From a virus, in the IMG/VR virus record IMGVR_UViG_3300025131_004374, positions 1 to 39,017 of that record: DNA of 39,017 nucleotides; one strand, given 5' to 3'. A model generated the notes under the pieces. That model was given only the letters and a program-made list of their open reading frames with translations, was not told where the DNA came from and made no database searches. Positions within the stretch are counted from its first letter, which is position 1; the number at the start of each line of letters is the position of its first letter. Position numbers and translations under genes: made by a program. Below, in pieces: positions 1-39,017 of the stretch.

Positions 1-11
1 CTCGGGTTACC
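1..11. repeat. Left copy of 11-bp terminal direct repeat (candidate cos)
   Basis: The first 11 bases, ctcgggttacc, are identical to the last 11 bases of the window. Lambda-type terminases (Nu1 and GpA homologues are encoded next to the other end) make short cohesive ends, typically 9-12 nt, and end filling during library preparation would give such a duplication. A leftover assembly overlap is the alternative, but 11 is shorter than usual assembly k-mers. Confidence 0.5.
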
Positions 12-62
12 TGCGCCGGGGCAGGTCCAGACAGGACCCGAGAGGGCAGGGAACTGCCTCTC
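1..62. other. Nested hairpins at the genome end
   Basis: Three inverted repeats are packed here. CTCGGGT at 1-7 pairs with ACCCGAG at 36-42. ACCTGC at 9-14 pairs with GCAGGT at 21-26, inside the first. A third stem, with one bulged G, joins 40-49 to 54-62. The last lies just after the stop of the final minus-strand gene, but no T-run follows on that strand, so a simple intrinsic terminator is unlikely. A terminase recognition structure is a possible role. Confidence 0.55.
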
Positions 63-72
63 CCGCAATGGC

Positions 73-711
73 TTATGGCTCAGCTCCCAACTCGCTGGCA
101 ACGGCCAGTTGGGCTGCAATTAGCCATCCGGCCCTGTCTGATGCGATCCGTTCGCGCTCTTTCGCTAGCCATCTCTCGGTTGTCTGCGGATCATAGCCCC
201 TGTTCCGTGCCTTCATTGCATACCTCATGGCGCGCCACTCTGGCTCGGTATGCCATCGTTCGACCGCCCGACTCCTGCGCTTCTCTGCTTGGCTCAGCGT
301 TTCCGGCTTGTTGTAGCGCGCAATACGCTTGAGTCTCTGCACGATTGGACACTTCAGCCATTCGGACTTCGCCTGATGATAAGCGCGCCTGGCAATCCAC
401 TCGGGGTCTGCCTCATTGCGCTTCCTGTTACGTGCTGCCGTGTCTGCATTCACCCTCTCCCGGTATCCAGGCTCATTGGCTATGCGCTCCTTGATGCGCT
501 TGGCATTGATAGCACGCTGGGACAGTCTGTACTCCTCGTCCGTTGCTATGCGCTCACGCTTGCGCTTGGCCCTCGACGCCGCGCGCATGGGGTTCTTGGA
601 CCTCTCTACATCGTACCGCTTGGCGTAAGCGGCAGAGCACGGGGGCCCGCACCTCTTGGCGGACCCCCGCGTCTGGAACTCCTTCCCGCATTCACTGCAT
701 GTCTTGAGCAT
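73..711 (-). CDS. Basic protein with N-terminal four-Cys zinc motif
   Basis: This 212-residue protein is unknown as a whole. It opens with a zinc-knuckle-like motif, Cys5-x2-Cys8 followed by Cys21-x3-Cys25 (CSECGKEF then CGPPC). The rest is very rich in Arg, Lys and Glu and is predicted to be helical. Its first 25 residues nearly duplicate those of the gene just upstream (692-1285), so the two are paralogues or share a swapped N-terminal module. The motif and charge suggest nucleic-acid binding; related four-Cys N-termini occur in phage HNH-type proteins, but I see no HNH catalytic triad. It is the last gene of the early operon and overlaps its neighbour by 20 bp. Confidence 0.7.
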   Translation of the reverse strand: MLKTCSECGKEFQTRGSAKRCGPPCSAAYAKRYDVERSKNPMRAASRAKRKRERIATDEEYRLSQRAINAKRIKERIANEPGYRERVNADTAARNRKRNEADPEWIARRAYHQAKSEWLKCPIVQRLKRIARYNKPETLSQAEKRRSRAVERWHTEPEWRAMRYAMKARNRGYDPQTTERWLAKERERIASDRAGWLIAAQLAVASELGAEP

Positions 712-1285
712 TGGCCAGCTCCTGTGATGCGATGATCATGGCGACCATGACCTGTGCTGTGGCGCGCTCCTCGCGCTTGGCTCTCCGGCGCTCCCTCTTG
801 CGCGCCTTGTACTCCGGTGTCTGTCGGCGCGCCGCGCGATTCTCCTTATACCTGGCAGTCTGACTATACGCCTTCATGTACACCCTGTGGTACTCCTTGG
901 ACTCCGGCGTCTGTCGGTACGCCTTCATGTACACTCTGTGGCGCTCCTTGGACTCCGGCGCCTGTCGGTACGCCTTCATGTACACTCTGTGGCGCTCCTT
1001 GTACTCCGGTGTCTGTCGGCGCACCCTGTGGTACTCCTTGGACTCCGGTGTCTGTCGGCGCACCCTGTGGTACTCCTTGTACTCCGGTGTCTGTTGGCGC
1101 GCCCTGTGGCGCTCCTTGGACTCCGGTGTCTGTTGGCGCGCCCTGTGGTACTCCTTGTACTCCGGTGTCTGTCGGCGCATCTTTTCATATGCCCGCGCTC
1201 TCGCCTTACGGCACGGGGGTCCGCACGTCAAAGCAGACCCCCGTGTCTGAAACTCCTTCCCACACTCTGCACACGTCTTCGTCAT
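692..1285 (-). CDS. Zinc-motif protein with tandem QTPEYKE repeats
   Basis: The 197-residue protein begins with the four-Cys motif shared with the next gene (CAECGKEF then CGPPC). Residues 36-166 form about nine tandem repeats of the type RRQTPEYKEYHRV. Several units are 13 residues long and three carry the insertion YMKAY, giving 17-residue units. Repeats alternate between PEYKE and PESKE. The tail is basic and helical. Start was set at the ATG that overlaps the upstream stop (ATGA). The repeats are highly charged and probably form an extended helical array; function is unknown. DNA or RNA binding is a guess from the zinc motif and basic charge. Confidence 0.75.
   Translation of the reverse strand: MTKTCAECGKEFQTRGSALTCGPPCRKARARAYEKMRRQTPEYKEYHRARQQTPESKERHRARQQTPEYKEYHRVRRQTPESKEYHRVRRQTPEYKERHRVYMKAYRQAPESKERHRVYMKAYRQTPESKEYHRVYMKAYSQTARYKENRAARRQTPEYKARKRERRRAKREERATAQVMVAMIIASQELANAQDMQ
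788..1180 (-). repeat. In-frame 39/51-bp minisatellite
   Basis: The DNA coding residues 36-166 of the repeat protein is a tandem array. Basic units are 39 bp; three carry a 12-bp in-frame extension to 51 bp. All units keep the reading frame, and neighbouring units differ by only a few bases, which points to recent expansion by slippage or unequal recombination. Confidence 0.85.
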
Positions 1286-1878
1286 CAGCTCAACTCCACC
1301 ATGAACCTGGCCAGATCCTTGGGCTTGAACACCACTTCCCGCCCGTTGCCCGTGACCCGTATCTCGCGCTTGTCTTTGTCCACAACCACATCCAACTTGC
1401 CAATCTTCGAGGGATTGCCCCCGTTGCGCCGCTTGCGCAGCATGAGTTGGTGATCCTGCCATTGCTTCTGCTGGGGCTGCGTCCGCACGCCGTCGTTGCC
1501 GAACACCATGCGTTGCTCTTCCCATGTGAGGATGCGCACTGCGGTCCGCCTCGGTGAGCCGTCTGCGGTGAGCACGTCCACGCCCTCGTCCATCAGTTGT
1601 TGCTGAACCTCCGGTGTCTCCCGCATCAGTGCGTTGCGGACATGCTCGGGCAGTACGAATACGGCGGCAAGCACACGGCCACTGGCGATTGCTGAGACGA
1701 TCTTCCACACCCCGTCACCAAGCGATGACTCCGTGCGGAGCGCCACCACATCGCCGCCGTTGTTGATGTACTGATTGTACAGCTTGCCCGCATTGTCGGC
1801 GCTCTTGCTGAACACGCCTTCGATCTTCCGCGCCCATACCTTCGGGTCCACTTTCGCGATTGCTGTTGTCGTCGCCAT
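1285..1878 (-). CDS. Unknown phage protein
   Basis: A 197-residue protein starting MATTTAIAKV, which I do not recognise. The start was chosen because GAGAGGAG lies just upstream of this ATG; an extension upstream lacks such a site. The sequence is mixed alpha/beta without Cys clusters, signal peptide or membrane segment. The C-terminal third looks like a small beta-rich domain (KLDVVVDKDKREIRVTG). Its stop overlaps the start of the repeat protein by 4 bp, so the two are probably translationally coupled. Confidence 0.75.
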   Translation of the reverse strand: MATTTAIAKVDPKVWARKIEGVFSKSADNAGKLYNQYINNGGDVVALRTESSLGDGVWKIVSAIASGRVLAAVFVLPEHVRNALMRETPEVQQQLMDEGVDVLTADGSPRRTAVRILTWEEQRMVFGNDGVRTQPQQKQWQDHQLMLRKRRNGGNPSKIGKLDVVVDKDKREIRVTGNGREVVFKPKDLARFMVELS

Positions 1879-1928
1879 CTTGCCTACTCCTCTCGCTGTG
1901 TCTACACGCTCCCGGCAATAGGCCGGGG

Positions 1929-2252
1929 TCACGTCACCATCACCCATCTCCGCCTCGGGTTCCGCAGTATCGACTCCAACGCAGGCGCGTCCTCATACGC
2001 CTTGCGGATACGCTTCTGCGCGCCCTGCCTCGTGATGCCCAGCGTTGCGCCGATCTTGCTGTATGGTTCACCGTCCACCCGTGCCCACACGGCATTGTAC
2101 TGGCGCATCTCGGACACCGTGCGTATCCTGTTCGGGCACAGCGCCCGCAGCGCGTCCACCATGCGTGACATCAGGCGGTCTTCGCCGGGCTCGGCTACCG
2201 TCGCTGGTAATCGGTCCAGGTAGGCCGGGTCTGTGGGGATTTCTCTGCTCAT
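1929..2252 (-). CDS. Helix-turn-helix protein, sigma-region-4-like
   Basis: A 107-residue protein. Residues 50-87 form a helix-turn-helix resembling sigma factor region 4 or phage small-terminase/transcription regulators (YSKIGATLGITRQGAQKRI). The start MSREIPTD was chosen because GGGAG stands 8 bases upstream; an ATG two codons earlier would be too close to that site. It follows a 59-codon gene by 2 bp. A role in regulating phage transcription is inferred from the fold only. Confidence 0.7.
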   Translation of the reverse strand: MSREIPTDPAYLDRLPATVAEPGEDRLMSRMVDALRALCPNRIRTVSEMRQYNAVWARVDGEPYSKIGATLGITRQGAQKRIRKAYEDAPALESILRNPRRRWVMVT

Positions 2253-2254
2253 CT

Positions 2255-2434
2255 TCATTGCTCCCATGTGCGCGGCTTGGGCTCGACGGTGATCGCCGTC
2301 TTCGTATCGGCCACGGTGCTGCAACACTGGACGACGTATGCCTCCTGCTCCTCGCTCAGTTTCGGTGGTGTGCCGTGCGTCGGCTCTTTGGGATGGCGGT
2401 CTCGGCGAAACCGAAACCTCAGTTCGTTGTTCAT
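2255..2434 (-). CDS. Small unknown protein, 59 residues
   Basis: This short gene (starts MNNELRFRFR, ends PRTWEQ) fills the space between the glycosyltransferase and the HTH gene. Its ATG overlaps the glycosyltransferase stop as ATGA, and its TGA lies 2 bp before the next ATG, whose ribosome site it contains. The first ten residues are basic; two adjacent Cys occur at VVQCCST. No family is recognised. The tight coupling on both sides is the main evidence that it is real. Confidence 0.6.
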   Translation of the reverse strand: MNNELRFRFRRDRHPKEPTHGTPPKLSEEQEAYVVQCCSTVADTKTAITVEPKPRTWEQ

Positions 2435-3534
2435 ATCTGCGTGTCCGTGATCCGTGGCGTGTCGTTGAGTACACTGGTGACGGTGCAGTTCAGTACGTTC
2501 AGGTTGATCTGTGCGTCACGGTAGTTGGGGAGAGTGTCGATGGCTTGGCGTAGTAGGTTCTCGGTCGCGGTGTCGTCGAACAGTGCGAGGTTGTTCCACC
2601 CGGCCGCGCTCTTTGGGCACCTGTTCACATGACGTAGCATGTGTTCTTTCGCCCACTCGAGCCCCAGATGCAGCCCCACCGTGCCCCTGTAGAAATCAGG
2701 ATCGAACCGCTCGGGGTCCGGCGTTGCGTCCATCATGCATAGGATGCCCCATGCCGTCTCCCAGTCACCCAGGAACATGGACCGGAGCACTAGCATCTGT
2801 TGCGTGTGCTCGTCTGGGATGCCCCGGTCGGTGTACCACACCATGACGGCCTCGGCCGGGTATTGGGACAAGATAAACGCGGTGTCCTTCCTGCATGCAT
2901 CATGGTCGGCGCTCAAGCCCCCGGGGCTGCGGCGCATGAACATGCCCACGCGGTCGAGTTGGACAAACTTGCACCCGGTCGCCACCAGTTGCAGCCATGC
3001 GTCATAGTCATCCGAGTTGGTGACCTCTTCGCGGTATCGGATCGTGTCGATGGCTCTGCGACTCAACAGCGGGTGTGGATTCATGGTGTTGCGCTCGAAT
3101 AGCCGGGTCCAGCTCGCGTCGGATTGCGTCCACTCGGGAACCTTGCGCACGTCGTCGTCGCAGCCCATGTACTCCAGATGGTCGATGGTCACGTCTGCGG
3201 CTGTGGCCTTGGCTCGGTCCACCAGATGCGCCACTCTCGATGGGAGCCATATGTCGTCAGCATCGTGCCAGATCAGATAGTCCCCGTTGGCCTTCCTGCG
3301 GATCTGCTCACGGCGCCGGGATACGCCGAGGCTCTTCGCTCCTTGGAGGATCTGAGCGCGCGTGGTGTCGCCCCAGCGGTCTATCACGTGCCCGGTCTTG
3401 TCCTTGCTCCCGTCATCGATGACGATCAACTCGGTGTTGCCGTAGGTCTGGCCTGCCATGGACCCCAGCGCGTCACTGATAGTATCGGCTGCGTCTCGTG
3501 CGGTCATCCCGATGGTTACTCGTGGTTTACTCAT
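2431..3534 (-). CDS. Family 2 glycosyltransferase
   Basis: This 367-residue protein has an N-terminal GT-A domain of the GT2 family (about residues 5-230): a VTIGMTARDA opening strand, the nucleotide-binding ELIVIDDGSKD at about 35-45, and the metal-binding DxD within HDADD at 90-94. The C-terminal 130 residues are helical and TPR-like (AAGWNNLALF). Such enzymes transfer sugars from nucleotide-sugar donors to glycans, lipids or proteins in the cytoplasm. No membrane segment is seen. It is the last enzyme of a coupled block with a NeuB-type synthase, so a sialic-like sugar or a related glycan is a possible substrate, but specificity cannot be read from the sequence. Confidence 0.88.
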   Translation of the reverse strand: MSKPRVTIGMTARDAADTISDALGSMAGQTYGNTELIVIDDGSKDKTGHVIDRWGDTTRAQILQGAKSLGVSRRREQIRRKANGDYLIWHDADDIWLPSRVAHLVDRAKATAADVTIDHLEYMGCDDDVRKVPEWTQSDASWTRLFERNTMNPHPLLSRRAIDTIRYREEVTNSDDYDAWLQLVATGCKFVQLDRVGMFMRRSPGGLSADHDACRKDTAFILSQYPAEAVMVWYTDRGIPDEHTQQMLVLRSMFLGDWETAWGILCMMDATPDPERFDPDFYRGTVGLHLGLEWAKEHMLRHVNRCPKSAAGWNNLALFDDTATENLLRQAIDTLPNYRDAQINLNVLNCTVTSVLNDTPRITDTQI

Positions 3535-3791
3535 GCTGTCTCCCTCTGGTCAATGATCTCGCCATGTATGTGCCGGTTGTTGCAAAGCGCTAACGAGAAC
3601 TCGTTGATCGGCACCCACTCCTCCCCCACCATGCCCATGGATTGCACGGGCTCGCCGAATAGGGCGCACCAGTCACCGCAGTGGCACAACATATCATATC
3701 CGCCGCGTGAACTGACCGGGCAAAACATGTCAGCCATCTTGCCATGGCGCTCCAGTGCAAGCAGTCCTTGCGTGTCAATCACCGCTTTCAT
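3531..3791 (-). CDS. Small Cys-rich unknown protein
   Basis: An 86-residue protein containing MFCPVSS, CHCGDWCALFGEP and a late Cys, a pattern seen in small uncharacterised phage proteins that may bind a metal. It overlaps both neighbours by 4 bp (NeuB-type gene upstream, glycosyltransferase downstream), so it is translated as part of the sugar block. Function unknown. Confidence 0.7.
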   Translation of the reverse strand: MKAVIDTQGLLALERHGKMADMFCPVSSRGGYDMLCHCGDWCALFGEPVQSMGMVGEEWVPINEFSLALCNNRHIHGEIIDQRETA

Positions 3792-4840
3792 GTGATGGCG
3801 GCCCTCGGTATTGCGGTGTCCTCGTGGATGACGTAGGTGGCTGTCTTGCCCACCACCATGGCCATGTCCAGCCCGGTGAAGTTTACGCCACGGGTGCCAA
3901 GCGGCTGCTTGCAGGTCAGCATGTCGCGGGTGATAGGAACGTTGGCCGGGATGTCACAGGCGGCCACGATTGCCACGTGGTAATTTTCGCGGGTACTGCG
4001 CTCGATGTGTTTTGCCCCGGGTCGTGTGGTTGCCCGGTCAATCCTGCGAATGGAGAGCACTAGATCCTCCAACTCGTCAAACTCGATGGAGATGCTGTGG
4101 TCCAGCCCCAGCATACTGCGGGCGTTGGTGACGTGCTTCTCGATGATGTCGGCGCCGGCGCCCACGGCTGCAATGGCAATGTCGATCCCCTCGCAGTGGT
4201 CACTGTAGCCTATGGCGTTGTGTGGGTAGGTCTCCTTGAGTTTGGCGATGCGGCCCAGTGCGGCGTGTTCGTCGGGGCACGGGTACGCGGCCACACAATG
4301 CATGATGGCAAGCCCCCCGGGGGCTTGCTGGAGGATGTCGATGGCTCGTGCTTCCTCGTCCCATGTACAGCCGCCGATGCTGGCGATGATGGGGAGACGG
4401 GTGGCGGCGCAGGCCTCCAGTAATGGACCGTTGGTGATGCTGTGGGAGGCGATCTTGATGACGTCGGGGCAGAGCTCTATGTAGCGCTCCAGTGCGGGGA
4501 TGTCGAACACGGAGGATGCAAACCCCATGTGGCAGGCGCTGGCGTGGTCTTGCAGTCTGATCAGTGCGTCGGGTTCAAGCTCCAACTTCTCGCGCACCTC
4601 CCGCTGGGTGCGGCCGAGCTCGCGGCACTTGGCAAATGGCCGGTCCAGGTAGTCGGCCGTGGCCAGTGCCGATGGTGTCCTCATTTGGACCTTGACCATG
4701 TGCGCGCCGGCCATGGCGGCCCGGTCGAGCATCTGGCGAGCGTAGTCGTAGCGGCCGTTGTGGCAGTTGCCGATCTCCGCCACGATCATGGTCGGCCACC
4801 CGGCTCCCACCGTCCTGTTGCCGATGTTTAGCTCTCGCAT
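3788..4840 (-). CDS. NeuB/PseI-family nonulosonic acid synthase
   Basis: This 350-residue protein fits the N-acetylneuraminate synthase family, which condenses phosphoenolpyruvate with a hexosamine-derived sugar to make nine-carbon (sialic, legionaminic or pseudaminic) acids. Residues 1-275 are the TIM barrel with AEIGNCHNG at 21-29, GYSDH at 211-215 and IEKHVT at 233-238. Residues 289-350 are the SAF (antifreeze-like) domain that caps the partner active site in the dimer. Length is normal for the family. The start MRELNIGN was chosen for the GAGGAGG site upstream. No CMP-sugar synthetase (NeuA/PseF) is visible, so activation would depend on the host. Which sugar is used cannot be told. Confidence 0.9.
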   Translation of the reverse strand: MRELNIGNRTVGAGWPTMIVAEIGNCHNGRYDYARQMLDRAAMAGAHMVKVQMRTPSALATADYLDRPFAKCRELGRTQREVREKLELEPDALIRLQDHASACHMGFASSVFDIPALERYIELCPDVIKIASHSITNGPLLEACAATRLPIIASIGGCTWDEEARAIDILQQAPGGLAIMHCVAAYPCPDEHAALGRIAKLKETYPHNAIGYSDHCEGIDIAIAAVGAGADIIEKHVTNARSMLGLDHSISIEFDELEDLVLSIRRIDRATTRPGAKHIERSTRENYHVAIVAACDIPANVPITRDMLTCKQPLGTRGVNFTGLDMAMVVGKTATYVIHEDTAIPRAAIT

Positions 4841-5268
4841 TGTGTCCTCCTCTGTTCCAGCCATGCCATGAACTCGCGCACGTTTGCTTTGGGGTCTCCC
4901 GGGATCGGGTATTTCTGGTCGTCAGGCTCGATTGGGTCGGTCCACACCGGATGCGGTAGCGGCTGTCCTCCGGTCGTTTCATACATGCCGTTCGCGAGGG
5001 TATGCGTGTGAATGTCTGGTTGTACATGCTCACCTGCTCGCCCCATGAGTGCCTCGCCATCGCCGCGGACGCAGGTGACACTGAGATGGGGCATGGCCGA
5101 TGCGATGCCCTTGGCCACGGATTGGGATTCTCCCATGGCATGCAGTAGATACAGGTTGCCGGGTCGGTGCGCCACTGCCTGAGCTGTGCGCGATGTCAGC
5201 CCGTTGGAGAAAACGAGAGCGCCCTCGTGGTCGGTCACGATCTTGCGGATAGCTTCACTTCGTTTCAT
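4828..5268 (-). CDS. TPP-dependent decarboxylase, beta (PP-domain) subunit
   Basis: This 146-residue protein resembles the ComE half of sulfopyruvate decarboxylase and the C-terminal half of phosphonopyruvate decarboxylase. It has the TDHEGALVFSNG opening, LLHAMGESQSVAKG, the Mg/TPP-binding GDG at 69-71 and NGMYETTGGQ at 93-102. The distance from GDG to Asn93 is about 21 residues, shorter than the usual 24-27 or so, so a loop or helix of the cofactor domain is trimmed. It overlaps the alpha-subunit gene by 14 bp and the NeuB-type gene by 13 bp. The substrate is presumably a 2-oxo acid such as sulfopyruvate or phosphonopyruvate, but this is inferred. Confidence 0.8.
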   Translation of the reverse strand: MKRSEAIRKIVTDHEGALVFSNGLTSRTAQAVAHRPGNLYLLHAMGESQSVAKGIASAMPHLSVTCVRGDGEALMGRAGEHVQPDIHTHTLANGMYETTGGQPLPHPVWTDPIEPDDQKYPIPGDPKANVREFMAWLEQRRTQCES

Positions 5269-5959
5269 CGATTTGCCCCCTTCCCACCAGTAGCGCGACT
5301 ACCTTTCTGCGCCCGTAGGCTGCGCGGACGAGCCCTGGTATGGTTTGCTTGACGGGCCTGAGCATACCGAACTGGTCCCAGTCGATCCCGAACGCCTTGC
5401 ACACAAGACGAGTGTTTTTGCCCCACCACTTGTGCTGCACTTCCTCCTCTGGGAAGACGCCCCGGTCTGCGACCACCAGGAACAGCCCGATCTCACACAG
5501 ATGATGCAGCCCCACGATGGCGTCACCGATCAGGCCGAATCCACTGTTCTGCATCAGGACGCACGGGCGTTTGCCGGCGAGCGTTGCCCCGAACGCCGCG
5601 GCTACTGCGTGGTTCTCGCGTGGTGCAGGGTAGTAGGGGGTCAGGTGCGGTAACACCTGCCGGAACATGGAATCAGGAACACCGCTGAACCAGTCACACT
5701 CGGCCATCAGCGCCGCGGCGAACTCCTCGCCGGTGAACAGTGCGCGCCGGGCTGTGTGCAGTGGCCTGAGTCCATCGGTCGGGTCGGCCCGCTGGTCACG
5801 CTCTGCCATCTCGCTGGGCCGTGGCGCCTTCTTGCCGTCCCCGTCGCAGGGTTGCCACTCGTGGACGTTGGGGCTCTCGCAGGCTGGACAACCGTGGCGA
5901 GGCGGACTCTCGGGTCGCTCTTCCCAGCTCAGCCCGCAGGTGTAGCATACCTTGTGCAT
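5255..5959 (-). CDS. TPP-dependent decarboxylase, alpha (Pyr-domain) subunit with zinc ribbon
   Basis: A 234-residue protein in two parts. Residues 1-35 form a zinc ribbon (Cys5-x2-Cys8, Cys24-x2-Cys27). Residues 75-234 match the Pyr domain of sulfopyruvate decarboxylase ComD and phosphonopyruvate decarboxylase: WFSGVPDSMF, then PRENHAVAAAFGA with the cofactor-activating Glu114, then CVLMQNSGFG. The start overlaps the radical SAM stop as TGATG. The zinc ribbon is not part of the known enzymes and may be a scaffold or partner-binding unit. With the next gene it would form the complete alpha/beta enzyme. Substrate unknown. Confidence 0.82.
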   Translation of the reverse strand: MHKVCYTCGLSWEERPESPPRHGCPACESPNVHEWQPCDGDGKKAPRPSEMAERDQRADPTDGLRPLHTARRALFTGEEFAAALMAECDWFSGVPDSMFRQVLPHLTPYYPAPRENHAVAAAFGATLAGKRPCVLMQNSGFGLIGDAIVGLHHLCEIGLFLVVADRGVFPEEEVQHKWWGKNTRLVCKAFGIDWDQFGMLRPVKQTIPGLVRAAYGRRKVVALLVGRGQIDETK

Positions 5960-7305
5960 CAAAACAGCCCTCCTCGATACCCCAGCGGCTCGGCCACGTC
6001 GGCATGTAGCCGCACGGTGTGTAGCCCCATGGATCGGCATGCGGACGCGATCTCGCTCTCGAAACAGTAGCTCCCCGGTATCACGGTGCCCACGTTGTTC
6101 TCGATCATCGTGTCTGGGGCCGTGACGGTGTGCCCGCCGATCACCCGGCCATGGGCCTCGGGCATAGCGTCCACAATGCCACCGATCTGGAGCTCCGGGC
6201 AATGCTCGGCCAGTGCGGCGTACAGTTTGCCGCCGTATACCCCGGCACCCCATATCCAGACAGGGGAGGCAATGGGTTCCTCGCATATGTGGTGTAGCAC
6301 ATGGAGAAGGGCCGCGGCGCCAGCCTCGAACGGGAACAGACTCACCACCGTCCGCCGTCCCGTGTCGTTGCGCACGTCGGGCAGTTCAGTCGGGCCTTTC
6401 CCCAAGTAGGACCAGAGCGTGCGATAGGAGCACGGCATACGTGGGTTGCGGTTGTATGCCACGCATCCGTTGACCGCGGGGCAGTGGCCAATGGCCGGGC
6501 GCGGGTTCCAGTCGCGTGTGTAGACGTTGCCGATTGATTTGTTGACTGACTCGCATTGGTTGACCGCGCCGGTGTCCAGGTCAATCACGAAGTCGTCGTG
6601 TCCTGCCGGGCACCAGGTCTTGAACGTGTTCATTCCGCCTGCGGTGCCAGACCACAGCCTCATCAGGTTGCCGGGCTCGGTGGTGTAGCTCTCGATCCAC
6701 TCGGCCTCTTCGTCCGTGTAGTCGCGGGGATACAGCTTGCGCCGCCATGGGCCCTCCATGACTGCGAGGGTGAACGGGATACCGACCGCCGAGCACTTCT
6801 TGCACATGTGCTCAACCGTCATCCTGCGATCCATACTGGAAACCACAACAACCTGAACCGGAAAGCCGTCCGCCGCTAGGTCATGCGTACGATACCGCCA
6901 GTCACGCGAATCGACGGTGCTCAAATGGTAGCTCGCCTTGACGAACCCGCACCGCTCGGGGGGCAAACTCATCCTAAACGACCCCACGTCCTGCGTCAGA
7001 TTGGTCATCAGCGAGACCATGTAGCCCCGCTCTGCAAACGCCTTGAGCAGATACTCGAACTGCGGATGCAGCATGGGCTCTCCGCCACTGAGGCACAGGC
7101 TCCAGTGCGGAGCAGTGCGGCGGAGGAACGCGAGGAAGGCGTCGGCGTCCTCCCGTGTGCGTCCGCGGGGATCGCGCTTCGGGGACCGGGGTCCGGTGCA
7201 GTACTCGCATCGCAGGTTGCACTCGCTCCACATCTCGACGCCGGCCGACATGCCGCCTGCCGGGTGTTCGTGGTTGAATCTCAGCGGTGTACCGTGGTTG
7301 GTCAC
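5959..7305 (-). CDS. Radical SAM enzyme with extra Cys cluster and Rossmann-like C-terminus
   Basis: A 448-residue protein starting at GTG, with GAGGAGA upstream. The radical SAM cluster is Cys29-x3-Cys33-x2-Cys36, followed by the GGE SAM-binding motif at 74-76. Mid-protein there is a Cys-rich SPASM-like region (CPAGHDDF, CES, CPAVNGC, MPCSYR) that could hold auxiliary iron-sulfur clusters. The C-terminal 110 residues look like a Rossmann unit (VWIWGAGVYGGKLY), of the sort attached to sugar C-methyltransferases and other glycan enzymes. It is the first gene of the coupled block. The family performs radical chemistry on peptides, sugars or nucleosides; the substrate is unknown. Confidence 0.85.
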   Translation of the reverse strand: MTNHGTPLRFNHEHPAGGMSAGVEMWSECNLRCEYCTGPRSPKRDPRGRTREDADAFLAFLRRTAPHWSLCLSGGEPMLHPQFEYLLKAFAERGYMVSLMTNLTQDVGSFRMSLPPERCGFVKASYHLSTVDSRDWRYRTHDLAADGFPVQVVVVSSMDRRMTVEHMCKKCSAVGIPFTLAVMEGPWRRKLYPRDYTDEEAEWIESYTTEPGNLMRLWSGTAGGMNTFKTWCPAGHDDFVIDLDTGAVNQCESVNKSIGNVYTRDWNPRPAIGHCPAVNGCVAYNRNPRMPCSYRTLWSYLGKGPTELPDVRNDTGRRTVVSLFPFEAGAAALLHVLHHICEEPIASPVWIWGAGVYGGKLYAALAEHCPELQIGGIVDAMPEAHGRVIGGHTVTAPDTMIENNVGTVIPGSYCFESEIASACRSMGLHTVRLHADVAEPLGYRGGLF

Positions 7306-7366
7306 CTATCCATTCTCCTCTCTATCCGTGCCGCCTGCGCTACTCCTCTCTCCCATCGGTCGTGGA

Positions 7367-7555
7367 TTACCCTCTCGTTTCCAGCTTCGGCGGCCACATG
7401 TTAGACCTCATCGTCGCCTCAAACTGCGGGCACGGGTCGGTGGGGTTGAGCTCCAGGCGCTTGGTGCAGTCCACTGCCCGGCGCACGAGCTCGCCCGGCT
7501 CGGTTGGCCGGTTGACCTTGACCCTGCGGTGTAGGCATTTGAGGCAGTTAGTCAT
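7367..7555 (-). CDS. Small Cys-containing unknown protein
   Basis: A 62-residue protein with CLKCLHRR at the N-terminus and two further Cys (DCTKRL, DPCPQF), a spacing that could bind zinc. GGAG stands 7 bases before the ATG. Function unknown. About 60 bp separate it from the radical SAM gene. Confidence 0.55.
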   Translation of the reverse strand: MTNCLKCLHRRVKVNRPTEPGELVRRAVDCTKRLELNPTDPCPQFEATMRSNMWPPKLETRG

Positions 7556-7598
7556 TTCACATCTCCGGCTTGGTGAACTCGTCTCTCTCGACCATGAG

Positions 7599-8282
7599 TC
7601 ACTCCCCTGCCCTCACAATTCCGCTACCATGATCGACCACTGGCCTCACCCGCTCATCATTGACCTCGGTCGTCCTCTCGGGCCTCAACGCCCGGCACTC
7701 TCGCTGCCACTGCCAGAACCGGGTCTTGGAGACCCTGTCCTTGTGCGCGCCCTCGTACCGCTGTCCCGTTCTGCGTTGCCTCTTGCCCAACTCCTGGCCA
7801 CGGGGGCAGGCGCATGGCATCATGGCGTGGATGCATAGGCCGTCTCCCTGTGGCACGGGCACGTTCTCCAACTCGGGAACAGCCTTGGGGAACCGTTTCA
7901 CGGTCTTGGGTCCAAAAACCTCTGGTAGCCGCTCTGTTCTGGCCCTGGCGAGCTTCACGAGGTTGCCATGCTCGTTCTCAACGCGGACCAGGCAGACCCA
8001 CACAGCGCCCTCGTCCTCGCAGTGCTGGCAGTTGGTTTGCGGGGCTGCGCCTTCGCGCTTGGCCTGCTTCTCGTAGCGGGCTCGCACCGCGTCAGGAGCT
8101 GGGAAGTTGTACTCGTCGTCGGGGTCGTGGAGTTCCTCAACGATGGACAGGAACCGATCCCAGTCCACCTCAACCGCGTTGATCCAGCGACCATAGGCGC
8201 GGATGCGGTCGCTCCAGTGCGGCGGGGTGCCTGAGCGGGAAGACATGGCGTAGTCTTGGATCATGGCTGTCGTGGCTCTCAC
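7599..8282 (-). CDS. Unknown phage protein with Cys-rich centre
   Basis: A 227-residue protein. The GTG start was chosen because it overlaps the upstream stop (GTGA) and follows GGGAGGTGGGGA; two in-frame ATGs 6 and 12 codons later lack ribosome sites. The centre has CQHCEDEG and, further on, CACPRG, a pattern like the zinc knuckles of phage replication accessory proteins. The C-terminal part is basic and helical. It sits among replication and zinc-binding genes. Function unknown. Confidence 0.65.
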   Translation of the reverse strand: MRATTAMIQDYAMSSRSGTPPHWSDRIRAYGRWINAVEVDWDRFLSIVEELHDPDDEYNFPAPDAVRARYEKQAKREGAAPQTNCQHCEDEGAVWVCLVRVENEHGNLVKLARARTERLPEVFGPKTVKRFPKAVPELENVPVPQGDGLCIHAMMPCACPRGQELGKRQRRTGQRYEGAHKDRVSKTRFWQWQRECRALRPERTTEVNDERVRPVVDHGSGIVRAGE

Positions 8283-8638
8283 TCCCCACCTCCCGGTCCC
8301 TTGACCTCGGCCCACTTATCCCAAGATTCAACATACGCCGACAGTCGGGGAGCAGTGATAGCAACTCGACTGCTGGATACATCCGGTGTATGTCCCTTGT
8401 GCCACTCGATGACCTCTTGGGTGGGCTGGAGGCGGACGAGGTTGGCGACTTGGGTGTTCCAGGCTTCGACGTTCTGTGACTCCAAATGCGAATGTCGTAA
8501 CGCACACTCCGACACATCGACCGAACAGAACCGTTTAGGGCCGGGTGCGTCATGTGACCACAGCATACCAAATGGACCGGGGGCATACACGAACCCGGCC
8601 CCACACAACGGACACGGCAGCGGTTTCGGTGTGGTCAT
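8279..8638 (-). CDS. Lar-like zinc-ribbon protein
   Basis: A 119-residue protein beginning MTTPKPLPCPLCGAGF, the typical opening of restriction-alleviation Lar-family zinc ribbons, with later Cys in FCSVDVSECALRH and a NVEAWNTQ motif like the EAWNxR end of that family. Lar proteins of lambda-like phages moderate host type I restriction; many homologues are only similar in the zinc ribbon, so the function is tentative. The ATG lies 1 bp after the upstream stop. Confidence 0.6.
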   Translation of the reverse strand: MTTPKPLPCPLCGAGFVYAPGPFGMLWSHDAPGPKRFCSVDVSECALRHSHLESQNVEAWNTQVANLVRLQPTQEVIEWHKGHTPDVSSSRVAITAPRLSAYVESWDKWAEVKGPGGGE

Positions 8639-8639
8639 G

Positions 8640-8921
8640 TCACAGCTCCTCTGCTGGCACCGGCTCATACGTCTGCACGAAGATGTCAGGCTTGCACGGG
8701 TAGAACTCACCCGCCACGCCCTGGATGATCCAATCACCTGCCGACGCCGTGTGATCACCTTCGAGCGTTGGGATCACGAGGATACCTGTTGTCATATTAT
8801 GACCATGAGGAGCAAACCTTGCACCAGGAATATCAAACAGGGTCAGGATCTGTTCAGCTCCTACTTCGGTGCCATCGAAGTTCGTTGCCTCAATCACTAC
8901 TGGCTTCTTGCGGAATTTCAT
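8640..8921 (-). CDS. Small conserved-type phage protein (KKPVVIEA)
   Basis: A 93-residue protein starting MKFRKKPVVIEA and containing GDWIIQGVAGEFYPCKPDIF. This is a frequent small protein in tailed phages, annotated only as a phage protein, with a compact beta-rich fold. The role is unknown. Start set at the ATG with an AGGA element upstream; an in-frame extension to 9143 lacks support. Confidence 0.75.
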   Translation of the reverse strand: MKFRKKPVVIEATNFDGTEVGAEQILTLFDIPGARFAPHGHNMTTGILVIPTLEGDHTASAGDWIIQGVAGEFYPCKPDIFVQTYEPVPAEEL

Positions 8922-8952
8922 TCTGGATGTGTCCTGTTGTACTCGGCCATGG

Positions 8953-9153
8953 TCACAAAGTACGCAAGAATTCCCTGCGCTGGTCCGGTGTGAGGCGAGC
9001 GTGAGCCCGTTCACACTCCAGCCGCTCACACTCAGCGTGAACAAACTCCTCGTCTGGAGCGGCTTCACCTGGCCACCTGAACGGGTGCGGGAACTTGTCT
9101 GCGCCGGGTTCTCCACACAGTCCACAGATGTCTTGCTGGTCAAGGTTGGTCAT
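8953..9153 (-). CDS. Small zinc-finger protein
   Basis: A 66-residue protein with CGLCGEPG near the start and HAECERLECERAH later, giving a Cys4 or Cys3His site. The start overlaps the replication-type gene stop as ATGA. Similar small HNH/zinc-ribbon phage proteins are common. Function unknown. Confidence 0.65.
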   Translation of the reverse strand: MTNLDQQDICGLCGEPGADKFPHPFRWPGEAAPDEEFVHAECERLECERAHARLTPDQRREFLRTL

Positions 9154-9938
9154 AGCGGTAACCCCAGTTTGGTTCGCTCATCGTCGCGGTCCTTGGCCTT
9201 CTGCGCATTGAGCGCGACAACCGAAGCCTCATTCTCCGCGTCGGTGGCCTTCCTCGGTCCCATGATGGGGTCTATCTCGGGGGTGGCCTTGGCCTTCAAT
9301 TCTTCAATACGCTTTTCGACGCTCTCTGGAAACAGTCCCTGCCATCCGGCTGTGATGGAATCATGAATGGCTTGGATGGCGACTGCCACGTCATGCTTGG
9401 CGAGCTTGCGCAGTTGGAACACCTTGGTGCTGGCGGTGATCGTCTTCTTCTTCTCGCGGCGAAACGTCTCCCAGTGGTCCCAAGCCTCTTGGAATTCTGG
9501 GGTGTCCAGACAGGTATCTATCTTATTATCCCTTAGATACTTTTCACTTATAGTCTTAGGCGGACATATCTGTCCGGGGTCCCCTACCAATTCTGTCCGG
9601 GGTCCCTTGCCACTTTTGGTACCCCTGCCAATTCTGTCACCCCTACCAGATGTGTCCGGGGTTATGTCAGGGAACGTGAACTTGGTCGTCTGTCCACGTC
9701 TGGCCTTTGCCTTGAGCAATCCGCGCTTCACCAGCGTTAGGACTTCGCGCCTCACTTGGCGGTCAGACTTGCCGATGTCCCTTCCGAGCTTGTCCATGGA
9801 AGGCCACGCTGTACCGGAGTCATTCTCCGCGTACAATCTGAGACGTCCATAGGCAAGTTTGGCAAGACTCGACAGCGTCCGGTCCTCCAGTATGTGAAGC
9901 GGGATCTTCACGTAAGGCACAATCTCATCTGTTGACAC
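9150..9938 (-). CDS. Winged-helix replication-type protein
   Basis: A 262-residue protein starting at GTG with GGAG 7 bases upstream. Residues 1-90 form a helix-turn-helix/winged-helix domain of the kind in phage and plasmid replication initiators (SLAKLAYGRLRLYAEND, then SDRQVRREVLTLVKRGLL). A Gly/Arg/Lys-rich linker follows, then a helical C-terminal domain with EAWDHWETFRREKKK. This layout matches phage O-like or DnaD-like proteins that bind the origin and load helicase; no helicase gene is recognised nearby, so the host one may be recruited. The role is inferred. Confidence 0.65.
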   Translation of the reverse strand: MSTDEIVPYVKIPLHILEDRTLSSLAKLAYGRLRLYAENDSGTAWPSMDKLGRDIGKSDRQVRREVLTLVKRGLLKAKARRGQTTKFTFPDITPDTSGRGDRIGRGTKSGKGPRTELVGDPGQICPPKTISEKYLRDNKIDTCLDTPEFQEAWDHWETFRREKKKTITASTKVFQLRKLAKHDVAVAIQAIHDSITAGWQGLFPESVEKRIEELKAKATPEIDPIMGPRKATDAENEASVVALNAQKAKDRDDERTKLGLPL

Positions 9939-9939
9939 T

Positions 9940-10149
9940 TCATGTCTCCATCCCCGGCCACAGGTACTTGACCGTCACCCCGAGCGCGTCAGCGATCATG
10001 TCGCGTGTGACGACTGTAGGAACCACTCGCTTGTTCAGAACTGCGGTAATGGTTCCCCGGCTCAGACCGGTGCGGCGCGCAAGCTCCGTCCCGGTGATTC
10101 CCCGCGCCGCCAACGCCGACGCCATCTTTGCATTTCGTTGTCTAGCCAT
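9940..10149 (-). CDS. Cro/CI-like HTH repressor
   Basis: A 69-residue protein carrying a complete XRE-type helix-turn-helix (GTELARRTGLSRGTITAVLNKR) and little else, the size of Cro-like proteins. The ATG start was preferred over an upstream GTG because GAGG stands 6 bases before it. It lies directly behind a promoter whose -10 region is a perfect inverted repeat, so it probably represses itself. There is no cleavage domain and no integrase, so lysogeny control is not established. Confidence 0.8.
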   Translation of the reverse strand: MARQRNAKMASALAARGITGTELARRTGLSRGTITAVLNKRVVPTVVTRDMIADALGVTVKYLWPGMET

Positions 10150-10175
10150 CGGCTTCCTCACTTTCCATGTGTGTA

Positions 10176-10196
10176 GTACATGTGTACACGGTACAC
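10176..10196. promoter_or_regulatory. Operator-like inverted repeats
   Basis: GTGTAC-ACG-GTACAC at 10182-10196 is a perfect inverted repeat, and GTACA-TG-TGTAC at 10176-10187 overlaps it. The two half-site pairs share the GTAC core, suggesting cooperative or alternative binding by the HTH protein encoded immediately downstream. Confidence 0.6.
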
Positions 10197-10216
10197 GGGG
10201 CCTGCGGGGGTGTCAA
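10188..10216 (-). promoter_or_regulatory. Sigma-70-type promoter of the repressor gene
   Basis: On the minus strand TTGACA (10211-10216) is followed 17 bases later by TACCGT (10188-10193). The -35 is perfect and the -10 is weak. The operator inverted repeat covers the -10. Confidence 0.55.
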
Positions 10217-10286
10217 GAGCGGGTGCTGTAAATCACTTCACTCCTCCAATCTCAGAAAGCAGAACGTCGAAAGCGACTGCTGCCAC

Positions 10287-10697
10287 TCACGCGGGCTTCG
10301 CTGTGTTCTCGGCATGCCATGCGAAATGGCACTTCTTGCAGAGCCACCGGACATCGAGCGGTTTGGAGTAGTCATCGTGGTGGCCATGTACGATGGTAGC
10401 GCCGTTCTTGCAGTGGCCAGACGCACCACACGATTGACACTTGTCCGGCCGTTGCAAGACGCCTTTGTGTAGCGCGACCTCTGCAAGGTTTTGCGCTCTA
10501 TCGCTTGCCCTTGATCCGTTACGCCAGAAGTGATTATCCTTCCCCGTGCGCTCTTGCGGACGGAGCTTAATTCTCCGACGCAAGGCGTACCAGATGCTGT
10601 TGTGGTGCTTCCCGAGGAACTTGGCAATGTCTCGGCAAGACATGCCTGCCTGGTAGAGTTCGACGGCCTTGGAGTAGTCTTTTCGTGGTGCGCCCAT
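10287..10697 (-). CDS. HNH-like zinc protein with HTH
   Basis: A 136-residue protein. The N-terminal half has a helix-turn-helix of the resolvase/homeodomain-like type (SCRDIAKFLGKHHNSIWYALRR at about 19-40). The C-terminal half has CQSCG, VHGHHDDYSKPLDVRWLC, CHFAWH, the His/Cys pattern of small HNH-fold proteins of phages. It may be an HNH homing-type nuclease or a DNA-binding derivative. AGGAGGT precedes the ATG, and a near-consensus promoter lies 20-50 bp upstream. It is transcribed on its own promoter at the front of the repressor segment. Confidence 0.7.
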   Translation of the reverse strand: MGAPRKDYSKAVELYQAGMSCRDIAKFLGKHHNSIWYALRRRIKLRPQERTGKDNHFWRNGSRASDRAQNLAEVALHKGVLQRPDKCQSCGASGHCKNGATIVHGHHDDYSKPLDVRWLCKKCHFAWHAENTAKPA

Positions 10698-10719
10698 AGT
10701 GACCTCCTGTATATAGGAC

Positions 10720-10748
10720 ACTATACCAAACATTGGACACGCTGTCAA
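10720..10748 (-). promoter_or_regulatory. Strong sigma-70-type promoter
   Basis: TTGACA (10743-10748) and TATAGT (10720-10725) on the minus strand are 17 bases apart, one mismatch from consensus in total six-mers. It overlaps the end of the cytosine methyltransferase gene and drives the HNH-like gene and probably genes beyond. GGACAC occurs twice around the -10, a possible operator. Confidence 0.75.
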
Positions 10749-11461
10749 GTGTTGGTGTCCATCAACAGTCGCCATGCGAGCGCCGCCACTGCTGGAACTT
10801 GGCCGTTGCCACAGGCGCCGTTGCGTTCGTCCAGCCGATCGGCCACCCCATCATCACCTCGCTCAATCTCGGCCATGGTTTCCGCCCGCCAAGATACTCG
10901 TCTAAATTGCTCCTGTAGGTCGCACTCCCCTTTGCCCCTCTGTTCGGTCCTGGCATGTAGACTGTTTTGCATGTCGGCACATAACCACAGCCTGTCTCTC
11001 TTATGGGCTGCACCAACATCGACCGCGCCCACAACTCCCCACCTCGCATCATACCCCAGCGCGGAAAGGTCTCCGAGAACTCTTCCAAGCCCCCGGCTAG
11101 TAAGCATTGGCGAGTTCTCCACGAACACGTGTCGTGGTTGTACCTCGCCAACGATCCGCGCCATCTCGGACCACAGTCCGGACTGGGCTCCGTCGATTCC
11201 TGCTCCCTTTCCTGCTGCCGAAATGTCGGTGCAGGGAAATCCCCCACTGACGACATCGACGCTTCCTTTCCATGGCTTGCCGTCGAAGGTCCGCACGTCA
11301 TCCCAGATCGGGAAGGGCTCAAGGATTCCGTCCCGTTGTCGGGCAAGGAGGATGCTTCGGCAGTAGGGATCAATCTCGACAGCACAGACGGTGCGCCATC
11401 CAAGCAACAGCCCTCCCAGGATGCCTCCGCCCCCTCCAGCAAATAGTGCCAACTCATTCAC
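10745..11461 (-). CDS. DNA (cytosine-5) methyltransferase, short phage type
   Basis: A 238-residue enzyme that would place a methyl group on C5 of cytosine in a DNA sequence. Motif I is LALFAGGGGG (4-13), the catalytic Pro-Cys is at 76-77 (GGFPCTDIS), motif VI ENS is at 115-117, motif VIII HKRDR is at 153-157, and motif IX/X GNGQVPAVAALAW is at 218-230. The target-recognition region is very small, as in other short phage enzymes. The start is GTG overlapping the upstream stop (GTGA) with GGGGGGA before it. Self-methylation against host restriction is the likely role. Another 231-codon frame runs through nearly the whole gene. Confidence 0.88.
   Translation of the reverse strand: MNELALFAGGGGGILGGLLLGWRTVCAVEIDPYCRSILLARQRDGILEPFPIWDDVRTFDGKPWKGSVDVVSGGFPCTDISAAGKGAGIDGAQSGLWSEMARIVGEVQPRHVFVENSPMLTSRGLGRVLGDLSALGYDARWGVVGAVDVGAAHKRDRLWLCADMQNSLHARTEQRGKGECDLQEQFRRVSWRAETMAEIERGDDGVADRLDERNGACGNGQVPAVAALAWRLLMDTNT
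10762..11457 (-). other. Long overlapping frame inside the methyltransferase gene
   Basis: A 231-codon open frame (starts MSWHYLLEGAEASWEG) begins 4 bases inside the methyltransferase gene and ends 17 bases before its stop. From memory, proteins opening MSWHY and containing FSETxPRWGMM and MGWPIGWT are annotated in other phages, always matching this alternative frame of short cytosine methyltransferases. It may be a conserved shadow of the enzyme or an overprinted gene. It shares the upstream GGGGGGA site with the enzyme start. Confidence 0.35.
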
Positions 11462-11823
11462 TCCCCCCACCGCACCCGAGAGGCAGACTCGATGGCCTTG
11501 CGCTTGGTGTTGCACGTCTCCCACTCGATGCCGCAGCAGTTCCAGGCAACCCAGTAGCCGGACCCGGACCCGTGCCCGCTCACCATACCACACTCCCCAT
11601 CCCCGCACTTCGGACACTTGGGGAGCTTCTGCACGGGCGCGGCTGGGGTCTTGAGTTCCTCGGGGGTTAGGGGGCGCCAATACTTCCAACAATCGGGGTT
11701 GTCCCTAACCCATACCGCAGTGCGTGGCCAATGACCAACCCCGTGGTCGGGGTCTTCAACGATTACCACCCCATCCCCCTCGGGAGGCTGGTCCTTGCAC
11801 GAGTACCATGTATGCTCACTCAC
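11458..11823 (-). CDS. DUF551-like plus Lar-like zinc-ribbon protein
   Basis: A 121-residue protein starting at GTG after a purine-rich site. Residues 5-55 resemble the DUF551 motif (WYSCKDQPPEGDGVVIV ... YWRPLTPEE). Residues 70-115 form a zinc ribbon (CPKCGDGECG ... WNCCGIEW) followed by AIESASRVRW, the layout of Lar-type proteins. Both parts are common in phage early regions. Restriction alleviation is possible but unproven. Confidence 0.65.
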   Translation of the reverse strand: MSEHTWYSCKDQPPEGDGVVIVEDPDHGVGHWPRTAVWVRDNPDCWKYWRPLTPEELKTPAAPVQKLPKCPKCGDGECGMVSGHGSGSGYWVAWNCCGIEWETCNTKRKAIESASRVRWGE

Positions 11824-12007
11824 GCTCTCTCTCCCTCTTGTGCCTCTCGGCTCTCTCCACGTATTGCACCGCATTGCGCCAGTTCTTGACCCCGCTAGCC
11901 TGAAACGCCTCGTCCAGGGGCATGCACTCGGCCTGGATGCACACGCGCTCTAGTAGATCGTAGTCCCAGATCCGCTCGGCTATCTCGGGGATGGGCTCGG
12001 GGTCCAT
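11816..12007 (-). CDS. Small unknown helical protein
   Basis: A 63-residue protein starting MDPEPIPEIAERIWDYD and ending in a charged RERERE tail; mainly helical and acidic at first, basic at the end. The start is uncertain: a longer version would begin at 12088. It overlaps the downstream gene by 8 bp and the upstream zinc-finger frame by about 110 bp. No family recognised. Confidence 0.5.
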   Translation of the reverse strand: MDPEPIPEIAERIWDYDLLERVCIQAECMPLDEAFQASGVKNWRNAVQYVERAERHKRERERE

Positions 12008-12191
12008 CAGAGGATGTCCTCGTGCTCTCGGACCATGTCCCGTTTCCAATTCTGGTATCATTACTCTGCTTGTATACCTTGCGGTCATCGGAGTGCCTAT
12101 GCTCAGTCATACACCGCACAATGTCCTCTCTGCTCGTGGAGAGCCTTCCGCACCGGTTGCAGTACCATGCGAGTCGTTGCGTCGGTTCCAT
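11895..12191 (-). CDS. Small zinc-finger protein, uncertain C-terminus
   Basis: A 98-codon frame with a strong ribosome site (GGGAGGGG) and an N-terminal Cys-x2-Cys-x12-Cys-x3-His motif (WYCNRCGRLS ... VRCMTEH). The last 37 codons overlap the next gene in another frame and read as low-complexity Arg/Pro/Ser, so the true protein may be shorter or the pair may be joined by a frameshift. The N-terminal half is the convincing part. Confidence 0.45.
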   Translation of the reverse strand: MEPTQRLAWYCNRCGRLSTSREDIVRCMTEHRHSDDRKVYKQSNDTRIGNGTWSESTRTSSDGPRAHPRDSRADLGLRSTRARVHPGRVHAPGRGVSG

Positions 12192-12194
12192 CCC

Positions 12195-12344
12195 TCACCC
12201 CTCCCAAGTACTACGAATCCCACCAGCGGCAATGGCACACAGCACCAACATGCCCAGGCAGGCACACGCGGGGCTCCGGTACCTGAATGCCAGGCCAGTC
12301 AGCCCAAGCCACACCATGCCGCCTGCGATCATCTTGAGGCACAT
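12195..12344 (-). CDS. Small hydrophobic membrane protein, 49 residues
   Basis: Starts MCLKMIAGGMVWLGL and ends GGIRSTWEG. Two hydrophobic stretches (residues 5-19 and 27-42) separated by FRYRSP suggest a hairpin membrane protein. GAGG stands 7 bases before the ATG. The start overlaps the upstream gene by 16 bp, and the stop lies 3 bases before the next ATG. A role such as superinfection exclusion or a small holin-like peptide is possible but not shown. Confidence 0.55.
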   Translation of the reverse strand: MCLKMIAGGMVWLGLTGLAFRYRSPACACLGMLVLCAIAAGGIRSTWEG

Positions 12345-12589
12345 TTGTCAGCCTCCGCATGTGCCCGCCGTTCCGCCGCCGTCGATGCTTCTGCCTCGCG
12401 TTCCATACTCTCAGCCCATGCAGTCATGCAGGCTATCGAGCAGAAGTGCAACTGGCGAGAGCCCCAATACTCGAACGGGTGGCCGGTCTCAACCTTGTAC
12501 CAACGCGGCAGGGGGCCAGGCTGGGCCAGGTCTAGTTTCACGGCTATGGTCTGACACGCATCACACTGCGTCTGTGCTGGTATTTTCAT
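12329..12589 (-). CDS. Small Cys-rich zinc protein
   Basis: An 86-residue protein with CDACQT and FCSIACMTAW, a Cys4 arrangement like MYM/TRASH-type zinc knuckles, then a charged Ala-rich helix. ATG was preferred to a GTG one codon earlier because GAGGAGG lies at a better distance. The start region overlaps the upstream stop. Function unknown. Confidence 0.65.
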   Translation of the reverse strand: MKIPAQTQCDACQTIAVKLDLAQPGPLPRWYKVETGHPFEYWGSRQLHFCSIACMTAWAESMEREAEASTAAERRAHAEADKCASR

Positions 12590-12804
12590 CACTCCTCCTC
12601 TAACATGCGGTCCAGTGACGCGTCTCTGTCTTTGCGGTACTGTTTGCGTTCTGCTTTCGAGAAAGCCCGTCCGCGTCTAAACATCTCGTCCCGCTCCTCC
12701 TTCTCGGTCACACGGGGAGGCGCGCTGACCCACACGGCAATGAAGAACATCGCCAGGAAGCCAGCACCGAACCACAGGAGATTGCCCAAGGTTGGCCAGG
12801 TCAT
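12589..12804 (-). CDS. Small inner-membrane protein
   Basis: A 71-residue protein with one N-terminal membrane helix (LLWFGAGFLAMFFIAVWV, about residues 9-26) and a highly charged cytoplasmic tail (KEERDEMFRRG ... RMLEEE). It overlaps the annealing-protein stop as ATGA. Role unknown; not an obvious holin since it has a single helix and long charged tail. Confidence 0.65.
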   Translation of the reverse strand: MTWPTLGNLLWFGAGFLAMFFIAVWVSAPPRVTEKEERDEMFRRGRAFSKAERKQYRKDRDASLDRMLEEE

Positions 12805-13760
12805 TGCTGGCCTCCCAGATCCGCCAACGCGGACACCTCGGCGCGGAATGCATCGTCCACCAGCAACTCCGCAGCGATGTCAGCCGGGATCTGTTTCACG
12901 CTCGTGTATGCCTTGCCCCGGTCACGCAGTGCGCGGACTACCAACTCAGGAGGACCGAGCGAGGACACGTCAGCATGCCAAGGCGGGTCGCATCTCGCCC
13001 AGGATTCTGAGCATGTGGGCTTGGGGTCCGTCGTTGTCGATGCCGGAGGACCACCCGGCACACGGGCCTCGGACACTGGCGGGGGCTGGGGGGCGTCGGT
13101 GACGGTGACGCTGGCTGCGTCGATGGTGATGGAGTCTCCAATCTCGCCATCTCGCACCTCGGTACTGGTGACGTCCTCAAAAAGCCACTTGCGTGCCTTC
13201 CTGATGGCTTTTCCCACGGCTTGGTCAACACTGCCCTCGTGGATGTTCTGCACCGGGATGTCGATGGCCTGCTCGTTCTCCTTGCCGTGCCACGTCCAGT
13301 AGATCATCACGGGCACGATGCCCTTCTTGCCGGCTGAGTCCATGCGAGTCACGCCGGGGACGATGGAGTAGGTCAGGTCGGGGATGTCGTGGAGCTTCTT
13401 GAAAAGACCCTCCTTGGTCACGTACATCTGACCCTTGATGATGTTGAACTGATTGCCGACCATGCCGAGGCCAGAGATCAGCGCGTGGGTCGCGCATTGC
13501 CTGACCACCGGCCAGTCGTACATGGGCTGGTTGTCCTTCTTGTCGGTCTTGAATCCGAGAGGCGTGCCAGCCAGTTTCGAGATGCTGTCCTTGATCTCTT
13601 CGGTGTTAAGCCACTTCTCGATCTCCCCGACGAGCTGTGCGGCCTGGATTGCCACAGCGAAATCCGCCTTGGTGCCAAAGACATCGAGTGCCTCGGCTTC
13701 CTTGCTCAGTCTTTCGATCGCGGTGATTGCCTCTTCGCGCTTTGCTACTTCGTTTGGCAT
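12801..13760 (-). CDS. Single-strand annealing recombinase-like protein
   Basis: A 319-residue protein. The central region (about residues 75-200) has GNQFNIIKGQMYVTKEG, then IHEGSVDQAVGKAIRKARKWLFE, which resembles phage RecT-type annealing proteins that promote pairing of single strands. The C-terminal part has a Pro/Thr-rich linker and a short helical end. It is encoded directly after a PD-(D/E)XK exonuclease, the standard partner. GGAGGTG precedes the chosen ATG. Family placement is from motif resemblance and context, so an Erf- or Rad52-type assignment is not excluded. Confidence 0.65.
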   Translation of the reverse strand: MPNEVAKREEAITAIERLSKEAEALDVFGTKADFAVAIQAAQLVGEIEKWLNTEEIKDSISKLAGTPLGFKTDKKDNQPMYDWPVVRQCATHALISGLGMVGNQFNIIKGQMYVTKEGLFKKLHDIPDLTYSIVPGVTRMDSAGKKGIVPVMIYWTWHGKENEQAIDIPVQNIHEGSVDQAVGKAIRKARKWLFEDVTSTEVRDGEIGDSITIDAASVTVTDAPQPPPVSEARVPGGPPASTTTDPKPTCSESWARCDPPWHADVSSLGPPELVVRALRDRGKAYTSVKQIPADIAAELLVDDAFRAEVSALADLGGQQ

Positions 13761-13762
13761 GT

Positions 13763-14554
13763 CTACACCTCCATACATCTGGTTATCGTTTGCACCCGGC
13801 AGAGTTCGCAAACCCCGCACCGGGTTGGACGTGGGTCGTCGTCTTGCATCATCTCGTGCATCTGCTGCACGGTCGCATATGCGTCCTTGAGAGCCTCAGA
13901 TAGTTTGTCCTCGTGCGTGAATCGGTAGATCGCCACGCCCGGGGGATCTTGCTTGGTACAGGCCACAATGGCGGGCTCTGCGGCATCAAAGCCTTCGTAG
14001 TTTTGGCGCAGGATGTCGCGGTACATGGCCATTTGCCAATGGTACTCATAGGCTTCGATCCAGTGCATCTTGCGCCAGCCATCACGAGTAGCCACCCAGT
14101 CCTCTTTGTCCAGTTCCGCGCAGGACTTCAAATCCGAGAACCACTTGCGGGTGTGATCGACGGCGTCAACCTTGCACCGGACGGGGATGCCGTTGAACTC
14201 GCCCGTCAACACCACCTCGTGCTCCCCCTCCAGCCGTTCCATTGCCAGGGGCTGGCGCTCGATGGCCCTGACCATGGCGTGGCAGTGGCGGAACGCGGCC
14301 TTGGGATCGCCCTTCTCGTGCCCGTACTTCTTGGATGCATTCAAGTACGTGTACTGAGGGTGCTTTGCGAGCCAGTCAGCGGCCTTCTCTGGCTCTAGCT
14401 TCAGGAGATGGAAGTAGGTGCCCTGATCCATGGGCTCGGTGGGCGGCCGCTTCCACAGGCCGCGCTTGCCCAGCAACCATGCCAGTTGGCACTCGCGGAA
14501 CAGTTTTCGCCCCGAGTTGCAGAACGCCGGTAGATCGTGGTAGGGGTCGCGCAT
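13763..14554 (-). CDS. PD-(D/E)XK exonuclease, RecE/YqaJ-like
   Basis: A 263-residue nuclease of the DUF3799/RecE-C-terminal kind. The core reads GIPVRCKVDAVDHTRK followed by WFSDLKSCAELDKE, giving the D and DLK catalytic elements, and YEYHWQMAMYRDIL carries the downstream QxxxY-like helix. The C-terminal CGVCELCRV may hold an iron-sulfur or zinc site. It would digest DNA ends to expose single strands for the annealing protein encoded 2 bp downstream. The second of two adjacent ATGs fits the GAGGAG spacing better. Confidence 0.78.
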   Translation of the reverse strand: MRDPYHDLPAFCNSGRKLFRECQLAWLLGKRGLWKRPPTEPMDQGTYFHLLKLEPEKAADWLAKHPQYTYLNASKKYGHEKGDPKAAFRHCHAMVRAIERQPLAMERLEGEHEVVLTGEFNGIPVRCKVDAVDHTRKWFSDLKSCAELDKEDWVATRDGWRKMHWIEAYEYHWQMAMYRDILRQNYEGFDAAEPAIVACTKQDPPGVAIYRFTHEDKLSEALKDAYATVQQMHEMMQDDDPRPTRCGVCELCRVQTITRCMEV

Positions 14555-14617
14555 CATACTCCTCTGGTGAATTAACCGCCATCTCGGCAGACCTGCCCGC
14601 CCGGCGGCATGGCTTGG

Positions 14618-14803
14618 CTACTCGTCTGGCGACTGCGGTGTCAGGTCCGGTCGCCACAGTTTGGGTTGCGCGCCCACGCGATGCACGCGGACCTCCAGGT
14701 CGATGACGCCGCTTTTGATGTGGCGGCGCAGAGTCGCGGGTGTGCAGCCGAGGATTCGCGCGGCCTCGATTACGCCGACCCAGTTGGAGTGTAGCTTGTC
14801 CAT
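14618..14803 (-). CDS. Excisionase/MerR-like small HTH protein
   Basis: A 61-residue protein: WVGVIEAARILGCTPATLRRHIKSGVI is a helix-turn-helix of the excisionase (HTH_17) kind. The ATG lies only 7 bases after a promoter -10 box, so transcripts may be leaderless; a TTG start 12 codons upstream is possible but falls within the promoter. It heads the early operon and faces the plus-strand operon, so it is a candidate regulator of the divergent region. No integrase is seen for an excisionase role. Confidence 0.65.
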   Translation of the reverse strand: MDKLHSNWVGVIEAARILGCTPATLRRHIKSGVIDLEVRVHRVGAQPKLWRPDLTPQSPDE

Positions 14804-14810
14804 GCCATCC

Positions 14811-14839
14811 ACAATACCTGGTCGGGTTCCGCCGGTCAA
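14811..14839 (-). promoter_or_regulatory. Early minus-strand promoter
   Basis: TTGACC (14834-14839) and TATTGT (14811-14816) on the minus strand, 17 bases apart. The -10 ends 7 bases before the ATG of the small HTH gene, predicting a start of transcription at or next to the A of the ATG. Confidence 0.5.
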
Positions 14840-14876
14840 GTCAGACGGGGCAACCTTTCTTCACTTTTTTTCACTT

Positions 14877-14935
14877 TTTGTTATGTTGGCCCTTGCAATG
14901 TATACCCGCTAGGTGTATCTTTAAGACATAACAAA
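14877..14935. repeat. 10-bp inverted repeat around the plus promoter
   Basis: TTTGTTATGT at 14877-14886 is the exact inverse of ACATAACAAA at 14926-14935. The 39 bases between hold the candidate plus-strand promoter. Tandem TTCACTTTTT runs lie just to the left. This is likely a paired operator or looping site. Confidence 0.6.
14893..14921 (+). promoter_or_regulatory. Plus-strand operon promoter
   Basis: TTGCAA (14893-14898) and TATCTT (14916-14921) are 17 bases apart. The leader that follows is about 175 bases long, GC-rich and purine-rich, and ends in an 8-codon frame (ATG at 15073) whose stop overlaps the ribosome site of the first gene. Confidence 0.5.
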
Positions 14936-15103
14936 GAGAACGGGGGCCCGCAGAGGCGGGGACAAAGAGGAAGGGGAGCCCGCGCATACCGACAAGAACA
15001 GCGGCTAGCCCTGAGACTCACCAAGGCGAAACACCCGCAAGGATGTCCGTCCGGTCTGGCAACCGGGCGCTGATGAAGCCTGCCACTACGAGGAGATGAG
15101 ACG

Positions 15104-15343
15104 ATGACATACCACACCACATGCTGCGGTTGCGAACGGAAGCTCGACGAGAACGGCAAGTACACGGCTCACACTGAGGACGGCGAGATGTTCTGTCGCA
15201 AGTGCACCGCTGATATGTCGCAAGTGTGCTGCAAGTGCGGCACGAAGCATCCGGTCTGGGACATGTACTACGTCGGTCCTGGTATCGGCCCACTCACAGA
15301 CGAAGACGGCGTCGAGTGCGAGCGATGCCACGAAGCCGCGTGA
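15104..15343 (+). CDS. Small multi-Cys zinc-ribbon protein
   Basis: A 79-residue protein with three Cys pairs: CCGCERKL, FCRKCTADMSQVCCKCGTKH and ECERCHEAA, enough for two zinc sites. GAGGAGATGAGACG precedes the ATG. It is the first gene of the only plus-strand operon. Role unknown; a nucleic-acid or protein adaptor is plausible. Confidence 0.7.
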   Translation: MTYHTTCCGCERKLDENGKYTAHTEDGEMFCRKCTADMSQVCCKCGTKHPVWDMYYVGPGIGPLTDEDGVECERCHEAA

Positions 15344-15354
15344 CCGAATACGAG

Positions 15355-15407
15355 GGCGCCAACCGGCGCCTCTTGTACTGACCCGCGGCAATCAAGCCGG
15401 GGGTCAG
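15355..15407 (+). other. Two intergenic RNA hairpins
   Basis: GGCGCC at 15355-15360 pairs with GGCGCC at 15365-15370 across an AACC loop. Next, 15378-15384 (CTGACCC) pairs with 15401-15407 (GGGTCAG), with inner CGGC/GCCG pairing, making an 11-bp stem with one mismatch. No T-run follows, so these are not standard terminators. The second stem sits directly upstream of the next ribosome site. Confidence 0.65.
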
Positions 15408-15422
15408 CACAGGAGAGAGACG

Positions 15423-15605
15423 ATGAACACCGAGAAACATGCAGAATTGGACGTCGCCAGGTTGCGAGTGCGCTCCGCCCAAGGTCTCTGGTGGAAAGCC
15501 CAAGCGGAGTTCGACCTGGCCCAAGCCCGCATGACAGCCGCCCGGTCGGAGCTTGCCCAAGCCCGTGCCGCGCTGGTCACCATAGGCGCCGACATTGACC
15601 ACTAA
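15423..15605 (+). CDS. Small coiled-coil protein
   Basis: A 60-residue, almost wholly helical protein with heptad-like Ala/Leu spacing (LAQARMTAARSELAQARAAL). AGGAGAGAGACG precedes the ATG. No family is recognised; it may oligomerise or pair with a partner. Confidence 0.6.
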   Translation: MNTEKHAELDVARLRVRSAQGLWWKAQAEFDLAQARMTAARSELAQARAALVTIGADIDH

Positions 15606-15651
15606 CTCACTAAGGGGGCACGCCCCCCTGGTGAGCCCTCGCGGAGGGTTC
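15606..15651 (+). other. Two further intergenic RNA hairpins
   Basis: CTCAC and GGGGGC at 15606-15619 pair with GCCCCC and GTGAG at 15622-15635. An overlapping second stem pairs 15633-15640 with 15644-15651 over a GCG loop. The shared GAG bases mean the two stems compete partly. No T-run follows. Confidence 0.65.
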
Positions 15652-15683
15652 ACGAGACGGGCGAGCACAAGAGGAGATGGGAC

Positions 15684-15938
15684 ATGACAGCCACAACACA
15701 AGAACGAGCCGAGCAACTCGCGCACATGAGCCCTTACGCCATCCTCCCCGACGACTGGGAGCCGCCCCGGGCGCCGAAATGGACCAACATCAGCGATGAG
15801 TGGGGATACCGTGGCCCGGTCACTGTCGAAGACTACGAGGACATCGCCGCAGAGTTTGGCGAATCACTGACCATCGAAGAGCGCGAAGACGGCATCTACA
15901 TTGACGGCGAACGGGTCGCCGAACACCTGGAGGACTGA
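15684..15938 (+). CDS. Small acidic unknown protein
   Basis: An 84-residue acidic protein with GYRGPVTVEDYEDIAAEF and IEEREDGIYIDGERVAEHL, the latter a small beta-hairpin-like end. GAGGAGATGGGAC precedes the ATG. It overlaps nothing and is 2 bp from the next gene. Acidic early proteins of phages are sometimes inhibitors, but nothing here proves that. Confidence 0.65.
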   Translation: MTATTQERAEQLAHMSPYAILPDDWEPPRAPKWTNISDEWGYRGPVTVEDYEDIAAEFGESLTIEEREDGIYIDGERVAEHLED

Positions 15939-15940
15939 TC

Positions 15941-16276
15941 ATGGGACAACGAGGCCGAAAAAGGTACGAGTCCAACATCGATGCGGAACTCTTCCGCCTG
16001 GCGCTCGGACTACTCCGGACAACCTACGCCGAAATGGCGAAGGCGTCCGGCTACAAGCTGGAGTCAGTTAAGCAAATGGCGAACGGAACCAACCCGGTAA
16101 GCCTGCGAATGGAGACCGCGCTCGCGAACATGGTCATCGGGCTGTGGAATGAGTCGGACCGGGTCCATCCGTTCCACAACCACCTGATCACCATTCGCGT
16201 AGATGGTCTCGACGTCACGGTAGTTGGCGGGAAGATCATGGGGTGCCGGACGGCGGTGTTGGGAGGTGGGGAATGA
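15941..16276 (+). CDS. HTH-like small protein
   Basis: A 111-residue protein. Residues 22-60 (TTYAEMAKASGYKLESVKQM) resemble an XRE/lambda-repressor-like helix-turn-helix, followed by a beta-rich end (LITIRVDGLDVTVVGGKI). It overlaps the helicase-methyltransferase gene as ATGA. It may regulate the operon or guide its DNA enzymes. Confidence 0.6.
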   Translation: MGQRGRKRYESNIDAELFRLALGLLRTTYAEMAKASGYKLESVKQMANGTNPVSLRMETALANMVIGLWNESDRVHPFHNHLITIRVDGLDVTVVGGKIMGCRTAVLGGGE

Positions 16277-18531
16277 CTTACGAGGAGTTCATCGCAGGCA
16301 AGGCGCGGACGGTCGCCCCGTGCGGGTTGACCGACGTGCCGAAACTCAACCCAATGCTTTTCGACTGGCAACGGGACATCGTGGCGTGGGCGCTCAAGCG
16401 CGGGCGCGCGGCCATCTTCGCGGATTGCGGGCTGGGCAAGACGCCCATGCAGTTGGAATGGGCTCGCCATGTGCCGGGCGATGTGCTCATACTCGCCCCT
16501 CTGGCCGTCGCCGACCAGACCTGCCTGGAGGCCGAGAAGTTTGGCGTGCCCGATGTCAACTATCGCCGGTCGATGGCGGATGTCACGCCGGGCATCACGA
16601 TCACCAACTATGAGATGCTAGAGCACTTTGACGCCTCGGCCTTCGCGGGCGTTGTGCTGGATGAGTCGTCTATCCTCAAGGCATACGATGGCAAGACGCG
16701 AACGCGCATACTGGAGGCATTCGCGGATACTCCGTTCCGTCTGGCATGCACGGCCACGCCAGCCCCCAACGACTACATGGAGCTCGGCAACCATGCCGAG
16801 TTCATGAGCGCGATGTCACGGGCCGAAATGCTGTCTTGTTTTTTCGTCCACGACGGAGGCGAGACGCAGAAGTGGCGGCTCAAAGGCCACGCCGGGGACG
16901 AGTTCTGGAAATGGGTATGCTCGTGGGCGGTGATGATACGGATGCCTTCGGACCTCGGGTATGCAGACGATGGCTTCGTGCTGCCGGCGCTCACAGTAGA
17001 GGACCATGTGGTCGATGTCGATCACGATCCGGCCACCACCGGAACGCTATTCGCGATGGAAGCCAAGACGCTGACGGATCGACTCGGTGCCAGGCGTAGC
17101 ACCATCGCAGAGCGGGTAGCATCGGTCGCCGCAATGGTCAACGCTACGCCGGGTCCGTGGGTCGTATGGTGCGCGCTCAATGACGAGAGCTCGTCTGTGG
17201 CGTCTGCCATCGACGGTGCCGTCGAGGTTCGCGGCTCACAATCGCTCGAAGTCAAAGAGGCAAACCTGCGAGCATTCTCGGATGGCTCGCTTCGCGTACT
17301 GGTCACCAAACCAAGCATAGCCGGGTTCGGCCTTAACTGGCAGCACTGCCACAACGTGGCGTTCCTCGGTCTCGGTGACAGCTACGAGCAGTATTACCAG
17401 GCTATCCGCAGGTGCTGGCGATTCGGACAGACGCAGCCGGTGACATGCCATATAGTGACAGCGAAAACGGAGGCGAGGATCGTGGCGAACATCAAACGCA
17501 AGGAAGCGGACGCTACGCGCATGGCCGAGGACATGGCCAAGCACATGTCCGTGCACAGCGCCGACATCGTCCGCGGGATGGCAAAGCCGGATAGCGCGAG
17601 CGTTTCCAGTAGCACCAAGGGCGACGGATGGGAAGCGATCCACGGGGACTGCGTGCGCGCGGTCTCGGCGATGGACTCCGACAGCATTGGGTACACGATC
17701 TTCTCGCCCCCGTTCGCCTCGCTCTACACCTACACCAATCTCCCCGAGGACATGGGGAACTGCAACAATTATACCGACTTCTCGGAGCACTTCGCCTACC
17801 TGATTCCAGAGTTGTTCCGCGTGACCATGCCGGGTCGGTTACTGTCGTTTCACTGCATGAACACTCCGACGCTCAAAAGCCGCGATGGCTTCGTGGGCCA
17901 GCGCGATTTCCGAGGCGAACTCATTCGCATGTTCGAGGCCTCCGGCTGGATCTTCCACAGCGAAGTATGCATCTGGAAAGATCCGGTCACGGCCATGCAA
18001 CGAACGAAGGCGCTCGGGTTGCTGCACAAGCAGGTTGTCAAGGACAGCGCCATGTCGCGGCAAGGGATCGCCGACTATCTGGTCACCATGCGCAAGCCGG
18101 GAGACAACCCGGTCCCCGTGTCGGGCGAACTGTCCACGTTCGTCGGTGACCCGGCTACGTTCAAGCCGACCGGGCGCCTGAGTATTGACATCTGGCAACG
18201 GTACGCCAGCCCAGTGTGGATGGACATACGCCCATCCAGGACACTGCAATACCGTTCCGCGCGGGACCACAAGGACGACCGGCACATCTGCCCGCTCCAG
18301 TTGGACGTAATAGAGCGAGCCATGCAACTATGGTCCATGCCCGGGGATCTGGTGCTGTCGCCTTTCATGGGAATTGCATCCGAGGGCCATGTCGCGGTGA
18401 CGACCGGGCGCCGGTTCGTGGGAACCGAACTGAAAGACTCATACTACCGGCAGGCGGTGAAGAACCTACGCATAGCCGAACGCGAGGCGGGCGAGGGCAT
18501 GTTGTTCACAGCCGAGGAGATGGCACAATGA
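16273..18531 (+). CDS. SNF2/DEAD-like helicase fused to DNA methyltransferase
   Basis: A 752-residue two-enzyme fusion. Residues 25-400 are a superfamily-2 helicase: GLGKT Walker A at 53-57, DESS motif II at 130-133, CTATPAPND motif III and QAIRRCWRFGQ motif VI at about 376-386. Residues 450-750 are an N6-adenine/N4-cytosine methyltransferase of the beta class, with catalytic SPPF at 478-481 first and the SAM-binding FMGIASEG at about 698 last. Such fusions occur in phages; the helicase part may let the enzyme move along or open DNA. ATG chosen on GGGAGGTGGGG and ATGA overlap. Likely role: protective DNA methylation. Confidence 0.88.
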   Translation: MTYEEFIAGKARTVAPCGLTDVPKLNPMLFDWQRDIVAWALKRGRAAIFADCGLGKTPMQLEWARHVPGDVLILAPLAVADQTCLEAEKFGVPDVNYRRSMADVTPGITITNYEMLEHFDASAFAGVVLDESSILKAYDGKTRTRILEAFADTPFRLACTATPAPNDYMELGNHAEFMSAMSRAEMLSCFFVHDGGETQKWRLKGHAGDEFWKWVCSWAVMIRMPSDLGYADDGFVLPALTVEDHVVDVDHDPATTGTLFAMEAKTLTDRLGARRSTIAERVASVAAMVNATPGPWVVWCALNDESSSVASAIDGAVEVRGSQSLEVKEANLRAFSDGSLRVLVTKPSIAGFGLNWQHCHNVAFLGLGDSYEQYYQAIRRCWRFGQTQPVTCHIVTAKTEARIVANIKRKEADATRMAEDMAKHMSVHSADIVRGMAKPDSASVSSSTKGDGWEAIHGDCVRAVSAMDSDSIGYTIFSPPFASLYTYTNLPEDMGNCNNYTDFSEHFAYLIPELFRVTMPGRLLSFHCMNTPTLKSRDGFVGQRDFRGELIRMFEASGWIFHSEVCIWKDPVTAMQRTKALGLLHKQVVKDSAMSRQGIADYLVTMRKPGDNPVPVSGELSTFVGDPATFKPTGRLSIDIWQRYASPVWMDIRPSRTLQYRSARDHKDDRHICPLQLDVIERAMQLWSMPGDLVLSPFMGIASEGHVAVTTGRRFVGTELKDSYYRQAVKNLRIAEREAGEGMLFTAEEMAQ

Positions 18532-18803
18532 GCATCGCGAAGGCATACGCGGACGAACTGCAATGGCACACCGACCGGCAACCGCTGACGGGCGAGTCGT
18601 GGCTCCTGACCGGGAAGAAACTCGGGGAGGTGGACGAGGTGTCCTTGGATGGATTCTCTGCCGACGACGTGGAGCAGCTGTGCTGCCTGGCGATCCTCCG
18701 GTCGCTGCCCATCGAGCGCGTACCCAAGGTGCTGGGCGAGTACATCCGGCTCCGCGCGGACGGACACCACTGGCTCGCGAGACTCGAGGAGGGAACCAGA
18801 TGA
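18528..18803 (+). CDS. Small unknown protein after helicase-methyltransferase
   Basis: A 91-residue protein starting MSIAKAYADELQW, helical, with ADDVEQLCCLAILRSLP. Its ATG overlaps the methyltransferase stop, with GAGGAG upstream. Coupling suggests a partner of the fusion enzyme, but no family is recognised. Confidence 0.65.
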   Translation: MSIAKAYADELQWHTDRQPLTGESWLLTGKKLGEVDEVSLDGFSADDVEQLCCLAILRSLPIERVPKVLGEYIRLRADGHHWLARLEEGTR

Positions 18804-18831
18804 AGGTTTTCGCCCGAGCTGCACAGGCGAC

Positions 18832-19812
18832 TCAATGGGTCTCGACCATTTGCCTGAGCTCATCGTCGCTCAGCCAGCGGTCATTAGTGTCGCTGTTGAA
18901 ACTGAATCCGTCCGGTAGACCGTCCGCGTCCTTCCAGTTGACGTCACCCCAGCGATGATACTCGGGCAAGATCACGAACATGTCGTCGAGAGCCTTTGTG
19001 TGCCGGGCTTCATCGACGGACACCAGGCACTCGTGGAGCTTCTCGCCAGGGCGTATTCCAGTGCACTCGATGTCACATCCAGGTGCGATGGTCTTGGCCA
19101 GCTCCATGATCCCGAGACTCGGAATCCGGGGCACGAAGACCTCGCCACCCACCATGCGCTCGAGCGATAGGGAGACGAACTCAATGGCCTGATCCAACGT
19201 CAGCCAGAAACGAGTCATCCGTGGGTCGGTGACCGTCACCTTCCCCTGCTCGCGTTGCTGGCGGAAAAGCGGGATGATGCTGCCACGGCTGCCGAGGACA
19301 TTGCCGTACCGGACGCAGCAGAATCGAGTGGCCCGGCCACCGGCGTATGAATTGCCCTGAATGAACAACTTCTCGGCGCAGAGCTTTGTCGCGCCGTATA
19401 GGTTGGTCGGAGACACGGCTTTGTCGGTGCTGAGGCCGATTACCTTCGGAACATTGCAGTCAATGGCGGCATTGATGACGTTGTGGGCTCCGAGGATGTT
19501 TGTCTTCACCGCTTCGAACGGGTTGTATTCGCACGCGGGCACCTGCTTGAGGGCGGCGGCGTGGATCACAACGTCCAGGCCCGCCTGGAAAGCACGGTGC
19601 AGGCGGCGCTCATCTCTGACGTTGCCGATGAAGAATTCCAGGCGCCTCTCACCTCGGAATTCACTGCGGATGTCATGCTGCTTGAATTCGTCCCGGCTGA
19701 AAACGATGATGCGTTCCGGCTGGCCATCGTCGAGCACACGCCTGACCAGACGACGCCCGAAGGAGCCGGTTCCCCCCGTGACGAGAATCCGCTTGTCTTT
19801 GAATGCTCTCAT
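18832..19812 (-). CDS. pseB: UDP-GlcNAc 4,6-dehydratase (inverting), PseB/FlaA1-like
   Basis: A 326-residue short-chain dehydrogenase/reductase. It has the NAD(P) motif TGGTGSFG at 12-19, the catalytic Asp130-Lys131 in STDKA and Tyr139-x3-Lys143 in NLYGATK, matching the known Asp/Lys/Tyr/Lys set of Helicobacter FlaA1 offset by two. That enzyme converts UDP-GlcNAc to a 4-keto-6-deoxy-5-epimer, the first step to pseudaminic acid. PseC, H, G and F are not seen, so the product must be used by host enzymes or stand alone. It overlaps the membrane protein upstream as ATGA and is the last gene of the late operon. Confidence 0.9.
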   Translation of the reverse strand: MRAFKDKRILVTGGTGSFGRRLVRRVLDDGQPERIIVFSRDEFKQHDIRSEFRGERRLEFFIGNVRDERRLHRAFQAGLDVVIHAAALKQVPACEYNPFEAVKTNILGAHNVINAAIDCNVPKVIGLSTDKAVSPTNLYGATKLCAEKLFIQGNSYAGGRATRFCCVRYGNVLGSRGSIIPLFRQQREQGKVTVTDPRMTRFWLTLDQAIEFVSLSLERMVGGEVFVPRIPSLGIMELAKTIAPGCDIECTGIRPGEKLHECLVSVDEARHTKALDDMFVILPEYHRWGDVNWKDADGLPDGFSFNSDTNDRWLSDDELRQMVETH

Positions 19813-20117
19813 CCGATGGCGTGGTAGAGAAAGAGGCATGCGGTTGCCAGCGCGATCAGAACACCAACGATGGCAATGGTAGTTTTGGTCGTCTGGCGAC
19901 TGTCGGCTAGGCGAGTCTCGATAGAGCCAACTCGGCCAATGATGCCAGGTTGGCCGTTGCCGTTCAGCGCCTTGTGGTTGTCATCAGTCAGCCGCTCAAC
20001 GATGCCGACCGTAGTGAGGATCTTCGCGGTGGTATCACCGAGCTTGTCAATCTTCTCGCCATTCGCGCGAGCGGTCGCGACAAATGTCTCTATGTCTGCT
20101 CTGTCTTCTACAGTCAT
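19809..20117 (-). CDS. Tail-anchored membrane protein (holin-like candidate)
   Basis: A 102-residue protein with a charged helical N-terminal 75 residues and one membrane helix at the C-terminus (TTIAIVGVLIALATACLFLYHA). The layout resembles XhlA-type hemolysin/holin accessory proteins of phages. It lies at the end of the tail genes, where lysis genes often sit. Start MTVEDRADI has GGGGGTGG upstream. No endolysin is found beside it, so the lysis role is tentative. Confidence 0.55.
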   Translation of the reverse strand: MTVEDRADIETFVATARANGEKIDKLGDTTAKILTTVGIVERLTDDNHKALNGNGQPGIIGRVGSIETRLADSRQTTKTTIAIVGVLIALATACLFLYHAIG

Positions 20118-20131
20118 GCCACCCCCACCTG

Positions 20132-20452
20132 CTACGATCCCAGAACATTCGCGACCAGATCCTCGGGCGTCTTCCTGCCCTCGCTCCATTCTTCCAGCGT
20201 CCTGCGCGCACTTGCCACACGGGTCTGGTTCTCGCCGGTGTCCATGTTCCGGTCTTCGAGAACCTTCCTGGCGATGGCTGCGGCTTCCATGATATGCTCG
20301 GTCACCATGATAGCGGTCTCGTATGCTTCGTTGTCGGACGGCTCGCGGCCGAACGTCTCAACGATCTCGTGAAGCACGATGGCAACGACGGTGTCAATGC
20401 GAATCGCGCGGAGCAGGATGCGGAGCAGCATCTTGACCATGAGTGTCCTCAT
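20132..20452 (-). CDS. Unknown helical late protein
   Basis: A 106-residue protein. The N-terminus is hydrophobic and basic (MVKMLLRILLRAIRIDT), perhaps an amphipathic membrane-binding helix; the rest is charged helix. ATGA overlap with the LamG protein upstream fixes the start. It could take part in lysis or membrane contact, but no family is recognised. Confidence 0.6.
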   Translation of the reverse strand: MRTLMVKMLLRILLRAIRIDTVVAIVLHEIVETFGREPSDNEAYETAIMVTEHIMEAAAIARKVLEDRNMDTGENQTRVASARRTLEEWSEGRKTPEDLVANVLGS

Positions 20453-22062
20453 TTCTCGCGTATCGTGGTGTTGTAGCGGGCGCGAATGAATGACGTGGCC
20501 TTGGCCTCGTCCCATGCCTCGATGTGGGACATGCGAGCTGTGATACCGCCGAACCCGGTCGCCGTCAACGTGACGGGGAGCACATTGGTGCTGGTGACGC
20601 CGTTCTCGTGGACGTTCGCGCCATTGGTGCCCCAGTGGGTGGCTGCGGTGCCGTCCTGAGCATCGTACCAATATAGGTAGGTCGTCGGACCAAAGCTAGT
20701 GACCGTGATACCGCCATTGGCAAAATCCACATCGCCGACGTTGCGGGTGGCACCTGCCCATGTAATCGCGCGACGATAGCGGGATGTGTCGCCGTGGATG
20801 GGATCAGCTCGCAACAGGAGACTGGCATCTGGTACATGCTCGACCCAGTCTGTGACGATCTGGGCGTCGGTCCAGGCTCGCGACCACACAGACACGTCGG
20901 CCAGAACGAGGTTCCCGAATTGGGTGTTGTTGCTGCCGAGGTATGAACTGCCGGCGGCTGTGTCTATTGCAACGGTGGTCTCTGACCCAATGCTCGTCCC
21001 ATTGACCCATATCTCGGCAGTAGTGCCCGTCTGGGTGATAACGATCCGGTGCCATTCACCAACTGTTAGAGTAGCGTCAAGGTCGATCAGCGCCTCGCCC
21101 ACATCAGCCCACCACTCGACCTCGGTGGACCGCAACCTGACGGCCGTCTTGCCCCATGTGATCACACGTTCGGCCGTTCCTGCGAGTAGTTTGACGCTAA
21201 ACGCCACGGTGATCGGGGTTGGGGCTGCCTGGCTGCCAAGGTCGATCTCGTCGTCCGTGCCGTCGAACTGCGCCGATCCGTCGTACTCGAACAGCGTGCC
21301 GCCAGCGGGTGTGCCGTCAACCGCATTTGAACTGGCGTCGTCTGCGGTGAGTCGGGTGTCGGGATCTGCCGATAGCCACGCGCCTTCGAGTGCGGTGTCC
21401 GTCGTGTCGGATTGGACAGAGTAGGGCTCAAGCGCTGCCGGGGCTAGCGGCCGGTTCAAGTGGAACAGTTCGCTCGCCTGCGCGGCGGTGAGTTCGACGT
21501 CGTAGATGCGGACGTCGGCTAGGAAGCCGTCCATATACTGAGAGCCCGAGCCCGATGCTAGCCGGGCGCCTATGCGGGTAGTAGTGGTCGCATCCCACAC
21601 GCCAGTGAGCGAAGCATCAGTTCCTACGGCAGCCCCGTCCGCATAGTAGACGAGGGTCGAGCCATCGTATACCAGCGCGACATGATGCCACGCGGAAAAA
21701 GACAAGTCTGCGGTGCTGGATGCCTGAGCGATAGCTGCTATGCGGGCCAGTGGGCGCCACCCGGTTGCGCCTGCCTCGGTCTGAAACGTTAACGCGCCAA
21801 TGGTGTTCTCTCTGGTCCCGATCATTATGTCGGCGGTGCCGCCAGCGTTGACGTATGCCCAACATGCCAGGGATTGAGGAGCGCCCTCTGGCAATGCCAA
21901 TGCGCCGACAGTCACGAACTCATTCCCGGTATGGTCGAGGGCTATCCGTGCGTTTTTATCCGTGGTGTAGGCTGCGGTGCCAGACCATGCAGGCGTGGTG
22001 TTGCCAGTAAGGTCCCGAGCCTGCACGCCGGGGATGTAGACCAATGGGGTTGGCAGTGCCAT
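20449..22062 (-). CDS. LamG-domain tail adhesin
   Basis: A 537-residue protein with two concanavalin/LamG-type jelly-roll domains. The first spans about 40-205 (FSAWHHVALVYDGSTLVYYADG, then MDGFLADVRIYDVELTAAQ); the second spans about 235-410 (VGEWHRIVITQTGTTAEIWVNG, then LADVSVWSRAWTDAQI). The C-terminal 130 residues are beta-rich. Such domains bind carbohydrates, so this is the best candidate for receptor binding. It is the largest tail-tip gene. No collagen repeats, chaperone domain or glycosidase motif are seen. Confidence 0.8.
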   Translation of the reverse strand: MALPTPLVYIPGVQARDLTGNTTPAWSGTAAYTTDKNARIALDHTGNEFVTVGALALPEGAPQSLACWAYVNAGGTADIMIGTRENTIGALTFQTEAGATGWRPLARIAAIAQASSTADLSFSAWHHVALVYDGSTLVYYADGAAVGTDASLTGVWDATTTTRIGARLASGSGSQYMDGFLADVRIYDVELTAAQASELFHLNRPLAPAALEPYSVQSDTTDTALEGAWLSADPDTRLTADDASSNAVDGTPAGGTLFEYDGSAQFDGTDDEIDLGSQAAPTPITVAFSVKLLAGTAERVITWGKTAVRLRSTEVEWWADVGEALIDLDATLTVGEWHRIVITQTGTTAEIWVNGTSIGSETTVAIDTAAGSSYLGSNNTQFGNLVLADVSVWSRAWTDAQIVTDWVEHVPDASLLLRADPIHGDTSRYRRAITWAGATRNVGDVDFANGGITVTSFGPTTYLYWYDAQDGTAATHWGTNGANVHENGVTSTNVLPVTLTATGFGGITARMSHIEAWDEAKATSFIRARYNTTIREK

Positions 22063-22063
22063 C

Positions 22064-22534
22064 TCAGTCCCCTAATCGGACGATGGACAACGTGATATCG
22101 CTGGGGATGATGTTTTTGGACGCGGCACTGGTGCATCTACCCCACAGTTCGACGGTGTCGGCCGCACTCAGCGCCATTGGGTAGCACGGTTTCGCGGTGT
22201 CGCCAATATCGCCGCCCGTGCCGAGCTTGCGGGAGATCCGCGTGGCGGAGAGACTGGTCGCCCCGTTGTTGGTCTTGGCTTCGAGCTCGAACGTGGCAGA
22301 AGCAGAACCCGAGAACGAGGCACTGAAGCCCACGTTGTACGTGCCGGCCGTATTGACGATGATGTGGTTCTCGGTGTTGTCCGGCGTCGGTCCACTGGAG
22401 GCACCGTTGGTGTCAAACGATGCGACCTGATACCATGTATTCTGTGTCGCCATGTCCAGCTGCGCGGTGACGGTGATACCGGAGATCCCGGCGTATACCG
22501 GGGTGCCTGCGCCGGCTACTCGTTCGGTACCCAT
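22064..22534 (-). CDS. Beta-rich tail protein (C1q/TNF-like candidate)
   Basis: A 156-residue beta-rich protein starting MGTERVAGAG. Its NTAGTYNVGFSASFSG and AADTVELWGRC elements resemble the jelly roll of C1q/TNF-like head domains on phage fibres. It lies between other small tail proteins and the LamG protein, so a fibre or tip component is likely. The family call rests on pattern only. Confidence 0.6.
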   Translation of the reverse strand: MGTERVAGAGTPVYAGISGITVTAQLDMATQNTWYQVASFDTNGASSGPTPDNTENHIIVNTAGTYNVGFSASFSGSASATFELEAKTNNGATSLSATRISRKLGTGGDIGDTAKPCYPMALSAADTVELWGRCTSAASKNIIPSDITLSIVRLGD

Positions 22535-22536
22535 GG

Positions 22537-22935
22537 TTACGCCTCCCAGGCCGCTTTGAACGCGGCGAACGTGCTGACGTCGTACTTGAGCTGCAACCCG
22601 GCCCACCATGCGGCTTGGTCAATCTCGGCGAGGATCAGGTTGCGGACAGCGTTGCCCACACCGGGGACCGTAACACTGGCCAATCCTGCCTTGTATGCCG
22701 TGATGTTCGCGTAGGGCGTTGGGTCCAGTGCCAGGAGAGCGGCCTGCACCTTGGGAAGAGCAGACCATACGCGGCCAAACCCGCGCACCCGGTCGGAGCC
22801 ATTGAGAACACCACCGATGGCGGCAGCATAAGACAGCCCGTCGTTGTATGCGGTGATGGCCCGCGCCACTGCGGCAGAGACCGGATCGGTGTCGGCGGCG
22901 GATGCGGCTGGAGCTTGGGGGTAGAAACTGCCCAT
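22537..22935 (-). CDS. Unknown tail-region protein
   Basis: A 132-residue Ala-rich, mostly helical protein starting MGSFYPQAPAAS with AVARAITAYNDGLSYAAAIGG. It is unlike the beta-rich neighbours. No catalytic motif is evident. Position suggests a tail-tip role; unconfirmed. Confidence 0.6.
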   Translation of the reverse strand: MGSFYPQAPAASAADTDPVSAAVARAITAYNDGLSYAAAIGGVLNGSDRVRGFGRVWSALPKVQAALLALDPTPYANITAYKAGLASVTVPGVGNAVRNLILAEIDQAAWWAGLQLKYDVSTFAAFKAAWEA

Positions 22936-22943
22936 ATCTCACC

Positions 22944-23345
22944 TCACTTGCTCGAACGGAACTGAAACGAGACCGTCGCCGCGGTGCCACCAGACTCAGC
23001 CTCGAACCTGCCGCGCACCGAATGATACGGGCGGCTCGGTGCGGTCATCGAGTACGTGCCGATGGCGACCTGGGCCGCCGAGTCCACCTCGAAGAAGTTT
23101 GTCCCATCGAGACTGGCCTCGTAGGCAATGGTCACAGAAGTGAACGTCGCGGCGATGGTGTAGGCCACCGAGTGGAGCGTCTTGCCGCCCACCGGCACGG
23201 CCACGGTGAAGCCGGTCGCAGTGAGCTGTGTGGACGCCGGGAACACAGGCACGTCAGCCGCGAGGCTCTGCGGGGTCGTCTTGATGGACCCGGTGGACGA
23301 GTCATACGCTTGTGAGTTGGAACTGCCGCCAATCGCGATAGTCAT
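22944..23345 (-). CDS. Beta-sandwich tail protein
   Basis: A 133-residue beta-rich protein with VTIAYEASLDGTNFFEVD, typical of small virion proteins that present an immunoglobulin- or lectin-like sandwich. It resembles the next two genes in size and composition, so the three may be diverged copies. Function inferred from position. Confidence 0.6.
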   Translation of the reverse strand: MTIAIGGSSNSQAYDSSTGSIKTTPQSLAADVPVFPASTQLTATGFTVAVPVGGKTLHSVAYTIAATFTSVTIAYEASLDGTNFFEVDSAAQVAIGTYSMTAPSRPYHSVRGRFEAESGGTAATVSFQFRSSK

Positions 23346-23355
23346 CTAGTCACCT

Positions 23356-23634
23356 CTACGGCAATGTTTGGTAGTACACGGTCGCAGTGCCACCGGCCGT
23401 GGCCACCATTGAGATCGCCAGCGTACACTGGTCACCGGCCTCGACAGTCATCCAGCCCGGTGAATCGCCACTGGCGGGCGGGATAAACGTGGTTGACTCG
23501 GCCACAGCGGTCTCGCCGAAAGCCACGTAAACCTTCACGCTTCCGGTGTTCTGGAAATGGACGCCTTGGCGGCTCACGTTCTGTGTGAGCTTATCCGCTG
23601 CGGTGCCAGTTACTGCTACGCTTCCGCTGGCCAT
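23356..23634 (-). CDS. Small beta-rich tail protein
   Basis: A 92-residue protein: KLTQNVSRQGVHFQNTGS then VKVYVAFGE, WMTVEAGDQCTLAIS and TATVYYQTLP at the end. This is the pattern of small phage virion proteins whose strands hold a GxxxVYVxxG element. Likely a structural tail or decoration component. Confidence 0.6.
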   Translation of the reverse strand: MASGSVAVTGTAADKLTQNVSRQGVHFQNTGSVKVYVAFGETAVAESTTFIPPASGDSPGWMTVEAGDQCTLAISMVATAGGTATVYYQTLP

Positions 23635-23638
23635 GTGA

Positions 23639-24040
23639 TCACCCCTGTGGTACGTATTCGAGTTTCGCGGGGCTGGCCACGTGGACCGTTCCCACTCCTG
23701 TCGTGGTCAATGTGGCGGACAGCACCATGCGGATGTCCAGCCCGCGTTCTTTCGCCTCTGGGAAGGCGTACCAGAGCTCCAGCACGTTCGCCCCGGTGAC
23801 GGAGATGGACCCGGCGAGATTGTTGTTGGCATCCAGCGTGATCGAGTGCCCCGCCTGTGTGGTGCTCGCGAAGATGGTCGTCCCGTGCCAGAGCCTGAAA
23901 ATGTACGCGCCTGCCGGGTAGTGATTGGTCACTGTGACCGCTGCCGAGATCGTCAAGTCGCGCAGGTCGCCATACCGCCAAAGGTCGTTGGCTTCCAGGC
24001 GGCCGGGGGTCTGATGCTGGGTTATCGCGATGGTACTCAT
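23639..24040 (-). CDS. Beta-rich tail protein
   Basis: A 133-residue protein starting MSTIAITQHQTPG, with alternating strands throughout (AYIFRLWHGTTIFAS, VLELWYAFPEAKERG). No catalytic features. It follows the preceding gene by 1 bp. A structural role in the tail tip is inferred from place and composition. Confidence 0.6.
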   Translation of the reverse strand: MSTIAITQHQTPGRLEANDLWRYGDLRDLTISAAVTVTNHYPAGAYIFRLWHGTTIFASTTQAGHSITLDANNNLAGSISVTGANVLELWYAFPEAKERGLDIRMVLSATLTTTGVGTVHVASPAKLEYVPQG

Positions 24041-24041
24041 T

Positions 24042-24386
24042 TTACCCTATGCCCAAAACGTCAACCGAGGGTCCATTCTCAAGCATGGCGATCTTGCCCC
24101 GCTCTATGATGGCGAGTCTCTGCCGCTTGGCCATGGCGCCACACAGGGCGCCTGCTGCGACCGCTGTGTTGATGGCATCGGCAAGCATGATACCGAACTC
24201 GTCGCCCGCGTCTCCCATGGCCTCGTATGCGGCGGCGAACGCCTCGACCAGTGCCGAGTCCTCTGCATCTGAACAACCGCACGGGCGGTGCTCGGGCATG
24301 CCGGTCATGGGGCCGCCGGGTTGCGGAGGCGCGCCCTTGGGGCCGCCGTGACCAAATCCACCCACTCCCATAAACTCTGGCATCAT
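24042..24386 (-). CDS. Unknown tail-region protein, Gly/Pro-rich start
   Basis: A 114-residue protein: a flexible Gly/Pro/Met-rich first 30 residues, CGCSDAEDSALVEAF, then a helical Ala-rich part and AMAKRQRLAIIERGKI. The ATGA overlap with the upstream gene fixes the start. Unknown role. Confidence 0.6.
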   Translation of the reverse strand: MMPEFMGVGGFGHGGPKGAPPQPGGPMTGMPEHRPCGCSDAEDSALVEAFAAAYEAMGDAGDEFGIMLADAINTAVAAGALCGAMAKRQRLAIIERGKIAMLENGPSVDVLGIG

Positions 24387-25021
24387 GGTCCGACGTCCGT
24401 TCCTGAGATCCCTATCCGGTCTGGGAAAAACGCCTTGGTCTTGAACTTGTCGGCCTCGGCCTTGGAATTGTGTGGTCCAGACGTGAACGCGAAGCTCGTG
24501 ATCTGTACCGGCTTGGACCCGTAGCCCGTGGCCGTGATGCTGCACACGCTCGTGTTGCTCACCAGTAAACGATCAGAACTCAGGTCTCCGTCTACGAAGA
24601 GCCAGCCGTTGGCTGTCGCTGGAAAACCTGTGTTGTCCACCAACGTGCTGGTGATAAAAATGAACTGAACCGTCTGGAGTTCGCTTTCCACGAGGCAATA
24701 CCGTCGAGGCAGTTTCGATGTCAACTCGCCCGGTTCCCCGTCGCAATTGGGATACATGGCTCCCCAACGCCGGATGGTCAACCATTGCTCGTCAACGAAG
24801 TAAAAAAATGGCCACTCATACGGGCGCACCCAGTCGATGCGCTCGAAGATGGGGCACGGGTTGATCGATAGGTTGATGCCTGCCCGGTTGTGCGCCGATG
24901 CGTTGCCGTCGTTCCAGCCGAGACCGGCCGCGAGCGTAAACAGCCGCTCCATTCTGCTACTGTGAACCGTGAACAGCGGTCCCTTCTGCTTGTAGAGCTT
25001 CAGGTGCGCGCCTGGGTTCAT
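24383..25021 (-). CDS. Unknown tail-tip protein
   Basis: A 212-residue protein starting MNPGAHLKLYKQKG, rich in aromatic and beta-strand segments (WPFFYFVDEQWLTIRRWG). It has Cys in INPCPIF, YPNCDG and RRYCLV. ATGA overlap upstream sets the start. It is the longest of the proteins between the tape measure and the LamG protein; the place corresponds to lambda tip proteins, but no similarity is recognised. Confidence 0.6.
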   Translation of the reverse strand: MNPGAHLKLYKQKGPLFTVHSSRMERLFTLAAGLGWNDGNASAHNRAGINLSINPCPIFERIDWVRPYEWPFFYFVDEQWLTIRRWGAMYPNCDGEPGELTSKLPRRYCLVESELQTVQFIFITSTLVDNTGFPATANGWLFVDGDLSSDRLLVSNTSVCSITATGYGSKPVQITSFAFTSGPHNSKAEADKFKTKAFFPDRIGISGTDVGP

Positions 25022-25227
25022 GTGGCCACCGCAGACACTACAGCGTCCAGATCGAGCGATAGGTTGATGCCATTGTCGTTGTATGCCACGGAGCCAAGCC
25101 CATCGGAAAACTGGATGTTCCCGATCCACCGCATGAGTTGGTTGAGCACGTCACCGCGGACCCAGATGCGGCCCTCCTCGTCCTCCCGGTAGTAGTTCTT
25201 GAACTTGGTGGAGTTGGATGTGCTCAT
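25018..25227 (-). CDS. Small tail protein
   Basis: A 69-residue protein (EDEEGRIWVRGDVLNQLMRW) coupled by 4-bp overlaps on both sides. It is predicted to be mixed helix and strand. Unknown role in the tail tip. Confidence 0.6.
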   Translation of the reverse strand: MSTSNSTKFKNYYREDEEGRIWVRGDVLNQLMRWIGNIQFSDGLGSVAYNDNGINLSLDLDAVVSAVAT

Positions 25228-25595
25228 ACCACCGTGCTCGTTATAGCGATCCAGTCAGCCGAAATAATGGTCCAGGTGCCTTCCTGCCGAGTCGTGCCAT
25301 TGTTGTTGTCACTGAACGTATTGCTGTCGTTGCGCGCGGAGGCGCCCGAGTTCGCGTCGAGCGATGTGGTTCCACCGAACCGGATATCGGGAATGACGGT
25401 GGCGGTTATACTCAAGTTGGTACTGTCACAGGAACTTGACGCAAGGTCACGGAACGCCGTCAGCGTGTTGGTGATGCGAAAAAACTCCAGCGCCCCGGTC
25501 CCAAGGTTGGTGAAGTCCCAGCGGTACTCCCTGGATTCCTGCCAAGAAGTCCGATACCAGATGCCGTTGGCAATGTCTGGAAACCCGATACTCAT
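25224..25595 (-). CDS. Unknown beta-rich tail protein
   Basis: A 123-residue protein directly after the tape measure gene; strands with Thr/Ser/Asn-rich loops (SASARN-type low complexity near the end). In lambda-like order this is the place of a distal-tail or gpM-like protein, but no clear similarity is seen. Confidence 0.6.
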   Translation of the reverse strand: MSIGFPDIANGIWYRTSWQESREYRWDFTNLGTGALEFFRITNTLTAFRDLASSSCDSTNLSITATVIPDIRFGGTTSLDANSGASARNDSNTFSDNNNGTTRQEGTWTIISADWIAITSTVV

Positions 25596-25596
25596 A

Positions 25597-27111
25597 TCAC
25601 TCCCCAGATCCGTCAGGAACCTTCTTGTTCAGTTCCTTGATATTGCGCTTGATGCTCTCAAGCTCTCCCCACAGATCCGTCGCGGTCTTCGTCTTGCCCG
25701 CCTGCTCGCCTATTGCTCCCAGACGGTTTATCTCGCCACCTAGTTGGTTGCTCCTCCCGCGCAGAAAGTCGAGGCGCCTGAGTCGGCTCCGTCCTGACTT
25801 GCTGAAGTCTGAGAGCTTGGCCTTGCCCTGGAGCAGGTCTGAGAAATCTTCCTGGAAACGGGTATCCTGGCGCCGACGTCGGCGCAGACGCTTGCGCATG
25901 TCCTTTGAGGATGCCAGTTCCACGAACGAGCCAGTGAACTCGACATCGCCGGTGAGGGCGGCGACCTCCTGGGCTGCGGAATCCTTGAGCTTCTGGAGGT
26001 AGTCTTTCCGGTTCTCCAGCTTCTCCATGTTGATCTGGAACTCTGTGTCCTTTTCCTTCTGCTTCGCCTTCGTGAGATCAGCGATGATCTGGTTTTCCGC
26101 GACCATTCTTTTGGCGAACGCCACCCCGAGTTGTGCCTGGGCGGCCTCGTCTGCCGCGATGGCCTTATTGATCTCGTCTTGAAGCGCCTGCCCGCGCTTC
26201 GCTATCGCCTCGCGTTCCCGGCTGCCATCCTTGAACTGGCGAAGTGCCTTGTACCGCTGGCGTTCCGCTTCCAGGTCGTCCGTGCGGCGTTTCTCCTGGG
26301 TCTTGCCGACAGTGGCACCATGCACCACCTTCACAGCCGCCCCGAACGGTCCCAGTGCGGCCAGCTTGGCGACCTCCTTGAGCCCTTGGATGAGCGGACC
26401 CAGATCCCCCTGGGCGACAGCGGTCCAGAATCCCAGGATGTTGCCGGTGCCCACTACGAGTTGTGCGCCGACTTGCGCGATGACGTCCTTGGCTTTGGCC
26501 AGATCCTTAACGGTCTCGTCGCCAAGGATCAAGCCGAGACGCTTGGCTTCGGCTGCAAACCAATCCAGCCCCTCAGCGCCCGCTGACAGCATGGGCAGCA
26601 ACTCGCGGCCAGCCCGACCGAACAGCCGCTGTGCAACGCCAGCCTTCTCGGTGCTATTGGTCATGGTGGACATCGTCGCAGCGATCTCGCGCCATAACTG
26701 GATCAACGGCTTCAGTTCGCCGTTCTGGTCTTTGACTTGGATGCCAAGGATCTGGAACGCCTCGGCCATCTCTCCGGTGCCATCGGATGCGGTAAGAGCA
26801 TTGCGGGAGAGGTTCGCAAACCCGCGCTCTACGGCGTCGAAGCTCGCCTTGCTCTGCTCTGCCTGGAACCGTAAGCCCTGCAACGCTTCGGCGCTAACGC
26901 CGGTCTTCAGGGTAGCCTCGTCAATCTCGTCAGCATAGTCGATAGCCTGCTTGGCGAGTGCAGTAAACCCGCCACCGACGCCGGTGAGACCGATAGCGGA
27001 GATGTTCTTGACAAGCGCGGCAGTGGTCTTCTTGACATCCCGCGCGGCACGGCGGAAGTCGGTCGAGTCTCCCGTAAACCGCGCTCTGAGTTCGTTACGC
27101 AGGATTGCCAT
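25597..27111 (-). CDS. Tape measure protein
   Basis: A 504-residue protein setting tail length. The N-terminal half has the typical Ala/Gly-rich start (DFRRAARDVKKTTAALVKN, then GVGGGFTALAKQAIDYADEI) and hydrophobic segments (GNILGFWTAVAQGDLGPL). The C-terminal half is long charged helix with coiled-coil character (KAKQKEKDTEFQINMEKLEN). It follows the frameshifted chaperone. With the rule of about 0.15 nm per residue, a tail of roughly 75 nm is expected. Start MAILRNELRA is 16 bp inside the end of the chaperone extension. Confidence 0.88.
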   Translation of the reverse strand: MAILRNELRARFTGDSTDFRRAARDVKKTTAALVKNISAIGLTGVGGGFTALAKQAIDYADEIDEATLKTGVSAEALQGLRFQAEQSKASFDAVERGFANLSRNALTASDGTGEMAEAFQILGIQVKDQNGELKPLIQLWREIAATMSTMTNSTEKAGVAQRLFGRAGRELLPMLSAGAEGLDWFAAEAKRLGLILGDETVKDLAKAKDVIAQVGAQLVVGTGNILGFWTAVAQGDLGPLIQGLKEVAKLAALGPFGAAVKVVHGATVGKTQEKRRTDDLEAERQRYKALRQFKDGSREREAIAKRGQALQDEINKAIAADEAAQAQLGVAFAKRMVAENQIIADLTKAKQKEKDTEFQINMEKLENRKDYLQKLKDSAAQEVAALTGDVEFTGSFVELASSKDMRKRLRRRRRQDTRFQEDFSDLLQGKAKLSDFSKSGRSRLRRLDFLRGRSNQLGGEINRLGAIGEQAGKTKTATDLWGELESIKRNIKELNKKVPDGSGE

Positions 27112-27912
27112 CGTGGGCCTTAAGCTCGGTAAACGCCGTCTCAAAATCCAGCGGGCGTTCGACGTTCTTCACGCCGCTGTTCGCGGCAGCACGGGCGGCT
27201 ATTTGACCGACCATGGCCAAAGGGAGCTCCCACACGATTTCAAGCGGCTTGTAAGGCGTGACAGACGAGACGGTCGCGACCACCTTGCCCAGCCATTCTC
27301 CGTCGAAGGTTCTTCCGCTGGTTTTTTTTTGAGCCCGCCGGTCTTGGGGATCATGGCGAATCCATACAGGCTCTTGTCCAGAACCTCGCGAATCTCGTGG
27401 GCCACGGCCTCGGCATCGTATGGCGGCAGTTGCCGGCCGAACGTGGTGATGGCCGTTCGCAGTCGCGCCATGCCCTTGCCCGCCTTCTGCCGAGCTTCGA
27501 GCCACACGGCCAGGTGATCGGGGTCGTTGAGGCTTACCGCAATCACCTCGTCCAGTGACTCGCGGGCGAGGATCGCGTCATAGGCGGTGGTAAGATCGTC
27601 AGGACCGCAGTGTAGAATGTACAGCGCCACCTCGACGTCTGCGCGTCTCACGTCCTCGGTTTCGAGCAAGTCTGGACAAAACAACTCAAACAACACCAAG
27701 TCCGAGCATGTCAACGTGGGGATCGTGACCTTGCCAACTTCGCGAATGGACCCCAGCGCGAGGAGAGTCTCCCGGTCCATCTCGTTGTCTGTCTGGACGG
27801 TGGACACATCCATCATCGTGGGAACGGGTCCAGACGCAGAAGGCTCGCCTTCGGGCGCAATGTCCGAGACGAGCTTGGCGTCGTTCTGGAGTTCGGCAAT
27901 GTCCTCTGGCAT
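27095..27912 (-). CDS. Tail assembly chaperone, frameshifted long form (gpGT-like)
   Basis: A -1 shift at the A9 run gives 197 residues of the short form followed by 75 residues in the other frame (TSGRTFDGEWLGKVVATVSS and on), total about 272. The extension is well formed: strands and helices with normal composition, ending LKAHDGNPA just inside the tape measure start. This mirrors lambda gpGT. The coordinates cover both frames, so a simple translation of the interval will not work. Confidence 0.75.
27199..27912 (-). CDS. Tail assembly chaperone, short form (gpG-like)
   Basis: A 237-residue protein, mostly helical and acidic, starting MPEDIAELQNDAKL with GAGGGGAC before it. The domain ends at about residue 197 (FAMIPKTGGLKKK); the rest to the stop is low complexity (Ser/Arg/Trp) and reads like the unshifted tail. 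It lies between the tail tube genes and the tape measure, the place of lambda gpG, which guides tape measure assembly and is absent from the virion. Confidence 0.8.
   Translation of the reverse strand: MPEDIAELQNDAKLVSDIAPEGEPSASGPVPTMMDVSTVQTDNEMDRETLLALGSIREVGKVTIPTLTCSDLVLFELFCPDLLETEDVRRADVEVALYILHCGPDDLTTAYDAILARESLDEVIAVSLNDPDHLAVWLEARQKAGKGMARLRTAITTFGRQLPPYDAEAVAHEIREVLDKSLYGFAMIPKTGGLKKKPAEEPSTENGWARWSRPSRLSRLTSRLKSCGSSLWPWSVK
27322..27330 (-). other. Slippery A9 site for -1 frameshift
   Basis: On the minus strand CTC is followed by nine A and then CCA. In the starting frame it reads Leu-Lys-Lys-Lys-Pro; after a -1 slip it reads Leu-Lys-Lys-Lys-Thr and enters the long extension frame. 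Runs of A are efficient slip sites in bacteria. Confidence 0.75.
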
Positions 27913-27925
27913 GTCGTCCCCTCGA

Positions 27926-28273
27926 TTATGGCACTGTGTTGGTGATCCAGGTTTGTACGCTGATCGTCGCGCGCTTGTACTCGGTGTTGGATTCATTGCG
28001 GGCCACGCTCAACACCAGAGAGTTGACCGCCGTGGCGGATATGCTGATGGCGAGCTCGGTGCCTGCAACTGGAAGCGCGGTCTCGGTGTCTAGGACCACC
28101 TCCTGGCTTGCCTCGACGGAGAGATTGTACGCTGCGACTGCCGCCACATCGCCATTTGCGTCACGTGCCTCTGCGACCTCGACTGACTCGTTTTCGGTGA
28201 GCGATTGGGTGAGCCCGTAGGTGGTGGCCGCGGCGCCGATGTAGCTTGACACACCATGTTGATACGTTGCCAT
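27926..28273 (-). CDS. Tail tube-like protein, copy 2
   Basis: A 115-residue beta-rich protein (MATYQHGVSSYIGAAATTYG ... TENESVEVAEARDA). About two thirds of positions equal those of the adjacent gene at 28283-28630, so it is a tandem duplicate. The place between the tail terminator and the chaperone is that of the major tail protein (lambda gpV). The shared TENESVEVAEARDA segment resembles the hub strand region of small tail tube proteins. Confidence 0.72.
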   Translation of the reverse strand: MATYQHGVSSYIGAAATTYGLTQSLTENESVEVAEARDANGDVAAVAAYNLSVEASQEVVLDTETALPVAGTELAISISATAVNSLVLSVARNESNTEYKRATISVQTWITNTVP

Positions 28274-28282
28274 TGCGACCTC

Positions 28283-28630
28283 CTATGCCGGGATCGTGTT
28301 GGTGATCCATGCCTGACTCGATATGGTCAGACGTTTGTACTCGGTATTGCTCTCGTTCCTGGAGACACTGGTGACCAGCGTACTGCCGGTGTTGGACGCG
28401 GAGACCGAGAGCGTTGCCCCCGCTGCCGGCGGCGTTGCGGTGATGTCGAGGACCACCTCCTGGGAGAACTCGGCATTCAGATTGTAACTGGTCACCGCGG
28501 CCACGTCCCCGTCTGCATCCCGTGCCTCGGCAACTTCGACAGACTCGTTCTCGGTAAACGACTGCATCAGGCCATAGGTGGTGGCCGCAGCGCCAATGAA
28601 GCTTGTGATTCCGTGCTGATATGTGGCCAT
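28283..28630 (-). CDS. Tail tube-like protein, copy 1
   Basis: A 115-residue paralogue of the gene at 27926-28273, with near-identical ends (MATYQHGITSFIGAAATTYG and NESNTEYKRLTISSQAWITN). Differences cluster in the middle, around residues 60-90, where surface loops would be expected. Only one copy is normally needed to build a tube, so one may be a minor tube or a tail decoration protein. Confidence 0.72.
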   Translation of the reverse strand: MATYQHGITSFIGAAATTYGLMQSFTENESVEVAEARDADGDVAAVTSYNLNAEFSQEVVLDITATPPAAGATLSVSASNTGSTLVTSVSRNESNTEYKRLTISSQAWITNTIPA

Positions 28631-28642
28631 GGTTGGCGCCTC

Positions 28643-29089
28643 CTAATTGCGGTAGCAGAAACAGGTCAGGTCCACCGCGGTCTCTACTTCGTTGTCCTGC
28701 GAGTCGTCGTCGGTAATGACGCCGATGTGGATGTCCGACACGGTGTAGCGGCTCCCCACCTCGGCGTCAATCTTGGCCAGTGCCGCGGCTGTGCGCAGGT
28801 TGGCAATGACAGCCTCGCCCATCTCCTGAGAGTGCATGCCGACTGGGTCTCGGTCGATGCTGGTCAGGCAGGACACGCGCATGGTGATGTTCTGGAGCGC
28901 CGCCGAACCGTCGTCACCAGAGTCGGGTGCGATGTCCGCCGGCTGCACCACCACCGCGTGTGGGGCCTGGTTGCCGGGCGCGTCATGAAACGACAGGACG
29001 GATGCGTGGGAGAGCTGACTGTCTAGCGCCAGGCGCCGAACGAATGCGTCCGTGAGCAGAGACTGTAGAGATTTGTTCAGCTTCGCCAT
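28643..29089 (-). CDS. Tail terminator-like protein (gpU-like)
   Basis: A 148-residue protein: NKSLQSLLTDAFVRRLA helix, then ITMRVSCLTSIDRDPVG, AVIANLRTAAAL and ETAVDLTCFCYRN. The alpha/beta order and position between a gp10-like protein and the tail tube match the tail terminator that caps the tube on the head side. It overlaps its upstream neighbour by 13 bp. Confidence 0.65.
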   Translation of the reverse strand: MAKLNKSLQSLLTDAFVRRLALDSQLSHASVLSFHDAPGNQAPHAVVVQPADIAPDSGDDGSAALQNITMRVSCLTSIDRDPVGMHSQEMGEAVIANLRTAAALAKIDAEVGSRYTVSDIHIGVITDDDSQDNEVETAVDLTCFCYRN

Positions 29090-29847
29090 GTGCGGTTGCG
29101 CTTGTCTCGCATATTCTCGATGCTCTTGACCATGCGGAGGTTGACGGCCCTGAGTGCGCCGGGCATGATCTCGGCTTCATACTTGTTGGCGAACGGGATC
29201 TGGTTGGCGATCTCTCGCCATGGCTTCCACTCTGATCCGCCCTTGTCGGAGTCCGAATACTTGAGCTCGCCTTTGGTGGTGCCGCCGCTCACCGTTCGCT
29301 TTGGGGGCTTGCCGAGTCTGCGAAGAACGCCGACCCATCCCGAGCGAAGAAACCCACGGCCCGGGGTTTGGATCTTCGTGTTTTTCCATACCGGGGAAAC
29401 AAACTCCTTGCCAGACTTGATCAGCCCCCGGTCGTGTGCGTTCTGCATGGACAACGGGACCGGCTTGTCGGTGATGGAACCATCGCGGCGCGTGACGTGT
29501 GCCCACACGGGTTTGACGAGCTTGGACCGTTTCCGCCAGTTGTTCCACGCGCGCGGCTTCAGGCTCCGTCGTTCATTCTGGTTCAGCTTGCGCTCGACGG
29601 TTTTCGGAGCGACCCGCGTCCGTCCCTTCGGGCGCCCTTTGCCACGCGGTGAGACGCCCTTGCCTTTCATGGCCTCGAAGGCGAAGTCACGGGCCGCGTT
29701 CTTGATCACGAGCTCTTGATCTCGGTTGGTTTCCTTTGCCATCAGGACCACAAGATCCTGAAAAGCCTTGACGTCACGGGGGTCGATCTCCACGCCAAAC
29801 GACTTGGCAGATCCCCCCGTAACGCCGGTGTTTCTGGCAACAGCCAT
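29077..29847 (-). CDS. Minor tail/head-tail completion protein (gpZ/HK97 gp10-like)
   Basis: A 256-residue basic protein starting MAVARNTGVTGGSAKSF. It opens with a helical region typical of gpZ/gp10-like completion proteins (DVKAFQDLVVLMAKE), contains a basic stretch (RGKGRPKGRTRVAPKTVERK), and ends with an SEWKPWREIANQIP ... MRDKRNRTW helix. Position matches lambda gpZ. The basic insert is larger than in the short family members. Confidence 0.62.
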   Translation of the reverse strand: MAVARNTGVTGGSAKSFGVEIDPRDVKAFQDLVVLMAKETNRDQELVIKNAARDFAFEAMKGKGVSPRGKGRPKGRTRVAPKTVERKLNQNERRSLKPRAWNNWRKRSKLVKPVWAHVTRRDGSITDKPVPLSMQNAHDRGLIKSGKEFVSPVWKNTKIQTPGRGFLRSGWVGVLRRLGKPPKRTVSGGTTKGELKYSDSDKGGSEWKPWREIANQIPFANKYEAEIMPGALRAVNLRMVKSIENMRDKRNRTWRS

Positions 29848-30237
29848 CTAGTACTGCTTCACCCCGATCATGGACACGGACGAGGATATCCCACCGTCCG
29901 CGGTGAAAATCGTGGTCGCCGTGATGGTCAGCGTGGCAGTGACGTACCGATTCATCTTCCGCGTGTCGAGCCTGATGAGCTCGTCAGCCGCGGCGTTGCC
30001 AACGCTGGTGAACCCGCCCCCGGTCACGTCTGCGAACGTGGTGCCGGCCGCGGAGTCCTGAATGGCAAAGGCGAGTGCTTCCTTGCCGTCGGTCCCCGTA
30101 GCGCCCTGGCTGACCAGGTGAAAAGCTACCTCACCTGTGTACCCTTTCAGGTCCACGCGCGAGCCGGTGGCAGTGAGGCTGTAGCCAGTTGCGGGGAGGC
30201 AGGTTTCGGATACTGCATTGAGTCCCGGTGCGATCAT
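29848..30237 (-). CDS. Small virion protein, possible capsid decoration or head-tail joining
   Basis: A 129-residue beta-rich protein immediately after the capsid gene (MIAPGLNAVSETC ... GGGFTSVGNAAADELIRLDT). Its ALAFAIQDSAAGTTFADV and NRYVTATLTITA strands are typical of small phage head-region proteins. Decoration or joining is inferred from its place; the family is not certain. Confidence 0.6.
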   Translation of the reverse strand: MIAPGLNAVSETCLPATGYSLTATGSRVDLKGYTGEVAFHLVSQGATGTDGKEALAFAIQDSAAGTTFADVTGGGFTSVGNAAADELIRLDTRKMNRYVTATLTITATTIFTADGGISSSVSMIGVKQY

Positions 30238-30273
30238 GTTATGGGTCTCCCATGTTGGGTCTGTTGTGAGTGC

Positions 30274-32106
30274 TCAGGTGCCGGTGACGTTGGTGGCGTA
30301 GCAGAACGCCTGCCCGTAGCGCCAGAGGTAGTCGATGTCCTGGAAGATGGTCAGGCGGATGCGGCCGGTGGCAGACGAGCTATAGGGGTCTACGAGCACG
30401 TCGATGCCGCCCCAGCTCGCCTGAATGCCCTGGGACCAATCCCCGAATATGATGGTGTTCGCGGCAGACTGGTTAGTGGACACGGCACGGAATCCGGCGA
30501 TCTGACCATCGGCCCACACGAACTGAGCGGTGGACGTGGATTTGTCCTTGGCCATCAGCGTCGCGCGAACGGCCGGGGTCGTCACGTACACGGACGAGTC
30601 CGTGAGCGTATTGTCCTCGGCGTTCTCCTTCATAAAGCTCAGCATGTTCGCCCATGTCGGAGTCGCGGAGATCGTGGTTGTGTTGATGCTCGAAGCCGAG
30701 AGGATGCCCAAAGGCTGACCGGCGGTTCCGGCGCCCTGAAGTCCAGCCACGTCGATAGCGACGGCTGCGACCTTGGCCATGTCCTCACGCATCAGGCTTT
30801 CGATGTCGGGGCTCGCCTGCACGGTCATTCGACGGGATACCTCGGTGAGCACGCCATTGGTATGAGGCGTGAGCTTCCGAGAGCCGAACGTGGGCTGGCT
30901 CTCTGTGATCGAGTCGTCTTCGCCGAGCCAGTAGGAGGTACTGCCGGTGAGTTGGACGGGGATGTCCACATCGCCGACGAGGCCGGTCATGGACCGGAGT
31001 CCGAGTTGCGGCAGGATGAGTTGGTTTCGGAGCAACTCGATGAACGATCCGGCCATGTAGTCGGTCGCGATCAGGTTGCCGCCTGACGTACTGGCAAGGA
31101 CGTCACGCTGTGCAAAGCGCGGGTCTGGGGCGGCGAGGACATCGTATGGAATCCGCATTCCCTGCTGCGCCCCGCTCGGGCTCTTGCGCGTGGCCTCGGT
31201 GCTGATTTCGCGATACCAGTCGTTCTGGTAACTGTCTTGGGGGTCCTGGGTGCGGATGAGCTCGATGAAGGAGAATCGCTTAACCTCCTCTTCACTCATC
31301 CCGATACGTGGGTCCTCGGTCTGCGGAGCCGGTTGCTCCTTGGCGCGCTTCTTGAGGATGTCCAAGACGCTGGCCTGGAAGTCGCGCAATCCCGTCCCCT
31401 CAGACGCTGCGGTGATGGCCTCGTCGGAGAGATTGTGCGCCTTGCCGATGGCGAGGATTTCACGGACACGGTTGCGGTCTTCTGCCTGGATGGACGCCTC
31501 GTCAATGGCGGGCGCCTCCGACGGAGTTTGAACGGTCAGTTCCTCGGGCATTTCGGGTGCCTCCTTGATTGTTTCCGGCTGGTCCAGACTGCGACCGACT
31601 CCCACGCTCATATCGGCGGGTATGCTGACGAACGAGATCTCGTGCGGGGTCCACCGCGCACGAAATGTGTCAGGCTCATCTCCCTCGCCTTCCTCGACGC
31701 GCTCAAGTTGGTCGATCTGATAGCCGACTGATATGTGTCTGCGGATACGGTCTTCCACGTCCTGGCGTGTGTCCTGCCCGAGCGCCGACTTGGAAAAGCG
31801 TACCACCGCTCTTCCTCTCCTGTCGGAGTCGATGCTCGCAGAGTCCACTACTCCAGCGTGGTCGGCCGTGTCGTGGTTGATCAAAACAGCCGCGCCGTCG
31901 TCCATGCGGCCCATGTCTACAGACTCGGCATCGTGGTCGAGCACCTCGAAGCCGAACCACCGCAAGACGGGCGCCTCTGACGAGAAGGCGACCTTGACAG
32001 TACCGCCTTCGGCGTCGATGTCTTCGGCGCGGATGGTGTCCTGCATCTCGCGATGCTGTAGGCCGTCACTCGCCAGGCGGGATAGGATTTCCTGTATTTC
32101 CGGCAT
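30274..32106 (-). CDS. Prohead protease fused to HK97-fold major capsid protein
   Basis: A 610-residue fusion. Residues 1-180 are a prohead serine protease of the U35/S78 kind (VLINHDTADHAG with the catalytic His, RRHISVGYQI, HEISFVSIPADMSVG with the Ser). Residues 195-290 are a charged helical delta/scaffold segment (RVREILAIGKAHNL). Residues 300-610 are the HK97 capsid fold (STSGGNLIATDYMAGSFIEL, LTPHTNGVLTEVSRRM, RIRLTIFQDIDYLWR). In assembly the protease releases and removes the front part. The gene overlaps the portal gene by 41 bp. A single gene combining these functions is known in other phages. Confidence 0.9.
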   Translation of the reverse strand: MPEIQEILSRLASDGLQHREMQDTIRAEDIDAEGGTVKVAFSSEAPVLRWFGFEVLDHDAESVDMGRMDDGAAVLINHDTADHAGVVDSASIDSDRRGRAVVRFSKSALGQDTRQDVEDRIRRHISVGYQIDQLERVEEGEGDEPDTFRARWTPHEISFVSIPADMSVGVGRSLDQPETIKEAPEMPEELTVQTPSEAPAIDEASIQAEDRNRVREILAIGKAHNLSDEAITAASEGTGLRDFQASVLDILKKRAKEQPAPQTEDPRIGMSEEEVKRFSFIELIRTQDPQDSYQNDWYREISTEATRKSPSGAQQGMRIPYDVLAAPDPRFAQRDVLASTSGGNLIATDYMAGSFIELLRNQLILPQLGLRSMTGLVGDVDIPVQLTGSTSYWLGEDDSITESQPTFGSRKLTPHTNGVLTEVSRRMTVQASPDIESLMREDMAKVAAVAIDVAGLQGAGTAGQPLGILSASSINTTTISATPTWANMLSFMKENAEDNTLTDSSVYVTTPAVRATLMAKDKSTSTAQFVWADGQIAGFRAVSTNQSAANTIIFGDWSQGIQASWGGIDVLVDPYSSSATGRIRLTIFQDIDYLWRYGQAFCYATNVTGT

Positions 32107-33538
32107 TGTTTACCCCTTTATCAGTAACCACTTTTGTCAACCCGAACTCGGCTGCGAGCGTCTCGTCGGACTGGATGCGCTCGTAGATTTCGCGTAGTTC
32201 CATGCCCGACTGCTCGGCTACTATGGTGGTGTCATCCATCCACAGATTGCCGCGGGCGATCTCGTTCGCCTGAAGATCCTTGAGCGGGTCCACCCATGCC
32301 CAGCGGCGGGGCTGCCAGGTGTCCGCGTGAAACTTCTCCATCTTCGACAGCGGCAGGTTGCTCATGCCCGATGTCAGGAACATCTCCAGCCACACCGCGA
32401 AGATGCGCCGGTTCCAGTGCCGGATCATCCATTCCTGGTTCGCGATCCACTCGTCACGCTCGGCTAACTTGCCCTCTCGTAGGCTGGAGAAGTTGACTCC
32501 TTCCAGGTCGTTGGCCAGTCCGTTGTAGGTGACGCCCAGCCCCGAACTGATCCCCCGCAGAGCGCCTTTCACGAAGTCGGCAAACGCGGTGGTCGGATGA
32601 GTCGGGTCCCACTGAGTAATGTCCCAGCCGGTGGGCAGTTTCTCGAACGTGCCGGGGGAAACGTCTGTGACCGGCATATTAACGTCCGAATTATCCGCCT
32701 GGAGCTCTTCGCCGGGCATGTATTTGTAAAAACCCATCTTGCTGGCACCGAGGCGAGCGGCCACGGTCTCGGCTTCGATGTAGCCTTCGAGCATATTGAG
32801 CCGGGGCATGGATGCCGCAGCCCAGGAGATGCCGCGCACGGCGCCGGGTCGCTCGGTTTTCTTCAGGAGGATCATGTCCTCCCGGCCCACCCGCTGGCGT
32901 TTGTTTGCGCGGCGCTTGCTCGTCCAGTTCCCTGGATGACTGCCGTCCAGCCAGTACGCCTGCGGCACACCGAGGCTGTCCATCTCGACAGCCATGTACA
33001 CTGAGCGCCCGCCTTTAAGCTCCTCGCAATACTGGTCATCTAGGTAGTCACCTTCGAGCAGACGCATCGTGAATCCATACGGGTTCTCGGCACCTTTCAT
33101 CAGTAGGGAGATGCATTCGCCATCGCGGGCTGTGGAACGTAGCGCGAGCTTGCTGGCCTCGGTGAACGTCATTCCGCCGACTGTGGCGTAGTGACAAGAC
33201 CAGTCGTGCCACGCCTCTTCGATGATGCGGTTAGCCCCGGTGTCGGGCGTGCCGTTGGGGTCTTTGATACGCATCTGAAGCTTGATGCCGCGCCCGATGA
33301 CGTTGTTTTCGAGCATGCCGAGATATTTGCGAAAATAGTCGTTGTTCTGCTCCAGCGTCCGCGCGCGTTCGCGGATAGGCCGCAGCCCGCCCTTGAGTTC
33401 GGCGTTGGCATCGCTCGCACTAAACGCCCAGTCCTCGGTGAGGCGGGTTTTCTTGGCAGCATTCCAGGCGCGGGCATATGATTGCCGCCTTGCAGCCCTG
33501 CGCCCTGCCAGCCGTTTCAGCCGATCAAGAAACGTCAT
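32066..33538 (-). CDS. Portal protein, lambda family
   Basis: A 490-residue protein of the lambda gpB portal family: ARTLEQNNDYFRKYLGMLENNVIG near residue 60, GMTFTEASKLALRSTARDGE at about 125, RPGAVRGISWAAASMPRLNML, and YNGLANDLEGVNFSSLREGK. Twelve copies form the ring through which DNA is packaged and to which the tail joins. Normal length. It overlaps the gpW-like gene by 14 bp and the capsid gene by 41 bp. Confidence 0.92.
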   Translation of the reverse strand: MTFLDRLKRLAGRRAARRQSYARAWNAAKKTRLTEDWAFSASDANAELKGGLRPIRERARTLEQNNDYFRKYLGMLENNVIGRGIKLQMRIKDPNGTPDTGANRIIEEAWHDWSCHYATVGGMTFTEASKLALRSTARDGECISLLMKGAENPYGFTMRLLEGDYLDDQYCEELKGGRSVYMAVEMDSLGVPQAYWLDGSHPGNWTSKRRANKRQRVGREDMILLKKTERPGAVRGISWAAASMPRLNMLEGYIEAETVAARLGASKMGFYKYMPGEELQADNSDVNMPVTDVSPGTFEKLPTGWDITQWDPTHPTTAFADFVKGALRGISSGLGVTYNGLANDLEGVNFSSLREGKLAERDEWIANQEWMIRHWNRRIFAVWLEMFLTSGMSNLPLSKMEKFHADTWQPRRWAWVDPLKDLQANEIARGNLWMDDTTIVAEQSGMELREIYERIQSDETLAAEFGLTKVVTDKGVNNAGNTGNPIPPGE

Positions 33539-34079
33539 CTGAGGTAAACCTCACATATATCTTGTTGGTCGGTTGCTCGCCACGGCGCACCCGGCGTTTG
33601 TCCTCGTTGCGCAGAACGTCGAACTTGAGACGCTTCATCAGCTCGTATCGGGTCTGGAGTAGATCGGGGTCACGGGCCAGCGCGGCGTCAGACTTCATAA
33701 TCTGGACGATGTTGTTGTACATCGCCTCGACGTCTGCCTCGACGTTGACCGAATGGTAGTTGGTGTCGGTGCTCGCCGGATCGCGGACGACACTGAGCGA
33801 ATCTTTCCCCACGATGGCGCGGAAACTCTCGCCCGTTACAGACGCAGTCCACTCGTAATCGCCGGGGAGAAGGTTCGCGGTGTCGGTCGCTGCAATGTTG
33901 ACCTCGAACGCCGATCCGGTGACAGTCGCCTGCACCGTCATCGACGAGGGTCCGCGCAGCGTGTAGGTGAGCGTCCAGTCGGACGTCGGGTAGGAGTCGT
34001 AGGTTTTTTGCCAGCGCACCGAATCGCCCTGGAAGAACTCCATAGGCTCGTTGGTTGCCGCGTCAAACGTCACAGCCAT
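33525..34079 (-). CDS. gpW-like head-tail joining protein with beta domain
   Basis: A 184-residue protein in two parts. Residues 1-110 form a beta sandwich (DWTLTYTLRGPSSMTVQA ... PGDYEWTASVTG). Residues 125-184 are helical and basic (DADVEAMYNN-like helix, RYELMKRLKFDVLRNEDKRR, then NKIYVRF), similar to what lies between terminase and portal in lambda, the place of gpW. The N-terminal domain is an addition compared with the 68-residue gpW. Start MAVTFDAA follows CAGGAGG. Confidence 0.62.
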   Translation of the reverse strand: MAVTFDAATNEPMEFFQGDSVRWQKTYDSYPTSDWTLTYTLRGPSSMTVQATVTGSAFEVNIAATDTANLLPGDYEWTASVTGESFRAIVGKDSLSVVRDPASTDTNYHSVNVEADVEAMYNNIVQIMKSDAALARDPDLLQTRYELMKRLKFDVLRNEDKRRVRRGEQPTNKIYVRFTSDDVS

Positions 34080-34136
34080 GGGCTGGCCTCCTGTAGATCG
34101 TGTGTCTACCAAAGGCCGAAAACGTCAACCTAGGGC

Positions 34137-34167
34137 AAAAAAAGAGCCCCGGTGACAAGCCGGGGCC
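34137..34167 (-). terminator. Rho-independent terminator
   Basis: On the minus strand a perfect 7-bp stem GCCCCGG/CCGGGGC with a 7-base loop is followed by TC and seven T. It stands after the 75-residue gene and before the gpW-like gene, so it separates the terminase operon from the head-tail operon. Confidence 0.88.
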
Positions 34168-34242
34168 AAGGGAGGAGGCGGACAGGATGCGCGAACCGTC
34201 CGCGCCATTACCATAGCAGAACGGGCTGTGGATTGCAATAGG

Positions 34243-34470
34243 TCACAGATACCACACCGGCAGAGCGCAGTCCTCGGCCCGGGGCTCGAACCACCCGCGG
34301 TCACTGCCGCACATGTTCTCATCGTTGACCATCACCACGGCTGTGGGCCAGATGTGGGGAGGCAGTAGTAACCGCGGCTCGGCACCCGGTGCCATACAGC
34401 GCAGCCACGTCTCTGGGTCAATGCGGAATACATGGTCGCAGTTATCACACCCGTGGTCGTGGTGTTGCAT
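34243..34470 (-). CDS. Small Cys/His unknown protein
   Basis: A 75-residue protein with an N-terminal QHHDHGCDNCDHVF and later Cys in MCGSDRG and DCALPVWYL, suggesting metal binding. It lies 3 bp after the ATP-grasp gene and just before the terminator, so it is co-transcribed with the enzyme. Function unknown. Confidence 0.6.
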   Translation of the reverse strand: MQHHDHGCDNCDHVFRIDPETWLRCMAPGAEPRLLLPPHIWPTAVVMVNDENMCGSDRGWFEPRAEDCALPVWYL

Positions 34471-34473
34471 CTC

Positions 34474-35673
34474 TTATCCCATCACCAACTCAATGTTCTC
34501 GATAGCCGCCTCGGCCGCTTCCTGTGCCGCGTTGCGCGTGGCCCCCGTTGCCATCACGCACCCCAGCCGGTCGGAGTGTGACCGCACCTCGGTGACCCGT
34601 TGACCAGCCCGCGCGCGGATGTCCACCAGTAGCAACCCGCGCCACGAGTCCAGGTCGGCCACTCCGCGGATGGCGAGGATCTCGCCCAGCTTCCCGGGGA
34701 ACAGATACCGTTGGCACACGTGGGTGTTGCAACTCGGCGCCAGGTCGGCCCGTGTCAGGCGGTCACCAACGCACTGCCGGATAGCCAAGGAGACCAGATT
34801 GACACCAGTCGCGGCAGGGATCTGGAACGCGGCGAAATGCCCACCCGACAGTCGCGCGTGCATCTCGACGATGATGACGTCATCAGCGGTAGCGATCATG
34901 TCGGCCTTAACCGGGCCAGTGGTCAGGCCCATGGCGCGGGCGTGGTCCTCGAATCGCATGGCGATCAGTCGCCGTGCCGGGTCGGTCAGGTCTGCCGGCA
35001 TGTCGCCACCGTCCTCGATGATGTAGGGAGCGAACTGGCCCCACCGCGAGTAGTTGCGGTCGCTGATGCCCACGATACGCGCCGTGTGATCGTCACCTAC
35101 TACCATCCCCTCCACCGATATCTGTTGTCCATGCACGATCTGCTCGGCGATGGCAACGCCCGAGGTAGAGCTCTCTATGGCTCGGTGCCATGCAGTGGTC
35201 AGTCCTGCGGGCTCGGTGACCACAGACACACCACGCGAGCCACGCCCGTCAGGTGGTTTGACAATGATCGGGTAGTCGGGGTCGGTCAGGTCCACCGCGG
35301 GGGCCATGTGGGCACGCCCCATGCCGCGACCGGCCTCACGCTGGAGGATCTTGTTTGCTGCGATCCGTGCCGCCTCGTTGGAGATCGACACCAGGCCGCG
35401 CGCGTTGGCCACTGCCGCCACGGTCATTGGCACATCACAGCCAAGGCTGAACACGCCACACAGCGGACCATTGAACCGCTCCCACTTCTCGGCCTCACGT
35501 AGGGTGCCTTCGATGTCATAGGTGGACACGCACGCCTCGTGTGCCGCCTGCTCCAGTCCCGGTGCTGACGCATCACTGTCGGTGCAGAATACGTCCAGCC
35601 CGAGTGCGGTCGCCTCTGAGATCCCGGGCAGTGACTCGATGCCGCCGCCAATCATCATTATTGTTCCCTGCAT
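34474..35673 (-). CDS. ATP-grasp ligase
   Basis: A 399-residue enzyme of the carbamoyl-phosphate-synthase-like ATP-grasp group. An N-terminal pre-ATP-grasp domain starts MMIGGGIESLPGIS. The ATP-binding region has YPIIVKPPDGRGSRGVSVV, and the metal-binding end has DVIIVEMHARLSGGHF. Members join a carboxylate to an amine or thiol using ATP; many lie in surface-polysaccharide or natural-product clusters. It is inserted between the large terminase and the gpW-like gene, which are neighbours in lambda. GAGGACACC precedes the ATG. Substrate unknown. Confidence 0.85.
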   Translation of the reverse strand: MQGTIMMIGGGIESLPGISEATALGLDVFCTDSDASAPGLEQAAHEACVSTYDIEGTLREAEKWERFNGPLCGVFSLGCDVPMTVAAVANARGLVSISNEAARIAANKILQREAGRGMGRAHMAPAVDLTDPDYPIIVKPPDGRGSRGVSVVTEPAGLTTAWHRAIESSTSGVAIAEQIVHGQQISVEGMVVGDDHTARIVGISDRNYSRWGQFAPYIIEDGGDMPADLTDPARRLIAMRFEDHARAMGLTTGPVKADMIATADDVIIVEMHARLSGGHFAAFQIPAATGVNLVSLAIRQCVGDRLTRADLAPSCNTHVCQRYLFPGKLGEILAIRGVADLDSWRGLLLVDIRARAGQRVTEVRSHSDRLGCVMATGATRNAAQEAAEAAIENIELVMG

Positions 35674-35685
35674 GGTGTCCTCATG

Positions 35686-37563
35686 TTACCAGTTCCTTGC
35701 CCAGCCTCCCTTGCGCTTGGGTTTGCGTCCTTCTCTGATCTTCGCGGCCTGCTCCCGGGCTGTGAGCTCCGCTGGGGGCTCAGGATCATCACCCCGGTCT
35801 GCTGCCACCCGGTCGGCCAGTGCGTCCAGGTCGTATCGCATGAGCTCCTTGGCCGCCATCGCATACACGCGGCAGTCGAGTGCCTCGTTGCGGGATCGTT
35901 TCTTGCGCCACACGGCCTTGGAGATGCCTTTCTCGAATTTGGTGACTCGCTTCTCGGCTGTGAGCTGGAGGAAGTATTCGGCCTCCCGCCCGTTGGGAAA
36001 ATGGCAGTAGCCCGGTCCAGGCTCTTCGATGTGGAGCCGCGCGTAGATCATCTCTTTCGCGGTGTCGGTGCCCACGCGGACCAGTCTCGCCTTGCGTGAT
36101 CCGCTGCGGATGGGGCTACTCGCCACCGGGTAGCCCTGGACGGACATGCCTTTGCTCGCATAAATCCCCCGCTTCATTTTGGCCATGCCCTGACAGTACG
36201 AGTACACCGCCTGGGTCTGGTCACCCGAGTCGATCAGTGTCCCCCGGGGGATCAGGACACGGCCGTCCGCGGTCTCATACGACATCGCGATCCATACGTC
36301 CACCTCCTCCCATAGCTCCGGTCGTGACGGGTCGCCAAGGAACACGCGGTAGTCGAGCGACCATGTTTCGTTGGCGCGTCCCCAGCCCACGAGCTCGGCC
36401 TCGATGCGGTCACCTTGGACGTCCGCGCCAATGGTCATGGCGACCACTTCCTCGGGGACGGGGTCGGTCGAGAACGGCTCGCACCGTGCCATCAGCGGGC
36501 CCTCGTCCACCTCCTCTCCCGCGTCTGTGGAGACCTCGCCCAGGACCGTGTTGACGTAGGTCCGCAATCTGACCGGGTCTTTGTGGACCTCCCGAAACTC
36601 GGTGGCGAGCTGACCCCATGTGGCATTGGGGCTGTACGAGTAGGCCGCCCATATCGCGAACCCGGCTCTTCCGAGAAACGGTGCGGTTGCCCGCCACTCG
36701 CCTTCGGATACCATCTGGCGTTGATCGGAGTAGGGGATCATCCTAGTGCAATCCGTACACTCGAACTCGGCTTTACCCGGTTGCGCGTGTGGCCACTTCA
36801 GTTGGGAGAAGCGCAGTATTTGGTATGTGCCGCACTTGAGGCACGGCACGAAGTATCGCCGCTGGTCGCTGTCGTTGTACGCTTTCTCGATGCGTGACAG
36901 ACCTTGCACCGTAGGTGTTGAACCCAGCACGATCTTGCGATTCCAGTAGGTGTCGGAGCGCCTTTTGCCCAGACTGATCTGGTCACCCTCCTGACCAGCG
37001 CCCTCGGCCGGGTAACCGTCCACCTCGTCGAAGATCACCACCCGGGCCGTCACCCGGCGGAACCCGCGCGCGGAGTTGGCGCCCACGATCATAATCTGGC
37101 CACCGACGAACAGCTTTTTTAGGATCGTGTTCGACGAGTCCCGGCTTTTCTCGGGGCTCACCAGATCAGATAGTCCGGCCGTGTCTCGAATCATCGGGCC
37201 GAGCTCGTCCTTGCTCCATCCCGCCGCGTCCTCGACGGTCGGCTGTACCATCAGGATAGGACACGGGTCGTTGCTCATGTGATAGGCTATCAGATGCCCG
37301 AGTATTTTGGTGAACCCGAGGCGGGCTGACTTGATCAGTACCACCTCCTCCACAGCCGGGTCCGTCATGGCTTCCATAATCCCGACTTGATACGGGTAGG
37401 AATGCCACTTGCCACTGATGGCGGACGCCTCCGGTGACAGGTAGGCATGGCGCTCGGCCCACTCGGGCAACGTCAGCCTAGGTGGTGGGACCAGGCTCTT
37501 CGACGCCAGATCCATCGCCGACTCTGCCAGCGCAATCGTCGAGTGTTCGACGACAGGTGCCAT
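35686..37563 (-). CDS. Terminase large subunit, GpA family
   Basis: A 625-residue packaging motor. The ATPase has the family variant of Walker A (IKSARLGFTK) and Walker B (RVVIFDEVDGYP). A Cys4 zinc site (CLKCGTY ... CTDCTRM) lies between the ATPase and nuclease, as is typical. The nuclease part has TIGADVQGDRIEAELVGWG, LIDSGDQTQAVYSY and RNEALDCRVYAMAA. This family cuts at cos in lambda-like phages. Overlaps the small subunit gene by 86 bp. Confidence 0.95.
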   Translation of the reverse strand: MAPVVEHSTIALAESAMDLASKSLVPPPRLTLPEWAERHAYLSPEASAISGKWHSYPYQVGIMEAMTDPAVEEVVLIKSARLGFTKILGHLIAYHMSNDPCPILMVQPTVEDAAGWSKDELGPMIRDTAGLSDLVSPEKSRDSSNTILKKLFVGGQIMIVGANSARGFRRVTARVVIFDEVDGYPAEGAGQEGDQISLGKRRSDTYWNRKIVLGSTPTVQGLSRIEKAYNDSDQRRYFVPCLKCGTYQILRFSQLKWPHAQPGKAEFECTDCTRMIPYSDQRQMVSEGEWRATAPFLGRAGFAIWAAYSYSPNATWGQLATEFREVHKDPVRLRTYVNTVLGEVSTDAGEEVDEGPLMARCEPFSTDPVPEEVVAMTIGADVQGDRIEAELVGWGRANETWSLDYRVFLGDPSRPELWEEVDVWIAMSYETADGRVLIPRGTLIDSGDQTQAVYSYCQGMAKMKRGIYASKGMSVQGYPVASSPIRSGSRKARLVRVGTDTAKEMIYARLHIEEPGPGYCHFPNGREAEYFLQLTAEKRVTKFEKGISKAVWRKKRSRNEALDCRVYAMAAKELMRYDLDALADRVAADRGDDPEPPAELTAREQAAKIREGRKPKRKGGWARNW

Positions 37564-37957
37564 CTACCATCTCCCATGTTTGGGCTGTCATGTCGGGGAC
37601 CAGCGCACGGATGCGGGTCGGCAATGCCAGCACCTCGGTCTTGATTGCGGCAAACGCGCGTGACCATGTGGCAACCACTACGTCATGGGGGATCGCCCCC
37701 TCTGCCAGCTTGCGCGCCTGCAACTCGGTCTTCTCGGCTTGGGCCTCGGTGAGGCGTAGCTTCGCTTCCTCATACGTGCCGCCTGCTTCGCTCTTTGCCG
37801 CGCGCCGAGAGGCGAACCACTCAATGCACTCGGGCAGGTTGTAGCGATTGGCTCTCCCTTTTTGGGTCTGGACCGGGAAGCCGCTCTTTTGCCAGTTGGT
37901 TATGGTCTGGAGTGTGACGCCGAACGCCGACGCCACGTCATTACGGGAAACGATCAT
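37478..37957 (-). CDS. Terminase small subunit, Nu1-like
   Basis: A 159-residue DNA-recognition subunit. Residues 1-45 are the winged helix-turn-helix of lambda Nu1 (VSRNDVASAFGVTLQTITNW), followed by a helical dimerisation part (YEEAKLRLTEAQAEKTELQ) and a C-terminal part that contacts the large subunit. It binds cos near the window end, 1 kb away. Start MIVSRNDV is the usual family start. Confidence 0.92.
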   Translation of the reverse strand: MIVSRNDVASAFGVTLQTITNWQKSGFPVQTQKGRANRYNLPECIEWFASRRAAKSEAGGTYEEAKLRLTEAQAEKTELQARKLAEGAIPHDVVVATWSRAFAAIKTEVLALPTRIRALVPDMTAQTWEMVDGTCRRTLDDCAGRVGDGSGVEEPGPTT

Positions 37958-37962
37958 GCGGA

Positions 37963-38925
37963 CTACTCCTCGTCGGCCACCATCGGAACCTCCACATAGC
38001 CCTCCGGTGGTCCTTCACGATCACCCACAGAACCCAGCGGAGCACCAGCAATCCGCATGCGCCGTTTGGTGTCCTCCCAATCTGCTTCCTCTTCGGCTGC
38101 GAGTTGCTCGCCCACCGCGTGCGACTTGTCACTGAGCTCGCGTCCCACGGTCTCGCCCCACTCGGCGTAAGGCATACGGCAACCCGGCGCCGTGGTCATC
38201 AGACAGGACTGCTCGTGCATGCGCAAGTTGACCCGCTTGGCTGCCGCGTAGCCCATCCAGAACTCATTCGCCGGCCGCTCGTACAGCGCCTCGGTTCTGA
38301 CCTGCTGGCGGAGCCGGTGCTCGGTCGCCGCGTAGTCCTCTGCGCTGGTCTGAGTCTTGAGCCGTTCCAGAAACCACAGAGGCGGCATGGGCAAATAGTC
38401 CACGCCGTAGATGCCGATGGTCTTGTACTCCAGGTAGATTCCCAGAGCCATCATGTAGCAGATGGTGTTGGAGAAATAGTTAGGGTAGTCCAGTTTCGCC
38501 AGTTCCTCGGACGGGTACAGCACCGGGTGTTGGACGCCCTGGAGCGGGTGGAACAACACCACCGGGATCTCGCGTTTCTCGACTTCCCGATCTGCGGTCG
38601 TCACCTCGTCGTGGAGCTCGAACACCGCGGTGAGTTGCGGTTGCTCCATGTCGTTGACGCCCCACACGTCCATGGTCCAGTCGTTGGCCACGGTCATCCC
38701 GTACACGTTGGTGAGTCCCTTGCCGAGGATGATGAGGTTCTGACATCGCTTCAACGACTCCACCGGCTCGCAGGTTTCGCGGAACTTCTCGCGGCGCGCG
38801 GCCCGGGCTTCGGCTTCCTTTTGGCGTGCCTCCATTTCGGCCATCATGGCCTGTTCTTTGTTGCGCTCTTCTTCCACGTTGATTGCCGTTTGCAGGGTCT
38901 CTGGAGTCTCTGGCGTGTCTGTCAT
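37963..38925 (-). CDS. DUF115/MptE-like Rossmann protein
   Basis: A 320-residue protein of a type often seen beside phage terminases. After a charged coiled-coil start (residues 1-50), the core has NLIILGKGLTNVYG, MDVWGVNDM, FELHDE and NYFSNTICYMMALGIYLEYK followed by TIGIYGVDY. This set resembles the DUF115/MptE-like and GT42-like folds found in Maf flagellin glycosyltransferases and sialyltransferases. If similar, it might move a nonulosonic sugar to a virion or host protein; that link is inference. It is the first gene of the terminase operon; an 8-codon frame with AGGAG upstream ends on its ATG. Confidence 0.7.
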   Translation of the reverse strand: MTDTPETPETLQTAINVEEERNKEQAMMAEMEARQKEAEARAARREKFRETCEPVESLKRCQNLIILGKGLTNVYGMTVANDWTMDVWGVNDMEQPQLTAVFELHDEVTTADREVEKREIPVVLFHPLQGVQHPVLYPSEELAKLDYPNYFSNTICYMMALGIYLEYKTIGIYGVDYLPMPPLWFLERLKTQTSAEDYAATEHRLRQQVRTEALYERPANEFWMGYAAAKRVNLRMHEQSCLMTTAPGCRMPYAEWGETVGRELSDKSHAVGEQLAAEEEADWEDTKRRMRIAGAPLGSVGDREGPPEGYVEVPMVADEE

Positions 38926-39006
38926 GGAGGTTCCCGTTGTGCGCGCATCGGGGTTGCTCCTCTGGTAAACCGAAACGAAAACCTTGGTAACTGGAGACAG
39001 AATGGG

Positions 39007-39017
39007 CTCGGGTTACC
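39007..39017. repeat. Right copy of 11-bp terminal direct repeat (candidate cos)
   Basis: This copy matches bases 1-11 exactly. It lies 81 bp upstream of the first gene of the terminase operon, the position cos takes in lambda-like genomes. A GTTACC arm at 39012-39017 mirrors GGTAAC at 38986-38991, so the end also carries an inverted repeat. Confidence 0.5.

Follow-up and report, generated by a model that had tools for sequence, protein, structure and literature searches.

An 11-nucleotide terminal repeat as a probable cos site in the genome of an uncultured phage with a GpA/Nu1-type terminase

When a viral contig begins and ends with the same 11 bases, the repeat may be an accident of where the assembly stopped, or it may mark the place where a terminase cut the genome for packaging. 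This question is raised by record IMGVR_UViG_3300025131_004374, an entire IMG/VR record of 39,017 bases (hereafter the window), in which an earlier sequence-only reading had noticed an 11-mer common to both ends and proposed it as a cos site and target of the terminase. The 11-mer is present as described (CTCGGGTTACC at 1-11 and 39007-39017), and its interpretation as cos is supported by coinciding assembly ends, the terminase type, the overhang length of relatives and a cosQ-like word. The window is thus very probably the complete packaged linear genome of a tailed phage whose terminase is of the GpA/Nu1 type, with its ends representing the terminase cut site. An 11-nt cos in a GpA/Nu1 phage is a known arrangement, which is here well supported in an uncultured virus.

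Exact overlaps between the two ends of the 39,017-base window exist at lengths of 1 and 11 only, and none longer than 11 was found among them. The 11-mer CTCGGGTTACC occurs in the window as two exact copies, both at the ends, and as two copies with one mismatch. Based on base composition, an exact end overlap of at least 11 bases is expected by chance with P = 5.7e-7, and in 136 other IMG/VR contigs compared over their whole length no more than 3 end bases matched once adapters had been trimmed. A two-fold symmetric cosN as in lambda was rejected, as the 11-mer of the window has rotational symmetry at 0 of 11 positions (2 of 21 when flanks are included). The two copies, read as cohesive ends, are as follows.

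1-11, plus strand: 11-nt cohesive end opposite the terminase side, 5'-CTCGGGTTACC, putative 5' overhang equivalent to the lambda 'right' end; exact terminal repeat, found in no record other than that of the window
39007-39017, minus strand: 11-nt cohesive end on the terminase side, 5'-GGTAACCCGAG, putative 5' overhang equivalent to the lambda 'left' end; exact terminal repeat, and the place where two further records (L003 and L002) end

The anatomy of the terminase side consists of the two terminase genes, a further gene, and several short words close to the end, all on the minus strand.

35686-37563, minus strand: terminase large subunit (TerL), GpA ATPase and nuclease (PF05876, 6.6e-80; PF20454, 5.2e-79)
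37478-37957, minus strand: terminase small subunit (TerS), Nu1-like N-terminal domain (PF07471, 3.9e-10 on residues 1-54; phrog_57, 6.1e-31)
37963-38925, minus strand: gene of 320 aa separating cos from terS, without a family match
38963-38968, minus strand: TTACCA, second candidate TerS-binding repeat (cosB-like), weak
38985-38990, minus strand: TTACCA, first candidate TerS-binding repeat (cosB-like), weak
38991-38994, minus strand: CCAG, bases 24-27 from the end, a one-base variant of the CTAG seen in many GpA-phage ends

The cos site had been placed immediately upstream of a Nu1/GpA-type terminase operon. This position is only approximate, since 92 non-coding bases and the 320-aa gene intervene before TerS and TerL. 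The two TTACCA words are spaced 22 nt, a motif that was picked after the fact, and the bases following the nick are CCCA in the window versus the CGCG common in relatives. An ATP-grasp ligase with a LAL_C2 domain is encoded inside the packaging operon (34474-35673, minus strand).

At the opposite end, the first 62 bases are strongly structured and contain the word GGGTCCT, which we take to be the cosQ of lambda.

1-42, no strand assigned: inverted repeat 1-7/36-42 of 7 bp, joining part of the cohesive end to part of the cosQ-like element
Within 1-42, no strand assigned: nested hairpin 9-14/21-26 of 6 bp
33-39, minus strand: cosQ-like GGGTCCT, 21 nt from the nick, the sole minus-strand copy
40-62, no strand assigned: inverted repeat 40-45/57-62 of 6 bp, a hairpin just beyond the point where the last minus-strand gene stops
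73-711, minus strand: 212-aa gene nearest to the left end, with a CxxC-type motif and no family match

On the plus strand of the window, GGGTCCT occurs twice, at 31241 and 31310. As the word lies inside the left flank, what was first noticed as a structured flank carries a probable cosQ, an element described in the N15 paper as a highly conserved 7 bp required for termination (PMC4669245). All three inverted repeats claimed for this flank are present, although two of them, not one, begin inside the 11-mer. Across the genome, 16 of 7,791 windows of 62 nt equal the flank in carrying three stems of 6 bp or more. Its DNA fold energy of -17.0 is reached by 25 of 7,792 genome windows and, among 2,432 windows matched for GC, by 22, and none of 200 shuffles folded as well as the flank (z -3.4). 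The structure is therefore unusual (top 0.2-0.3% of the window) but not unique. The best 62-nt DNA fold of the window, at -24.9, lies in a GC-rich hairpin region at about 15346-15410.

The structured flank could alternatively be a transcription terminator or RNA element that ends the last minus-strand gene independently of packaging. The flank begins 11 bases past the stop codon at 73 and its minus-strand RNA folds with a z of -1.8, as may be expected under such a reading, yet it has no U-run, no terminator-like site was found in 1-1000, and the flank contains the cosQ-like GGGTCCT, making this explanation less likely than not. The two roles are compatible and could coexist. A predicted terminator in 38000-39017 was discarded, as it falls within an opposite-strand gene. 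The idea that such structure accompanies cos in general did not hold: flank z values are -0.26 and 0.56 in lambda and -1.9 and -1.6 in RcDormio. The lambda flank is thus unstructured and that of RcDormio only mildly structured, so flank structure is not a general feature of cos, and a need to pair the cohesive end with the cosQ-like element is not evident in these phages. The inverted repeats are real as sequence, and any role of theirs in packaging is conjectural.

Whether the right end is a physical terminus can be judged from independent assemblies. Searching the right flank across IMG/VR retrieved two records from other samples, L003 (3300025112_000117) and L002 (3300025141_001187), both of which end at base 39017, with neither reading through it. 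The first bases of L003 are GGTAACCCGAG, starting at the same base as the minus strand of the window, and L002 carries 15 extra bases, gtgctcttccgatct, directly abutting base 39017, which presumably represent the inner end of an Illumina adapter. This string followed by GG is found in at least 120 contigs, and among the matches listed it lies no more than 50 nt from a contig end in 98 of 120. As adapter-tipped contigs are common, an adapter tip on its own proves little; however, a tip at a base where other assemblies also stop carries more weight than an adapter tip alone. The coinciding ends of L002 and L003, with L002 running straight into adapter, point to base 39017 as a physical, end-repaired terminus. 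SNPs distinguish L003 from the window (99.85-99.96% identity in two compared pieces), and the contig diverges left of window position 10973; it thus represents another strain and an assembly separate from that of the window. The far ends of the relatives do not coincide, L002 ending at 20924 and a third relative, L066, spanning 30527 to 36171. Judged by its length, L003 might have had its other end near the one-mismatch 11-mer at 9157, but as the contig already diverges left of 10973, this was dismissed as coincidence. L070 (G002), a strain more than 99.8% identical in the right part, is unrelated left of window position 10973 except for short islands of similarity, a pattern of modular exchange.

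Only the window's own record contains the left end. The left-end flank had no matches in other contigs, the 18-mer formed by fusing both ends was absent from all other contigs searched, and the 212-aa last gene had no relative among 43 candidate stretches. A fragment that carries the same 11 bases at its start and end by accident, or through an assembly artefact, is highly improbable: IMG/VR contigs do often break off arbitrarily, in some cases with an adapter tip, but this account is opposed by the chance expectation for the repeat (5.7e-7), by the two further records ending at the same base, 39017, and by the cosQ-like word and the position on the terminase side.

The polarity of the overhangs may be deduced from library chemistry. 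According to the PhageTerm paper, 5' overhangs are filled in during end repair and 3' overhangs are lost, cos ends are expected at contig limits in assemblies, and the terminal sequence is shared over the cohesive length in 5' cos phages and not shared in the case of 3' overhangs (PMC5557969). Since filled-in 5' overhangs are expected to give a shared terminal word, the 11-mer reads as an 11-nt 5' cos, and the repeat length together with end-repair chemistry suggests 11-nt overhangs of 5' polarity that would be single-stranded in the virion. An 11-base 5' overhang is reported for the RcC phages of Rhodobacter capsulatus, including RcDormio (PMC8601537), and a 5' cos of 11 bp also occurs in Providencia phages (PMC10472563). 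A double-stranded 11-bp direct terminal repeat formed by synthesis, T7-like, would presumably look identical in an assembly but is hardly credible here, given that the smallest such repeat known to the PhageTerm paper is 131 bp (T3) and the longest cohesive end 19 nt (PMC5557969), and that GpA relatives are published as 5' overhang phages (PMC8601537) or annotated with a sticky end.

Under the cos reading, the terminase would cut concatemeric DNA by nicks spaced 11 bp, one in either strand, and the resulting 5' overhangs of 11 nt, 5'-GGTAACCCGAG and 5'-CTCGGGTTACC, would be complementary. End repair during library preparation would then fill in the overhangs, so that the 11-mer would appear in the assembly once at either contig end. 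On the minus strand, the joined site would consist of the hairpin flank with GGGTCCT (33-39), 21 nt, the 11-nt cosN, 12 nt, CCAG, the two TTACCA words, the 320-aa gene, terS and terL. TerS may bind the segment ahead of the 320-aa gene, cosQ may halt packaging at the second cos, and the ends would probably anneal after infection to circularise the genome.

The nearest known counterparts of the site are found in the RcC-cluster phages of Rhodobacter capsulatus, in lambda (cosQ-cosN-cosB) and in two uncultured contigs. Like the window, RcDormio (MW677510) encodes a GpA TerL, has a genome of ~41 kb with genes between cos and terS, and carries a cosQ-like word (GGTTCTT), 20 nt before the end; it differs by its cohesive sequence, by the presence of CTAG at 24 and by longer cosB-like direct repeats. 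No DNA similarity of either end region of the window to isolate phages, RcDormio included, was found in the phage collection. Lambda shares the GpA/Nu1 terminase, the 5' cohesive ends and GGGTCCT (23 nt from the end versus 21 here), whereas its cohesive end is 12 nt rather than 11, with identity limited to the first two G, and its terS starts at 191 rather than about 1,060 nt from the end. In addition, the cosN of lambda is rotationally symmetric and its flank unstructured, while the window lacks the symmetry and has a structured flank. Lambda-like in the strict sense, as outlined in the N15 paper, denotes 12-base 5' ends with identity to those of lambda and a two-fold symmetric cosN (PMC4669245); membership in this strict group was rejected on the length (11 nt), sequence (GGTAACCCGAG) and symmetry of the window's end. 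Finally, two IMG/VR contigs, G008 (3300018933_000008) and G010 (3300025679_000010), likewise combine a GpA TerL, an exact 11-nt terminal repeat and GGGTCCT (24 and 22 nt from the end, respectively), but their cohesive sequences are unrelated and they have CTAG at 24 where the window has CCAG.

As a by-product of the analysis, a cos signature common to part of the GpA phages emerged. It seems reasonably probable that GpA-terminase phages of many hosts share GGGTCCTT(C/T)C, followed after ~20-24 nt by an 11-12-nt cohesive end usually starting with GG(T), then CGCG, and CTAG 23-26 bases from the end. Among 15 long GpA-phage contigs compared at both ends, an exact 11-nt terminal repeat was found in two (G008 and G010), the other 13 having at most 2 matching bases; in one of these, G014, the far end is incomplete and the terminase-side end lies at the same base as in G010, and the two may be re-assemblies of one sample. 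Terminase-side contig ends fell 491-665 nt upstream of the TerL start, a range chosen after looking, in 10 of 52 other terminase relatives for which that end was available. A GGT start was seen at 12 of 52 terminase-side ends versus 1 of 45 opposite ends, and CTAG at 23-26 at 10 of 52 versus 0 of 45, where the count of 10 includes L042 and L043, which are one virus, leaving 9 distinct.

The pattern GG[GT]TCCT-N40-58-CTAG matched 12 times in 804,354 bases on both strands, every match being in sense orientation and preceding the TerL match by 656-1,464 nt; no match was found in the 255,452 bases that follow TerL in 41 loci. The strict pattern is missing from 29 of 41 loci, and 10 of the 12 matches come from one closely similar group (three named members are from Acetobacter), so that few independent lineages are represented. 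A TerL prophage scan of genome contigs added 7 distant relatives, used for the cos pattern only. When relaxed to C[CT]AG, the pattern occurs twice in the closed window, once exactly at the join. The window, having GGT and GGGTCCT without CGCG or CTAG (CCAG instead), thus represents a variant of the signature. No description of a conserved CTAG or GGGTCCTT associated with the terminase was found in the open-access literature searched. Neither GGT nor CTAG at 23-26 was present in 13 of 19 isolate record starts (lambda, phi80, 21, Mano, KA2-1, BR233a, HY01, KLER1-1, RcRhea, VP882, SFCi1, mEp460 and S-LBS1), several of which need not start at cos. In RcRhea (L232, NC_028954), positions 62-80 are presumably a Nextera adapter, the sequence that follows starts with GGT with CGCG soon after, and base 81 may be the actual cos end. 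The first 50 bases of contig L013 likewise resemble what we take to be a Nextera adapter.

The analysis indicates that this uncultured phage genome is complete as packaged, with its packaging mode read from assemblies alone. Eleven bases may escape end-repeat checks on contigs, and such genomes, with a repeat perhaps too short to notice, can pass as 'linear fragments'. The comparison also suggests that where contigs in public viral collections end on the terminase side, they often do so at the genuine packaging site, and that lambda has a short cos signature in common with phages infecting Acetobacter, Rhodobacter and uncultured hosts. If the signature is true, both cos and genome completeness could be read from sequence, and virome contigs that stop at it would be true genome ends rather than fragments.

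The remainder of the genome displays several further features. Sugar and surface genes, all on the minus strand, encode a glycosyltransferase 2, a NeuB-type synthase, a radical SAM protein and a Polysacc_synt_2 epimerase, and together with the ATP-grasp gene they occupy 2431-3534, 3788-4864, 5959-7305, 18832-19839 and 34474-35673. The open reading frame at 16243-18531 (plus strand) combines a helicase C-terminal domain with an N6/N4 DNA methylase and is probably a helicase-methyltransferase fusion, and the one at 692-1708 (minus strand) encodes a CxxC-type motif and, after it, a charged RRQTPEYKEYHR-like unit repeated in tandem. A 187-bp direct repeat, with 73.8% identity between its copies (28087-28273 and 28444-28630), lies in the region of the structural genes.

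Follow-up and report, generated by a model that had tools for sequence, protein, structure and literature searches.

A coupled radical SAM, split ThDP decarboxylase, NeuB-family synthase, and glycosyltransferase block as a candidate glycan cassette of an environmental phage

The window analyzed here is the whole of the 39,017-base IMG/VR virus record IMGVR_UViG_3300025131_004374, which comes from environmental DNA. Six minus-strand open reading frames, chained by overlaps of 1-14 bases, run from position 7305 to position 2431 in the following order:

5959..7305, minus strand: radical SAM protein, 448 aa, GTG start (PF04055, 3.8e-9)
5255..5959, minus strand: ThDP decarboxylase alpha (PYR) subunit, 234 aa (TIGR03297, 1.7e-17; TIGR03845, 8.2e-13; PDB 9iz3, RhiEF alpha, 2.3e-7; alignments)
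4828..5268, minus strand: ThDP decarboxylase beta (PP) subunit, 146 aa (TIGR03846, 1.0e-12; PDB 9iz3 beta, 3.1e-7; AlphaFold/Foldseek; alignments)
3788..4840, minus strand: NeuB-family 3-deoxy-ulosonic acid synthase, 350 aa from the ATG at 4840 or 358 aa from 4864 (PF03102, 3.3e-60; TIGR03569, 5.7e-68; catalytic residues; tree)
3531..3791, minus strand: orphan Cys-rich 86-aa protein (p86), ATGA-coupled on both sides, no family match
2431..3534, minus strand: GT2-family (GT-A) glycosyltransferase, 367 aa, DAD motif (PF00535, 2e-21)

None of the six contains an internal stop. The radical SAM and alpha genes meet at TGATG, alpha and beta overlap by 14 bases, beta and NeuB by about 13 bases (counted from the NeuB ATG at 4840), and the NeuB/p86 and p86/GT2 junctions are both ATGA. 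Most starts are preceded by a Shine-Dalgarno-like stretch (GAGGAG for the radical SAM gene, GAGGAGG for alpha and for the NeuB start at 4840, and GAGGGAG for GT2). The codon use of the block is phage-like, its RSCU values correlating with those of the early (0.90) and late (0.89) genes of the phage. An HTH-like ORF lies downstream, and an O-like replication protein, a C5-methyltransferase, and an exonuclease are encoded upstream, which fits the early-operon setting proposed in the initial annotation. The ORF positions, overlaps, and family matches also confirm the six coupled genes described there and bear out the identities given to them (radical SAM, split TPP decarboxylase, NeuB, small Cys-rich protein, and GT2). 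The early region differs between near-identical phages, and neither of the near-identical contigs G413 and G414 extends into the block. At the left end of the genome no other assembly reaches any further, and the contig is possibly incomplete.

The radical SAM protein carries the superfamily motif CX3CX2C (CNLRCEYC, residues 29-36) and scores 37.4 bits against PF04055, for which the cut-off is 29.5. Its Cys-rich middle part is SPASM-like by eye, with no SPASM match in Pfam. The C-terminus is Rossmann-like (residues about 340-430), and this domain recurs in a methyltransferase from L137, a viral contig that carries NeuB, and in a protein from the L093 record. Full-length relatives were found neither in 399 Pseudomonadota genomes, which gave generic matches only, nor in a collection of named phages. 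A PHROG match was QueE-like and weak, and the single-sequence structure model was unusable (pLDDT 33).

The alpha subunit of the decarboxylase retains the GVPDS, PREN, MQNSG, and EVQH motifs in alignments and has, in addition to what the initial annotation described, an extra CxxC...CxxC Zn-ribbon-like stretch at its N-terminus. The beta subunit has both GDG...N and TGGQ, the GDG-to-N spacing being about five residues shorter than in its relatives. Judging from the PYR/PP homology, the catalytic Glu, and these ThDP motifs, the pair is of the split phosphonopyruvate (Ppd)/sulfopyruvate decarboxylase type, while its scores stay below the equivalog cut-offs of TIGR03297 (63.5 vs. 312.5 bits), TIGR03845 (48.6 vs. 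147.95 bits), and TIGR03846 (48.3 vs. 221.5 bits). The AlphaFold model of beta reached a pLDDT of 71, and its top Foldseek matches were RhiEF and AzcBC. RhiEF, the split phosphonopyruvate decarboxylase of rhizocticin biosynthesis (PDB 9iz3 and 9iz4), is the top PDB match by sequence as well as by fold and shares with the phage enzyme the two-subunit alpha/beta organization, the PYR Glu motif, GDG-N, and TGGQ; however, identity is low, and the phage pair differs in its Zn-ribbon-like stretch, its short ThDP motif, and the absence of a PepM partner. AzcB/AzcC, a ThDP-dependent alpha-imino acid decarboxylase (PDB 9u8q), has the same split fold but belongs to a Streptomyces natural-product pathway; it shows that the family accepts substrates other than phosphonopyruvate, and the substrate of the phage enzyme need not be phosphonopyruvate. 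We know of no NeuB associated with the AzcB/AzcC pathway.

In our phylogenetic analysis the decarboxylase grouped with split enzymes of Nitrospirota/Rokubacteria (support 89) on a very long branch (2.89 changes per column), and on this placement we rejected membership in the phage PepM clade described below. The nearest enzymes in the tree, the split Ppd of Nitrospirota/Nitrospinota AEP clusters (L007, L008, and L010), have the same alpha/beta split but adjoin an AEP transaminase and a nucleotidyltransferase, and neither NeuB nor a radical SAM protein was detected near them. Of the bacterial loci with a decarboxylase, the best 80 all lacked NeuB within 10 kb, and alpha had no match among named phages.

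The NeuB-family synthase scores 204 bits against PF03102 (cut-off 22.1), with a weak SAF domain. As in the nonulosonic acid pathways (NeuB, PseI, and LegI), the PEP/metal catalytic residues are all kept (E25, K53, K129, S132, S213, H215, E234, and H236 in NmNeuB numbering). The acceptor-site equivalents of E134 and R314, in contrast, are Ser and Gln, and the sialic/pseudaminic equivalog cut-offs are not reached (TIGR03569, 229 vs. 399.65 bits; TIGR03586, 147.5 vs. 340.25 bits), so that a specifically sialic product is not supported. Three weak matches were obtained among named phages. On plasmids, the NeuB neighborhoods (L002, L004, and L005) are ordinary nonulosonate-type clusters without a decarboxylase. 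For the 86-aa protein we found no family, no phage match, and no relative among the compared loci.

Two further genes of the phage, both overlooked in the initial annotation, lie outside the operon:

18832..19839, minus strand: PseB/FlaA1-type UDP-GlcNAc 4,6-dehydratase (PDB 2gn4, 2.5e-101; PF02719, 2.5e-100)
34474..35673, minus strand: ATP-grasp/L-amino-acid-ligase-like protein, between TerL and portal (PF18603, 1.9e-18; PDB 3vot, 9e-9)

The dehydratase conserves the STDK and YGATK motifs of PDB 2gn4 and may be the source of a sugar-nucleotide precursor. From the pseudaminic acid pathway set (PseB, PseC, PseH, PseG, PseI, and PseF), only this PseB-like protein and the NeuB-family member were found. 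The 39-kb window contains no PepM, alcohol dehydrogenase, CTP-transferase, LicD, NeuA, NeuC, DegT relative, or AEP transaminase. This bears out the earlier report that neither NeuA nor PepM nor an aminotransferase has a relative in the window. A PepM profile built from 84 sequences gave no match in this contig, which may be incomplete.

Among viral contigs, single-protein scans with alpha or NeuB gave no matches, and an alignment-based search was needed. NeuB-bearing loci were common among the viruses of IMG/VR (190). In the 80 loci that were kept, a NeuA-type synthetase was present 49 times, a PseB-type dehydratase 19 times, and a radical SAM protein eight times. Five viral contigs (L126, L175, L179, L183, and L186) encode both NeuB and a split decarboxylase of the phosphonopyruvate type; they are largely one cassette lineage and do not count as five independent confirmations. 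In these, the decarboxylase adjoins a PEP mutase (PepM) carrying the EDKx5NS motif and a CTP-transferase, while NeuB adjoins LicD and a CMP-nonulosonate synthetase (PseF/NeuA-type); their gene sets appear to be phage cassettes that specify glycans with both phosphonate and nonulosonate. Like the block, they hold NeuB and split Ppd no more than a few kb apart, together with glycosyltransferases, and three (L179, L183, and L186) also have a radical SAM protein, that of L179 being of the B12-binding type, unlike ours. They differ from the block in having their own PepM, CTP-transferase, LicD, and NeuA, and a compact alpha; with the full cassette the window has NeuB and the decarboxylase pair alone in common. 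In two other loci (L093 and L137), NeuB and NeuC occur alongside a radical SAM protein and a ThDP enzyme resembling acetolactate synthase. The enzyme types recur together, but neither the exact block nor its gene order was found at any other locus. NeuB was detected by profile in none of 30 TerL relatives, many of which are fragments. Literature searches found no description of phage nonulosonate, PepM, or this enzyme set, in agreement with the earlier remark that no described phage pathway with this set was known.

At the level of sequence, the coupled unit clearly encodes a predicted Ppd/sulfopyruvate-type split decarboxylase, a NeuB-family synthase that retains its PEP/metal core, and, along with these, a radical SAM protein and a glycosyltransferase of the GT-A type. 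The product is probably an odd glycan building block. We cautiously favor the reading that the block is a divergent, reduced phage cassette through which units derived from PEP enter a glycan of the host surface or the virion. NeuB would condense an aldose with PEP, giving a 3-deoxy-ulosonic acid. The alpha/beta pair would form an aldehyde or carbanion by decarboxylating a 3-substituted pyruvate, the radical SAM protein would edit either the sugar or the C2 unit, and GT2 would transfer the product to the glycan, with activation enzymes presumably supplied by the host. The cassette would work much as the PepM-Ppd-NeuB-LicD cassettes of other phages do, but as a separate version. Its likely purpose is an altered host surface (receptor masking, superinfection exclusion) or an altered virion coat. 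Family matches, intact cores, start-stop coupling, Shine-Dalgarno-like sequences, phage-like codon use, the frequency of NeuB in viral loci, its viral co-occurrence with Ppd, the L093 and L137 gene sets, and the PseB gene speak for a glycan cassette; the missing partner genes, the short beta motif, the long branch, the uniqueness of the exact block, the lack of NeuB near the bacterial decarboxylases, the largely single lineage of the five contigs, and the poor radical SAM model speak against it. The sialic-like or phosphonate-bearing glycan guessed at in the initial annotation gains comparative support from the five PepM contigs, but neither a phosphonate product of this PepM-less phage nor sialic specificity is supported.

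The strongest alternative, which we nevertheless consider rather unlikely, is a shared phosphonate supply: phosphonopyruvate would come from the host or from phage genes beyond the left end, the phage decarboxylase would convert it to phosphonoacetaldehyde, and the phosphonate would decorate a sugar derived from NeuB, an arrangement that the genes of L126, L175, and L179 imply. The closest decarboxylase relatives are indeed mostly within AEP pathways, related phage cassettes have PepM beside the pair, and the left genome end is unproven; yet the 39 kb lack PepM and its partner enzymes, and the block decarboxylase is of another lineage than those of the PepM cassettes.

Two further readings are both improbable to a similar degree. 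In one, the substrate of the ThDP pair would be the alpha-keto acid that NeuB produces, a 3-substituted pyruvate like phosphonopyruvate; the sugar would gain two carbons and become a 3-deoxy aldose or a branched sugar, to be edited by the radical SAM protein and attached by GT2, a new sugar-elongation chemistry for phages. In the other, the block is a decaying or moonlighting acquisition with some members inactive (beta above all) and no present pathway function, for which the shortened motif of beta, the long branch of the pair, the many absent partners, and the divergent early region could be cited. All six overlapping frames are nevertheless open with key residues kept. None of the three grounds for doubt named in the initial annotation was borne out: these kinds of enzyme do occur together elsewhere, most of the active sites are intact, and the block, with best identities of about 30-45%, is not a recent copy from a host.

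Phage DNA hypermodification, with the radical SAM protein, GT2, and others building a group on modified bases, would suit the early operon, the C5-cytosine methyltransferase and ATP-grasp protein, and the weak QueE-like match, but it is very improbable, since no TET/JBP dioxygenase, hydroxymethylase, or aGPT-PPlase occurs among the scanned ORFs, NeuB and Ppd-type enzymes elsewhere accompany surface-glycan genes, and to our knowledge neither belongs to a hypermodification pathway.

Phages alter host surface glycans using a few borrowed enzymes. The phage studied here brings its own carbon-skeleton enzymes, and the comparison exposed phages with whole phosphonate-plus-nonulosonate gene sets. Should these enzymes prove active, phages would not only use phosphonate or ulosonate sugars but also make them, with consequences for receptor masking, for superinfection exclusion, and for where phosphonates in the environment come from. 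A connection of the ATP-grasp protein to the block is a guess on our part.

The early operon of this phage, in which genes for an O-like replication protein, a C5-methyltransferase, and an exonuclease lie upstream, holds a block of six ORFs whose identities and coupling were established here. The initial annotation had described this coupled block accurately: all ORFs are open, without internal stops, they overlap by 1–14 bases, and most starts are preceded by a Shine-Dalgarno-like sequence. Codon use is similar to that of the remaining phage genes, and an HTH-like ORF lies downstream. The earlier inventory held for the block genes but overlooked the dehydratase and the ATP-grasp ligase in the following list.

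7305 to 2431, minus strand: radical SAM protein, ThDP alpha, ThDP beta, NeuB, 86-aa Cys-rich protein, and GT2, in this order
7367–7555: Cys-rich orphan protein of 62 aa, a short way upstream of the block
18832–19839: PseB/FlaA1-type UDP-GlcNAc 4,6-dehydratase, motifs intact, near a ConA/LamG-like tail protein gene
34474–35673: gene for an ATP-grasp L-amino-acid-ligase-like protein, an insertion between TerL and the portal region

No relative of the 62-aa protein was found among the compared loci, and the ATP-grasp gene had no PHROG match.

Judging from conserved residues, the active sites of the block are mostly intact. NeuB retains E25, K53, K129, S132, Y186, S213, H215, E234, H236, and D247 (NmNeuB numbering), with E134 replaced by Ser and R314 by Gln. 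These two residues work on the acceptor sugar or lie in contact with it, so their replacement makes a different acceptor likely; position 134 is variable (39 Asp, 24 Glu, and 8 Ser among 108 rows compared). In the alignments, alpha retains GVPDS, the catalytic Glu in PREN, MQNSG, and the His of EVQH, and beta retains GDG, the motif Asn, and TGGQ, its GDG-to-Asn stretch being ~5 residues shorter than in aligned relatives. The GT2 sequence contains a DAD motif. The predicted model of beta (10-row alignment; pLDDT 71) best matched RhiEF, a split phosphonopyruvate decarboxylase (Ppd; PDB 9iz3, 9iz4), and AzcBC (PDB 9u8q) among PDB structures; the latter decarboxylates alpha-imino acids, so phosphonopyruvate is not the only substrate type in this family.

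In the alpha and beta tree, the window decarboxylase has a very long branch and falls with a Nitrospirota/Rokubacteria group at support 89. The best 80 bacterial decarboxylase loci, where examined, were largely AEP-type phosphonate clusters (PEP mutase [PepM], Ppd, AEP transaminase, and nucleotidyltransferase), among them clusters from Nitrospirota and Nitrospinota in which the enzyme is split into alpha and beta. None of the 80 had NeuB within 10 kb.

Viral contigs often carry NeuB (190 loci), and its partners in the 80 loci kept include a NeuA-type synthetase (49), a PseB-type dehydratase (19), NeuC (10), and radical SAM (8); several of these cassettes are located between terminase and portal genes. 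Profile searches found NeuB together with split Ppd in five viral contigs, with the caveat that the NeuB match in L183 passes through a stop and the synthase is short there, likewise in L186. The shared theme is DUF4910, CMP-nonulosonate synthetase, NeuB, LicD, PepM, Ppd alpha, Ppd beta, (Fe-alcohol dehydrogenase), and CTP-transferase, an apparent phage-encoded phosphonate plus nonulosonate glycan pathway.

Cassettes of the type NeuA/PseF-NeuB-LicD-PepM-Ppd alpha/beta-(ADH)-CTP-transferase
L126: 5425–14363
L175: 2496–11657
L179: 810–11652
L183: 236–12132
L186: 1636–11933

GT2 precedes NeuB in L126, L175, and L179. Proteins of L175 matched PEP mutase (TIGR02320, 7e-70, with EDKx5NS), phosphonate-type Fe-ADH (TIGR03405, 1e-43), NeuB (5e-100), and PseF (1e-17), and the beta of L179 matched Ppd (5e-37). 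A radical SAM protein is also present in L179 (B12-binding type), L183, and L186, and L093 (9923–19020) and L137 (2–8358) each have a cassette that combines NeuB and NeuC with radical SAM proteins and an acetolactate-synthase-like ThDP enzyme. These viral cassettes show that the combination of radical SAM, ThDP decarboxylase, and NeuB recurs in phages, but the exact block and its gene order, whose recurrence the initial annotation had proposed to check, are so far unique to the window. We read the block as a new variant among phage-borne glycan cassettes. The decarboxylase pair occurs with phosphonate genes in L178, L181, L185, and L187, where NeuB was not detected, and the 85.9-kb phage contig L006 (IMGVR_UViG_3300046004_001116) apparently encodes an AEP pathway at 9053–13562, where PepM and a fused Ppd accompany a methyltransferase, a nucleotidyltransferase, and an AEP transaminase. 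No description of phage phosphonate-plus-nonulosonate cassettes was found in open-licence PMC papers, a scope that makes this weak evidence for novelty. Phages with such cassettes are a larger surprise than the window block itself and merit separate study.

In the function we propose, NeuB would use PEP to make a 3-deoxy-ulosonic acid, and the ThDP pair would decarboxylate a 3-substituted pyruvate. Editing of the product would fall to the radical SAM protein and its attachment to a glycan of the surface or the virion to GT2, the host supplying activation enzymes. The earlier guess of a sialic-like or phosphonate/sulfonate glycan was sensible given the phage cassettes, but PepM and NeuA, already noted as missing, gave no match in the window with profiles or single queries, nor did AEP transaminase, alcohol dehydrogenase, CTP-transferase, LicD, NeuC, DegT, or sugar amidotransferase. 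Phosphonate, the best-precedented identity for the C2 unit, is a possible but rather unlikely one in a window without PepM. That the NeuB product itself is the decarboxylase substrate seems quite improbable, and we know of no precedent for it.

The window spans an entire IMG/VR virus record of 39,017 bases. It comes from a tailed phage whose TerL is gpA-type, whose portal is lambda-type, whose capsid is HK97-type, and whose TerS is Nu1-like. Two other assemblies, 99.9% identical over 18–28 kb, both extend to 39017, so this right end is probably real, the left end being unproven. Contig G413 (L254, L255) is 99.9% identical over 28 kb and diverges sharply left of 10973, and the early region beyond that point has the look of a recombination zone, unless the break reflects an assembly join. 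The protein at 692–1708 combines a CAECGKEFQTRG Cys motif with numerous tandem copies of a short RQTPEYKEYHRV-like unit, and its sister gene at 73–711 has the Cys motif in common.
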